DNA of 64,000 nucleotides from Siphonodentalium dalli (Eukaryota > Mollusca > Scaphopoda > Gadilida > Siphonodentaliidae): positions 71,465,980 through 71,529,979 of the forward strand of contig CP136063.1 in NCBI GenBank assembly GCA_032622095.1, in the 5' to 3' direction. This document shows positions 1-64,000 of the stretch, one piece after another (positions within the stretch are counted from its first letter, which is position 1; each line of letters starts with the position of its first letter). The notes under the pieces are model-generated. The model did no database searches and was not told the origin of the DNA. It was given only the letters and a program-made list of their open reading frames with translations. Position numbers and translations under genes: made by a program.

Positions 1-813
1 AAGCAAAAGTGAAGATGTCATTTTTTAATAATAAAATGATATCTTTACTGTCGGTCTAGACAATAATACTATATCTATGTTGTAGAAATTTCCCACTATT
101 TAATGGGGAAGCATATAATAAATCAAATTTTTTTTTATTACATGATCCTAACCTTATTCCATTCAATAAACCCATTCTGTGATATTAAACGTTCGTTTAA
201 TAACATGAAATAGTGCCAGGCGACCTTTGACTTCCGGTTTGTCGTGTGTTAACATTCCGTACGCCACGTCTCAAAATACTATGGCTTCCTATATTTTTCC
301 AACAAACTATCACGAATGAAGAGTTTGAAAAGTTATGTCATTAATTATACGCCATTAAATGCGCCAAAGAGTCTTTATTTATCTGGGACTATTTCTTTAC
401 GCGGGCAAACAACGAATAGTTACGTGAAACGTCACCGCATGCCTTATAGAAGCCGATGTTACTTTCGCGTCCTATTTGTTGATTTAAGTATGTTTTGTAG
501 ATGTTTTGGATCATGTAATAAATAGAATCTACAACTCGTCCCAAGTTTATAGCGGAAATTACAAAAACTCGTCCAGTAAATTAGGTCTGGACCTCGCCAA
601 ATGCTCGGTCCAGACCTAATTTACTGGACTCGTTTTGTAAATTCCGCTATAAACTGGGGACTCGTTGTAGATCCTCTATTTACTATACCTTCGAAGACAA
701 ATAATATACCAATGTTCACTTTTTTCTGTATTTTATTTACAAATAAGCTATTTGTAGTCTGAAATCATGTTTATTCAAAAATATATTGTTATAATTTTGG
801 CCTGGAAGAGATA
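1..813. repeat. Dispersed repeat R1, split by a 0.55-kb insertion
   Basis: Positions 1-129 and 678-813 are the two halves of a repeat whose unbroken inverted copy lies at 13266-13525. In that copy the two halves join at the 'aaatcaa/tttactatacc' point. The inserted block 130-677 begins 'ttattacatgatcctaacc' and ends with a foldback segment at 521-680. Copies of the inserted block lie at 25375-26335. No protein is supported, although a 69-codon frame at 316-525 is partly shared with an inverted copy at 25488-25718. Confidence 0.7.
521..680. repeat. Foldback segment, family of four
   Basis: An inverted repeat with arms of about 65 bp: 'tctacaactcgtcc' with 'tttatagcggaa' on the left, and 'ttccgctataaact' with 'gttgtagat' on the right, around a short loop. 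Related foldbacks lie at 25430-25525 and 26215-26330. A more distant one with the same layout lies at 10580-10722. It has no coding potential. Confidence 0.65.
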
Positions 814-1000
814 GAGTAATGCTCTAAATAATCGACTCCTTAACCACAGCAGAATTATGGGTAATTTTTCAGGATTGAGTCGGAAATATGTCGGTGAGAG
901 CTTTCCGATGAATGGCAACAAGCCATATTTCCGACTAAATCCTGAAAAATTACCCATAATTCTGCTGTGGTTAAGGAGTCGATTATTTAGGGCATTACAG
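814..1000. mobile_element. pogo/Tc1-like foldback MITE, copy 1
   Basis: Its long inverted arms contain 'cttaaccacagcagaatta', with ends 'gagtaatgctctaaataat' and the complementary 'attatttagggcattacag', and TA outside each end. The CAGTAATGC-type terminus and TA flanks suit Tc1/mariner-pogo elements. The left arm is shortened around 886-895 relative to other copies. Other copies start at 12734, 13053, 14066, 20886, 28963, 30809 and 39751. No transposase is present. Confidence 0.75.
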
Positions 1001-1169
1001 TAGGCCAACAGAGATGATTTTGGCAAGCTGAAATAACCAATTTTGTATCCAATGTCAGCAGAAAAATTTGTTTTGCAAATATTTATTCATATTAAGCTTT
1101 AGGTTAACTGATTGCAGGTCATGATCCCGGGACATTTTCGAGAGGTTGTGTTTTCTCCCAGATAGTTAA

Positions 1170-2310
1170 CTCTTTCACTGACGATCGCGACTTGAGTCGA
1201 ATTACCCATACACTGCCGATCGCGACTTGAGTCGAATCCTGACACCTTCGACCCGTAACATCAATCCATGGGAAGTAACTCTATATTATTATGTGAAAAC
1301 AGTGTACGTGATGTAATCAAATTTGTAACGAGAAACTCCCCGTTTATTTTTTTATATTTCGGTATGTCGGCCATCTTGTTTTTTTTATTAAGTGGTCGCG
1401 GTCACATGACCCTCCTGGTATGGGAAGTGTTTTCCATTCCACAGAGACCAATACCTACCTGCATACCAAATTTCAGGAATATACCTCTGCATATACAAAA
1501 GTTATTGTGAAATACCCAATAATATATGTATTTAGCAGAAATATTCTTACTTGTGCTCGGTTATCAATACTAACACCAACTTACATACCAAATTTCGTCA
1601 AATATCTCTGCAGATACAAAAGTTATTGAGAAATAATGAATTTTCCATATATTTCGGTGTGGCGGCCATCTTGTTTTGTGATCATGTGGTCATGGTCTCG
1701 TGACCCTTATGTGGTCACAGTCTCATGACCCTGGCAGACTGGGAAGTGTTTTCAATTTGCAAGTCCAAAATCTAACTGTGCACCACGTTTCACGAACATA
1801 CCTTTACAGATGCAAAAGTTATTGAGAAATACCCAATCAATATGTATTTAGCAGCAACATATACTAATATTATCTTATATTTCGGGATGGCGGCCATCTT
1901 GTTTTGTGGTCAAATTATAGTGGTCATGTGAAATGTGACACTGGCGGACTTGAACATATTTTCTATTCCCAATACTGATACCTACTTACATACCAACTTT
2001 CATGAAAATATCTCTACAAATACAAAAGTTATTGAGAAATACTGAAATTTTCATATATTTTGGGGTGGCAGCCATCTTGTTTGTGGTCACGTGATCGTGA
2101 TCATGTGGCAATGGTGGACTGGGATGTGTTTTCGATTCCCCAGACCAATACCTACATGCGTACCAAGTTTCATGAAAATAGCTCGGCAGATACAAAAGTT
2201 ATTGAGAGATACCCGATCCATATGTATTTAGCAACAATATGCTACATGTACATGTATAGTATGCTTGGCAGTAGCAGATCTGTCTGTGGTGCTGCATGGC
2301 AGTGAAAGAG
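1170..2310. mobile_element. TTAA-flanked element with internal tandem repeats
   Basis: The ends CTCTTTCACTG and its complement CAGTGAAAGAG are each flanked by TTAA (1166-1169 and 2311-2314). That fits piggyBac-type insertion. The interior is a run of degenerate units of roughly 200-230 bp, each with 'ggcggccatcttgtttt', 'ataccaaatttc' and 'caaaagttattgagaaatac'. A second internal motif, 'gatcgcgacttgagtcga', occurs twice near the left end. No transposase; non-autonomous. Confidence 0.7.
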
Positions 2311-2679
2311 TTAATGTCCATCCAAATCTGTATATTGTTACAAAAATAAGAAGAAAATTTATTCCTATAGTTTTTGTCATAAGTCATTGACTTTCGTTAA
2401 AAAAAAAAAAATAATAATAATTCCTCTAAAAAGTACCATAGATATTAGACTGGAATTTTATTTTATTACATATTTGTTAAGAAAACAAAATTATCGTACC
2501 ATAAAAGTTTAGATCGTACCACAAATGTTTAGAAGGGTTGCCTCATCAAGAGGACATATTGAATAGGATAATTAGGTATGTACACTCCACCACCATGCAT
2601 ACTAGTAACCCATCCTCCTGTCGATACTCATGTTATCATATGGAACGCCACCGCTGCCTGATGTGGCTCTGTCGCAAAT

Positions 2680-2915
2680 ATATGATGTGATTTCTCCATT
2701 ATATTATGTTGGTTGACAAAATATTAGGTCATTTCTTCATTATATGATTATGTTTTCTCCATTATATTATGTTGTTTCATCATTATATGAGGTGGATTCA
2801 TTAATATATAAGGTGGTTTCTTCTTTATATTAGGTTGTTTCTTCATTACATGATGTTGTTTAATCATAATAGGAGATGGATTCATTAATATATAAGGTGA
2901 TTTTGTCACTATACA
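2680..2915. repeat. Degenerate minisatellite
   Basis: About nine imperfect units of 24-30 bp, of the form 'tttcttcattatatgatgttg'. The block is AT-rich with no conserved frame, and is probably an intronic minisatellite in the intron below exon N. Confidence 0.6.
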
Positions 2916-3367
2916 ATATTTCATTATGCTCTGTTGATCAAAAATATGGAAAACGAAGGCGTTACATAAACAGACCATTTGATGCATGCAAGCAATCCAC
3001 CATCCAATGTTAATATTTAAACCCAGTTGTTCGAATCATGTTATTCTGTTAGGAATGAGAAAACATTACTTATTTTCTTCTACATGTACAAAAATATGCT
3101 CATTTTATCCTGTTTGGCAATCAGTATGTATACCTTGTTTATCGATGAACTTCCTCGAGATGGCATCCAATATTTTTGAGTGACTGTTCCGGTTTGAGAT
3201 TTCCTTTATGCGAAGCAAGGCTGTTAACCACCAGTAATGGCAGTCTTCAGAAATGATTCTGGCATGAAGTGATAGCCAGTTACATACAAGTGGATGTGCA
3301 GTACGTTATTTCATATGTGTATTGACCGCGATGTGACTCTCTCTCTCTATCTAATGAGTATACTCAC

Positions 3368-3463
3368 ATCGTCAGCTGGACTGGCATCCGCCCGTTTGAG
3401 TAACATCTCACATACTTCCATCTGTCCATTTTGTGCTGCCATGTGTAATGGCGTCCTCTTGGC
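3368..3463 (-). CDS. nompC: nompC exon N: one ankyrin repeat
   Basis: The last exon in the window in gene order, 32 codons in phase 0: AKRTPLHMAAQNGQMEVCEM, then LLKRADASPADD. It follows exon M's ALSL directly, as K(R/Q)TPLH(M/L)AA follows L(T/S)L in NOMPC. Acceptor AATTTTAG, donor GAT|GTGAGT. A short CT-rich run follows the donor. The next repeat exon was not found in 1-3367 and should lie outside the window. Confidence 0.92.
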
Positions 3464-3984
3464 CTAAAATTTATTCAATGCATCTTAAATCAATGAACAT
3501 GTATTGAATGGCAAAACATATTAGCTTAATTCTTCTATGGTGGTCATCCATAACAGTAATGCATAGAAACATGTGCATTTGTGAATCTTGAATATTATAT
3601 TGCAATAATTCTCCTATTAAATTGTTGCCAAATATATTTTGATAGGAAATGACATGGCACTATGTGCATAGAATTGTCATATATTATTAAGTGGTAATTA
3701 CATGATCAAAAGGAATTAAAACTGGGCATTTGTGAATTGCGGGAAAATCTCAGAAAAATAACATTGAAATAAAATAATTTATACAAAAGAGTACAAAAGA
3801 ACAGTGAGAGCATTGATTCCAATTTGGAAAATTCCGATGAAGTGGACTATCCTCATGCTATTTGTTTAAAGATGGTCTATCTCTACCCAGGAAGTTATAT
3901 ATATATATATAGATTCCGCAGTAAAACAAATTGATATTAATCACCTGTCCGGAAAACATTTTATCAATTGGTATTAATTTTATT

Positions 3985-5297
3985 TAAAATTTCTTATGAC
4001 ATTCAGGGGACAGCTTTAGGGGCCAAAAGCCAAAAAATTACAATCAAAGGACTGTAACTCTGGTAAAAAATATACAGCCGGGACTATTTGCGAACTTATT
4101 TCAGAAGCTTCTCTTGTGAACTCGCATACCAAAACTCTTCAAAATCCATTGATAATTGTTCGAAATAAAGCCCAGATGGCTTTTCATGGGTGCTAAATGC
4201 CAAAAAAATGAGAATCAAAGGGCCGTAACTCAGGTGAAAATGTACGGCCAGGCCTAGTTTGCGAACTCATTTCAGAAATTCCTCTTGTGAACTCATATAC
4301 CAAAAGTCTTTCAAATCCATTGATTATTATTCAAAATAAACCTTGGACAACTTTTCCTGGGTGCTAAACTAAAACAAAATACAATCAAAGGGTCATAACT
4401 CAGGTAAAAATGTACGGCTGGGCCTAGTTTGTGAATTTATTTCAGATAATGTACTCCTTTTGTGAACTCACATACCACAAATCTTTCAGCTCAATTGATA
4501 ATAGTACGAAATAACCACCGGACATCTTTTCGTGGGTGCTAAATGTCAAAAATGATAATCAAAGGACCGTAACTCTAGTGAAAAGGTCCAGCCGGGCCTA
4601 GTTTGCGAAGTTGTTCAGATACTCCTCTTGTGAACTCAAATAAAAAAATTCTGTCAAATCTGTTAATAATTGTTCAAAATAAACCCTAGACAAATTTTTG
4701 TGGGCTCTAAATGTCAAAAATGACAATCAAAGGGTGTATTAAATGACAATCTGGTGTAAATGTGTGGCCGGGCCTAGTTTGCAAAATTGTTTCAGACACT
4801 TCTTTTGTGAACTCATATACCAAAAATCTATCAAATCTGTTGATAACTGTTCGATATAAACCCCAGACAATTTTTCTTTGGTGCTGAATGCCCAAAAAAT
4901 TATAATCAGAGCTGTATCTCTTTTAAAACTGTACGGTCATGCCTAGTTTGCGAACTCATTTCAGATACTCCTTTTGTGAACTCACATAACAAAAATATAT
5001 CAATTATGTTGATAATTGTTCGAAATAATTAATACCTGGACAACTTTTTGTGGGTGCTAAACACCATAAAGTAACAATCCGTATCTCTGGTGTAAATGTC
5101 CGGTCGGACCTAGTTTGCGAACTTGTTTCAGATATTCCCCTTGTGAACTCATGTAACAAAAATTTTTGAAATTGGTTGATAATTGTGCGAAATAACTCCA
5201 GGATAACTTTTCGGGATGGACAGACAGAACGTGGATGGATGGAATGGAGCATATTCCTATATCCCCTGCTCAAACTTTTCCGGGTGGGGGATATATA
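3985..5297. repeat. 171-bp tandem array with terminal hairpin
   Basis: Seven imperfect units of about 171 bp. The phrase 'ttgtgaactca' recurs at about 4112, 4283, 4458, 4629, 4805, 4975 and 5140, together with 'ggcctagtttgcgaact' and 'ggccgtaactc'. The block ends in a short 'gacagac'/'ggatggatgg' tract and a hairpin (5258-5297, 'tatatcccc' ... 'gggggatata'). A tandem core followed by a simple tract and a 3' hairpin recalls non-autonomous Helitron-like elements of molluscs. That assignment is inference. Confidence 0.65.
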
Positions 5298-5744
5298 GGC
5301 AATCCCATGTATAACATTCAGTAAAGAAAGAGTTAAAGGGACTCGATCAAAAGCATTCAAAGTGGGTTCATGCAAAATAACATAAAAGTCTATAAAACAA
5401 CTATTATCAACATGTAAATATAGATTGACTTTATTCTTATTTTCATTATTAATAACTCTCCAATAATGAGATGTCACTTGTCAAAATCATTACTATGTAA
5501 ACAATACTGCTACAGTGCATGGAATTACCAATAAAAGTCCAATAAGATACCAAAGTTTACTCAAAACTTGACGGTAAACATTGGAAAAGGTCAAAGCATT
5601 GAAAAATATTCTGAAAATCATATCCATACTAAAATATATGAACTTATTTAACAACTATAATAGTGACATTTGTTGGCAAATCACTCTAAAGTTTATATTG
5701 GAGAACTATAAATAATGAATATAAGAACAAAGTTCATTTATTTA

Positions 5745-5888
5745 AGAAATGAATGTAGTGGGTGTGCATATATTATTGGGGGATATACGGTGCTGTGGTC
5801 GTTGGGCTTCTTGGTTTACACTAAATGTGCCCCCCAATGACCACAGCACCACATCCCCCAATAAAACACACCCACAACATTCATTTCT
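5745..5888. repeat. Foldback MITE
   Basis: A 144-bp inverted repeat with ends 'agaaatgaatgt' and 'acattcatttct'. Its internal complementary arms include 'gtgctgtggtc' and 'gaccacagcac'. The rest of 5298-6346 shows nothing I recognise. Confidence 0.65.
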
Positions 5889-6350
5889 TATATTATTATA
5901 GCTTTTTGATGATTTATTCCCATAAAATAAGCTGAGTGTATTATTATTTATTTTCACAAAATGGCCGATAATCTGAGACTAGCCCATGCAGCATATTAAG
6001 TCAGCCTGATATAAGATTTCCAAACTGTTAGCTATGATAACGTGATCGATATAAATAACTTGTTTCAGTTCGGCCAAAATTTGAAAAGCATGCCATGCCC
6101 AATTATTCTGCTGACCGCTTTTAGTCAGATTAGGTCAACAATTTAAAACTTCCTGTTCGTGATACACTCCATCTCTGCATTATTGGGATGTAAACCGGGT
6201 GACCCAATTGGCAGTTGACCAAACACGATTTAGTGTATCATGGAGAGTCTATGTAAATATTTGTCCATGTTCTTCTTTGTGGTGATGATTTTATAGACTT
6301 TTATATTTTTTGCACATTTACCGACCACGAGTGCCTTGGGCCATCTTTAA

Positions 6351-6587
6351 CCCTTCCAGGACTGGAGCTTCTGAAATATTGTGAAAACCCTGTGCCAATG
6401 GAGTCTCCCCCAGGGAGCCTCGCATATATAAGAGAATACATTGGCCTAATAATATTTACATTGACCTTGTAAACAAGTCAATTCTCTAATATATGCGAGC
6501 CTCCTTATGGGAGATTCGCATATATAAGAAAATGCACTGGCACAGGATCTTTAATGCTGCACCAGCGCAGCTCCCATCATGAAAAGG
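6351..6587. mobile_element. TTAA-flanked element, CCCTTYCATGA family
   Basis: TTAA lies at 6347-6350 and 6588-6591. The left end is CCCTTCCAGGACTGGAGC; the right end complements it as GCAGCTCCCATCATGAAAAGG. The interior has two imperfect hairpins built on 'tatatgcgag' and 'ctcgcatata'. The element ends 20 bp from the donor of exon M. Relatives lie at 12406, 27842, 29995, 31926 and 36424. Confidence 0.75.
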
Positions 6588-6606
6588 TTAATTAAATCAG
6601 TCTTAC

Positions 6607-6807
6607 CAGAGACAAAGCATCAACTGCTGCATGGTGAGTCTCTGTGAGTAGTTTGACAAGTTGGGTGAAGCCGTTCTGTGCTGCAAGATGGAGTGGTGTA
6701 TACCCCAGCTTTGATTTTGCATTGACAAAGGCCTTGCTTCGGAGCAAAACATCCACAACCTGCCAGTGTCCATTTTCAGCAGCTAGATGGAGGGCAGCTT
6801 TACCATG
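6607..6807 (-). CDS. nompC: nompC exon M: two ankyrin repeats
   Basis: A 201-bp exon of 67 codons with two repeats: HGKAALHLAAENGH with VLLRSKAFVNAKSK, then LGYTPLHLAAQNGFTQLVKL with TETHHAAVDALSL. The KAF(V/I)N(A/S)KSK(L/V)G junction and the unusual ...ID(A/I)L(S/T)L end are textbook NOMPC. Acceptor TTTCTGAAG, donor CTG|GTAAGA. A TTAA-flanked element ends 20 bp past the donor. This is the longest uninterrupted gene segment here and gave the first identification. Confidence 0.96.
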
Positions 6808-6848
6808 CTTCAGAAACAAAATTCAAAAATGTATGATTGAGTATCAGT

Positions 6849-7253
6849 CAAGCCTGAAAATTGTGTGTCTGCCATTTGCAGAATGAGGTCCCTAGAGAGT
6901 GAATTTAGTGACGCTATCCCGCAAAATAACCAAATTCACCCTCTGGGAACCTCATTCTGCTTAGCCTCAACTTCTATGGAAGACCTAAAATCAAATTGAA
7001 TTTCCCCAGTTGAAGTTGGTGATGTTCACTCATTAGTCACCTCAATTATGCATTTTATTTTCTGCAAATAAGGGGATATAGATACTTCCCAGAAGGTAAA
7101 AAGTAACTAAAACAATGTTAATTTGAGACTATAGATAATTCCCAGAAGATGAGGCCTAAGCAGAATGAGGTCCCCAGAGGGTGAATTTGGTCACTAAATT
7201 CACCATCTGGGGAACTCATTCTGCAAATGACAGACACACTATTTGCAGGTTTG
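6849..7253. mobile_element. hAT-like non-autonomous element
   Basis: Terminal inverted repeats of about 39 bp start CAAGCCTGAAAATTGTG on the left and, reversed, CAAACCTGCAAATAGTG on the right. The direct repeat GTATCAGT flanks the element exactly at 6841-6848 and 7254-7261. An 8-bp duplication is typical of hAT elements. Inside are palindromic blocks with 'cagaatgaggtcccc' and 'ggtgaattt'. Related copies lie at 37369-37787 and 38023-38276. Confidence 0.75.
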
Positions 7254-7366
7254 GTATCAGTGATTATATACACAAAAGTTTGTATTGGGAAGGGTAAAAT
7301 CTGTACTAATTTTGTGACACACCCTGGTGACTCTATAGATAACACCTACAGTTTTTGTTTGAATAC

Positions 7367-7480
7367 CTAAATATCTCATGAGTGTCTGGAAAGAAATATT
7401 GAATTTTCACGAGAGGCTGCAAGCCGCGAGTGAACATTTGATATTTCTCTCCAGACACGAATGAGATGTTTCATGTATGA
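7367..7480. repeat. Foldback MITE
   Basis: The arms 'atctcatgagtgtctgg' and 'ccagacacgaatgagat' enclose about 65 bp with further pairing ('aatattgaattttcacg' with 'cgagtgaacatttgatatt'). It resembles the foldback at 13735-13868 in layout. Confidence 0.6.
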
Positions 7481-7584
7481 AAATAAAAACTGAAGGTGTT
7501 TAATATTATTATTATATGTGCCTTATTAATGCTTAAAGTTGCTAACTTATGCAGCATTTTCAATTTTAATAGCACAACAAATTA

Positions 7585-9757
7585 AATGAAAGTGTCAATG
7601 TAGCTCAACTTAGGTAGGGGAATAATTTAATGGTTGACAGTAAATGGAGGAATAGGAAAGGTGCTAATTGAAATGTCTAACCTGTGCCAAAGGATTTAGT
7701 CATGCAAAGAGTAAAATCCAAGATGGCTGCTGGCAGTCATGTTTTTTTTGCCAATTGACCCCAAAAGGACTCGTTACCATCTACGTGTCATTGTTAACAT
7801 CCATGACAAATTTAATGAAGTTCCGACCAAAGCTACGACCTGTAGCCCGTGCCAAAGGATTTAGTCATGCAAAGAGTAAGATCCAAGATGGCTGCTGGCG
7901 GCCATGTATTTTGGCCGAACGACCCCAAGATCACTCGTTCCCATCTACATGTCAATATTAACATCTATGACATATTTCATGATGATCAGACAAACAGTAC
8001 GACCTGTAGCCATGCAAAGAGTAAAATCATGCAAAGGATTTAGTCATGCAAAGAGTAAAATCCAAGATGGCTGCTGGCAGTCATGTTTTTTTTGCCAATT
8101 GACCCCAAAAGGACTCGTTACCATCTACGTGTCATTGTTAACATCCATGACAAATTTAATGAAGTTCCGACCAAAGCTACGACCTGTAGCCCGTGCCAAA
8201 GGATTTAGTCATGCAAAGAGTAAGATCCAAGATGGCTGCTGGCGGCCATGTATTTTGGCCGAACGACCCCAAGATCACTCGTTCCCATCTACATGTCAAT
8301 ATTAACATCTATGACATATTTCATGATGATCAGACGAACAGTACGACCTGTAGCCCGCACCAATGGATTGAATTTTGAAATCCAAGATGGCCACCAGCGG
8401 CTATGTTTTTCGGCCGAATGACCCCAAAATGACTCGTTACATCTACATGTCATTGTTAACATCCATGACAAATTTCATGAAGTTCCGACCAAAGCTACAA
8501 CCTGTAGCCCGTGCCAAAGGATTTAGTCATGCAAAGAGTAAAATCCAAGATGGCTGCTGGCGGCCATGTTTTTTGGCCAAAGGACCCCAAAATCACTCGT
8601 TCCCGTCTACATGTCAATATTAACATCTATGACATATTTCATGATCATCAAACGAACAGTACGACCTGTAGCCCACGCCAATGGATTGAAATTTGAAATC
8701 CAAGATGGCCACCAGCGGCCATGTTTTTTGGTCGAACGACCCCAAAATGACTCGTTCCCATCTACATGTCATTGTTAACATCCGTGTCAAATTTCATGAA
8801 GTTCCAACCGAAGCTACGACATGTAGCCTGCGCCAAAGGATTTAGTCATGCAAAGAGTAAAATCCAAGATGGTTGCTGGCGGCCATGTTTTTTGACTGAA
8901 CGACCCCAAAATCACTCGTTCCCATCTACATGTCAATATGAACATCCATGACAAAAATCATGATGATCAGACGAACAGTACGACCTGTAGCCCGCGCCAA
9001 TGGATTGAATTTTGAAATCCAAGATGTCCACCAGCAGCCATGTTTTTTTGCCGAATGACCCCAAAATATCTTGTTTCCCATCTACATGTCAATGGCAACA
9101 TTCATGACAAATTTCATAAACATCGGATCAAAGGTACGACTTGTAGCCCGCGCCAAAGGATTTAGTCATGCAAAGAGTAAAATCCAAGATGGCTGCTGGC
9201 AGTCATGTTTTTCGGCCGAACGACACCAAAATGACTCGTTCCCATCTACATGTCATTGTTAACATTCATGACAAATTTCATGAAGTTCCGACCAAAGCTA
9301 CAACCTGTAGCCCGCGCTAAAGGATTTAGTCATGCAAAGAGTAAAATCCAAGATGGCTGCTGGCAGCCATGTTTTTTGGCCGAACGACCCCAAAATCACT
9401 CGTTCCCATCTACATGTCAATATTAACATCCATGACAAATTTCATAATGATCAGACGAACAGTACGACCTGTAGCCCGCGCCAATGGATTGAATTTTGAA
9501 ATCCAAGACGGCCACCAGCGGCCATGTTTTTTGGCCGAATGACAACAAAATGACTCGTTCCCATCTACATGTCAATGTCAACATTCATGACAAATCTCAT
9601 AAAGATCAGACAAAAGGTACGACCTGTAGCCAGCGCCAAAGGAAATTGTTGACGGACACACGCACACACACACACACACACACACGCATACACGCACACA
9701 CGGACGACGGATGCCAAACCATGGCAATAGCTCAAACTTACAAAGTAAGTTGAGGTA
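7585..9757 (+). mobile_element. Helitron-like element with tandem core
   Basis: The 5' part is 'aatgaaagtgtcaatgtagctcaactt'-like (7585-7612). It is followed by about twelve alternating units of roughly 165-170 bp ('caagatggctgctgg', 'actcgttcccatctac', 'gacctgtagcc'), an (AC)n tract at 9658-9700, 'cggacgacgg', and a 3' hairpin 'ctcaaacttac/gtaagttgag'. This is the layout of pearl/HINE-type Helitron-like elements known from bivalves. A second copy lies at 60615-61225 and a fragment at 50915-51260. Overlapping open frames of 60-130 codons are products of the repeat. Confidence 0.65.
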
Positions 9758-10579
9758 ACAATACAGGGAAAGCAACACCTGGTTGACCCAAATTTTTGGG
9801 TTGCGTTAGCAGATTGGCGAAGCCAAACAATGTGAATTAAGACGGCTATCTGATTACCCTACCAAAGTGTTTCACATCACTTTAAGAATCCATTGTGTAC
9901 ACGATTTCATTCGGGCAAGCTACAGTAAAATAACAAAAAGAAATAACCAAATCCTATTTCACTGTTGCTTCTGAGAGATGCATACATTTCGGTAATTTTC
10001 CACTATCTTTTTGGCAAGCTTACAATAAATATCAGTTTCTTTCATCTTGACCATTTAGCCACCTCATTTGAATAATTTCAACATGAAACTATTTCTTCAA
10101 TTTTAACTGATTTATTTATATTAACTTAAATATTTAATTAGTATTAACCGATTAAATTTCAAAAATGTGTACTTAGCATTTGTTGCCATATTGTTTTCTA
10201 ATAATAATTTATCACACAATTACCCCCTAAACCAGCCTCATATTATAGTATGACACACATGTATTATCGGCACGTGCAGTGACATATAAAGAGCTTAATG
10301 CAATTATACCAATGCCAATGCCAGAACTGTAGTATTTTGTTAATTAGAATATTTATAATATTCAATTTGTGTTTACTGTGAGATAAACATGGATGATAAG
10401 GGTGGTTGAACAATTTTGTCAACATGAAAAGACACATTTAAAATGGAACTATATTTTTTTTTAAGGTGTCTTTACATCCTCTTTGCATGGTTGTGATAAG
10501 GAAAATTTTTTATTAATTTTGTTTTAACCCCAGCCGTTTCGAGGTTATTTTTCCTTTCTAAAATGTGATTATGTGATAA
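9758..10579. other. Intron sequence, nothing recognised
   Basis: AT-rich intron L-M sequence. I see no exon, RNA gene or inverted repeat beyond a short hairpin at about 9781-9830. Confidence 0.5.
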
Positions 10580-10722
10580 AATGGATCTCAAATTCATCGC
10601 AATTCTATACAAAATTTATTAACCTCGTCCACTAAATTCTCGCTAAAGCTCAGCTCGAATAAAATTTAGTACACTCAGTTAACAAATTTTGTATAGAATT
10701 GCAACTCATTAGAGATCCTCTA
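10580..10722. repeat. Foldback segment
   Basis: The arms 'gcaattctatacaaaattt' and 'aaattttgtatagaattgc' (10601-10620 and about 10683-10702) flank a loop containing 'ctcgctaaagctcagctcg'. It has the same architecture as the foldback at 521-680, with different arm sequence. Confidence 0.6.
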
Positions 10723-10824
10723 TGTAACTGAAACATTACCAGATTCAGTTTTAATACTTTGTACAATGAAGATTAATGAGAGAAATTGAATATTATGAAG
10801 TTTTTCATTTTCTTAATCATATAT

Positions 10825-11130
10825 GATATAGATAGAACAAAACAAGTGTGGGAACTGGTCAATGTTATTGCACAAGCTTGTTGTGACGTGATGGTAAAAC
10901 AAAAACCGGAGGTGCAATGACATTAACATGTTCACAGAACTGTGTTCTAATGTGTATTGCAAACTCTGAAGATTGCAGCTTGTAATATACTAATATTTAG
11001 GTCGATATTGTTTTATTTAATTAAACAAAAGTGTGATTTATGGAGACTATTCCTCATAATTTAGTTAATATATTTTATAAAGTTGACGTAGTCAATTACT
11101 TTGTCAACGTAATCGGTTTGTATTGTTCAA
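10825..11130 (+). repeat. Dispersed repeat R2, copy 1
   Basis: It shares 'agaacaaaacaagtgtgggaa', 'gcaaactctgaagattgcag' and 'aggtcgatattgtttt' with a second copy at 14683-15030, in the same orientation. The second copy has a complete foldback in its left part ('ttaacgttattgcac' with 'gtgcaataacgttaac'); in this copy the right arm is decayed. Confidence 0.65.
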
Positions 11131-11232
11131 GGACAAGACAAATTTTTGTATTGAACATTTTAAAATCTTCTGTATTTCTGTATCTTCTGTATTTCACAAA
11201 AATAAACCAATAGATCTGCAATAAATACAATT

Positions 11233-12019
11233 ATTAAAGGGGCGGGCGGCCTTCATTGTAGGTTATAATTTAGAAATAACATTATCAAATTGTGATAATT
11301 TCCTCAAGAATATACTAATAGTATAGCATAATGATGATATGAATGTGATATTATTCACAAAACACATTTTGTGTCTCGCAAAATGCACAGTGGATTGTTT
11401 ATAAGATGAGTCACGATATTGCGCCATTTCCATATTATACATATTTATATTCGCACGCTTTACGTTGGTTGTAAAACTCCTAATTTGGTGCACTTACATT
11501 ACGACTCATTGTAATATTGTTTATTTGGTATGTGTTACCATATATAGGTTAGGAGAAAATACTAACTGGATTGAAAAATTTATGAGAACAATTATATCAT
11601 GTATACACGTTTTCTGTCTGATCATTTCCAAATCATGAAGTAACGTGGATTAGCTTCATTTTGAACTGACAGCGGGTTGAATGGGTCGATTAAAATAAAA
11701 TTTTGTGTGATTTGAATGCGATTATTGATTGCGCCAATAATTTTATCTATGCATTCCACAGCCCAACGGAACATTTTCATTGGACGATATGGTTGTTCCG
11801 AGTGTTTGTCTATAAACAATCGTAAGGTAACTTTTTATATGTTTGTTTATATAACCAAGGTACAAACATGACAATAACATGCAATCTACACGATATTTAT
11901 GATTTGTATAAGAACAACATCTGTCTATTATATAATATTCTTTCTATTTATGGCGGTTTTAGTGGATGTGACTATTTTAAAACCTATATCCACAGGGAAG
12001 GCCGCCCGTATCTTTAATG
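11233..12019. mobile_element. Element with GGGCGGCC-bearing inverted ends
   Basis: The left end is ATTAAAGGGGCGGGCGGCCT; the right end, reversed, is ATTAAAGATACGGGCGGCCT, so about 22 bp of inverted terminus with three mismatches. The interior of about 740 bp has no long frame and no transposase motif. The family is unassigned. Confidence 0.55.
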
Positions 12020-12217
12020 ATGAAATTATGTGTCAGAATTTTGATTGATTTTATTGATTGTGTAAGTCTTGTGGTTGATGCATTATGACATCAGCTGAAA
12101 AATGAAGTTGTATTGCACCTAATTTTGATAATACATTCATGAAAATAATATATTATACAATATTTATCACAGAACATCTCTATATTATTTTTAGCTCAAA
12201 ATATATTCACACATTAC

Positions 12218-12316
12218 CTCATCGAACACATCAACTCTGGCGTGATGCTGGAGTAGAATCCTGACGAGATCCACATGTCCATGTTCACTGGCTACCAAAA
12301 GAGGCGACCAACCATT
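12218..12316 (-). CDS. nompC: nompC exon L: one ankyrin repeat
   Basis: 33 codons in phase 0: NGWSPLLVASEHGHVDLVRI, then LLQHHARVDVFDE. The GW(S/T)PLL(V/I)A start, where L replaces the usual H, and the HARVDVFD end are specific to the NOMPC repeat in this position. Acceptor CTATTTTAG, donor GAG|GTAATG. Broken copies of its 5' part lie at 12361-12402 and 14324-14446. Confidence 0.93.
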
Positions 12317-12360
12317 CTAAAATAGAAGATAACAAAAGATCTACATAAAACACATTCACA

Positions 12361-12402
12361 TAACTCACTGGCTACCAAATGAAGTGACAGTTTATTCTAA
12401 AT
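12361..12402 (-). pseudogene. Broken copy of nompC exon L start
   Basis: The plus-strand text 'ctcactggctaccaaatgaa', followed by 'gtgacagtttattctaa', matches the first codons and acceptor of exon L (12283-12318), but the frame is lost. It lies about 45 bp upstream of the true exon in gene order and is cut by the TTAA element at 12406. Confidence 0.6.
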
Positions 12403-12405
12403 TAA

Positions 12406-12667
12406 CCCTTTCATGATGGGAGCTGTGCTGGCACAGCATTAAAGATCCTGTGTCAGTGCATTCTCTTACTAGTATATATGCGAGTCTCCCATAGTGAGCA
12501 TCGCATCTAAAAGATAATTCACTGGCTTACAAGGTCAAGATAAAATTGTTGGGCCAGTGTATTCTCTTATATATGCAAGGCACCTTATGGGAGACTCGAA
12601 AATATATAAGAAAATGCATTGGCAGAGGATTTTCGCAACATTTCAGGAAGCTCCAGTCATGAAAGGG
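12406..12667. mobile_element. TTAA-flanked element, CCCTTTCATGA family
   Basis: TTAA lies at 12402-12405 and 12668-12671. The ends are CCCTTTCATGATGGGAGC and, reversed, CCCTTTCATGACTGGAGC. It has two internal hairpins of the 'gcattctctta...tatatgcgag' type. 262 bp, non-coding. Confidence 0.8.
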
Positions 12668-12733
12668 TTAACAGATAATGCAGGTTCTAAATAAAGAGGT
12701 ACACATGTTATTCTTAAAGTTAGTGTACAGATA

Positions 12734-12946
12734 CAGTAATGCTCTAATTAATCGACCTCTTAACCAAAGCAGAATTATGGGTAACTTTTCAGGATTTAGT
12801 CGGAAATATGGCTTGTTGCCATTCATCCGAAAGCTCTCGCCGAGAGCTTTCCGATGAATGGCAACAAGCCATATTTCCGACTAAATCCTGAAAAGTTACC
12901 CATAATTCTGCTTTGGTTAAGAGGTCGATTAATTAGAGCATTACTG
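12734..12946. mobile_element. pogo/Tc1-like foldback MITE, copy 2
   Basis: 213 bp and a near-perfect palindrome, with TA at both flanks, ends CAGTAATGCTCTAATTAAT, and apex 'agctctcgccgagagct'. One of the least decayed copies. Confidence 0.8.
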
Positions 12947-13052
12947 TAGGTGTCCTTGATTCATATATATTATGCTATACCCCAAAATCTATATAAAACT
13001 CTCTGGGAAGAGATAGACCATCTTCAATGCCAATTACTTCTGTCCTTTAATA

Positions 13053-13265
13053 CAGTAATGGTCTAAGTAATCGACTCCTTAACCACAGTAGAATCATGGG
13101 TAACTTTTCAGGATATAGTCGGAAATATGGCTTGTTGCCATTCATCGGAAAGCTCTCAGTGAGAGTTTTCCGATGAAGGGCAACAAGCCATATTTCTGTC
13201 TAAATCCTGAAAAATTACCCATAATTCTGCTGTGGTTAAGGAGTCGATTATTTAGAGCATTACTG
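13053..13265. mobile_element. pogo/Tc1-like foldback MITE, copy 3
   Basis: 213 bp, TA flanks, ends CAGTAATGGTCTAAGTAAT. It is joined directly to repeat R1 (13266-13525), exactly as copy 1 is at 813/814. R1 and the MITE may therefore have been copied together. Confidence 0.78.
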
Positions 13266-13525
13266 TATCTCTTCCAGGCCAAAATTATAACAATATATTT
13301 TTGAATAAACTTGATTTCAAGACCACAAATAGCTTATTTGTAAATAAAATACAGAAAAAACTGAACATTGGGTATATTATTTGTCTTCAAAGGTATAGTA
13401 AATTGATTTATTATATGCTTCCCATTAAATAGTGGGAAATTGCTACAACGTAGATATCGTATTATTGTCCAGACCGACAGTAATGATATCATTTTGTCAT
13501 CCAAAAATGATATCTTCACTGTCGC
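13266..13525 (-). repeat. Dispersed repeat R1, unbroken copy
   Basis: Reverse complement of 1-129 plus 678-813. It includes 'ccaggccaaaattataaca', 'gcttatttgtaaataaaata' and 'ccgacagtaatgatatcatt'. A diverged partial copy follows at about 14540-14680. Confidence 0.7.
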
Positions 13526-13734
13526 TTACTTCCAGTAAAATCCGCTGAACTGTAGCTTGCCGACCGACGTCATCATTTGAAAGCGGTTTGCTACCTATCA
13601 GCTCATCGGTTCCATGTATTGTTTAATTTGTTGAGCTATTATAAGTGAAAATTCTGCATAATTTAGCAACTTTAAGCATTAAAAATAATAATTATCGACA
13701 TGGTTAAAGCATATAATAAATAGAACACCTATGG

Positions 13735-13868
13735 TGTTTTGAGTGAATCCCATATCATTTCATGAGTATTAACTAGCAGTGGAAATATCAATTTTCAACT
13801 CTTGATATTCCACTGCTAGTCACTCATGAAATAATTATGATATTCGCTCAAAATCCAAAGGTATCCTC
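13735..13868. repeat. Foldback MITE
   Basis: An inverted repeat with arms 'ttttgagtgaat...tcatgagt' and 'actcatga...attcgctcaaaa', and an inner pair 'ctagcagtggaaatatcaa' with 'ttgatattccactgctag'. The flanks 'cctatggtg' and 'caaaggta' also pair weakly. Confidence 0.65.
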
Positions 13869-14065
13869 TGTTTATTTCTGATGAAGCTGAGGGAAGTCTC
13901 TAGAGTTGAAATGACACTTGCCTTGATTGAAGATGCTAACAAAATAGATTTCTCCCTCTTGGTATGCTCCAAATGTTTCCGTAAAATTTATGTTCCAAAA
14001 TAGCCCCTTTCAATGTGAGAATAATTGTAAATACCGGTAAAATTTATTTTAATTGAAAGAAGCTA

Positions 14066-14219
14066 CAGTAATGCCCGAAGTATATGACCCTTTAACCACA
14101 GCAGAATTATGAGAAATTTTTCAGGATTTAGTCGGAAATATGGCTTGTTGCCATTTATATGAAAGCCCTGACCCATAGTTCTGCTGTGGTTTATGGGTCG
14201 ATTATTTAGGACATTTCTG
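14066..14219. mobile_element. pogo/Tc1-like foldback MITE, copy 4 (deleted)
   Basis: The ends CAGTAATGCCCGAAGTATAT and 'gacatttctg' are flanked by TA. The central part and much of the right arm are missing compared with the 213-bp copies. It is followed by a segment (14222-14310) shared with 12949-13020 and 18830-18905. Confidence 0.7.
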
Positions 14220-14323
14220 TAGCTGTTCCAGACAGGTGTACTCGATTCATATCAATCATTTTATGGTCTGGAATCTATATAAAACTGCTATGAAGAGATA
14301 TACTGAATATATCTAAATGCATG

Positions 14324-14446
14324 TCTACCAAAGGAGCTGACCAACTATTCTAAAACAGAAATTAACACAGGCTGTAGTTAATATAGATCTACATGTTCAT
14401 GTTCACTGCATGGGTACCAAATGAGGCAACCATCCATTATTATACA
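14324..14446 (-). pseudogene. Two broken copies of nompC exon L
   Basis: 14324-14358 matches the acceptor and first codons of exon L; reversed it reads TTTTAG then NSWSAPLV against NGWSPLLV. 14385-14446 matches a longer stretch of exon L ('gatctacatgttcatgttca' against 'gatccacatgtccatgttca'), but its acceptor AG has become AT. Neither copy can be a complete repeat exon. They indicate past local duplication of the exon. Confidence 0.6.
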
Positions 14447-14682
14447 GAAGGTAGCACAGGCTCTATAAGCAGTCATGATGGTATTTTACAATTGGCAAAA
14501 ATTATTTTCGTTTGGCAAGCGAGTGAAAATATTTATTATAGATTGTGTATCTCCCCCGGGCCACAACTACAATAACAACATTTTTATAATACCTGATTTC
14601 AAGACTACAAATAATATTTTTGTGAATATAATACAGATTAAACTCAAGATTGTGTATATTATTTGTATAAAATGGCATAATA

Positions 14683-15030
14683 AATAGATAGAACGACACA
14701 AGTGTGTGAACTGGTTAACGTTATTGCACGAGTTTGTTGTGACGCGATGGTAAAACGAGAACCGGAGGTTCGAGTTTTACCTCGCAGCACGACAAACGAG
14801 TGCAATAACGTTAACATGTTCACACAGCTGTGTTGTTCTATGTTTATTGCACACTCTGAAGATTGCAGTTTGTAACATACTAACATTTAGGTCGATATCG
14901 TTGTATTTAATTTAACAAACAAGTGCTTAATGTAGACTATATACCCCATAATTTAGCGAAGACATTTTCTGTTAAAGTTGACGTCGCCAGTGACGTTGTT
15001 GACGTAATAGGTTTGTATTGTTCACGGTAT
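14683..15030 (+). repeat. Dispersed repeat R2, copy 2, with foldback
   Basis: Related to 10825-11130. The left part (14688-14850) is a foldback with arms 'ttaacgttattgcac' and 'gtgcaataacgttaac'. The right part carries 'ttgacgtcgccagtgacgtt' and 'gacgtaataggtttgtattg'. Confidence 0.65.
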
Positions 15031-15053
15031 TGCACCACCTCAAAAACATGGGT

Positions 15054-15350
15054 TAGCGATTATCGCAATACGATAGGGAACACCGTGTGCTTAACATAAC
15101 CATCACAAGTATAACATACTCTGATAACAACTTATCGCCAAATTCATGCTTCAAACATATTACACATGTCATCTTCGGCTTCTTTTATTTTATTTTTTAT
15201 GAAAATGAATAATAAATGGGGTGATAAATATGTATATAACGACAAATAGAATCAAATTAGCCATTTTCCCGTGAAACTTAGGTACAAAAATTGGTGAAAT
15301 ATGAGTACGAACGTCAGTGTTCCCCTGCCGTATTGCGATAATTGCCAATG
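15054..15350. repeat. Inverted-repeat element
   Basis: The arms 'gcgattatcgcaatacgata' (from 15055) and 'gccgtattgcgataattgcc' (about 15328-15347) are followed inward by 'gggaacac' and its complement. The interior of about 200 bp is non-coding. Confidence 0.55.
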
Positions 15351-16559
15351 AAAAACTTGGCGCTGCTAAATATTTGCGTGATTGAAAATGGACATGTATT
15401 GATTCCATGGAGGATAATTAACATAGACACTTCCGACACAACACAATTTTATGAAGGATAATTCCGTTCATTGTGAATGTGATGAGAGTTCCGTAATTTG
15501 GCGTAAATGTTAGTGTTTCCAAACGAAAGACGGATGAGTTCGACCGTGTATCGATGGAGCTGAATGCGGCTGAAGTTGTGGACATATTTGGTCGCTTCTT
15601 CCAAATAAATATACGAAAAACCAATAGCAGAACTGAATATTTTAAATATCACTTAAATAATTCAGTTCAGTCAATGTTATCAATTTGCCATACATGTACT
15701 GCATGTAGTATATTATATATAAATTTTTTCATCCACCTATGAAGGGAGACACATTTTGGCATCTTGAACCTTGAACAGGCATCTCGTAGCGCACCTCCCA
15801 ATATAAAATTTGTTGTAAAAAGTCACGTATAAAAACCTGCCTCCCGCAAAATTTTCCCCATAAAAATTAAGACATAAAAACCTGCCTCCCGGTAAATTTT
15901 GGTCTAAAATAATAAAAATAAATAACTGCCTCCCCCCTTGTTTTGAAAATAAAAGTGCCTGAAAAATATATAATTAAGTTAATGTGGCCTTACTTGTAAG
16001 AATACATTGGAGGCAGTTTCGGGTATACATCCACCGATGAAAAGGGGCAGGCACAGCCAGGGTTAGGTTAATTGTCAGGCGACACATTCAAAACACCAAT
16101 CATTGAAAGAGACAACGTTGTCAAATCAGTCTTTGATTTTGCAATGTCAACAGTCACTGAGCAAGTGCGCGTCCGTGATTATTGTCGGGCGGCATTGTTT
16201 GATCTCTTGCAACATTTAGTTGTTGCATGCATTGCTGTACTCGGCAGTTCAGATTACTAACAAGAGGTGTGCACTTGAATGCTAGCATACCCCCACCATG
16301 GCAAATTCAACCCGCATTATCCATAAACCCAACAAAAAAGATTTTTAACTTTAAAGAAAAATTTGGATTAATAATTTTGATATTGGTTCATATTTGTTCG
16401 AATGATTGCAGAAACCCAAAAAAGGGTACAAAATGAAACGCAACCTTAACATCTAATATGGCTTTTGTCGAGTGTGATAGCATCCAAAAAAAAGGAAGTT
16501 TCAAATATCTACGATCAAAACTGTAGGAGGAGTTGATTACACCATGAAGGTACCCTCAT
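15351..16559. other. Intron sequence with one short degenerate tandem
   Basis: At 15785-15955 three or four units of about 50 bp share 'taaaaacctgcctcccg'. Otherwise no exon, element end or RNA gene is seen. Short open frames on both strands show no family resemblance. Confidence 0.45.
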
Positions 16560-17282
16560 ACAGAAAAACAGAAAATTATTAAAAAAAAATTCAAAGTCAA
16601 AAGGCCCATAACTTTGGGAAAAATCATTGGATCTTTCCAATTAAACAATCCAAACTTGAGTTATCATCCGGAAACCAAAGAAAAAAGAAGAAAATTGAAT
16701 TTTCTAAGTCGAAAAGCCCATAACTCTGAGAAAAATCATCGGATCAAACTCAAATTCGAACTTGACCTGTATTTTGATATCATTGACTCACACAAAAACG
16801 GAATTTTCAATTGAACAGTCCAAACTTTAGTTATCATCTGGAAACCATAAAAAAAAGAAGAAAATTGAATTTTCTAATTAATTGAAAAAAGTCCATTACT
16901 CTAGAAAAAAAAAATCATCGGATCAAACTCAAATTCGAACTCAACCTGTATCTTGATATGACTGATCTACAAAAAAACGGTAGTTGCAATTAAAGGATCC
17001 AAACTTGAGATATCATCCGGAAACCGAAAAAGTGAGAAATTTTCTAAGTCGTAAATGATGCGTAACTTTAAAACAAAAGTCGGACCAAACCGCAATTAGC
17101 ATCATGCGGAGAGGCAGTCCTAGGGAGATTGCATACAAAAAATTATTGAAATTGGTTCGTAGTTGTTCGAGTTATAAGGTCGGACGGACGGACGGACGGC
17201 TAGACACACGGGAGAAAGCGTGACGGACAGACGCAGTCAATCCAGTATACCCCCCATTTTCTTCGAAAGTGGGGGTATAATT
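16560..17282 (+). repeat. Tandem array with GACGG tract and terminal hairpin
   Basis: Four degenerate units carry 'ggcccataactttgggaaaa', 'tcggatcaaactcaaattcg' and 'tatcatccggaaacc'. They are followed by '(gacg)n' at 17181-17200 and a hairpin 'tataccccccattttc...gaaagtgggggtata' (17246-17279). The layout is the same as that of 3985-5297; Helitron-like by analogy. Confidence 0.6.
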
Positions 17283-18830
17283 ATGTTCACATATTCTTAT
17301 GTAATCACGATTCGGATGAAACGCATATATAGCATTGGAAAATGGGAAAAGTATGCCTCTATATAAGTCTGTTTGGTTCGCGCAAGATAAGTACACACAA
17401 ATCTGATAATCTGAGTAACGACAATAACATTAACTAAATTGAAAGTGTTTGTTGCAAAAAAGCATACTGAATTCCAAGATGATTTAAATTGTTTTGTTTG
17501 TTTATTTGATACATAACATAACACTCATGCAGTCACTCGGTAAGACAATCAGCCGCACATTTTGGCATTTGGCTCAAACTATTGTGTATTGGCAATACAG
17601 TTCACGGAGACTGTCGAGGAACGTCATTTGTTAGCAGATTGGCAGTCACACATCGCCTCCCGTCATTAACCTCTTAAAAAGAAAAACTACCGCATTGCGT
17701 TAATGTCACCGCGTTTTATGCGGTAAATTACCACATGTCACCGCGGTACTAGCATTCATTACCGTTGGTAATGCGGTTGTACTGTGGTACCACACGGTAG
17801 TGCAACCGCAAATCGGCAGTATCACGCAGTATTATACCGAGGTACTAACGCATGTACACCTCGTAAAAGCAGGTCGCTTACTGTGAGCAGTGCTGTATGT
17901 TGTCATTTTGCACCAAACAGCCTCAATTTAGTCAAATACCATGTCAATGTGTATTTTTCGTGTAATGATTTCATAATACATGCAGATGAGTTAAACTTCA
18001 AGCCAGAACAATAAAGCAGATTATCTTGAAGTAATTTGAGTTTATTTATTGACAAACCCTCTACCCTATGGGGACCAGCTCAACAACTTTCAAGAGAATC
18101 TTCAGTTATATTATAACTTAAACAGACTGCCACTCACTGTCTGTGTCACAGGTAAGTAAAGTTACTGTATAGGACTAGCTGCTGTGCTGAAGATTTGAGA
18201 GAGTGCTCACGATTAGATGAAAACATTTTAAGTTGATCATCATCATGCATGGCCAGGCAAATTAAATTAATACAGTATTATATACTATTGTCTGCAATGC
18301 AGTCATTTCATTTCCGGGTTAGGAAGACATGCAGTACATGGGACGTAAATCTGGCAGATGCCATTTCGCTTGCGGTGAAAAACAGCACCACATATCATAA
18401 ACAGATTGACAGAAATAGCACTGTACATGTACTTTCCGGAAATTCCCGAAATGTATATCACTGTGCACGCATGAAATTTCTACTATTCATCAATTCGAAG
18501 CATGAGCCGCCTGACTTTGCTACACCATGTATACAGAACTCCGAAGGATGACACGTAGTCACTGATTGATGTCTGCACTTCAAAGGCATGATGCAGCGCT
18601 CATTTAACCCCCTATATATAGATTTGTTCTCAAGCGATCTCATGTTCTATACTTGGAATACTATGAAGAGGCACATTACATACCTCACATAAGGAACATC
18701 GCTGGGTTTAGGCACGAGGAAAAATCCGAACATGGAATTAAAGTTGCACAAGCAGTACACGCGCGTAATAATGCCAGGCCTGTATTACACCAGAAAAAAA
18801 ATAAAAAAATTTGATAGAAGCATTTCTGGA
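17283..18830. other. Intron sequence, ACCGCGGTA-rich patch only
   Basis: 17680-17855 is richer in G+C and repeats short related words ('accgcggtac', 'accgttggtaatgcggt', 'taccacacggtag'). The rest shows no exon or element. The frames at 17784-18014 and 18249-18551 have no recognisable domain. Confidence 0.4.
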
Positions 18831-19060
18831 CAGGTGTCTTCGGTTCATATTTATTATTTTATACCCCGTAAACTATATAAAACTTGATAGGAAGAGATAC
18901 ACTACCTTTAAGAAATAAAGTCAGTAATACAATGAAGAAAAGCAGATTAAATATCTCCATTATTTCAGAGTGAAAATAATTATATGAAGGGCTTGGAGCC
19001 CACTGAGTGGAGATACCAACCATACAAGAACCACCATACATTTTATGTCGGATTATCTAC
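18831..19060. repeat. Short dispersed repeat fragment
   Basis: 18831-18905 ('ggacaggtgtcttcggttca', 'aactatataaaact', 'aggaagagata') is shared with 12949-13020 and 14222-14310. The remainder up to exon K is unremarkable. Confidence 0.5.
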
Positions 19061-19177
19061 CTTTGTTTGTTTGTTGACTGCCACCTGTAGCTTTGCTGAT
19101 CCAATGAAGTTAACGATTTCCATCAAAACTTCATCATTTCCGGCCCTGGCACAATAATGTAGAGGACACTCATGCGT
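19061..19177 (-). CDS. nompC: nompC exon K: one ankyrin repeat
   Basis: 39 codons in phase 0: THECPLHYCARAGNDEVLME, then IVNFIGSAKLQVAVNKQTK. The HYCA(R/V)AGN(N/D)(D/E)VLME helix is one of the clearest NOMPC signatures. Acceptor TTATTTTCAG, donor AAG|GTAGAT. The next intron (12317-19060) is the longest between two visible exons at 6.7 kb. Confidence 0.93.
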
Positions 19178-19294
19178 CTGAAAATAAAAGAAGGTATAAA
19201 TTATACATCAGTCAGAATGAAGCAAGACTACCCATCGTTATGGCTTCATAATTGTTAGTCAGAAACAAATACAAAGGAGTCATCACATTACTTC

Positions 19295-19584
19295 ACCCTT
19301 TCTTAACTAAATTGATTCTCCCACCAGTTATAAAAGTGTATATTGCAATGGTCTTTTAGTAGTTTGAAGGGGTGTTCAAGATACATAAGCAGACGACAGA
19401 CAGAAAAACAGATAATACAAGAGAAGAAGGATTCATATTCATTGTCATTTGTTGAACTTGTTAATATTTGAACATTTCCTAAGGGAATTTTATTACTTGC
19501 TAATGAGTATTTAATAAAGAAAATGTTCAAACTATTGTTCATTTGTGGTAACTACTCGTCAATGAGTATTTAGTAAAGAAGAGG
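19295..19584. mobile_element. CCCTTTCTNNACTAAA-family element
   Basis: The left end is CCCTTTCTTAACTAAATTG. The right end, reversed, is CCTCTTCTTTACTAAATAC, followed by TTAA. Shared interior words include 'atttgttgaactt' and 'gaacatttcctaagg'. Relatives in various orientations lie at 20543-20782, 21094-21300 and about 40183-40330. Confidence 0.55.
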
Positions 19585-19620
19585 TTAAGTCCATTATGAG
19601 TCTGGAATAAGCAAGTTGCT

Positions 19621-19680
19621 GACAAGTTTGGTTTGAATGTTGAGGTCCCCTTTGTGCTCCAGTGTTAGTTTAACTACATC
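19621..19680 (-). pseudogene. Partial tandem copy of nompC exon J
   Basis: 60 bp align to 19682-19741 at about 82% by eye, with a 61-bp offset. Reversed, it keeps the exon frame: DVVKLTLEHKGDLNIQTKL against DMINLMLEYKGDLNIQTKL. The strong donor of exon J is replaced by CTTGTCAGC, and an in-frame stop separates it from the true exon, so it should not be spliced in normally. Confidence 0.7.
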
Positions 19681-19684
19681 TTAC

Positions 19685-19813
19685 CAGTTTGGTTTGAATG
19701 TTGAGGTCCCCCTTGTACTCCAGCATTAAGTTAATCATATCAGTGTCCTCAAACTCGTCGTGTGTGTCCTTTTTTGTGAGCTCAGCAGCATAGTGTACTG
19801 GAGTCTCTCCTTC
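19685..19813 (-). CDS. nompC: nompC exon J: ankyrin repeat with acidic insert
   Basis: 43 codons in phase 0: EGETPVHYAAELTKKDTHDE, an acidic FEDTD insert, then MINLMLEYKGDLNIQTKL. The HY in place of HIA and the long charged insert between the helices match the corresponding NOMPC repeat, and the LQTK-like end continues straight into exon K. Acceptor TTGCTTTCAG, strong donor CTG|GTAAGA. A degraded copy of its 3' half lies just past the donor (19621-19680). Confidence 0.9.
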
Positions 19814-19969
19814 CTGAAAGCAAGGATAAGTATTTAAAATAAGAGATCATTTGATATAAGCAGCAACTAACAACAAGAGCATCACTAGGGCGTGGCAAAA
19901 TACACCTGTGGTAACAGATGGACAGACGGACAAACCAATAACAGGCATATAAAGAGGGCATATTTCATG

Positions 19970-20170
19970 AATATAACCCTTTCTTTACTAAATAGGTAAA
20001 GTAACCAGAAGTAACCATTTGCACCCTATGTACCCATAGGCTGTAAATTAGTTCTGGGAATATGTTTTCTAATTTGCACCCAATGTACCCGACGTAACAA
20101 CAGGGTACAAAAGTTATTATTTTTTTTTGCGTACCAAAATTTGCCATATATGGGTTAATACATCGATCAG
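19970..20170. repeat. Possible element with GTACCC motifs
   Basis: Begins 'ataaccctttctttactaaa' and ends 'tatgggttaa'. Inside, 'gcaccctatgtaccca', 'gcacccaatgtacccg' and 'agggtacaa' recur. The termini do not pair well, so element status is uncertain. Confidence 0.35.
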
Positions 20171-20542
20171 ACGAAGCTGTCATTGGAAGTGACACATAGA
20201 AACCCTTCAGGGTGGGCTAATATTGTAAAATGCAATACAGGGCCCCTGTTGCTCTTATAATAGAGAGGCTGGGAATATATGGAATTCCAATAATTCGTCA
20301 AAATTTTATTTTGTTTCATTGCAGTTAAAATATGCTGTAATGTACCAAGTGACCTCATTACAATGCGAAACACTTTGATAGATAGGCAATTAGCTACTAT
20401 TCTGAGGTCATAACACCTAAATTATAAGCTGGGTGAACAAAATTTTTTGTATATCTTGTCCTATGTGCAAATATATCCTTTTATCTGGTTCATTGATGAT
20501 CATGCAAAAGGAGATTCAAATGCAATAACTAAGCCCGCTTAG

Positions 20543-20782
20543 CCCTTTCTATACTAAATAGTCATTGACAAGTAGTTCCCATAGGAAATGTTCAGATAAT
20601 ACAGTCATTTGTTGAACTTATTAACAGAACATATCCCTCAAATGAAAATGAATCCTTCTGTACTTCAATTATCATTTTGCCTGTCTGTTGGCTCATTTTT
20701 CATGAACACGCCTCCAAATGAATTTTTGACCATTCCAATATATACTTTTACAACTAAATGGGAGAATCCAGTATAGAAAGGG
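20543..20782. mobile_element. CCCTTTCTATACTAAA element
   Basis: The inverted ends TTAGCCCTTTCTATACT and AGTATAGAAAGGGCTAA are perfect over 17 bp when the flanking TTAG/CTAA is included. The interior shares 'attgacaagtagttccc' and 'atttgttgaactt' with 21094-21300. 240 bp, non-coding. Confidence 0.65.
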
Positions 20783-20885
20783 CTAATTTAATACGGCAAT
20801 AAGCAATCAGCTGCTGTCGCCAAATGGTATAACAAGGAGAAGCATCATGGGGGGCAATTCGTCTAGAAAATTATTTTCTATAGTA

Positions 20886-21091
20886 CACTGATGCCCTAAA
20901 TAATCGAATCCTTAACCACAGCAGAATTATGGGTAACTTTTCAGGATTTAGTCGGAAATATGTCTTGTTGCCATTCACCGGAAAGCTCTCACTGAGCAAC
21001 AAGACATATTTCTGACTAAATCCTGAAAAGTTACCCATAATTCTGCTGTGGTTAAGGAGTCGATTATTTAGGGCATTACCAGGCATTACTG
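20886..21091. mobile_element. pogo/Tc1-like foldback MITE, copy 5
   Basis: TA-flanked; ends CACTGATGCCCTAAATAAT and 'ggcattactg', with a short extra 'ggcattacca' at the right. It appears to have inserted into a CCCTTTCT-family element, because 21094-21300 starts inside that family and ends with 'agtatagaaaaggttaa'. Confidence 0.7.
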
Positions 21092-21448
21092 TAAGTATTC
21101 ATTGACAAGTAGTTCCCTTAGGAAATGTTCAGATAATAAGTTCAAAATAGGTCATTTGTTGAACTTATTATATAAACCATTCCCACCAATTTCTTCACTT
21201 CTACTATTTTTTACCTGACCACCCCTTGATGAATAATAGACCATTCCAATGTATACATATTTATAACTGAGTGGGAGAATCCATTTTAGTATAGAAAAGG
21301 TTAAGCTGACCATGTCAATATGGTGTTGAATTGAAAAAATAATATTATTTTATTATGACTAATATCTGAAAACTGAGATGCAATGATAAATGTCTGATTT
21401 AGAGATTTGGGAGGATACACGAGCCACAGAGATTCTGACAATACCCAC

Positions 21449-21577
21449 CCAGTTCTGTTGGTTGACTAATGTATTAGCATGATGCATGGATTTAGTTTGT
21501 GCTACGAATATGAGCAGCTCTGCAGCAACATCCGGATGGCAGTGCCTCACAGCTATGTGTAGAGGAGTCTCCCCAAC
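21449..21577 (-). CDS. nompC: nompC exon I: ankyrin repeat with long loop
   Basis: 43 codons in phase 0: VGETPLHIAVRHCHPDVAAE, then LLIFVAQTKSMHHANTLVNQ and QNW. The (A/V)CHPD(I/V) first helix and the extra ten residues in the finger are diagnostic of the NOMPC repeat with an expanded loop. Acceptor GACATTTCAG. The donor is TGG|GTGGGT; a GT four bases further on would break the frame with exon J, so I place the border here. Confidence 0.9.
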
Positions 21578-21644
21578 CTGAAATGTCATTAACTTAGTTA
21601 AAGTGATTATTAACACTCCCATTCACCAGATAATAATAATTTAA

Positions 21645-21841
21645 TATGGGAGGCCTTTTTCACATTTATTAGCTAATTGTGCTTAAGTGTAAGTGAATTA
21701 TGCTTAAGCGTAAATGCATTACGCTTAAGCATAATTCATGTTTATTATGATTTATGCTTAAGCATGAGTGAATTACGCTTAAGCATAAATCATTTACACT
21801 TAAGCATAATTAGTTAATAAATGTGAAAACGGCCTCCCATA
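21645..21841. mobile_element. Foldback element with repeated CTTAAGC words
   Basis: The ends 'tatgggaggcc' and 'ggcctcccata' continue inward as 'cacatttatta'/'taataaatgtg'. The 197 bp contain eight versions of 'tgcttaagc' at 15-25 bp spacing, arranged symmetrically. A solo end lies at about 35680-35712. Confidence 0.65.
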
Positions 21842-22182
21842 GTTTGATATATCAAATTGCTTTAGATGGTTCAATAGATCAACAGTAAAAAGTAAGTTGA
21901 AGCAAAATGTCTACACTTATTACCTAAGATTTGTACATAAAACGCAACTAATGTCACTCACTGGGAACAATGTTCTGACGATCATCAAAAGTTGTTTCGA
22001 CTAGCCTAGAGTGATATCAATGCAATTGAAACAATATTTTGACAAACATCAAAATACGAATTCTTATTGAGTGATCCTGGATAGCATATAAAAAAGCATT
22101 TCTCATGTATAAAGCATGTACATTTATCCCTCCTTCCAAAGTCCAAGGCATATTATTAATGGCATGTTCATTTGTGCTTTAA

Positions 22183-23041
22183 CATGTTGAGTGCCGGCTA
22201 CGAGATATCTCGTACTACACTATATTCCAGGGTGCCACTACAAGTTATCTTGTACTTTATATGGGGTCTAGATATTCTGCTGTAGAAATTTAAGAAATTG
22301 AGTTCCCCATGTAATAATGATTTCAACCATCTTAGGAAGCTCAAATATATGTGTATGTGAGTGGTGCCACTGCATCTGTGTAATAAAGGAACCTAATTTG
22401 GGCCGAAAGTATGGTTATATTGATGCATTGGCCCCTAACCATTGTGCCATCATAATTGGCATTATATGATAAGATCCACAAAAGCCCCTAACATTCTGCA
22501 CTCCAGAATAACGAGTTAGTTCGTGTATTTGAACAGTAGACATCAATTTTGAGGTAGCACGATCACACATGTGAGATTGTATATGTCAAAATGTAGGTAC
22601 GAGATAACTCATAGTCGGCACACAGCACCACCCATGTAAACCTGGAATGTGGGATACGATATTTCCTGGCTGTGATAACGAGTTATGTTGTTGCCAGAAC
22701 TAGCGCAGGGTACTACAAAAGGTAAAATGAGCACATGTTTATTATTTACAATATCGAACATGATCATGTGATGAAGTACTCATGAGAAAAATGTAGTAAA
22801 GTGTGGATACGAGATAACTCATAGTCGGCACCCAGCCAAAAAACCATGAGATGGCATTGCTCTGGTGCCAACTACGAGTTATCTCGTAGTGCATTTATGC
22901 CATGTTTTTATGTGATCTAAGCAGATACATGACCAGTTTTGGGGTTTGAGTGTGGTCATATGGTGCTATCTACCTATTTAATACATAATATAAAGTTGGC
23001 ACCCTGGAATGTTATACTATAGGATTCCGGCACTCAACGTG
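22183..23041. mobile_element. TTAA-flanked element with seven palindromic motifs
   Basis: TTAA lies at 22179-22182 and 23042-23045. The ends are CATGTTGAGTGCCGG and, reversed, CACGTTGAGTGCCGG. The interior carries seven versions of 'tacgagttatctcgta' at about 22198, 22241, 22506, 22592, 22673, 22803 and 22870. 859 bp, no coding frame. A 73-bp relative lies at 26970-27042. Confidence 0.7.
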
Positions 23042-23594
23042 TTAAGTTGTAACAGTTACCAACTGCACATACCCATAGTATGCTACTTAAAGTACTCAAT
23101 CAACAAGGTGGACAAAGGTCCGGTGTGGAAATGACCGGCTCTGATATTTAGAAAGTGGGGAAATGTCTGGTGGGTCAATGTCTGTGTGGGGAAATGTCTG
23201 TTTCTCTAATTTAGAGTGGTGGGGAAATGTGCGGGATTCTCACACACATGTCTTTCTATTACTTCTTCTAAATTACATAAACCTAATTTGGTTTCAAATG
23301 TTCTTAGCTCATCACGAAATAGGTGCATTTTTTTTACAAACAATGAATCTGCTTACCGTATAAAATTATAAAAGTGGGTCTCTAAAAAAATTTCTTCTTA
23401 ATGAGCCTAAAAACTAGAACAATTATTATCTAGTAATATTATATTCATTATGCTTTCTTCTACCAAAATGTTTTATAGAAAGGTGAAAATAACACACAAT
23501 TTGCATAAATGATGAGGGTTGACTTTTGATGGCTCTGGCTGACTTGGACTAGCTTAGATCGAATTTGGTTGCAATGTTCCATTTTACAAATTAC

Positions 23595-23693
23595 CTTGGA
23601 ATGTTTGACTGGATCAGCACCTTCCTCCAGTAAGGTCTTGAACATGTTGAGCTGACCATATCGTGCTGCAATGTGCATTGCTGTTTCTCCATT
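23595..23693 (-). CDS. nompC: nompC exon H: one ankyrin repeat
   Basis: 33 codons in phase 0: NGETAMHIAARYGQLNMFKT, then LLEEGADPVKHSK. The LLE(E/D)GADP...K ending fits the NOMPC repeat that follows exon G's repeat. Acceptor TTTTCAAAG, which has a weaker -3 base than its neighbours; donor AAG|GTAATT. The large upstream intron (23694-26765) is almost filled by TTAA-flanked elements and a paired inverted repeat. Confidence 0.92.
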
Positions 23694-23940
23694 CTTTGAA
23701 AAGAAAACAATGAAAATTTTTATTCTGGGAACAATCATTGACTAAAACTTTGCTTCCAACTGTCTAGGTTGTTAACACACCTAGTTTTATTTGATAGGAC
23801 AACATAATAATCAGTAAATTCTAAGCCTATGAAGTTATTATCCGGAAACCAAATCATCAAACCTAACCCATATATGAACTTGCAACTTAACCAGTAAGCT
23901 CACATACCAAATATTATTTAATTTTATTAACCCTTTACCC

Positions 23941-24313
23941 AACAAACCGGCCAAAACCGGCCAAATAAAGCTTCAACAGCCTAAAATATCTTCGGTCTGT
24001 CTCAATAAAACCATACAAATATGGATATCATTGGAACCGGCTCATTGACCACATTGTGATGGTTATAGTTATGCCCTGTGCCAATGCATTCTCTTATATA
24101 TGCGAGTCGACCATAGGTCGCCTCGCATATATAAGAGAATGCATTGGCCTAAAAAAAATCATTTTTTTAACATTTTTTCTTACATTCTTTAACAATTTTA
24201 TAATTTTTAATGTGTTAAGCCAATGCATTCTCTTATATATGCGAGGCGACCTATGGTCGACTCGCATATATAAGAGAATGCATTGGCACAGGGCCGTTCT
24301 GTTGGGTAAAGGG
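23941..24313. mobile_element. TTAA-flanked element, CCCTTTACCCAACA family
   Basis: TTAA lies at 23937-23940 and 24314-24317. The ends are CCCTTTACCCAACA and its exact complement. It contains 'ccggccaaaaccggcc' near one end and two long hairpins (24084-24150 and 24220-24290) built on 'aatgcattctcttatatatg'. Other copies, reversed, lie at 26356-26747 and 30985-31375. 373 bp. Confidence 0.82.
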
Positions 24314-24478
24314 TTAATAACTACTGGGACAGACGTACGGATACTACATTCCCCTGAATTTGTTTTCAAAAAGATAATGAAAAACTACATGTGGTCTACG
24401 TGTAGCTGATATTGTATATCATTATAAATGCCCAAAAATGCCAAAAATTTGCCAATTGTTGAAACCATAAAGCTTTAA

Positions 24479-24698
24479 CCCTTTGAGTGCCAGGGGCCGA
24501 TCTCATCGGCCCTAAACTTACAAAATAAGTCTGTTAAAGAATATGAGAATAAATTATTAAAATTGTAAAAAAAAAAATGTTAGGCCAATGCATTCTCTTA
24601 TATATGCGAGGCGACCTATGGTCGACTCGCATATATAAGAGAATGCATTGGCACAGGGTATATGGGTTGATAAAAAAATCGACCTGGCACTCAAAGGG
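24479..24698. mobile_element. TTAA-flanked element, CCCTTTGAGTGCCAGG family
   Basis: TTAA lies at 24475-24478 and 24699-24702. The 16-bp ends CCCTTTGAGTGCCAGG and CCTGGCACTCAAAGGG are perfect. It holds one hairpin (24584-24655) identical in arm sequence to those of the CCCTTTACCCAACA family, although the termini differ. A half copy lies at 31765-31869. Confidence 0.82.
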
Positions 24699-24702
24699 TT
24701 AA

Positions 24703-25374
24703 AGTATGGTCTATTGATTAAGAAAGGACACCGTACTGGCGACTGTTCTGATCACCATTCTTTTAATAAGTAAGCATGTGCGACTTATGATAAATTGTTA
24801 TCCAAACATACATGGGTGAGCAAATACTGATTAACTGTTGATGAATGTATGAGTGTCAGTGAGATATGGCAAAATATTCGGAGAGGTGTTTGATAATTTT
24901 TCAGTTGAAACTTTTTGGAAATAATCTTCCCATTGGCCAAATTGGCCACCGACAGCGTGAATCCTGCAAGTAACATACAGCATCATCCTTATATGAACCT
25001 ATATCGTCCCTAATTAAGATAATTCAGTACAGCTAAGTATTTCAAGCGCCAATAGGCCCACTTATGTTAGTTAATTTTTCAGATTTTCAGAATATGTTGA
25101 CTTGTAGTAGGGGGTCCACCAGGCCAACAGCTATGTTCTATTCCAAAACGAAGTCCATGCAGCATTCCACATCGATTTGTTAGTTATCAGTGAGAGATAA
25201 AACAATACTATTGTTAGCATCAAAACTTTTGCATAACAATTCACATTTCTGTGTTAGGCAGAGTTTATAGATGATCAGTCAGAGGATACTGTATAGTCTG
25301 TCATTACTTGATGGACAGAGTTAGAGGGTTTCAATCTAAATCACTCTACTATCGATCTGGTTGCATATAGCACT
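24703..25374. other. Intron sequence, nothing recognised
   Basis: AT-rich; no exon, inverted repeat or RNA gene seen on either strand. Confidence 0.5.
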
Positions 25375-26335
25375 TTATTACATAATCCTACCCTTATTCC
25401 ATTCAATAAACCCATTCTATAAATAGAGGATCTACAACAAATCCCAAGTTTATAGCAGAATCTACTGGACGAATTTTGTAAATTCCGCTATAAACTGGAG
25501 ACGAGTTGTAGATTCTGTTTATTACATGATCCAAAACATACATAAATCAACAAATGGGACGTTAAACTTACATCGGCTTCTATAAGGTGTGCGATGACGT
25601 TTTGCGTAGGCCTAACTACGCATTGTTTTCCCATGAAAAAAAATATTCCAGATATATAATGTCTCTTTGGCATATTTAATGGCATATATTTAATGACATA
25701 ACTTTTCAAACTCTTCATTTATGATAGTTTGTTGGAAAAATTATTGGAAGCCAGAGTATTTTGAGACGTAGCGTACGGAATGTAAACAGACGACAAACTG
25801 GAAGTCATAGGTCACCTGTTAGTAAATGAACATTTAATATCACAATTTATAGAATGGGTTTATTTAATGGAATAAGGGTAGGATCATGTAATAAATTGTG
25901 ATATGCAATGTTCGTTGCATAACATGAAATAATGCCAGGTATACCAAAAATACATTATTTTTGTACAAATGTGACCTTTGATTTTCAACGGGTTTGTCGT
26001 TTGTTTTTTTTTCCAACAAACTCTAATGAATGAAGAGTTTGAAAAGTTATTTCATTAAATTTACACCATTAAATATGCCAAAGAGTTGGGTTATTTATCT
26101 GGGACTCTTTCTTTATGGGGGCAAACGTCATCAATGGCATTATATAAGCCGATGTTAGTTCATGCCCCATTTGTTGCTTGAAGTATGTTTTATCAAGGTT
26201 TTGGATCAAGTAATAGAATCTACAACTCATCGCCAGTTTATAGCGGAATTTATAAAACACGTCCAGTAAATTAGGTCTGGACATGTTTTGTAAATTCCGC
26301 TATAAACTGGAGACGAGTTGTAGATCTGCTAAAGA
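25375..26335. repeat. Paired inverted copies of the 130-677 repeat
   Basis: 25375-25890 is a reversed copy and 25895-26335 a forward copy of the block inserted at 130-677, so the region is a large imperfect palindrome. Shared words include 'ttaccccttattccattcaat'-like ends, 'tgaagagtttgaaaagttat' and 'ttggatca(t/a)gtaata'. Each half contains the 521-680 type foldback. The frame at 25488-25718 (minus) starts MKSLKSYVIKYMPLN, similar to the 316-525 frame. Confidence 0.65.
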
Positions 26336-26355
26336 AAAGTCAAATCAACTATTAA

Positions 26356-26747
26356 CCCTTTACCCAACAGAACGGCCCTGTGCCAATGCATTCTCTTATA
26401 TATGCGAGTCGACCATAGGTCGCCTCGCATATATAAGAGAATGCATTGGCTTAACACATTAAAAATTATAAAAATGTTAAAGAATGTAAGAAAAAATGGT
26501 AAAAAGTGTTAAAAAAAGATTTTTTTTAGGCCAATGCATTCTCTTATATATGCGAGGCGACCTATGGTCGACTCGCATATATAAGATAATGCATTGGCAC
26601 AGGGCATAACTGTAACTATCACAATGTGGTCAAGGAGCCGGTTCCAATGATATCCATATTTGTATGGTTTTATTGAGACAGACCCAAGATATTTTAGGCT
26701 GTTGAAGCTTTATTTGGCCGGTTTTGGCCGGTTTGTTGGGTAAAGGG
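26356..26747. mobile_element. TTAA-flanked element, CCCTTTACCCAACA family
   Basis: TTAA lies at 26352-26355 and 26748-26751. 392 bp, in reverse orientation to the copy at 23941, with two intact long hairpins. It ends 18 bp past exon G, so the right TTAA sits at intron positions 15-18. Confidence 0.83.
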
Positions 26748-26765
26748 TTAAAGCCCAGTATGCAC

Positions 26766-26867
26766 CTCTCTGGCAGCATTGACTTCAGCACCACATTTCA
26801 GCAGCATCTCAGCACATTTCTCTCCCTCCAGGGTCCGTGCAGCTATATGCAATGGTGTTTCTTCTGC
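26766..26867 (-). CDS. nompC: nompC exon G: one ankyrin repeat
   Basis: 34 codons in phase 0: AEETPLHIAARTLEGEKCAE, then MLLKCGAEVNAARE. The first helix has the one-residue-longer ARTLEGEKC form, which the matching NOMPC repeat also has. Acceptor TACTCTGTAG, donor GAG|GTGCAT, a weak donor. A 392-bp TTAA-flanked element (26356-26747) ends only 18 bp past the exon, and its TTAA copy lies within the first 20 bases of the intron. No start codon falls near the exon, so it is absent from simple ORF lists. Confidence 0.9.
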
Positions 26868-26969
26868 CTACAGAGTATAAAAACCACAACAGGTTAGTGA
26901 GATGAACAATTTTGATTATGAATTGTTGCTAAGCCATCGATTAAAATGGTTGGTTAGTTGGGGTGTTAT

Positions 26970-27042
26970 CACGTTCACTGCCGACTACGAGTTATCTTGT
27001 ACTTTTTGGCATGTAACTGAATGGGTGTCGGCAGTGAACTTG
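26970..27042. mobile_element. Minimal 73-bp TTAA element
   Basis: Ends CACGTTCACTGCCGAC and, reversed, CAAGTTCACTGCCGAC, flanked by TTAT (26966) and TTAA (27043). Only one 'tacgagttatcttgtac' motif lies between them. It looks like the shortest form of the 22183-23041 type. Confidence 0.6.
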
Positions 27043-27046
27043 TTAA

Positions 27047-27837
27047 GTCACTTTCAGAAGCTATGACAATATAACGACTCTCAGTTTCAGGAGTGGCAGA
27101 AAGACTGCACAAAGAGTTAATTTCATTTGAAAATACATCACATTGGTAGATAGAAACCACAGACCTCCAGCATCAACTGAAAGAGATGCCCACTTATGAA
27201 TTATGAATCTGGATCCCCTCTTAGAGCCCTGAGAAACGATTGTGCACTTAAATGCGAATTTGATCCAATTATAGATAATATTTACATTATATACTAACGA
27301 TCACTTATCTTCATTCCAAAATGAGCAAATTGATACCAGTCAAGTGATCGATATCTACATATTCATTATTGATATGTCTGATGCAATGACTCGATTCGCG
27401 ATTAGATGCGATTCAAGCTGAATTGATTCGAGATTTGATTCAAAATAAAAAAGCCTAATTCGCAGTGCCCTATCCCCTCTCTTTGCCTGGATCATAAATC
27501 CAGTCATACCAGGGGAAGTACAATAAAACTTCTATAAGTGTAATTTGCATGATGCTAAAAATGAAATGTCAGTTGTTTATAGCTCTAGACCGCTTCTATT
27601 GATATCACACGAAGATTGAAGTATTAATAAAAAGAAGCCCATCATTAAAAAGCAAATGTGACGTGTAGTATTGCCAACTAGTACTCAAAATTTTACCATC
27701 TTGTTGTTTACACATAGTTTTATAGTTTTGTATCCATGACTCAAACCAGTTGCAGAATTACAGAAAGATGTACAGTAAAATATTTAGTTGGGATTGCTGA
27801 TCAACGAAATCAAACGAATAATAACAATTCCCACAAA
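27047..27837. other. Intron sequence, nothing recognised
   Basis: No exon or element seen; short frames on both strands are without resemblance to known domains. Confidence 0.45.
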
Positions 27838-27841
27838 TTAA

Positions 27842-28082
27842 AACCCTTCCATGACTGGAGCAACCTAAAATTTTGCGAGAACCCTGTGACAATGCATTCT
27901 CTTATATACTGCGAGTCTCCCATAGAGCGCCTAGCATATATAAGAGAATGCATTGGCCTGACAATATTTACATTAAACTTGTAAGCCAGTGCATTCTCTT
28001 CAATATGCAAGGCTCCCTATAAGAGAATGCACTGGCACATGATATTTAATGCTGCACCAGCGCAGCTCCCGTAATGAAAGGT
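27842..28082. mobile_element. TTAA-flanked element, CCCTTYCATGA family
   Basis: TTAA lies at 27838-27841 and 28083-28086. The ends AACCCTTCCATGACTGGAGC and, reversed, ACCTTTCATTACGGGAGC are more decayed than in sister copies. Two hairpins are present, the second partly deleted (27983-28035). Confidence 0.7.
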
Positions 28083-28192
28083 TTAAAAGGATTTAAAGTC
28101 AAATCTTTTAATCCCAAATCATACACCTGTAAGAAATCTTAAGAGAGGTTCAATATTAGACAGCAATTCTTCTATTTACGGAGCAATCTTAC

Positions 28193-28294
28193 CTGACCAC
28201 CTTTCAATTCAACTTGAGCACCAAATCCGAGAAGCATCTGTACAACCTGTGGTTTACAGTGCTCTACGGCCAGATGGAGAGCAGTGTAACCATT
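28193..28294 (-). CDS. nompC: nompC exon F: one ankyrin repeat
   Basis: 34 codons in phase 0: NGYTALHLAVEHCKPQVVQM, then LLGFGAQVELKGGQ. The LLGFGA(Q/D)V...(K/R)GG ending is specific to one NOMPC repeat. Acceptor TGTTTTCAG and a strong donor, CAG|GTAAGA. The downstream intron (26868-28192) carries a TTAA-flanked element at 27842-28082. Confidence 0.93.
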
Positions 28295-28429
28295 CTGAAA
28301 ACAGAAATTTGTTGATGTAACTGGATTTCCGCCAGTAAAAAATCGCAATCCTGTCCTAATCATCCAAAAACTCAGACTATCAGGGACTAACAACATGTTG
28401 CACAACCTGCTCAATTGCAAGCATTTATT

Positions 28430-28960
28430 AATTCCTGAAAAGGTTTTATCTCAGGTGCATGGACGTTTTTGTCAACAGGGTGAACCAACACGTCTTGCCT
28501 CGGGTTTTGTGGTCCAAAAAGCCTCATTTATTTTTGACTAGTGTATATCCTGGTCCTACTTACTACAAGCCAATATTTCATATCCCATAAATAACCAAAA
28601 CTGACAGAAATACTTTCTGTGTATCTCACTTGTGACAAGAGTTCTAAACATAAACAAATTCTTTTATATAATTAGGTTACAATTGGTTATAATAATTGAA
28701 AACAATGCAATTGTCAGATATTATTTACTGTTTATTAAAAAATAAAAAACGATAAATTATAGTTGTATGAAGGAAAATGTCTTCATCTGAAGGTGAAGAC
28801 CCTTTTGGAGATACTGGGTACTCTTGTAAATTTTGTTGGGAGATCCTGGGTACCCAAATCAACATTTTCAGATCCTACACGGGTATCCAAAATCAAAGAA
28901 AACATTCAAACTTGAGTGGTGATCCTATGTATATAGTCCACTCTTTTTAAAAGTGTTGCA
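28430..28960. other. Intron sequence, nothing recognised
   Basis: AT-rich intron E-F sequence with no supported feature. Confidence 0.45.
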
Positions 28961-28962
28961 TA

Positions 28963-29176
28963 CAGTAATGCCCTAAATAATCGACTTCTTAACCATAGCA
29001 GAATTATGGGTTAATTTTTCAGGATTTAGTCGGAAATATGGCTTGTTGCCATTCATCGGAAAGCTCTCATTGAGAGCTTTCCGATGAATGGCAACAAGCC
29101 ATATTTCCGACTAAATCCTGAAAAATTACCCATAATTCTGCTATGGTTAAGAAGTTGATTATTTAGGGCATTACTG
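28963..29176. mobile_element. pogo/Tc1-like foldback MITE, copy 6
   Basis: TA-flanked, ends CAGTAATGCCCTAAATAAT and complement, with a near-perfect palindrome. Its right TA (29177-29178) lies 25 bp past exon E's donor. Confidence 0.8.
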
Positions 29177-29202
29177 TAAGTGTATGTATTTAGAAGCCTA
29201 AC

Positions 29203-29301
29203 CTTTGTTTTTGCATCAAGAGGAGCACCTTTCTGTAACAATGCCTTCACCACTGACGTATGTCCCCGCATTGCAGCATCATGCAAACAAATAGCACCGG
29301 A
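29203..29301 (-). CDS. nompC: nompC exon E: one ankyrin repeat
   Basis: 33 codons in phase 0: SGAICLHDAAMRGHTSVVKA, then LLQKGAPLDAKTK. The LHDAA core with a cysteine in the turn departs from the TPLHxAA consensus, but the matching NOMPC repeat is also divergent here. The LLQKG second helix agrees. Acceptor TTTTTGCAG, donor AAG|GTTAGG. A pogo-like foldback element ends 26 bp past the donor. Confidence 0.92.
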
Positions 29302-29662
29302 CTGCAAAAAAAGATGGTCATTCCATAAATGAAGGTTGAAAGATGACCAGATTCATATTCATTCATATTTATACATAGTTGCAGTGAGGTGTATGGCAGG
29401 GGCGACAGAACTTACCCAAATGCAATGACTTGGCCTGATATATGAAGATTTTCAAATAATTCCTTTTGTCCAGTATACTTTTTCAAGACATAGACAAAAT
29501 TAATATCATTGATGATTGTCATGACATGATAATACCAACCCTGACAATAACCAAACAATATCCCGTCATATTTTTTTTCATCAAAAGTTTGATGTCAGAA
29601 CTTGTTTGTGAACTTGTTTAAAAGCAATAATATTGCTATCTCAATGTGTTATCCCTTCATCA

Positions 29663-30408
29663 TCTAATATATAAATGAGAATGTGTGAGTGTGTGTGTCG
29701 CTCTCTCTCTCTCTCTCTTTCAACTACTGGCCACATCGCACTGAAACTTGATATGAGGCATGTATTTCGGCTCTCTGGGTAACATGAGCTTAGTCATGAC
29801 TCCACATGCCGTCACATTTTGATTTTATGATGTCATGTCTGCTGGGAATGGCGGATCTCACTGAATTTTGTGTGGTCATGTATTTCGGCCCTCCGGATAA
29901 CATGGGCTGGTTCTCAACTCCGCTCGACATCGCCTTTATTTTTTACCTTATCAGAACAAAGTACCATAACAATAAACACTCTTTAATATTCTAGCCCTTT
30001 CATGACTGGAGCTTTCTGAAATTTTGCAAAACCCCTGTGCCAATGCATTCTCTTATATATGCGAGTGACCCATAGGGAACCTCGCATATATTCATTGGCC
30101 TAAAATATTTACCTTGATCTTGTAAGCAAGTGCATTCTCTTCAATATGCGAGGCTCACTATGGGAGACTCGCAAATATAAGAGAATGCACTGGCATAGGA
30201 TATTTAATGCTGCACCAGCGCAGCTCCCATCATCAAAGGGCTAGATATTCGACCGAGATGCAATCTCCTCAAAAGGCAAATGAAGTGCGAGAAAGGAGAT
30301 CTCATGAATAAATGTTTCATAATTGACATTCTTAATTTATTGTAACTGTTTCAATTTTTAATTTTGCCACTCTTGGCCTCACAGTGAAATGCCGGGTACA
30401 TCTGTTAG
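29663..30408 (+). mobile_element. Helitron-like element with a nested insertion
   Basis: Starts TCTAATATATAAATGAGAAT, followed by (GT)n and (CT)n. It ends 'atgccgggtaca' then 'tctgttag' before T. A TC start, an A/T-rich 5' end and a GC-rich 3' end with TTAG/CTAG and no target duplication are Helitron traits. No RepHel frame; non-autonomous. It is interrupted by the element at 29995-30240. Confidence 0.5.
29995..30240. mobile_element. CCCTTTCATGA-family element with CTAG flanks
   Basis: Ends CCCTTTCATGACTGGAGC and, reversed, CCCTTTGATGATGGGAGC, with two internal hairpins. The flanks are CTAG on both sides (29991-29994, 30241-30244) and not TTAA, unusual for the family. It is nested inside a Helitron-like element. 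Confidence 0.72.
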
Positions 30409-30536
30409 TATTTTAGAAATCTACTTAGAAAAAGGGAAAACATACTTCGGTCATGTTGTCAATCGAGATAGTCACTTCAAGTTTTGTTTTGGACAATTTT
30501 CTTGACCGTACATTTATAAACACACTTGCTACAAAC

Positions 30537-30737
30537 CTTGTTAGGCATATGTAAAGGAACACCTTTCTTCAGAAATGCCAAAGCTGTTTCAGGATGACCA
30601 TACTGTGCTGCTATATGCATCAGCGTGCTCCCATCTTTTGTTCTAGCAGCTATGGAAGCCCTGAACTTATCTATCAGCAGGTCCACTATATTAGAGTTAC
30701 CTCTCTCAGCAGCTATATGTAAGGCACTTCTATCATT
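30537..30737 (-). CDS. nompC: nompC exon D: two ankyrin repeats
   Basis: A 201-bp exon of 67 codons carrying two repeats. The first runs NDRSALHIAAERGNSNIVDL followed by LIDKFRASIAAR; the second runs TKDGSTLMHIAAQYGHPE and ends KKGVPLHMPNK. The DKF(R/K)ASI...RTKDGSTLMHIA junction and the LHMPNK end are among the most recognisable stretches of NOMPC. Acceptor CCATTTCAG, donor AAG|GTTTGT. It is twice the usual exon length, so an intron between the repeats was lost here or never gained. Confidence 0.95.
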
Positions 30738-30808
30738 CTGAAATGGAAACCATGATCTAAAAGCAAATTCTTTGTTGTTAGCAGTTTCACATAGGGAGCT
30801 TGGAATTA

Positions 30809-31405
30809 CAGTAATGTCCTAATCGACCCCTAAACCGCAGCAGAATTATGGGAAATTTTTCAGGATTTAGTCGGAATTATGGCTTGTTGCCATTCATTGG
30901 AAAGCTCTCACTTTCCAATGAATTGCAACAAGCCATATTTCCGACTAAATCCTGAAAAATTTCCCATAATTCTGCTGTGGTTAACCCTTTACCCAACAGA
31001 AGGGCCCTGTGCCAATGCATTCTCTTATATATGCGAGTCGACCATAGGTCGCCTCGCATATATAAGAGAATGCATTGGCTTAACACATTAAAAATTATAA
31101 TATTGTTAAAGAATTTAAGAAAAAATGGTAAAAAGTGTTAAAAAAAGATTTTGTGAGGCCAATGCATTCTCTTATATATGCGAGGCGACCTATGGTCGAC
31201 TCGCATATATAAGAGAATGCATTGGCACAGGGTATAACTGTAACTATCACAATGTGGTCAAGGAGCCGGTTCCAATGATATCCATATTTGTATGGTTTTA
31301 TTGAGACAGACCGAAGATATTTTAGGCTGTTGAAGCTTTATTTGGCCGGTTTTGGCCGGTTTGTTGGGTAAAGGGTTAAAGGGTCATATACTTCGGGCAT
31401 TGCTG
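30809..31405. mobile_element. pogo/Tc1-like foldback MITE, copy 7, split
   Basis: The left part (30809-30984) and right end (31376-31405) of a TA-flanked foldback element are separated by a TTAA element. Removing the insert and one TTAA restores 'gtggttaaagggtcatatac', the sequence expected from copy 4 at 14066. Confidence 0.8.
30985..31375. mobile_element. TTAA-flanked element, CCCTTTACCCAACA family (nested)
   Basis: TTAA lies at 30981-30984 and 31376-31379. 391 bp, with two long hairpins and 'ggccggttttggccgg'. It is inserted at a TTAA inside the pogo-like MITE, which proves the target duplication because the empty site is known from sister copies. Confidence 0.88.
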
Positions 31406-31764
31406 TAGGCTGGCTTACATGCAAATTGGGTATAACTATGAGCACATGGTTCATCCGGTCTCTTTCCAGTTCCCATCATTATATCAGAATCTGGATGGTC
31501 ATATCCATTAATTAAAGAACTTTAACACTTTCATAGCATAGGATATGTCATCCAAAAATCATAAATATAAAGCTTAAGGGTCAAGAATATAGACCAGTGT
31601 GACTGCATTAGAGAGCTTTAGTTACATGCAACATGCACATTTAACTTGTAATATGTGTTGATATGACATTGCCATAGAGATCGCTGCACATTCACATAAT
31701 TTGGGAGCACCAAAATGTGTTTATCAATCTAAGGCCACCATGTATGACATGACAAGCTGTTTAA

Positions 31765-31869
31765 CCCTTTGAGTGCCAGGTATCAACCCATATACCCTGT
31801 GCCAATGCATTCTCTTATATATGTGAGTTGACCATAGGTCGCCTCGCATATATAAGAGAATGCATTGGC
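31765..31869. mobile_element. Half copy, CCCTTTGAGTGCCAGG family
   Basis: TTAA then CCCTTTGAGTGCCAGG, 'tatcaacccatataccc' and one hairpin. It matches the right half of 24479-24698 reversed, and stops after the hairpin with no second terminus. Confidence 0.65.
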
Positions 31870-31925
31870 AAACCGCATTCCCTTATTGGACATACTAGTA
31901 CAACATTCACCGGTTATTGGATTAA

Positions 31926-32190
31926 CCCTGTCATGACGGCAGCTGCACTGGTACTGGTGCAGTATTAAAGAACCTGTGCCAGTGCAATCTCTTATATATG
32001 TGAGTCTTCCATAGGGAACATCACATATATAAGAGAATGCACGGGCTCACAAGGTCAAGGTAAATATTGTTAAGCCAATGTATTCTATTATATAGCCGAG
32101 GCTACCTATGGGAGACTCACATATATAGTATAATAGAATACATTGGCGCAGGGTTTTCGCAACATTTCAGGAAGCTCTAGTCATTGAGGG
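31926..32190. mobile_element. TTAA-flanked element, CCCTTTCATGA family
   Basis: TTAA at 31922-31925, TTAT at 32191. Ends CCCTGTCATGACGGCAGC and 'gaagctctagtcattgaggg', with two hairpins, the second with an extra 'tatagtataatag'. Decayed copy. Confidence 0.68.
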
Positions 32191-32518
32191 TTATCCCTCT
32201 TTGATAGACGTCAGACACATACATCTGAAACAAATGGCTGTGTATGTGTAGCAGCAATGGTCGTGTGAGTCAGGTGACTTTCACTGGCAACATAAACACA
32301 TATTTAATGTTACATATACATGTAACTGAACCCAACCTTTACAATTTTCCCATCTTGAGCTCATAGCTTTTAAAAGTATGGTATGTAGACTAAAGTCCAT
32401 AAGCATCAAGTATATAATATGGCAATGGCAAGTATAATCTTAAGAAAAGTACTGTAAGTACTGGTAATTATAAATATACATATACATGTATTCATAATTC
32501 AAATAATTATTTTCTCAC

Positions 32519-32620
32519 ATTATCTGTAAGGTTCGAGTTGGCTTTGTTTGAATACAGGTACTTTGACATGGCCTCATCGCCCTCCCATGCTGATATGTGC
32601 AGTGGTGATTGGCCATCTTT
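32519..32620 (-). CDS. nompC: nompC exon C: one ankyrin repeat
   Basis: 34 codons in phase 0, starting KDGQSPLHISAWEGDEAMSK and ending YLYSNKANSNLTDN. The WEGDEA...KY(L/F)Y signature is characteristic of one NOMPC repeat, where the second helix carries aromatic residues in place of LL. Acceptor CCATTTGTAG, donor AAT|GTGAGA. Because it is short and lacks a minus-strand start codon it is easily missed; I found it by translating the reverse complement between the neighbouring exons. Confidence 0.9.
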
Positions 32621-32699
32621 CTACAAATGGAAAGAGAAAAATAATGTCAGTTTTGCAAGAGTGTATACTTTGATATGGCTGTTTCCAATGTGTGTATAT

Positions 32700-33092
32700 A
32701 TATATACAACCCTTTGTCATTAAGGAAACACAGAAAAGTTAAAATGAATGAGCAAACCGCCTCTTATATTGAAAGACTTTGCATAGTAAATGACAGAAAC
32801 AAGAAACTCAGACAATAGATACATAATTATATATAGGAGTAAGTTATACATAACGCTCTTTCTCCAACCTTTCAGTCACATGTGGATAATTATCTAATCT
32901 TTTAAACCCACTTATGTGTCTGCCTTTTGTTATCACTAGAGAATTATCCTAATGAATGTCATCCACCGAAGACGCCATGAAGCATTCTCTTTCGGAGGCG
33001 GTAATTATTTTGCTGGTCATTATCTAGATAATTACCAGTTAACTGGGCATTATCTGAATAATGACCGGGAAAATCATTACCTTTTTTTAAAA
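32700..33092. other. Intron sequence with a short palindromic patch
   Basis: Around 32998-33075, 'ggtaattat', 'ggtcattatctagataatta' and 'gcattatctgaataatgacc' form overlapping hairpins. No termini can be defined. Confidence 0.4.
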
Positions 33093-33095
33093 ACA

Positions 33096-33586
33096 CCCCT
33101 GGTTATTTAAAGTGGTCCTGCAAATTTGCTATTATGATGGTGGGTCCTACTGAAATACTATGATGCTGGTAGAGCAAAGTGATGCTGTTTTGAAAATGTA
33201 CCGCTATTTTTTCAAGCTGTCATTTTCACTACCTGTGGCTAATCTGAACGAATGGAGAAAAAGACATTATGTTTATAAAACATTCAAAAACATAGATATT
33301 GTAAAAAAAATATTTAAATAATGACAAAATAATCAAGATGGCTATTCCTGTAATTTTTTCAAACACAAGAGCAGCCATAATTAAAATATTTTAAAATATA
33401 TAATTTAGTGAATGCTTCATGCATACACTAGCTTTTTCTCAAATCACTTGGATTAGCCAAACATTGCAAAATAACAACAGTACATTATACTTCAATTTAT
33501 AGCATCAATTTTCCCTATCAGCATCATTGCAATTCAGCATGACCCACCAGCATCATAGCAAATTAGCACAGCTACTTAACCAGGGG
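33096..33586. mobile_element. Inverted-repeat element, CCCCTGGTTA ends
   Basis: Left 'cccctggttatttaa' and 'gctattatgatggtgggtcc' pair with the right 'gacccaccagcatcatagc' and 'cttaaccagggg'. Arms about 75 bp, interior about 340 bp AT-rich, no frame. Confidence 0.6.
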
Positions 33587-33589
33587 TCA

Positions 33590-34970
33590 ATATTTGTACT
33601 AAAATTGCCATAATTTTGAAAAATTTTGATTCGAGTTGATGGAACCCACCAATCAAAGCTCAGAATGATCAGATATCAACTTTTGAAATTTGTTTTTTCT
33701 CGAAATGTTTAATTATTTGTGGCCCAGAAACGGGTCGTCAAACCAATTGTCTCGGACAAAATTGCGGATGAAGATGGATAACTCTAAAATGGTAATACGG
33801 CCAAATTTCATGATACGAATGTGATAATACGGCCATTTCGTTGAACAACATGTTGATAAATTTCAAGTTCTGTGAAATTTTATACCACAGTTGACAGCGG
33901 TTAGCATTATTTTGTTGTAATTAATCGATTCTGATAACAAAAGCGTATTTTGAAGCAATTTTGTTGTTGTTGTAACTTGATGATATGGGGACTGTCTGAT
34001 CGGATTGAGTAACTTTAAGTACAACATGTTAATTGCAAAACAAAACAAAAATGATCAAACATAGAAATCTTAGATAAGACAGATCATCACATATGATAAG
34101 TTTGTCAAATATTATAAAAACAAATTATTCAGTTGATTTCTAAATTCAATCAAGGTAAACTGAAATAAATATATAGAAATAATTATGGATTTCAAGATGA
34201 GAAATCGCGTCTACTCTAAAAATTAAAATTGAAACGCACATCAAAACAACATAAAATGAACAGGCAAAACAGAAAAAATAAACAAAGAAAAAATACAAGA
34301 TATCTTTAGTTGAAGAAAGAAAACCCGAAAAGGAATGCAGATTGAAATTTGTCATTATAAGACCCAACCCAAAACGAACACCATGTAACATTGTCCCTAC
34401 ACATGCATATGAGCATAAGGGGGTTATTGGAATTCAAGCTAGTAAACAAATAACAATTGAAAATTAAATCACATACGAAAAAATAGGCTGAAACAAATAA
34501 ATACTCATTACACAATCAACTCGAGCACATAGCATACCATGTGGATTAATTACACAGAAATTTAAATTATAGCTAGATATAATCAGGTATTGCTATAAAA
34601 TGACTTGCATTGACGATGCAATTATTATGTTCTGATAAGATTCCAGAAATCTCTCATATTTCAACAAAAAATATTATTTACCCCAGAAGATTGAATTACC
34701 CCACAAAACTCTTACAGCATGAGAACATGACCATATTGTGTCGTTCAGGTGAGTTTCCCCCAAAATCTCGGCTTGCACAGATTTGTTCTCAGGTTGTGTT
34801 ATGTTTCTTTATTCCTCACTACCAGCCGAATATTTTGGTGTACTACCAAAAGTGTGTTAATATAACTGCTGAATAATAGAATAGTCTCATTATTTGTGAA
34901 AAACTCGAAAAACCCCATCAGGAAAAAAATTGCAAGCACTAAAAAAAAAAATCTTTTTGGGGCACCGTAC
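33590..34970. other. Intron sequence, nothing recognised
   Basis: AT-rich; the frames at 34146-34391, 34306-34515 and 34610-34876 show only low-complexity hydrophobic or mixed sequence with no domain I recognise. Confidence 0.45.
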
Positions 34971-34999
34971 CACTCACCCTGGCTCCTGTGTAGGGAATT

Positions 35000-35480
35000 T
35001 TTACATCAGAATGTCCCCCCCCCCTGCATGATATGAGGAATCTAATCATGTGGTTTGGTTCAGGGATGGGGAGTATTGGGGCATTAAAATAGATAAAGAT
35101 AAGAATTATTTTATTCGCCGATTTTCCCCAAACTTATATAGTCATCTCCATGATACAAGGAATCTAATGGTTGATTTAAAGAAACCAAATCAGTGACCAA
35201 AATGGCCTTATTCGAGTCAGGAATGGGGAAAGAAGGAGCATGAATGTAAAAAATAAACATAGTCGCTGATTTTCACCAAATTATATATCATCATCTTTAT
35301 GCTACAAGGAATATAATGGCGTGGGCTCAAATTTGGCACCTTAGGGAGAACAGGGCACCAGAATTGATCAAAACATTTACCACCTGTTTTTACCAAAATA
35401 ATACATACACGTGGGCATCCCCATGAGTATAATGGTGTGGTTTAAAGTTGGCAGAGCGGTGACAGGGCCCGGAAATTACG
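35000..35480. repeat. Degenerate tandem repeat, about 125-145 bp unit
   Basis: 'catgatatgaggaatctaat', 'catgatacaaggaatctaat', 'tatgctacaaggaatataat' and 'catgagtataatggtg' mark four units, each with 'gattttccccaaa'-like and 'gggatggggag'-like segments. Confidence 0.5.
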
Positions 35481-35892
35481 TTATAATTTGCTTGACATTT
35501 CAACATTAATTTTTTTCCCTATATTTTCCAAATATATCAGCAAACTATTAGAATAATGAGCTCTCCTAATAATTCATCTCGTATAATTTAAAAAACTGGA
35601 TATCGAACAGACGCGTTGTAAGGAGATTTTGGCATTAAAAATTCACAACCTCGAAATATTATGCTGGGTCACCCTGCTAGTTATTAATAAATATGAAAAC
35701 GGCTTCCCATAGGCATTTGAAAGCAGTGAATGAAAACCATAGCTATACAAAAGCTGTGTCAATGCGTTCAGTCTGACAAATTGAAAGATGTTGGTTGCAA
35801 AGTTATGTCGAAGTGCGGAAATGATTTGAGAATTTCACTCAGGGCAAGCAGGCCAACTTCCCAACAAGCAGCGATATTATATATTTCCTCAC

Positions 35893-35991
35893 GTTCTGGA
35901 TATCGACAGGAGCATTAGATTCCACTAATAATCGAGCCAGCTCTATATCTTTCCTCCGGCAGGCAATATGCAGCACTGAGTCACCATTTAT
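35893..35991 (-). CDS. nompC: nompC exon B: one ankyrin repeat
   Basis: A 99-bp, 33-codon exon in phase 0, the classic one-repeat-per-exon size. It reads INGDSVLHIACRRKDIELAR, then LLVESNAPVDIQN. The canonical GD-x-x-LHIA turn and first helix are present, as is the LL(V)ES-AP-D second helix and loop. Acceptor CTGTTTCAG, donor AAC|GTGAGG. It aligns with the NOMPC repeat that has the unusual C/A-RRKD helix. The introns on either side are about 3.3 and 3.5 kb. Confidence 0.92.
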
Positions 35992-36423
35992 CTGAAACAG
36001 ATAGTGTACAGGCCTGTCAAAACCAAATATATAACAATGTGCCAGGGCATTATACAGTCTGTAAAGCGAAAGGTGTTGTCTTCGTATGTTTTTCAAAAGT
36101 TATCTATCCTGGATACGCATTGACCTATGGGATAACTGTCTATGACTTTCCGCATGTATTTTATTTAATAGTTCCCTTTGATCCTTTCAATGATATACAG
36201 CTATGGAGAAGATTTGTTCATTCCTATATGTTTACGTATACTTAAACAATGCACATATTAATGATGAAATAGAACTGCAAGGAATAAACAATTTATTATT
36301 TACAGCTCTAACAGTTGAACAAAATGTGCACTGTTGTTGTTGTTGTTGTATTCCTTGATTACTCTTTCATTGATTCAAGGTCACTTTCTTTTGTTTTCTC
36401 CTACTTTCTCATCATTTAATTAA

Positions 36424-37107
36424 ACCTTTCATGATGGGGGCTTAGCTGGTGTAGCATTAAAGATACTGTGCCAGTGCATTCTCTTATATAAATGCGAGTC
36501 TCACATATATAAGAGAACGCACTGGCTTACAAGGTGAATGTAAATATTGTTAGGCCAATATATTCTCTTATATATGTGAGGCTCCTTGCGGGAGACTTGC
36601 ATATAGAATAGAATGCATTGCCACAGGGTTTTCCCAAAATTTCAGGAAGCGCCAGTCATGGAAGGGTTAAAGACCCAGTGCCAGTGTATTCTCTTATATA
36701 TGCGAGTCTCCCATAGGGAGCCTTGCATATATAAGAGAATGCACTGGCTTACCAGGTGAACGTAAATATTGTTAGGCCTTTGTATTCTCTTATATATGCG
36801 AGGCTCCCTGTAAGAGATGCACCTACATTAGAGAATACATTGCCACAGGGTTTTCACAAAATTTCAGGAAGCTAAGTCATGGAAGGGTTAAAGACCCTGT
36901 GCCAGTGTATTCTCCTATATATGTGAGTCTCTCATAGGGAGCCTCACATATATAGGAGAATGCACTGGCTTACAAGGTGAATGTAAATATTTTTAGGCCA
37001 ATGTATTCTCTTATATATGTGAGGCTCTCTATGGGAGACTCGCATATATATTAGAATGCATTGGCACGAGGTTTTCTCAATTTCAGGAAGCTCGATTCAT
37101 TGAAGTG
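36424..37107. mobile_element. Three tandem copies of a TTAA element
   Basis: Three CCCTTTCATGA-family units joined end to end (about 36424-36666, 36671-36886 and 36891-37107), each pair sharing a TTAA-containing 'gaagggttaaagaccc' junction; outer TTAA at 36420-36423 and 37108-37111. Each has two 'attctcttatata...gcgag' hairpins. The junction units lack the full left end. Confidence 0.7.
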
Positions 37108-37368
37108 TTAATCTGTTTTAATGGAGAAAATAACTCAGTTTACTTTTATAATATGAATAAATCATATTGTTCATGGAAAAATGTTGACCTGATGTATCAA
37201 ACTACAAAATGACATAAATGTATGTATTAAAATGATGTTACATTTGCAGAACACATGACACAGCTAGGGCCCCAAGAACATTTAAAAATATATATTATAA
37301 ATTAAGCCAAACAAAATAAATATTATGCCTCCCAGGTAAAATTTCCTCTAGCTACAGCTACAGCTATA

Positions 37369-37787
37369 TTGCAGAATGAGGTTCCCTGGCAGAGGGTGAA
37401 TTTAGTGGGCATAGCATCACTAAATTCACCCTCTGGGGACCTTATTTTGCATGGCCTCATCTGCTATGGGAGACATAGAATCTGATTGAAGTTCCCAAAT
37501 GATGAATATTGTGAAGTACCTCCATTGGGAACCTCGATTATGCAATGTGTCGTCTGCCAATTTGGGGATATAGAAAAACTAAACTAAAAAAGAAATAGAA
37601 TCTATGTGAAGAAGTTTCTATAGAACTTTGATAATAAAGAAACTTTCCAGATAAGATGAGGCCTAAGCAGAATGAGGTCCCCAGAGAGTGAAATTAGTAA
37701 TGCTAGCCCGCTATGCGGGATAGAGTCACTACATTCACCTTTTGGGGACCTCTTTCTGCAAATGACAGGCATACTAAACTCAGGCTT
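37369..37787. mobile_element. hAT-like family, copy 2 (left end lost)
   Basis: Same internal order as 6849-7253: palindromic 'cagaatgaggt' block, 'cctcatctgctatgggagac' segment, second palindromic block, then 'caaatgacaggcatact' and 'caggcttt'. The left terminus is replaced by 'ctacagctacagc', so no target duplication can be read. Confidence 0.65.
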
Positions 37788-38022
37788 TATAATAGTCATA
37801 TGTATATGCACCCACATCAATGTGAGAAGTATTTGTTATCCCTCAGTTGTTCTTGTTTATACCAATGAGGAGGTCCTCTGTAGTAAATTAACTAAAACAT
37901 AATCAGTACTTTGACTATAAGGTCAAGAAATCTGTATGGTTCTTTTAATGAATAACCCTATTTAAAATTCAAACAGCATTACACCAGTACAGAAATTGGA
38001 TAAATGTAAAAATAGAAACAGG

Positions 38023-38276
38023 CAAGCCTTGAAATAGGGTGTCTGTCATTTGCAGAATGAGGTCCCCAGAGGGTGAATTTAGTGATGCTACCCCGCATAG
38101 CGGGCTAGCATCACCAAATTCAACCTCTGGGAACCTCATTATGCTGAGGTGTAAGCAGAATGAGGTCCCCAGAGGGTGAATTTGGTGATGCTAGCCCGCT
38201 ATGCGGGGTAGCATCACTAAATTCACCCTCTGGGGACCTCATTCTGCAAATGACAGACACCCTATTTCAAGGCTTG
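38023..38276. mobile_element. hAT-like family, compact copy
   Basis: Near-perfect ends CAAGCCTTGAAATAGGGTGT and complement. Two complete palindromic blocks lie inside, with 'agcccgctatgcggg' centres. The flanks GAAACAGG (38015-38022) and GAAACCTG (38277-38284) agree at six of eight bases, compatible with an old 8-bp duplication. Confidence 0.7.
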
Positions 38277-38379
38277 GAAACCTGTATGCCTGCAGCTTTT
38301 GAAAATCAAATTGTCTAAGAAACATAGTGCTTATTATTAGTGGCCTTACTTGTCTTATATAATAAAATAAAATGTTCTC

Positions 38380-39498
38380 GGACTCCGGTGGAATTGTTAT
38401 ATCTGGACATTTTTATACCCGGACCCCTGTGCTCCTCACATCTGTAGGATTGTTATATTTGATCTCCTGTGGTATTGTTATATTTGGACTAGCGTGGGAT
38501 TGTTATCTTCGGACCCCTGTGGGATTGTTATATTCAGAATTCTGTGGAATTGTTATACTCGGACCCTTGTGTGATTGTTATATTTGGACCCCTGTGGGAT
38601 TGTTATATTTGGACCCTGTGGGATTGTTATATTCGGGACCTGTGTGATTGTTATATTTGGACCCTGTGGGATTGTTATACTCGGACCCTTGTGGGATTGT
38701 TATATTTGGACCCTGTGGGATTGCTATATTTGGACCCTGTGGGATTGTTATATTTGGACCCTGTGGGATTGTTATATTCGGGACCTGTGTGATTGTTATA
38801 TTTGGACCCTGTGGGATTGTTATATTCGGGACCTGTGTGATTTTTATACTCAGACACTTGTGTGATTGTTATATTCGGGACCTGTGTGATTGTTATATTT
38901 GGACCCTGTGGGATTGTTATATTCGGGACCTGTGGGATTGTTATATTTGGACCCTGTGGGATTGTTATATTCGGACCCCTGTGTGATTGTTATATTCGGG
39001 ACCTGTGGGATTGTTATACACGGACCCTTGTGGGATTGTTATATTTGGACCCTGTGGGATTGTTATATTCGGGACCTGTGTGATTGTTATATTCGGACCC
39101 CTGTGGGATTGTTATACTCAGACCCTTGTGTGATTGTTATATTTGGACCCATTTGGGAATGTTATATTTGGACCCCTGTGGGATTGTTATATTTGGACCA
39201 ATTTGGGAATGTTATATTCAGACCCTGTGTGATTGTTATATTCAGACCCCAGTGGGATTGTGATATTCGGACCCCTGTGGGATTGTCATATTCGGACCCC
39301 TGTGGGATTGTTATTTTCGGACCCCTGCATGTGGGAATGTCATAGTCGGGACCCCTGTTGTATTGTTATATTCGGACCAGTGTGGGATTGTCATAGTCGG
39401 ACCTCCGTGCATGGGATTGTAATTTTCTGACCCCTCCATGTGGGATTGTTGTAATCAGACCCCTGGGTAATTGTTATATTCATGTGGGATTGTTAAAT
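38380..39498. repeat. 24-25 bp intronic minisatellite, about 45 units
   Basis: Units of 'ggaccctgtgggattgttat' plus 'attt' or 'attc'. The last unit, 'catgtgggattgttaaatac', runs into the exon A donor. Long open frames on both strands (up to 151 codons, LWDCYIRDL-type) come from the 24-bp period and are not genes. Confidence 0.85.
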
Positions 39499-39500
39499 AC

Positions 39501-39605
39501 CTTCTTCTTGACTTTGAGTTGTTCTTCTTTGGACAGATGAAGTAACTCACGACAAACTGTAACATTACCAACTTCCGCAGCCATGAACAGTGGTATTGAT
39601 CCATC
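39501..39605 (-). CDS. nompC: nompC exon A: one ankyrin repeat
   Basis: This is the first visible exon in gene order, 35 codons in phase 0. It starts DGSIPLFMAAEVGN, continues with a CRELL helix, and ends in a charged EEQLKVKKK tail in place of the usual repeat end. The acceptor is CTTTTTCAG and the donor AAG|GTATTT, a poor match to GTAAGT. The same DGSIPLF...CRELL...EQL pattern is typical of one NOMPC repeat. A 24-25 bp minisatellite begins directly at the donor, and a pogo-like foldback element lies 146 bp upstream. The preceding exon was not found anywhere up to 64000. Confidence 0.88.
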
Positions 39606-39750
39606 CTGAAAAAGAGCCACAGCAATGGAATCAGTGCCATTGTTAAAACATTGATTCTTCGTGTAAAGTGTCACATCCGGCCTGATGTACATTGCACAAA
39701 GAGTACAAGAGCACCACACAGAGTTGGAAATCTTCCAATCGAGGCAGGTA

Positions 39751-39930
39751 CAATAATGCCCTAAATAATCGACTCCTTAACCACAGCAGAATTATGGGTA
39801 ACTTTTCAGGATTTAGTCTCGGAAATATGGCTTTTCGATTAATGGCAACAAGCCATATTTCCAACTAAATCCTGAAAAATTACCCATAATTCTGCTGTGG
39901 TTAACGAGTCGATAATTTAGGGCATTACTG
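39751..39930. mobile_element. pogo/Tc1-like foldback MITE, copy 8
   Basis: TA-flanked, ends CAATAATGCCCTAAATAAT and 'gggcattactg'. The apex is partly deleted. It lies in the intron upstream of exon A. Confidence 0.75.
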
Positions 39931-40182
39931 TAAGGTTAGAATTTTCCAACAAAAGGGAGAGTTAATGGAATTGGGGTCTGATTCAAAAGGGGGGTGGGGG
40001 TTGCAGTTAAAAAATATAACTTGATAACCTCATTCCAAATGGTGACCCTCTAGTTACCTCCCTAGTCACAACTAATTTCATCAACAACAATCCTAGATGG
40101 GGAACCTTCAACAATTTAAATTTTGATTCTATCGAAATTTTGAAAATGTCAGTAAGTCAGATGTCATATCTGTGTTGGTCAT

Positions 40183-40400
40183 TTGACACTTTCTTAATTA
40201 ATAATCATTGACGAGTAGTTCCATTAGGAAATGTTCAGAAAATAAGTTCAACCATTTGTTGAACTTATCAACTGAATATTTCATGGCTTGGCAGGAATAT
40301 TTCCCTCTAATAAATTTGATTCCTTCTGCATGTGTAGTAGATCATGCCACAAATGTATACTCTACCTATGCCCATAGAAAGCATACTCCACCAGTTCAAA
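40183..40400. repeat. Fragment of CCCTTTCT-family element
   Basis: 'acactttcttaattaataat' and 'cattgacgagtagttcc', with 'aggaaatgttcag' and 'atttgttgaacttat', match 20543-20782. The right end is not recognisable. Confidence 0.5.
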
Positions 40401-40440
40401 ACAGTGGGAACTTTTTGATGTTTGACAGGGATAGTAATAA

Positions 40441-43400
40441 CGGTGAAACAAGGCAGCGGCTATTCGCCATCGGATGGCAAATAGCGATTATACCGATATG
40501 CGCTATTTGCCATCCGATGGTATTTTAAAGAAAAGAAAACATATCATAGCATCACAACACACACTTATAATGATGACTCATACCGGCTTCCTGGTAATTA
40601 GGCCCAGTTGACCCTCGGCTGACCACCTACAGATATCCTACAGAAATCGACCAATTTCGAAGGAAATTTTGTATAGTTTGAGTATTTAGTGGCACAAGCT
40701 GGCGCTATATGCCCACATAATCACCATTCCTACCTGCCTTACCGAAAATCCAGACCAGTTGACACTCGGTTGACCACCTACAGGTATCCTGGGGGGTTGG
40801 CAAATAATATATCGACCAATCCCACCTACAGATATATTTTGAAGGAAATTTCGTATAGTTTGAGTATTTAGTGGCACAAGCTGTCGATATATGCCCACAT
40901 AATCACCATTCCTACCCGCCTTACAGAAAACCCGGACCAGTTGACCCTCGGTTGACCACCTACAGATATCCTGGGGGGATGGCAAATAAGAAATCGACCA
41001 ATTTTGAAGGAAATTTCGTATAGTTTGAGTATTTAGTGGCACAAGCTGTCGCTATATGCCCACATAATCACCATTCCTACCCGCCTTACAGAAAACCCGG
41101 ACCAGTTGACCCTCGGTTGACCACCTACAGATATCCTGGGGGGATGGCAAATAAGAAATCGACCAATTTTGAAGGAAATTTTGTATAGTTTGAGTATTTA
41201 GTGGCACAAGCCGTCGCTATATGCCCACATAATCACCATTCCTATCCGCCTTACCGAAAACCCAGACCAGTTGACACTCGGTTGACCACCTACAGATATC
41301 CTGGGGGATGGCAAATAAGAAATCGACCAATTTTGAAGGAATTTCGTATAGTTTGATTGAGTATTTAGTGGCACAAGCCATCGCTATATGCCCACATAAT
41401 CACCATTCCTACCTGCCTTACCGAAAATCCGGACCAGTTGACACTCGGTTGACCACCTACAGGTATCCTGGGGGGTTGGCAAATAATATATCGACCAATT
41501 TTGAAGGAAATTTCGTATAGTTTGAGTATTTAGTGGCACAAGCCGTCGCTATATGCCCACATAATCACCATTCCTACCCGCCTTACCGAAAACCCAGACC
41601 AGTTGACACTCGGTTGACCACCTACAGATATCCTGGGGGGATGGCAAATAAGAAATCGACCAATTTCGAAGGAAATTTCGTATAGTTTGAGTATTTAGTG
41701 GCACAAGCTGTCGATATATGCCCACATAATCACCATTCCTACCCGCCTTACAGAAAACCTGGACCAGTTGACCCTCGGTTGACCACCTACAGATATCCTG
41801 GGGGGATGGCAAATAAGAAATCGACCAATTTTGAAGGAAATTTCGTATAGTTTGAGTTTTTAGTGGCACAAGCCGTCGCTATATGCCCACATAATCACCA
41901 TTCCTACCCGCCTTACAGAAAACCTGGACCAGTTGACACTCGGTTGACCACCTACAGATATCCTGGGGGATGGCAAATAAGAAATCGACCAATTTTGAAG
42001 GAAATTTTGTATAGTTTGAATGAGTATTTAGTGGCACAAGCTGGCGATATATGCCCACATAATCACCATTCCTACCTGCTTTACCGAAAATCAGGACCAG
42101 TTGACACTCGGTTGACCACCTACAGGTATCATGGGGGGTTGGCAAATAATATATCGACCAATTTTGAAGGAAATTTTGTATAGTTTGAATGAGTATTTAG
42201 TGGCACAAGCTGGCGATATATGCCCACATAATCACCATTCCTACCTGCTTTACCGAAAATCAGGACCAGTTGACACTCGGTTGACCACCTACAGGTATCA
42301 TGGGGGGTTGGCAAATAATATATCGACCAATTTTGAAGGAAATTTTGTATAGTTTGAATGAGTATTTAGTGGCACAAGCTGGCGATATATGCCCACATAA
42401 TCACCATTCCTACCCGCCTTACCGAAAATCAGGACCAGTTGACACTCGGTTGACCACCTACAGGTATCATGGGGGGTTGGCAAATAATATATCGACCAAT
42501 TTTGAAGGAAATTTCGTATAGTTTGAGTATTTAGTGGCACAAGCCATCGCTATATGCCCACATAATCACCATTCCTACCCGCCTTACTGAAAACCCAGAC
42601 CAGTTGACACTCGGTTGACCACCTACAGATATCCTGGGGGGATGGCAAATAAGAAATCGACCAATTTTGAAGGAAATTTCGTATAGTTTGAGTATTTAGT
42701 GGCACAAGCTGTCGATATATGCCCACATAATCACCATTCCTACCCGCCTTACAGAAAACCCGGACCAGTTGACCCTCGGTTGACCACCTACAGATATCCT
42801 GGGGGGATGGCAAATAAGAAATCGACCAATTTTGAAGGAAATTTCGTATAGTTTGAGTATTTAGTGGCACAAGCTGTCGCTATATGCCCACATAATCACC
42901 ATTCCTACCCGCCTTACAGAAAACCCGGACCAGTTGACACTCGGTTGACCACCTACAGATATCCTGGGGGATGGCAAATAAGAAATCGACCAATTTTGAA
43001 GGAAATTTTGTATAGTTTGAGTATTTAGTGGCACAAGCTGTCTCTATATGCCCACATAATCACCATTCCTACCCGCCTTACAGAAAACCCGGACCAGTTG
43101 ACACTCGGTTGACCACCTACAGATATCCTGGGGGATGGCAAATAAGAAATCGACCAATTTTGAAGGAAATTTTGTATAGTTTGAGTATTTAGTGGCACAA
43201 GCTGGCGCTATATGCCCACATAATCACCATTCCTACCCGCCTTACCGAAAATCCGGACCAGTTGACACTCGGTTGACCACCTACAGGTATCATGGGGGGT
43301 TGGCAAATAATATATCAACCAATTTTGAAGGAAATTTCGTATAGTTTGAGTATTTAGTGGCACAAGCCGTCGCTATATGCCCACATAATCACCATTCCTA

Positions 43401-46400
43401 CCCGCCTTACAGAAAACCTGGACCAGTTGACACTCGGTTGACCACCTACAGATATCCTGGGGGATGGCAAATAAGAAATCGACCAATTTTGAAGGAAATT
43501 TTGTATAGTTTGAATGAGTATTTAGTGGCACAAGCTGGCGATATATGCCCACATAATCACCATTCCTACCTGCTTTACCGAAAATCAGGACCAGTTGACA
43601 CTCGGTTGACCACCTACAGGTATCATGGGGGGTTGGCAAATAATATATCGACCAATTTTGAAGGAAATTTTGTATAGTTTGAATGAGTATTTAGTGGCAC
43701 AAGCTGGCGATATATGCCCACATAATCACCATTCCTACCTGCTTTACCGAAAATCAGGACCAGTTGACACTCGGTTGACCACCTACAGGTATCATGGGGG
43801 GTTGGCAAATAATATATCGACCAATTTTGAAGGAAATTTCGTATAGTTTGAGTATTTAGTGGCACAAGCCATCGCTATATGCCCACATAATCACCATTCC
43901 TACCCGCCTTACTGAAAACCCAGACCAGTTGACACTCGGTTGACCACCTACAGATATCATGGGGGGATGGCAAATAAGAAATCGACCAATTTTGAAGGAA
44001 ATTTCGTATAGTTTGAGTATTTAGTGGCACAAGCTGTCGATATATGCCCACATAATCACCATTCCTACCCGCCTTACAGAAAACCCGGACCAGTTGACCC
44101 TCGGTTGACCACCTACAGATATCCTGGGGGGATGGCAAATAAGAAATCGACCAATTTTGAAGGAAATTTCGTATAGTTTGAGTATTTAGTGGCACAAGCT
44201 GTCGCTATATGCCCACATAATCACCATTCCTACCCGCCTTACAGAAAACCCGGACCAGTTGACACTCGGTTGACCACCTACAGATATCCTGGGGGATGGC
44301 AAATAAGAAATCGACCAATTTTGAAGGAAATTTTGTATAGTTTGAGTATTTAGTGGCACAAGCTGTCTCTATATGCCCACATAATCACCATTCCTACCCG
44401 CCTTACAGAAAACCCGGACCAGTTGACACTCGGTTGACCACCTACAGATATCCTGGGGGATGGCAAATAAGAAATCGACCAATTTTGAAGGAAATTTTGT
44501 ATAGTTTGAGTATTTAGTGGCACAAGCTGGCGCTATATGCCCACATAATCACCATTCCTACCCGCCTTACCGAAAATCCGGACCAGTTGACACTCGGTTG
44601 ACCACCTACAGGTATCATGGGGGGTTGGCAAATAATATATCAACCAATTTTGAAGGAAATTTCATATAGTTTGAGTATTTAGTGGCACAAGCCGTCGCTA
44701 TATGCCCACATAATCACCATTCCTACCCGCCTTACCGAAAACCCAGACCAGTTGACACTCGGTTGACCACCTACAGATATCCTGGGGGGATGGCAAATAA
44801 GAAATCGACCAATTTCGAAGGAAATTTCGTATAGTTTGAGTATTTAGTGGCACAAGCTGTCGATATATGCCCACATAATCACCATTCCTACCCGCCTTAC
44901 AGAAAACCTGGACCAGTTGACCCTCGGTTGACCACCTACAGATATCCTGGGGGGATGGCAAATAAGAAATCGACCAATTTTGAAGGAAATTTCGTATAGT
45001 TTGAGTATTTAGTGGCACAAGCCGTCGCTATATGCCCACATAATCACCATTCCTACCCGCCTTACAGAAAACCTGGACCAGTTGACACTCGGTTGACCAC
45101 CTACAGGTATCATGGGGGGTTGGCAAATAATATATCGACCAATTTTGAAGGAAATTTCGTATAGTTTGAGTATTTAGTGGCACAAGCCATCGCTATATGC
45201 CCACATAATCACCATTCCTACCCGCCTTACTGAAAACCCAGACCAGTTGACACTCGGTTGACCACCTACAGATATCCTGGGGGGATGGCAAATAAGAAAT
45301 CGACCAATTTTGATGGAAATTTCGTATAGTTTGAGTATTTAGTGGCACAAGCTGTCGATATATGCCCACATAATCACCATTCCTACCCGCCTTACAGAAA
45401 ACCCGGACCAGTTGACCCTCGGTTGACCACCTACAGATATCCTGGGGGGATGGCAAATAAGAAATCGACCAATTTTGAAGGAAATTTCGTATAGTTTGAG
45501 TATTTAGTGGCACAAGCTGTCGCTATATGCCCACATAATCACCATTCCTACCCGCCTTACAGAAAACCCGGACCAGTTGACACTCGGTTGACCACCTACA
45601 GATATCCTGGGGGATGGCAAATAAGAAATCGACCAATTTTGAAGGAAATTTTGTATAGTTTGAGTATTTAGTGGCACAAGCTGGCGCTATATGCCCACAT
45701 AATCACCATTCCTACCCGCCTTACCGAAAATCCGGACCAGTTGACACTCGGTTGACCACCTACAGGTATCATGGGGGGTTGGCAAATAATATATCAACCA
45801 ATTTTGAAGGAAATTTCATATAGTTTGAGTATTTAGTGGCACAAGCCGTCGCTATATGCCCACATAATCACCATTCCTACCCGCCTTACCGAAAACCCAG
45901 ACCAGTTGACACTCGGTTGACCACCTACAGATATCCTGGGGGGATGGCAAATAAGAAATCGACCAATTTCGAAGGAAATTTCGTATAGTTTGAGTATTTA
46001 GTGGCACAAGCTGTCGATATATGCCCACATAATCACCATTCCTACCCGCCTTACAGAAAACCTGGACCAGTTGACCCTCGGTTGACCACCTACAGATATC
46101 CTGGGGGGATGGCAAATAAGAAATCGACCAATTTTGAAGGAAATTTCGTATAGTTTGAGTATTTAGTGGCACAAGCCGTCGCTATATGCCCACATAATCA
46201 CCATTCCTACCCGCCTTACAGAAAACCTGGACCGGTTGACACTCGGTTGACCACCTACAGATATCCTGGGGGATGGCAAATAAGAAATCGACCAATTTTG
46301 AAGGAAATTTTGTATAGTTTGAATGAGTATTTAGTGGCACAAGCTGTCGATATATGCCCACATAATCACCATTCCTACCCGCCTTACAGAAAATCAGGAC

Positions 46401-48415
46401 CAGTTGACACTCGGTTGACCACCTACAGGTATCATGGGGGGTTGGCAAATAATATATCGACCAATTTTGAAGGAAATTTCGTATAGTTTGAGTATTTAGT
46501 GGCACAAGCCATCGCTATATGCCCACATAATCACCATTCCTACCCGCCTTACAGAAAACCCGGACCAGTTGACACTCGGTTGACCACCTACATATATCCT
46601 GGGGGATGGCAAATAAGAAATCGACCAATTTTGAAGGAAATTTTGTATAGTTTGAGTATTTAGTGGCACAAGCCGTCGCTATATGCCCACATAATCACCA
46701 TTCCTACCCGCCTTACAGAAAACCCGGACCAGTTGACACTCGGTTGACCACCTACAGATATCCTGGGGGATGGCAAATAAGAAATCGACCAATTTTGTAT
46801 AGTTTGAGTATTTAGTGGCACAAGCTGGCGCTATATGCCCACATAATCACCATTCCTACCCGCCTTACCGAAAATCCGGACCAGTTGACAGTTTGACACT
46901 CGGTTGACCACCTACAGGTATCATGGGGGGTTGGCAAATAATATATCAACCAATTTTGAAGGAAATTTTGTATAGTTTGAGTATTTAGTGGCACAAGCCG
47001 TCGCTATATGCCCACATAATCACCATTCCTACCCGCCTTACCGAAAACCCAGACCAGTTGACACTCGGTTGACCACCTACAGATATCCTGGGGGATGGCA
47101 AATAAGAAATCGACCAATTTTGAAGGAAATTTTGTATAGTTTGAGTATTTAGTGGCACAAGCTGTCTCTATATGCCCACATAATCACCATTCCTACCCGC
47201 CTTACAGAAAACCCGGACCAGTTGACACTCGGTTGACCACCTACAGATATCCTGGGGGATGGCAAATAAGAAATCGACCAATTTTGAAGGAAATTTTGTA
47301 TAGTTTGAGTATTTAGTGGCACAAGCTGGCACTATATGCCCACATAATCACCATTCCTACCCGCCTTACCGAAAATCCGGACCAGTTGACACTCGGTTGA
47401 CCACCTACAGGTATCATGGGGGGTTGGCAAATAATATATCAACCAATTTTGAAGGAAATTTCATATAGTTTGAGTATTTAGTGGCACAAGCTGTCGCTAT
47501 ATGCCCACATAATCACCATTCCTACCCGCCTTACCGAAAACCCGGACCAGTTGACACTTGGTTGACCACCTACAGATATCCTGGGGGGATGGCAAATAAG
47601 AAATCGACCAATTTCGAAGGAAATTTCGTATAGTTTGAGTATTTAGTGGCACAAGCTGTCGATATATGCCCACATAATCACCATTCCTACTCGCCTTACA
47701 GAAAACCTGGACCAGTTGACCCTCGGTTGACCACCTACAGGTATCATGGGGGGTTGGCAAATAATATATCAACCAATTTTGAAGGAAATTTCGTATAGTT
47801 TGAGTATTTAGTGGCACAAGCCGTCGCTATATGCCCACATAATCACCATTCCTACCCGCCTTACCGAAAACCCAGACCAGTTGACACTCGGTTGACCACC
47901 TACAGATATCCTGGGGGATGGCAAATAAGAAATTGACCAATTTTGAAGGAAATTTTGTATAGTTTGAGTATTTAGTGGCACAAGCTGGCGCTATATGCCC
48001 ACATAATCACCATTCCTACCCGCCTTACAGAAAACCCGGACCAGTTGACACTCGGTTGACCACCTACAGATATCCTGGGGGATGGCAAATAAGAAATCGA
48101 CCAATTTTGAAGGAAATTTTGTATAGTTTGAGTATTTAGTGGCACAAGCTGGCGCTATATGCCCACATAATCACCATTCCTACCAGCCTTACAGAAAACC
48201 GGACCAGTTGACCACCTACAGATATATTGGGGGGATGGCAAATAAGAAATCAGCCTAATTATCAGGAAGGCGGCAGGAATCATCATTATTAGAGCGTATT
48301 GTGATGACAATATATGTTTTCTTTTCTTTAAAATACCATCGGATGGCAAATAGCGCATATCAGTAGAATCGCTATTTGCCATCCGATGGCGAATAGACAC
48401 TTCCGTGAAACAAGG
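40441..48415. mobile_element. 8-kb element: long inverted ends around a satellite
   Basis: The left arm (about 40460-40602) and the reverse complement of the right arm (about 48253-48396) match over about 145 bp at roughly 85% by eye. Both start CTATTCGCCATCGGATGGC and each contains its own hairpin ('ccatcggatggcaaatagcg' with 'cgctatttgccatccgatgg'). Outside the arms lies the direct repeat CGGTGAAACAAGG (40441-40453) and CCGTGAAACAAGG (48403-48415), 12 of 13 identical, a likely target duplication. The interior is almost wholly the 165-bp satellite. No transposase frame. The superfamily is undetermined; a 9-13 bp duplication would suit Mutator-like elements. Confidence 0.7.
40601..48252. repeat. 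165-bp satellite array, about 46 monomers
   Basis: Head-to-tail monomers of 164-169 bp, each with 'gagtatttagtggcacaagc', 'tatatgcccacataatcacc', 'cagttgacactcggttgacc' and 'atcgaccaattttgaaggaa'. Subtypes differ by 'gaaaacc' or 'gaaaatc', 'atcctggggg' or 'atcatggggg', and 'tttgagtat' or 'tttgaatgagtat'. Identical multi-monomer blocks recur (41863-42183 with 43357-43677; 42298-42540 with 43623-43865), showing higher-order structure. The frames of 60-118 codons on both strands arise because 165 is a multiple of three. Confidence 0.93.
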
Positions 48416-48479
48416 GTTAATTATTTTTTTTGTGCCCATAAGAGTGAATCTGTGCTACCAAGAATCACTAAAAATGGAC

Positions 48480-49240
48480 GAACCCTAACTCATAACTAAG
48501 GACCATAACTCAGGTGATATAGTCGGACAAACCTGGTAGTTGAACTCAATCAAGACATTGTTGTGAAAGATCCATATACCCAATATGAATGGAATCGGTT
48601 GACATTTGTTCAAGTTATCGTGCTAACGGTCATAAAATTGCTAAACATCGACAAACTATATAAAGGCCGTAACTCAGGTAAAATAATCAGACAAACCTGG
48701 TTTTTTAACTCAATCACGATATTGTCGTGAAAGATCCATATACCCAATATGAATGGATCGGTTGACATTTGTTCAAGTTATTGTGCTAACGGTCATAAAC
48801 TTGCTAAACATCGACAATCTAAGGGCCAAAACTCAGGTATATAAAAGGGATCAGACAAGTCTGCATGGTTTTCAAACCTGTTCGAGATATTGTTGTAATC
48901 GACCCATATAACAAATATAAATGAAATTGGTTGACGTTTGTTAAAATTATCGAGCTAACGAACATGAAATGTCCTAAAATTGCTAAAAAATATACAAACA
49001 AAGTACTGTAACTCAGGTGAAAAAATTGGATAAACCTGGTTTTCGAACTCGATCAAGATCTTATTGTGTAAGATTGATATACCAAATATGAATAAAAGTG
49101 GTTAACGTTTGTTTATCCAAGTTATCGTGCTAAAGGACATAAAATTGCTATAAATAGAAACAAGTGGCACAACTCTGGTTTGAAAGTTGGTGCGGGCCTG
49201 ATTTTCTCTGTGCAGACATCGCACGTGACAATAATTGTTA
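48480..49240 (+). repeat. Tandem array, about 160-177 bp unit
   Basis: Four to five units with 'ccataactcaggtgatatag', 'acctggttttcgaactcaat', 'tccatatacccaatatgaat' and 'gttcaagttatcgtgctaac'. It resembles in wording the arrays at 3985 and 16560 ('gtaactcagg'). It ends near a hairpin-like 'ggctatgttatata...gcccgctatataacc' at 49256-49306. Confidence 0.6.
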
Positions 49241-49423
49241 GAATCCATCAATAAACGGCTATGTTATATATATATAGGTTTGAGCCTTCAAGCCCGCTAT
49301 ATAACCATCGAGTTTTGATTTAAAAAAATGGACTAAAAACAGGGCAGGTAATATATTTCTTAGTTAATACATGTACGTGTTCCCAGGCCTTTAGATTACC
49401 CTAATTTGGGGACATTTAGGGAA

Positions 49424-49495
49424 ATTGCGGGGGTGTGTTCGGGAGGGGGGTACCCCCTTCTGACTATAGGGGGTCCGGGGGTTCCCCCTGTGGAG
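49424..49495. other. G-rich/C-rich patch
   Basis: 'gggggtgtgttcgggagggg', 'gggtaccccc', 'agggggtccgggggttcccc'. Runs of four or more G alternate with C runs, so both hairpins and a G-quadruplex are possible. It is isolated in AT-rich sequence (49307-50075 otherwise shows nothing). Confidence 0.5.
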
Positions 49496-50075
49496 AATTT
49501 TTTTTAAAAGTAAGCCTAAAATGGGGTCTATCTGGTTGGTTCTGAAGCATTCAGCAAGTTATATTACCCTTCTATTTTCAAGTTTTGTAAGTTACAATCT
49601 GATATTTATTGACCACTTGGGAATATTGGATCATTTGACATCAACAAAGCCATTTTATAGATATATGATGCTTGAAATTTCTCCAAGCAGTCCACCAACA
49701 TACTGATCATGGGTATTGCCAATTAAAATTTAATTTAATGTGAACCTGAAAAAAGTTAGAAAGTTGATATGTTGTGGTCAAATGAAGCAATTTTGTAATA
49801 GTATATACACACACAAACAGGTCATAAAAAGGGTGAAAATATATAATGAAAATTTAAATCCAGAAAGTTCAAATAGGCTCATCAACAAACAGAAATATTA
49901 TAATAAGTTACAGTTGCCAAAACTGACTGTATATCTTATCTAAAAGTCATTACACAATTACTTAGATCAAGTTGATCATAAACACTGCGTGTGTTGAGCA
50001 ACATAATCAGTATTTCCTTTATTTTGAACTAATAACAAGTAACTACTGTAACTACTAAACTAGGCAAAACTGATG

Positions 50076-50425
50076 TTTTAAAGGGGTACTGGACACTAAA
50101 TATTGCCATTTATTTTATGGGACCATCTCATATTATACCCAACAAGATTTATACAGCCAACAAATGAATAAATTGAGCAATGAATGAGTGCCATATACAC
50201 TCATGTGCTTTAAGAATAACTCATTTTCATTAAAATTATCTTGTTGTTTCCATTTTTTCAAAGAGCACCTGTATGAGTGTATTTTGCAATCATCCATGGC
50301 ACAAATTTATCCTTATGTTGCATACATTCTGTTGGATATAATATGAGATCGTCCCATAATGATAAATCATAAAAATTAAAATGCCCAAATTTAGTGTTCA
50401 TAATGACTTCATTACCCTTTAATGT
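50076..50425. mobile_element. Inverted-repeat element, TTAAAGGG ends
   Basis: The left 'aaaggggtactggacactaa' and 'gggaccatctcatattatac' pair with the right 'gtataatatgagat'-type arm ('ggatataatatgagatcgtc') and 'cattaccctttaatg'. About 350 bp, no coding frame. Confidence 0.55.
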
Positions 50426-50914
50426 TTCACTGTAACTAATGTAACTGAATATGTCTGTTTTTGTTGAAGTCCTTGTCAAATATATTTATAATTTCATTGA
50501 TGGATGTGTTGTCCAAAGGGAGTGGAAACATGCGTATTCTAATTAGTTTATCAAGAGTCTCATCTTTTGTCGATCCCTGATGTTTTCCCAGTAACAATTG
50601 CATTGGCTGAAACCTCTCTCGGAAATGGCATTAGACTTCCGTAAGAATGTTTTTCACAATTTCACTGTATGTGAAGGTCCCAACTCAAAATGGCATGATT
50701 TAAGTGACTTTGTGGGCGGATTTTGTTTGAGTTGCTTACAATCATGGCATTTCTCCCGGGTAATTAATTCAATGTTTATTGCGATATCGGCTCACAGAAG
50801 TAAAAAATAAGCATGCAATCTCGATCTGGGAACACCCCCTACTGTGAAGTAAATTATTGAGGAACAAGTATTAATAAATAAATATATTCCCTGCTTTATT
50901 TGTTCACTCCGATC

Positions 50915-51260
50915 TGTAGCCTGTGCTAATGGATTGAGTTTTGAAATCCAAGATTGCCACCGAAAGGATTTAGTCATGCAAAGAGTAAAAATTCAAGATG
51001 GCTCCTGCGGCAATGTTTTATGCTCAAATGACCCCAAAACAACTCGTTCCTATCTACATGTCAATATTAACATCCATGACAAATTTCATGATAATCAGAC
51101 AAACAGTATGGCCTGTAGCCTGTGCTAATGGTTGAATTTTGAAAATCCAAGATGGCCACCGTCGGCCATGTTTTATGCCGAATGACTCCAAAATGACTCG
51201 TTCCCCTCTACATCTCAATGTCAATGTCAACAGCCATGACAAATTTCATAATGATAACAG
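50915..51260 (+). mobile_element. Fragment of the 7585-type Helitron-like element
   Basis: Two units with 'ggatttagtcatgcaaagag', 'actcgttcctatctacatgt' and 'caagatggccaccgtcggcc'. Neither terminus is present. Confidence 0.6.
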
Positions 51261-51269
51261 TGGCTCAAT

Positions 51270-51520
51270 GGTGGGCCACCCAACAACACTGTTTGTTTGA
51301 CATAAATCGGTCAAGGGATCGAGAAATGTCAAGGGTGCCTGATTTGAACCCCTCTGGGCGGCAGTCATTTTGGATCAGGTGGGGTGTGTGGTTTGTAAGT
51401 GTGGGTTTTAGAGTGTCCTGGGGCCGCCATACGACACACATTGTTTGACCTAAATCGGTCAATGGATCAAAGAAATGGCATGGGTGCCCTATTTTAACCC
51501 TTCCGAGGCTGAATGGTGGT
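51270..51520. repeat. Direct repeat pair, about 150-bp offset
   Basis: 'ttgtttgacataaatcggtc', with 'agggatcgagaaatg', recurs about 150 bp later as 'ttgtttgacctaaatcggtc' and 'atggatcaaagaaatg'. Confidence 0.5.
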
Positions 51521-51540
51521 AATATTGGATCGGGGTGGTG

Positions 51541-52015
51541 TGTAGAAAAAATTACTACAGCATACCATATCTGTACCTGATATGCAAAAAGTTCTGGTTA
51601 ATTTAGATTTTCCTGCCATTTGGAGCCGAAACATATATTTTTTGTTGAAAAATCGCTCTTTTTCACAAAAATAATAATTTTCAAACATTATCATTCAAAC
51701 GGATATTGCAATAATGCTGAAATATTTAGTCCATATGGTGTAGTAATTATCTGACAAGCATATGAAGGAAGAAGTTAACAGAAATTTTGAACGGTTTGCG
51801 AGATATTGGATTTTAGCTACCACTCCCCAAACACGTTTTTGGTCGAAAAAATACATATTTTTGATAACGACATTACAAACATTTTCTAATTGATCTGAAT
51901 GGGACCCAATATGAATCTTGTACTGAAAGTTTTGTCCAGAGATACCGTTTAATTGATTACAGATGTGTTCAGGCTTTCAGACCCCCCCCCCCCCCAGTTA
52001 CAACAACAACAATTA
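51541..52015 (+). repeat. Long inverted repeat, left arm
   Basis: Reversed copy at 58870-59315. Shared words include 'ggttaatttagattttcctg', 'gagccgaaacat' and 'caaacacgtttttggtcgaa'. The arms are about 450 bp and 7 kb apart, enclosing a tandem array. A second, diverged copy of the inner half follows at about 52110-52380, each ending in 'cccccagttacaacaacaac'. Confidence 0.75.
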
Positions 52016-52639
52016 TTTTATTGATAACAGGTAATTTTGCATGCATTAACATCGATGTTATATAAGTACTAAAACCTTTGTTATAAACAAAACGTGACCA
52101 ACTATATAATTCATATGGCTCAGTAGTTATCTGGACATCACAAGTAGAAAGAATTTTACAGAAATTGTGAACGGTTTTCCAGATATTGGAATTAGCTACC
52201 GCTCCCCCGGACGCGATTTGGTAGAACAAATACATATTTATGATAACAACACAGACCTTTCTAAATGATTCTAATGGGCATCTAATCATGATTCGTGTGA
52301 TGAAAACGTGATCCGTAGACACCGCGAGCGTGGTTATTGATGCCCTCAGGTTTCCAAACCCCCAGTTACAACAACAACAAAACATTTTATTTATAACATG
52401 TAATTTTATATTAACACATATTGACTTGAGGAACTAAAGTATTTGTTCTAAACGACACATAATATAGACTAACATAATCATACAGAACAAAATCATTGTT
52501 GCTTCCATAGTGATTGTTAGAGTCCCTCTAAATCGACCAAATTATAGAAACAATGGATATTGTATTTTATATCTCATAAACTAGTTTGACCAAGGTGGAA
52601 GTGTTAGTTCAAATTTGTTCTATGTTTTGAGCCCCCCCC

Positions 52640-55358
52640 CCCCCTGCCCTATTAGAAGTCTTGAACACACCACGAACTGAAAGAATATGATCTCAATATT
52701 AAGAATCATGTAACTACAAAGGACAGTTACATAAGGAAATACACAATGTTTATGGATGGGTTTGTTCCCGAAATAGTGTGGCACTTTACAAAACGAGGCT
52801 GCGTGGCAAATATGAAGGGCGAATTTTCAATTGTTTTTGAGAACACTCTACCCGATCCCGATTTAAAGACTCGAACACAATACGAAATGAAGCTATATGC
52901 TCTCTATATTAAATGAGAGTGTGACTGGAATGTAGTACTATCAGAGAATACATCATTTGTATGGGTGGGTTGTGCCTGTGTCGCTTTACACAAAGTGGCT
53001 GATAAATAAGAAAGACGAATTTGCTATGTTTTGAGGACACCCCTACACAATTGAAGTGTTATAGCTGAACAAACCACGAACTGAAATGATTGCTGTAAAT
53101 ATTGACTGAGGATGTGGGCAAATTATAGTAATATCGGGACATACATAATGTTGATGGATGGGTTGGTTGGTTCCCGAAAGCCTTTAGCACTTTTAGCACT
53201 TCGGATGGCAAACGCCAAAGGCGAATATTTGTGTGTGTGGGACCCCTTTGTAAGCCCATTTATACTCTTGAACACACCATGCGCCGAATATATATGCTTT
53301 TATTATTAACTCACAGTGTGAACGAAAGGTAGTGCTATCAGGGATAATACAATTTATATGGGTAGTTTGGTTCCCAAAATGCTAGGGTACTTTACAAAAG
53401 GCGGCTGGCAAATACCAAGGCTGAATATTTTCTTTGAGCACCCTACCCCATTTAAAGTCTTAAACACACCAATGGATGGATATGTTCTCAATATTAACTG
53501 AGGTGTGGACAAATGGTAGATAATTCAGGAAATATACATCTTCAGTGGGTGGGTTGGTTTCCGAATGTCTGGGACAATTTACAAAAAGTGGCTAGCCAAG
53601 AGAAAGGGCGAATTCTCACTGTTTTGGGTACCCATAACCCTTCTAAACTCTTTAGCACACACTGAGCCGAATCTATATGCTCTGAATATTAACTGTGTGT
53701 GAACGAAAGGTAGTTCTGGCATGTATTATGTACAATTTGTATGGGTGGTTTGTTTCCCGAAATCCTGGAGCACTTTACAAAAGGCAGCTGGCAAATATGA
53801 AATGTGATTTTTTTTTAGGCCACACCACCCCATTTGAAGTCTTGAACACACAATGAACCGAATGGATATGCTCCCAATATAAACTGAGCGTGTAGACAAT
53901 TGGACGCTATATCAAGAGTATAGTATATCAGGGTCTTGAATGGCTGGGTCACTTTACAAAAAGCTGTTGGTGAAAGAGAAAAGCGATTACTCACTGTTTC
54001 GGGGGGACCCCATTAACCCATTTAATATCTTGATCACAGCATGAACTGAAGTTATATTCTCCCATATTTAGCTGAGTGCGTGATCGAAAGGTATTGCTAT
54101 CATGGAATTATTAATTGATATGGGTGATTTGGTTCCCCCAAAATCCTGGAACAGCTGGCAAACACGAAAGGCGAATTTTCTATGTGTTGAGGACCCCACT
54201 ATCCCACATGAAGTCTTAAACAAATGATATGTTCTCAATATTAACTGAAGTTGTGGACAAATGGGAGTATTATCTGGAAATACGAATCTTGTTATGGATG
54301 AGATGGTTCCCGAAAGCGGTCGGCAAACGAAAGGGCTAAATTTCACTGTCTCAGGGGACTCCAATCCCTATTTGAAGTCTTGAACACACCACTAGCTCAA
54401 GGCATATGCTATCAATATCACCAGAGATTGTGGCCGAATGGCTGTTCTGTCAGAAAAGATGCAATGCTCTCGAGAGCCCACCGTTCGTGAGAACACCGTG
54501 GCACCTTACACAAAGCAGATGACAAACGATGAAGGCGAATTTTAAGGGACCCCTACCCCATGTAAACCATTGAACCTACCACGAACTGAATGGACGTGCC
54601 CTCAAGGTCAAACGATGATCTGGACAAATGGCTATTCTATCAAGAAATACACAATTGTTAAAGATGGGTTGGTACCCGACAGTCAGGGACACTTTACAAA
54701 AAGCGACTGGAAAATAAATAATGCGATTTATCAAAGTTTGTATTACACCCTTCCCACTTTGAAGACTAGAACACAACACGAACTGGAACGATATTATCAT
54801 TGACTGAGTGTATGGACAATGGGGAGTTAGTTGTACAAGGACGTATGTACACAATGTAAATAGATGGATTGGGTTCAGAAAGCATGCGCACTTAACGAAA
54901 AATGGCTGGAAAATAAGAAAGGCAAAATTTTGAGGACCCCTACTTTATTTGAAGTCTTGGAAGACACCACATGGTGAAATGATATGACCTCAATATTAAC
55001 TGAGGGCTTGACCAAAGGTTAGTTTTTATCAGGATATACATATGTGTTGGTTCCCGAAAATCTGCACCATGTGGCACTCCACAACAAGCGGCTGGCAAAT
55101 GTTCACTGTAGTATGTACCCCTACCCTATTTGATTTCTTGAACACATCATGTACTGAAGGGATTATGATTTTAATATCAACATATATTGTGGCCGAAACT
55201 ATGCGATATATAAGGTTGTATTGGTTTCCGACAGCATGTGACACTTTACAAAAAGCGGCTGGCAAATAAAAAAAATGCAATTTTAACTGTTTATGTGACA
55301 CATACGCTATTTGAAATCATGAAAACACCACGAACTCGAGGGACATGCTCCCAGTTTA
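52640..55358 (+). repeat. About 190-bp tandem array, 14-15 units
   Basis: Degenerate units marked by 'tcttgaacacaccacgaact', 'ctcaatattaactgag', 'atgggttggttcccgaaa' and 'ggcactttacaaaaagcggc'. The first phrase recurs about every 190 bp from 52662 to 55317. The array is cut at 55359 by Helitron-like units and resumes at 58114-58300. Confidence 0.75.
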
Positions 55359-58113
55359 TCTATTATATATTTTGGGAAAACTGTCTGTCTGTGTGTCTGT
55401 CTGTCTGTTCGCGATGAACTCGAAAACGGCCGAGCCGATTTCGATGAAACTTGGTATGTGGGTGTAATTTCGGCTGGGGAGTGGCATGGGCCTGTTAATT
55501 TGCCCGTGCGACGTGACCTTGACCTTGAAATCGGCTCATTCAAGGTCAAACGCCCGAGTATCACGGGATTTCGATGAAAATTAGTGTCTGGGGATACTTT
55601 CGCATGGGGAGTGTCGTAAGCCTATTCGTTTGCCCGTGCGACGTGACCTTGACCTTGAAATCGGGTCAATTCAAGGTCAAATCGCGAATTTTGTCCACTT
55701 TTGTCCACTGAGTGTTTTGGACGGGTCGAGTCGTGACCCCGACCTGACCTTGACCTTCAAAATGATCAATTCGAGGTCAAATCGGGTAAAACCGGATGGA
55801 TTTCGACGGGTACTTTTGTCGGGTACTTTTGTCTGGGCAGTGTTTTGGACGGTTCAAATCGTGACCCCACCTGACATTGACCTTCAAAATGGACAATTCA
55901 AGGTCAAATCGCGCAATTCGCCGAAAAGCAGAGGGGAAACAGCCCGGACGAAGTCGGGTCCACCAGCTATCTCATATATATTTTGAAGACCTCTGTTTGT
56001 CTGTGTGTCTGTATGTTTGTTTGTCTGTCATTTATACAAATCTACGATTCTCGACCGATCGGGACGAAACTTGGTACGTGTGTGTAGTTTGACCAGGATG
56101 TCGACGTTGTCGTATTGGCGAGCCCGTGCGGCGCCCGCTTCGCGCATGCGCAGACGAGATCTCGGAAACGGGTGGAGCTATCGACTTGAAATTTGCTATG
56201 TGAATGTATCTTGCCCCGGATACGAATTTTATCGGGTCGCCGAGCCCGTGCGACGCCAGCTTCGCGCATGCGCAGACGAGATCTCGGAAACGGGTGGAGC
56301 TATCGACTTGAAATTTGCTCTGTGAATGTATCTTGCCCCGGATGCGAATTTTATCGGGTCGCCGAGCCCGTGCGACGCCAGCTTCGCGCATGCGCAGACC
56401 AGATCTCGGAAACGGGTGGAGCTATCGACTTGAAATTTGGTTTTTGAATAGCCCGGACAACGTCGGGCTCATCGGCTAGTCTCATATATATTTTGAAGAC
56501 CTCTGTCTGTCTGTTTGTTTGTCATTAATACAAATCTACGATTCTCGACCGATCGGGACGAAACTTGGTACGTGTATGTAGTTTGACCAGGCGGTCGTCG
56601 TTGTCGTATTGGCGAGCCCGTGCGGCGCCCGCTTCGCGCATGCGCAGACGAGATCTCGGAAACGGGTGGAGCTATCGACTTGAAATTTGCTATGCGAATG
56701 TATCTTGCCCCGGATACGAATTTTATCGGGTCGCCGAGCCCGTGCGACGCCAGCTTCGCGCATGCGCAGACGAGATCTCGGAAACGGGTGGAGCTATCGA
56801 CTTTAAATTTGGTACGTGTGAATGTATCTTGCCCCGGATACGAATTTTATCGGGTCGCCGAGCCCGTGCGGCGCCCGCTTCGCGCATGCGCAGACGAGAT
56901 CTCGGAAACGGGTGGAGCTATCGACTTGAAATTTGGTATGTGAATGTATCTTGCCCCGGATACGAATTTTATCGGGTCGCCGAGCCCGTGCGACGCCAGC
57001 TTCGCGCATGCGCAGACGAGATCTCGAAAACGGGTAGAGCTATCGACTTGAAATTTGGTTTTCTTGAATAGCCCGGACAACGTCGGGCTGGGTAGAGCTA
57101 TCGACTTGAAATTTGGTTTTTGAATAGCCCGGACAACGTCGGGCTCATCGGCTAGTCTATTATATATTTTGGGAAATCTGTCTGTGTGTCTGTTCGCGAT
57201 GGACTCGAAAACGGCCGAGCCGAATTCGATGAAACTTGGTATGTGGGGGTACTTTCGATCGTGGAGTGGCATGGGCCTGTTAATTTGCCCGTGCGACGTG
57301 ACATTGACCTTGAAATCGGCTCATTCAAGGTCAAACGCCCGAGTATCACGGGATTTCGATGAAAATTAGTGTCTGGGGATACTTTCGTATGGGGAGTGTC
57401 GTAAGCCTATTCGTTTGCCCGTGCGACGTGACCTTGACCTTGAAATCGGGTCAATTCAAGGTCAAATCGCGAATTTTGATGGGATTTCGACGAAATTTGA
57501 TACGTGGGGTTACTTTTGACCACTGAGTGTTTTGGACGGGTCGCGTCGAAACACGACCTGACCTTGACCTTCAAAATGATCAATTCGAGGTCAAATCGGG
57601 TAAAACCGGATGGATTTCGATGGGTACTTTTGTCGGGTACTTTTGTCCGGGCAGTGTTTTGGACGGTTCAAATCGTGATCCCACCTGACCTTGACCTTCA
57701 AAATGGACAATTCAAGGTCAAATCGCGCAATTCGCAGAAAAGCAGAGGGGAAACAGCCCGGACGAAGTCGGGTCCACCAGCTATCTATTATATATTTTGG
57801 AAGATCTGTCTGTGTGTGTGAGTGTGTGAGGTGTGTGTGTGAGAGAGATAGAGAGAGGGGGAGGGTGTGTGTGTGTCTGTTCCGACCTGACCTTGACCTT
57901 CAAAATGATCAATTCGAGGTCAAATCGGGTAAAACCGGATGGATTTCGACGGGTACTTTTGTCGGGTACTTTTGTCCGGGCAGTGTTTTGGACGGGTCAA
58001 ATCGTGACCCCACCTGACCTTGACCTTCAAAATGGACAATTCAAGGTCAAATCGCGCAATTCGCCGAAAAGCAGAGGGGAAACAGCCCGGACGAAGTCGG
58101 GTCCACCTGCTAG
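55359..58113 (+). mobile_element. Five head-to-tail Helitron-like units
   Basis: Units start at 55359, 55970, 56480, 57156 and 57784, each with TCTATTATATATTTTGG or TCTCATATATATTTTGAAG and a TCTGTCTG tract. Each ends in a short hairpin ('gcccggacgaagtcggg' or 'gcccggacaacgtcgggct') and 'ccaccagcta' or 'atcggctag'. TC at the 5' end, a 3' hairpin and a CTAG end before T are Helitron features. Two interior types occur: 'cgacgtgaccttgaccttga'-based (units 1, 4 and 5) and a 124-bp tandem with 'cgcgcatgcgcagacgagat' (units 2 and 3). No replicase frame; open frames up to 168 codons are from the 124-bp repeat. Confidence 0.7.
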
Positions 58114-58300
58114 TACGATATATAAGGTTGTATTGGTTTCCGACAGCATGTGACACTTTAAAAAAGCGGCTGGCAAATAACAAAAATTAAATTGTAACTG
58201 TTTATGTGACAATTACGCTATTTTAAGCCATGAAAACACCACGAACTCGATGGACATGCTCCCAGTTTAACTGAGTCTGTGGACATAGGGTAGTTCTATC
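58114..58300 (+). repeat. Continuation of the 190-bp array
   Basis: 58116-58267 is a close copy of 55207-55357 ('cgatatataaggttgtattg', 'ccgacagcatgtgacacttt', 'ggacatgctcccagttta') and then continues as a normal unit with 'actgagtctgtggacat'. Confidence 0.7.
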
Positions 58301-58869
58301 AGGAGGTAAACAATTTATCTGGGAGAGAGACTGTATGGGAAAAGTTAGGATGTAATCCAGTTGGAGCTGATTGGATACAATGATATACACATAGTTTCGT
58401 TGGAGCTGATTGGACACAATGATACACAGATAATATTGTTTGCTTCATTGATACGTCCGTCGCCGTGAGATTACAGACGATCTGGTGGGGGTAAATATCG
58501 CGCTCAGCAGGGTTTCAATGCTTTTCACGAAGTTTTAACAAACGACAGCGTTATGGAAATCGCTTTGTTTTCGAGATAAATGTTTGAACCGCGTCAACTA
58601 TTTTAATCTTTTCGCGATGACTGAGTTGCTGTGTTCCACACAAAAGAGTATTTCTGATAAAATGACATTCAGTATGGCGCATAGAAGTTCAGTCCTGGGA
58701 CCACTGTATTCAGGACATTCATATAATTAATGATATGCTGTTTCTATTTTGCCACAACGACGGAGAGGGGACGTTTTAATGTGATTACTCAATAGGTCAT
58801 AGTTCAAACTACTTAAGCGAGAATGGAGTACTTGTGATATGCGACACTTACTGTATGTAATAGAACATA
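58301..58869. other. Sequence with nothing recognised
   Basis: A short direct repeat 'gttggagctgattggatacaa' / 'gttggagctgattggacacaa' (about 58360-58420) is the only structure seen. Confidence 0.45.
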
Positions 58870-59315
58870 AAATGGGTTGTTGTTGTTGTATTTGGGGTCT
58901 GGAAGCCCGAACACGTCTTTAATCACTTAAGCAATGTCCCCGGGCTCAATTTTCAGCAAACGAATTATGTTGGGTCCCATTATGATCAATTGGGAAATTT
59001 GGTAAAGTTCTGAACAAAAATGTGTAATTTTTCGACCAAAAACGTGTTTGGGGGAGGGGTAGCTAAATTCCATTATTTAGCAAATCGTTCTAAATTTCTG
59101 TTAACTTCTTTCTGCATATGCTTGGCAGATAACTGCTTCACCATAAGGATTAAATATTTCGGCATTTATTGCCATTATAGCACTATAATATTTTTGTGAA
59201 AAAGTGCGATTTTTCAACAAAAAAAAAATGTTTCGGCTCAAAATGGCAGGAAAATCTAAATTAACCAACACTTTTTTCATATCAGGTAGAGTTATGGTAT
59301 GATATAGTAATTTAA
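58870..59315 (-). repeat. Long inverted repeat, right arm
   Basis: Reverse complement of 51541-52015, including 'ttcgaccaaaaacgtgtttg' and 'caggaaaatctaaattaacc'. It closes the 7.8-kb block that contains the 190-bp array and the Helitron-like run. Confidence 0.75.
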
Positions 59316-60207
59316 CCCCAACAATATTGGCAAATAGGTTAGGACAGAGCCACATGGCTCGCTTTACCAAAATCGTTAATTTCTGGAAAAAGTCAATGGT
59401 GGGTATCGCTCATCGTCGATTTGACAATAGCCACCACCAATTCCGTTATTTTTCACTATCATTTTCGTCAACAGTATATATTTCTCCTTCAACAAAAGTT
59501 GGTTTTAACTTGTTCTACCGTGGGTAGGAATATCTCGAAAACTAGAGCTCTTTTTCGATGTGGCCGCTGCACTAATAGGGAATAAGGAATGGCAGTCACC
59601 TTCGTTGCAAATGTAAGCCGTTGTGATAGTCACTTCATTTGGTAGGCCACCTGGCCTATCCCACACGATTCTGTAAGACAGTAATCGTGTACTGAGTCGG
59701 CGAAGCTTTCACATACATCCGTTTCTGTAGTATTGTAAGACTATTATGAATGCATTGTGACAATCAACTACAGTATATTGTTCTTGTGCAGAACAGATTC
59801 CCGAGTCGGTCGTTCGTGGCAGGAATCCATTTCCTGGATATGCAATGACCCGAGACAAACACCAATATACATCGGAAGCCAATCAATGAGACTTAGTTAC
59901 CTTGAACAATACGAATATTCTAGGCTATCATTTTCATGGCTCCAGTTCAAGTTGTATACACTTTCTTACCTTCACGCTTCTGTCATATATATGGGGCGAT
60001 TGGTACACACCACGAAACAATGCACAGGCATTATCAAGCATCCATTGTAAAAACAAATATGCGTTTATCCTTGGTGTGCATAGAATGTAAATAAATAGAA
60101 GAACGGTACCTCATACAAGTCCAACCCATACTATTATTTAACATTTGAAATGTAAAGCTTTCCCACCTGTATTCGGCATTCCAAGCCTCAATTTACAACA
60201 ACAGACA
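59316..60207. other. Sequence with nothing recognised
   Basis: A 97-codon plus-strand frame (59757-60050) is not repeat-derived but shows no domain or motif I can name, and its start has no supporting context. Confidence 0.4.
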
Positions 60208-60457
60208 TCTTCTAATTTAATAGTATCAATGTTGGCTTCGTTCCACTGATAATAAAGTTAGAAAAAAATGTGACGCATAATCTATAGACTAAAAATTACC
60301 AAACAATACAAAGTTAATGAGATAAGTAATACTCTTCTAATTTAATAGTATCAATGTTGGCTTCGTTCCACTGATAATAAAGTTAGAAAAAAATGTGACG
60401 CATAATCTATAGACTAAAAATTACCAAACAATACAAAGTTAATGAGATAAGTAATAC
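60208..60457 (+). repeat. Perfect 125-bp tandem duplication
   Basis: 60208-60332 and 60333-60457 appear identical ('tcttctaatttaatagtatc' to 'gagataagtaatac'). Either a very recent duplication or an assembly artefact. Confidence 0.85.
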
Positions 60458-60614
60458 AGTGCTGTCCCTCTAAAACATCGAAATATGTCAAATAAATTGA
60501 CAGAAATTTATATCTTGGTATAAACATGCTTGGTATAAACATTTTATCGAGTATAGAGTATAAATAAAAAGCAAACTGCTTCGGTAAGAATTGGCATGAA
60601 ACCCTGAATACATC

Positions 60615-61225
60615 TTTAATGAAAGTGTCAATGACACTGTAGCTCAACTTGGAAAGGGAATAATTTCATCTGTTACAGTCAATGAAGCGATTAGGAATGC
60701 GAAGAGTTGAAATGTCTATGTAATACCAGATTATCAACATGAAGATATATATATATAATAAAATCCAATATGGCCGCTGGTGGCTATGTCTTCCAATGAA
60801 TATCAAAAACATTTGATAGATTCCATCTAGTAGATCAATATCAAGATCAATATGAAGTTTGGTGATGATCGGATGAGGGAAGTGGACTATAGGTTGTGCC
60901 AAAGGATTTAGTCATGCAAAGAATTAAATCCAAGATGACTGCCGGCAGCCATGTTTTATGGCAGAATGAACCCAAAATGCTCGTTCCCATCTTCATGTCA
61001 ATATTAACATCCAACACAAATTTCACGATGATCAGACGAACTGTTCCGTCTGTAGCCCGTGCTATTTCATTGAATTTGAAATCCAAGATGGCCACTGACA
61101 GCCATGTTTTTTTTTTGTCGAATGACCCATAATGATTCGTTTCCCATCTATATGTCAATGTAAACAGCCGTGACAAATTTCATAAAAATCCCACCGAAGG
61201 TACGACTTGTAGCCCGTGCCAAATG
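60615..61225 (+). mobile_element. Helitron-like element, short copy of the 7585 type
   Basis: The 5' end 'taatgaaagtgtcaatga' with 'tgtagctcaacttgg' matches 7580-7612. It continues with two or three core units ('ggatttagtcatgcaaagaa', 'caagatggccactgacagcc', 'acgacttgtagcccgtgcca'). The 3' hairpin is missing. Confidence 0.6.
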
Positions 61226-62570
61226 CAGAATAATAACGAACGTTAAGTTAAAGCCGCACCATTAAGAAACATCAATTGGCCCTTTGTCAGTTATAAGAGT
61301 TTCAATCAATCAGGAAGTTGGAACAAAAATTCTGGTCAGTTTCGCGATTTGTTAAATATCTGAGATTCACGAGTTGCCTATATTCGTTTTGTTCTTCAAT
61401 TAAGCTATATATAATCACATATGCACGTACTGAAAATATAGTATTTCTAAACATGAACCAGTAATGATATGTAAAATATATAGCACCGCCTGGACTATAA
61501 CATGTCAAAACACAGTCTTCTTTGAAATTATTGCATTTAAAGAAACTCTGCAATGTATATTCAGTTCTTCAAGAGCACGCGTACAATGCACCCAGGGTGT
61601 TTGCGATGAAAAAGGAAGTCAAACAAAGTGTTTATCTTAAAGCTCGTAAGATTAGCAATAAAACCACATAGTATCCAATAATCCATAGGTCTTTACCAGA
61701 TAGACTGGTTCCGTGTGTGTGCTCATTCTGAAGCCGGTTCTGAATTAGATTCAATCTATCGACGAAGTGTGGAAATATTTGTTCGGAACACAGTCAGATA
61801 CACAATTCAAGAGTGCAGATCAAATAATTCTGACGAGCGTTATTACATCAATTGAAGAGTCAATGTTAGCGTCAGTATTGTTCCACAAACAGGTGCAAGC
61901 TGCAAAACAGACTCCTCTTTACGCTATGTCTGACCGCTGCCGGCATGTGTATTTTCTGAATTAAATCTAACATTTTTTATTGAAGTGTTTCAGTTACAAT
62001 TAATTCTGGCTTGATCTAGACAATCTTCAAATGAATATGGACAGTTCAGTTTCTCAGAATAATGCTGAATGAATTGTAACCTACACAAGTCTCAAATAAA
62101 TAAATGAGTGATTTATTCACATTGTGTGCAGGTGCTGGCAGCGGTAAGTCCTGCTTATAAAACAGGGGACTGAACTAAGAATGGAGCGTGAATAGATGTG
62201 CAGCCTGATGTCTGTATTGCATGGCCGGGAATCTACGTCATAAATTTGCTCAAAAATGGCGGCAATATATGTCTCACGTCGAAGTTAGAGAACACAAGAA
62301 CACCGCATTCGGCAAACCTCGTCAGATTCCATCACCGTTTCAGAATGAAGAACACCGGACAACACACTATGTAATCAAGTAACGGCGTAGAAGCAATTCT
62401 ACGGATTAATGTCCAACGGGCAACGGCGGTGATCGAGTTACAACGACGTTTAACGGCAAACAACTGTGGCGATTAATTGTTACTATTTTTAGAATAATCG
62501 AGGCGAGGAGTTTTGTGACACGTTATTTTAAGGTGTGTATTTATCTCTCGCTTTTGTTTATATATATACA
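61226..62570. other. Sequence with nothing recognised
   Basis: No exon of nompC and no element ends seen. A plus-strand GAGSGKSCL string at 62131-62157 is followed by a stop and is treated as chance. Confidence 0.4.
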
Positions 62571-62572
62571 AC

Positions 62573-63034
62573 TAGCCGATGAGCCCGACGTTGTCCGTGC
62601 TATTCAAAAACCAAATTTCAAGTCGATAGCTCCACCCGTTTCCGAGATCTGGTCTTTGCATGCATTTCAAGTCGATAGCTCCACCCGTTTCCGAGATCTC
62701 GTCTGCGCTTGCGCGAAGATGACGTCGCACGGGCTCGGCGACCCGATAAAATTCGTATCCGGGGCAAGATACATTCACATAGCAAATTTCAAGCCGATAG
62801 CTCCACCCGTTTCCAAGATCTCGTCTGCGCATGCGCGAAGCGGGCGCCGCACGGGCTCGCCAATACGACAACGTCCACCGCCTGGTCAAACTACACACAC
62901 GTACCAAGTTTCGTCCCGATCGGTCGAGAATCGTAGATTTGTATCAATGACAGACAAACATACAGACAGACAGACAAACAGAGGTCTTCAAAATATATAT
63001 GAGACTAGCCGATGAGCCCGACGTTGTCCGGGCT
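62573..63034 (-). mobile_element. Helitron-like unit of the 124-bp type, plus fragment
   Basis: Minus-strand unit: 5' TCTCATATATATTTTGAAG at 63004 downwards, TCTGTCTG tract, 124-bp type core with 'cgcatgcgcagacgagat', 3' hairpin and CTAG at 62573. A truncated 3' end of a second unit (63005-63034) abuts its 5' end, again head to tail. Confidence 0.65.
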
Positions 63035-63307
63035 ACAACCTACGTGTGTTTGATTGGGAGCCGGTTCCCCTATGTATACATAGCTGATCACATGGGACAC
63101 CGTCTCTCACACAAATAACAACAAAACTTTCATTCCTGCAAAACCATCGACTTGAATTCATCAGCAGCTGAACGCCAGGGGAGAGGAGCTTCACTAAGTT
63201 TCGTAACTTGTGCTCCGATCCCCTGTGCACCCACAACATCATCCATATATTCTGTTTGTAAATTATTCCATGTATTTGTGGGTCACAATAAATATGTTCA
63301 AACAAAC
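63035..63307. other. Spacer, nothing recognised
   Basis: A short hairpin 'gagccggttcccctatgtat' region aside, no feature is supported. Confidence 0.4.
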
Positions 63308-64000
63308 AGCCGATGAGCCCGACGTTGTCCGGGCTATTCAAAAACCAAATTTCAAGCCGATAGCTCCACCCGTGTCCGAGATCTGATCTGCGCATGCACG
63401 AAGCTGGCGTCGCACGGGCTCGGCGACCAGATAAAATTCGTATCCGGGGCAAGATACATTCACATACCAAATTTCAAGTCGATAACTCCACCCGTTTCCG
63501 AGATCTCGTCTGCGCATGCGCGAAGCTGGCTTCGCACGGGCTCGGCGACCCGATAAAATTCGTACTCGGGGCAAGATACATTCACATAGCAAATTTCAAG
63601 TCGATAGCTCCACCCGTTTCCGAGATCTGGTGTTCGCATGCATTTCAAGTCGATAGCTCCACCCGTTTCCGAGATCTCGTCTGCGCATGCGCGAAGCTAG
63701 CGTCGCACGGGCTCGGCGACCCGATAAAATTCGTACTCGGGGCAAGATACATTCACATAGCAAATTTCAAGTCGATAGCTCCACCCGTTTCCGAGATCTG
63801 GTGTTCGCATGCATTTCAAGTCGATAGCTCCACCCGTTTCCGAGATCTCGTCTGCGCATGCGCGAAGCTAGCGTCGCACGGGCTCGGTGACCCGATAAAA
63901 TTCGTATCCGGGGCAAGATACATTCACATAGCAAATTTCAAGTCGATAGCTCCACCCGTTTCCGAGATCTCGTCTGCGCATGCGCGAAGCTGGCGTCGCA
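63308..64000 (-). mobile_element. Helitron-like 124-bp array, runs off the window
   Basis: From 'gccgatgagcccgacgttgt' (3' hairpin, minus strand) through about six core units with 'cgataaaattcgta', 'gcaagatacattcacatagc' and 'gatagctccacccgtttccg'. Some units are shortened to 'ggtgttcgcatgcatttcaa' (63630 and 63800). The 5' end is beyond 64000. Confidence 0.7.

Follow-up and report, generated by a model that had tools for sequence, protein, structure and literature searches.

How satellite arrays are born and how they spread into gene-rich DNA is debated. In the 64-kb stretch of DNA analysed here (hereafter the window), a tandem array of 165-bp monomers is enclosed by two inverted arms with a short direct repeat at their outer edges, and the single locus seems to display the source (an element arm), the product (a 46-copy array) and the insertion scar together. 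An earlier note on this DNA proposed that the whole array is the cargo of one mobile element. The question is whether such an element carried the array, made it from its own sequence, or was never involved. Our analysis makes it rather likely that the locus records a single insertion of a non-autonomous, foldback-type transposon with terminal inverted repeats (TIRs), in which the array would have grown, on one side only, out of an arm of the element itself.

The element measures ~7.95 kb between the direct repeats and has the following parts.

40441-40453, plus strand: left direct repeat, read as a target site duplication (TSD); 11 bp exact, 12/13 overall
40454-40603, plus strand: left inverted arm; aligns over 40449-40603, complementarity to the right arm 88%
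40467-40520, plus strand: left subterminal hairpin; 20-bp stem 40467-40486 / 40501-40520, z-score -6.9
40552-40603, plus strand: monomer-like inner end of the left arm; placed at monomer phase 23-74 and running into the array in register
40604-48252, plus strand: tandem 165-bp monomers, all in one orientation; 45 complete units from 46 anchor hits
48253-48305, minus strand: inverted, monomer-like inner end of the right arm; tied placements at phase 22-74 and 23-75, score 18
48253-48402, minus strand: right inverted arm; aligned span 48253-48407
48336-48389, minus strand: right subterminal hairpin; 20-bp stem 48336-48355 / 48370-48389, z-score -9.3
48403-48415, plus strand: right copy of the direct repeat; 11 bp exact, 12/13 overall

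Terminal inverted repeats, which a TIR (cut-and-paste) transposon requires, are present. The arm pair 40449-40603 and 48253-48407 aligns over 155 nt at 88% complementarity, with 138 of 156 aligned columns identical. Both spans overlap slightly with the direct repeats, and the arms proper are ~150 bp long, close to the ~145 bp given in the earlier note. The hairpin that the note placed in each arm was also recovered. Both hairpins have a perfect 20-bp stem, and none of 200 shuffles folded as well on the left or on the right (fold z-scores above). The loops are asymmetric and, by eye, the right loop is the inverted counterpart of the left with two differences, so that the entire hairpin belongs to the inverted repeat. 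At the outermost 6 bp (CAGCGG on the left, AAGTGT on the right) the arms agree at 3 of 6 positions. Past these six bases, the outer 85 bp are identical at 83 positions and the inner part at 48 of 60 (Fisher p 0.0008).

The inner ends of the arms bear directly on the origin of the array. The inner 52-53 bp of the left and of the right arm were compared with the monomer in all 165 phases and on both strands (330 placements). Phase 23-74 ranked first for the left arm, and phases 22-74 and 23-75 tied for first for the right arm, on the same strand as the left. The array opens at phase 76 straight after the left arm, which therefore passes into it in register. For the right inner arm, the score of 18 against the monomer was equaled by none of 2000 shuffles and by none of 670 control segments from the window (maximum 13), and 4 of 1000 shuffles did as well as the whole right arm. 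On the left, local scores against the monomer were not significant, either for the inner arm (equaled by 707 of 2000 shuffles) or for the whole arm (492 of 1000). The kinship of the left arm, weak on local score, is suggested by its phase ranking and by homology to the right arm; this homology also means that the arms do not count as two separate lines of evidence. We read both arms as probably ending in a diverged part-monomer, inverted on the right. Long inverted ends that are internally repetitive and differ in repeat number are a foldback trait. Here the array lies on the left only; the right inner arm is clearly monomer-like, and the left is so by phase ranking and not by local score.

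Arms and monomers also have a short word in common. The 12-mer GGATGGCAAATA occurs in the arm hairpin and in the monomer, a length reached in 2 of 1000 dinucleotide shuffles, and its core GATGGCAAATA is carried by 30 of the 45 monomers. Conservation of GGATGGCAAATA among the monomers is no better than average (80 of 165 monomer windows are less conserved), so there is no sign of selection on the 12-mer.

These results divide the cargo proposal of the earlier note. Its picture of a single inserted unit, made up of arms, hairpins and flanking duplication with the array inside, is supported. The array is probably not foreign cargo, because the arms appear to hold a diverged piece of the monomer in matching phase and the array thus looks like the element's own sequence. 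Alternatively, a pre-existing satellite array was taken into a TIR element and moved along with it, as in the model for miDNA4; in favor of this, the array fills the element. Such a capture does not, however, predict arm and monomer sequence in matching phase, except where the edge of the array was copied into the arms at a later time, and we consider it unlikely.

The earlier note described a 13-bp direct repeat with 12 of 13 bases identical just outside the arms; this repeat (40441-40453 and 48403-48415) is present as described, and 11 consecutive bases are exact. None of 20,000 shuffles of the two 31-base flanks reached a match of at least 11, a post hoc statistic since the flanks were picked because of the finding. 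A target site duplication, the second requirement for a TIR transposon, is present at 11 bp exact, with the same post hoc choice of flanks. No uninterrupted (empty) site matching the joined flanks was found in the 64-kb window.

Inverted arms could also form without transposition if a local rearrangement copied the left flank and the array edge to the right in inverted orientation, in which case the direct repeat would be coincidental. An inverted copy of the flank and the first part-monomer would likewise put monomer sequence in both arms. Moreover, no second copy of the arms was found within the window, so that they are known from one locus. The earlier note had counted arms found at no other locus against its own proposal; the result goes in that direction but covers only 64 kb, and it carries little weight. 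On the other hand, a rearrangement leaves unexplained both the 11-bp direct repeat exactly outside the arms, which the post hoc shuffles did not reproduce, and the stop of arm homology at that repeat. We regard this explanation as quite improbable.

The short overlap between arm and direct repeat allows the length of the duplication to be read in several ways. Depending on where the arms start, it is 9 bp exact (the arms then begin with GG), 13 bp with 12 of 13 identical, or 11 bp exact, and in the 11-bp reading the arm starts two bases out of step. Mutator elements (MULEs) have TSDs of 8-11 bp, and Tc1/mariner elements duplicate a 2-bp TA. When the readings of 9, 11 or 13 bp are set against the Mutator range, the 9-13 bp duplication fits Mutator best, and an element of the Mutator/foldback kind is the most likely assignment.

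The duplication also bears on a third explanation, a Helentron/HINE-type element, a type that in the Pacific oyster commonly carries arrays of 160-170 bp units. The monomer length is similar, the array is internal, and HINEs are described as having subterminal inverted repeats and a 3' palindrome (PMC7492417). In that description, however, oyster HINEs insert in TT with no TSD indicated, their subterminal repeats measure 11-12 bp, and the palindrome lies in the right flank. At the present locus the duplication is 9-13 bp, the arms are ~150 bp long and each end has a hairpin; neither the HINE mode of insertion nor the HINE pattern of ends was found. A Helentron/HINE origin is accordingly very improbable.

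The array itself agrees with the earlier count of about 46 monomers of 165 bp between the arms. Monomers were cut at a conserved 20-base anchor with up to 3 mismatches, which gave 46 hits, and TRF reported 44.7 copies of 165 bp at 40836-48212. The 45 complete units are arranged head-to-tail, range from 152 to 182 bp around a consensus of 165 bp, and have a mean pairwise identity of 93.4%. At a threshold of 0.999 they fall into 31 types, and 14 of the 45 are exact copies of another unit. Larger exact block copies of 711, 704 and 487 bp are present within the array, spaced 7-9 monomers. Divergence at the array edges is mixed: the first unit has 85.7% identity to the consensus and the last complete unit 98.2%, the part-units at the edges match the consensus at 72 of 90 and 117 of 134 positions, and some inner units are also low (89.6-90.9%). 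Exact repeats of up to 711 bp can mislead assemblers, and the copy number may be wrong. That the assembly misplaced the array or wrongly lengthened it is nevertheless barely credible: the arms and flanks are orderly, monomer sequence changes from place to place in the array (31 types among 45 units), and the anatomy could hardly be at fault.

If the locus is a single foldback-type insertion, the exact blocks give some indication of when the array grew. The outer arms differ at 2 of 85 positions, which predicts ~17 differences per 711-bp block on the assumption that these arms started out identical when the element inserted and change as the monomers do, the low end of the confidence interval being only 2. 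This suggests, without proof, that the 711-, 704- and 487-bp blocks were copied after insertion. With 14 of 45 monomers present as exact copies and exact blocks of up to 711 bp, the whole array need not predate the landing of the element. The inner arms, which differ at 12 of 60 columns, were probably already unlike before insertion.

What the sequence shows is the anatomy, the direct repeat, the phase that arms and monomers share and the exact block copies. From this one locus we infer transposition itself, and with it the mobility of the unit, a helper transposase, the superfamily and the order of events. The outer parts of the two ends, each with its long hairpin, are nearly identical, and the inner part of each would contain a piece of the 165-bp repeat. 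The repeat in the left inner part may have been amplified to ~46 copies by unequal exchange or replication slippage, while the right arm would have retained only an inverted third of one copy. A transposase encoded elsewhere, by a different element, would bind both ends, move the unit and leave the 9-13 bp duplication, and part of the array growth would have come later, in place.

Multiplication of an element arm into a satellite is an uncommon but already described origin of satellite DNA. A bolder proposal is that of a one-armed mobile satellite, in which two short arms and the complete ~8-kb array between them move together. Most monomers of this array (30 of 45) have the core of the motif that also occurs in the end hairpin. 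Full-length arrays would in this way be planted directly into introns, and the repeats would perhaps serve as extra transposase-binding sites. We offer this tentatively and think it rather doubtful. Should the host genome contain further copies that differ in monomer number, growth before insertion and growth after insertion would be directly measurable.

The element looks non-coding. No transposase-sized frame was seen in it, the longest ATG-started frame having 75 codons. Stop-to-stop frames reach 121 aa, and the 14 frames of 100 aa or more are composed of monomers. In a Pfam scan of 6 of these 14 frames no cut-off was reached; the best sub-threshold matches, both in one frame, were DUF5641 (E 0.00075, 20.1 vs 23.1 bits) and DUF4817 (E 0.0013, 18.8 vs 22.6). 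In the window, Rfam gave no match at the gathering threshold and ARAGORN no tRNA gene.

The earlier note placed the array in a gene intron. The nearest gene feature is as follows.

~39510-39605, minus strand: ankyrin-repeat exon of a NOMPC/TRPN-like host gene; matches 5vkq_A residues 232-263, downstream of the element in the direction of the gene

The minus-strand frame that contains it, 39483-39776, matches Drosophila NOMPC (5vkq_A) at residues 232-263 with a whole-sequence E of 3.8e-7 and a best-stretch i-E of 0.06. Two further minus-strand frames, 30480-30818 and 6595-6822, match NOMPC (5vkq) residues 332-404 and 690-758, respectively, and the order of the matches fits a gene that runs from right to left. 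As the nearest downstream exon corresponds to residues 232-263, ~230 upstream codons should lie beyond the element. Upstream NOMPC-like exons were not found in the window in one scan with one consensus seed, in which ankyrin-like frames are listed only to 39.8 kb. With exons located on the downstream side only, the element likely lies within an intron of a NOMPC/TRPN-like gene.

The window is rich in tandem arrays and, among the matches listed, in palindromic elements. We applied the same test for inverted flanks to 15 hand-merged TRF arrays with a span of ~190 bp or more, one of which (63336-63983) lies so near the end of the window that its right flank is truncated. Inverted flanks were present in 2 of the 15, namely the satellite array and a 1.9-copy array at 38052-38247 that is itself part of a 254-bp palindrome.

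Exact words from the element were also scanned against collections of prokaryotes and viruses, where absence says little. The arm palindrome had no hits among prokaryote genome contigs, two monomer words had none in viral contigs, and one of these two had none in prokaryote genome contigs either. A 16-base arm word occurred in 3 viral contigs; the similarity consisted of the word plus at most 6 bases, with a further 23-base match of 87% elsewhere in one of the 3 contigs, and was taken as chance. Publications matched by sequence words were judged unrelated from their titles and the start of their abstracts. At the same level of title and abstract start, no TIR/TSD foldback element with such an array in a mollusc appeared among the literature matches listed.

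Among described systems, molluscs supply several partial parallels. Tandem repeat-containing MITEs have been reported from Donax trunculus, according to a title cited in PMC12628747, and DTC84 of Donax has been described as a MITE that contains up to six short repeats and, close to the junction, a palindrome (PMC5139131). The Cg_HINE and pearl elements of bivalves have internal repeats often near 165 bp and some junction palindromes, and they occur in genes (PMC7492417, PMC5139131); oyster arrays of ~165-bp unit length often ride on Helentron/HINE elements (PMC7492417, PMC8268682). Oyster HINEs differ from the present element in their Helitron-type ends, in having no TSD found and in a longest array of 29.3 monomers, all as given in one survey (PMC7492417). 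The oyster satellites CgiSat28 (182 bp) and CgiSat23 (1295 bp) are assigned to DNA/MuDR by Repbase match (PMC8268682), a likeness of table annotation only and not of structure or sequence. Given these two annotations, a link between satellites and Mutator already has precedent in bivalves.

Other parallels come from outside the molluscs. Galileo, of the P superfamily, has long TIRs with internal tandem repeats (PMC3688188, PMC3573991), and the repeats in its TIRs hold further transposase-binding sites (PMC3688188). Galileo is associated with a P-type transposase, whereas no such protein was seen in the element described here. miDNA4, a Xenopus MITE, is a TIR element that encloses a satellite of one to many monomers; it differs in being assigned to Tc1/mariner and in being said to have captured its repeat (PMC12628747, PMC9659126).

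The anatomy of the element appears to match closely that of Tetris and Tm1 as these are described. Tm1, a Mutator/foldback element of root-knot nematodes, has TSDs mostly of 9 bp (8-10), unequal repeat number between its TIRs, asymmetric, non-inverted 7-bp tips outside the inverted repeat, and arms that average 93% identity (PMC3169594). It differs in its repeat unit of ~14 bp, in its sizes of 1080 and 2593 bp, and in that some members encode a transposase (PMC3169594). Tetris, a non-autonomous foldback element of Drosophila virilis, combines a TIR outer domain with ~220-bp tandem repeats that have 37 bp in common with it at ~80% (PMC4079207). Its TSDs are 8-10 bp, and long repeat arrays between two outer domains are described on DNA fibres (PMC4079207). 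In Tetris the repeats lie in both TIRs around a middle domain, whereas here the array is on one side and there is no middle domain, and the present arms, each with a hairpin, are far shorter than the Tetris TIRs. The authors of that work suggest that the Tetris repeats may stem from duplication of part of the outer TIR domain (PMC4079207) and, compared by description only, the one-sided array at the present locus would likewise be an expansion of the element's own arm.

About 42 copies of a 25-bp unit fill 38442-39481, directly adjoining the ankyrin-repeat exon at 39.5 kb of the NOMPC/TRPN-like host gene; inverted flanks were absent at this array in the flank test applied to 15 tandem arrays of the window. 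Units of 122-130 bp are arrayed in two blocks, 55204-58272 and 62560-64000, the second an inverted relative of the first, which is flanked by direct repeats of about 158 bp (55204-55361 and 58116-58272, 92%). At 60208-60457 a 125-bp unit is perfectly (100%) duplicated in tandem, either through a recent event or through duplication in the assembly.

One palindrome family, its members about 150-220 bp long, is dispersed across the same gene, with self-complementarity of 87-99% among the matches listed. The near-perfect 254-bp palindrome at 38023-38276 has arms that are 98% complementary around an 8-nt spacer. A palindromic element of about 221 bp forms a 2.8-copy tandem at one site and occurs as single copies at several others in the window. 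Relatives below are those among the matches listed.

39749-39932, member of the 150-220 bp family
809-1002, relative
12729-12950, relative
13050-13268, relative
14061-14225, relative
20884-21079, relative
28961-29178, relative
30807-30984, relative
37657-37771, relative of the 254-bp palindrome
6827-6964, relative of the 254-bp palindrome
36457-37111, tandem site (2.8 copies) of the ~221-bp element
6343-6593, relative of the ~221-bp element
12400-12671, the same
27842-28086, the same
29992-30243, the same
31921-32193, the same

The occurrence of the ~221-bp element both singly and in tandem perhaps reflects an early phase of tandem growth from a MITE-like unit.
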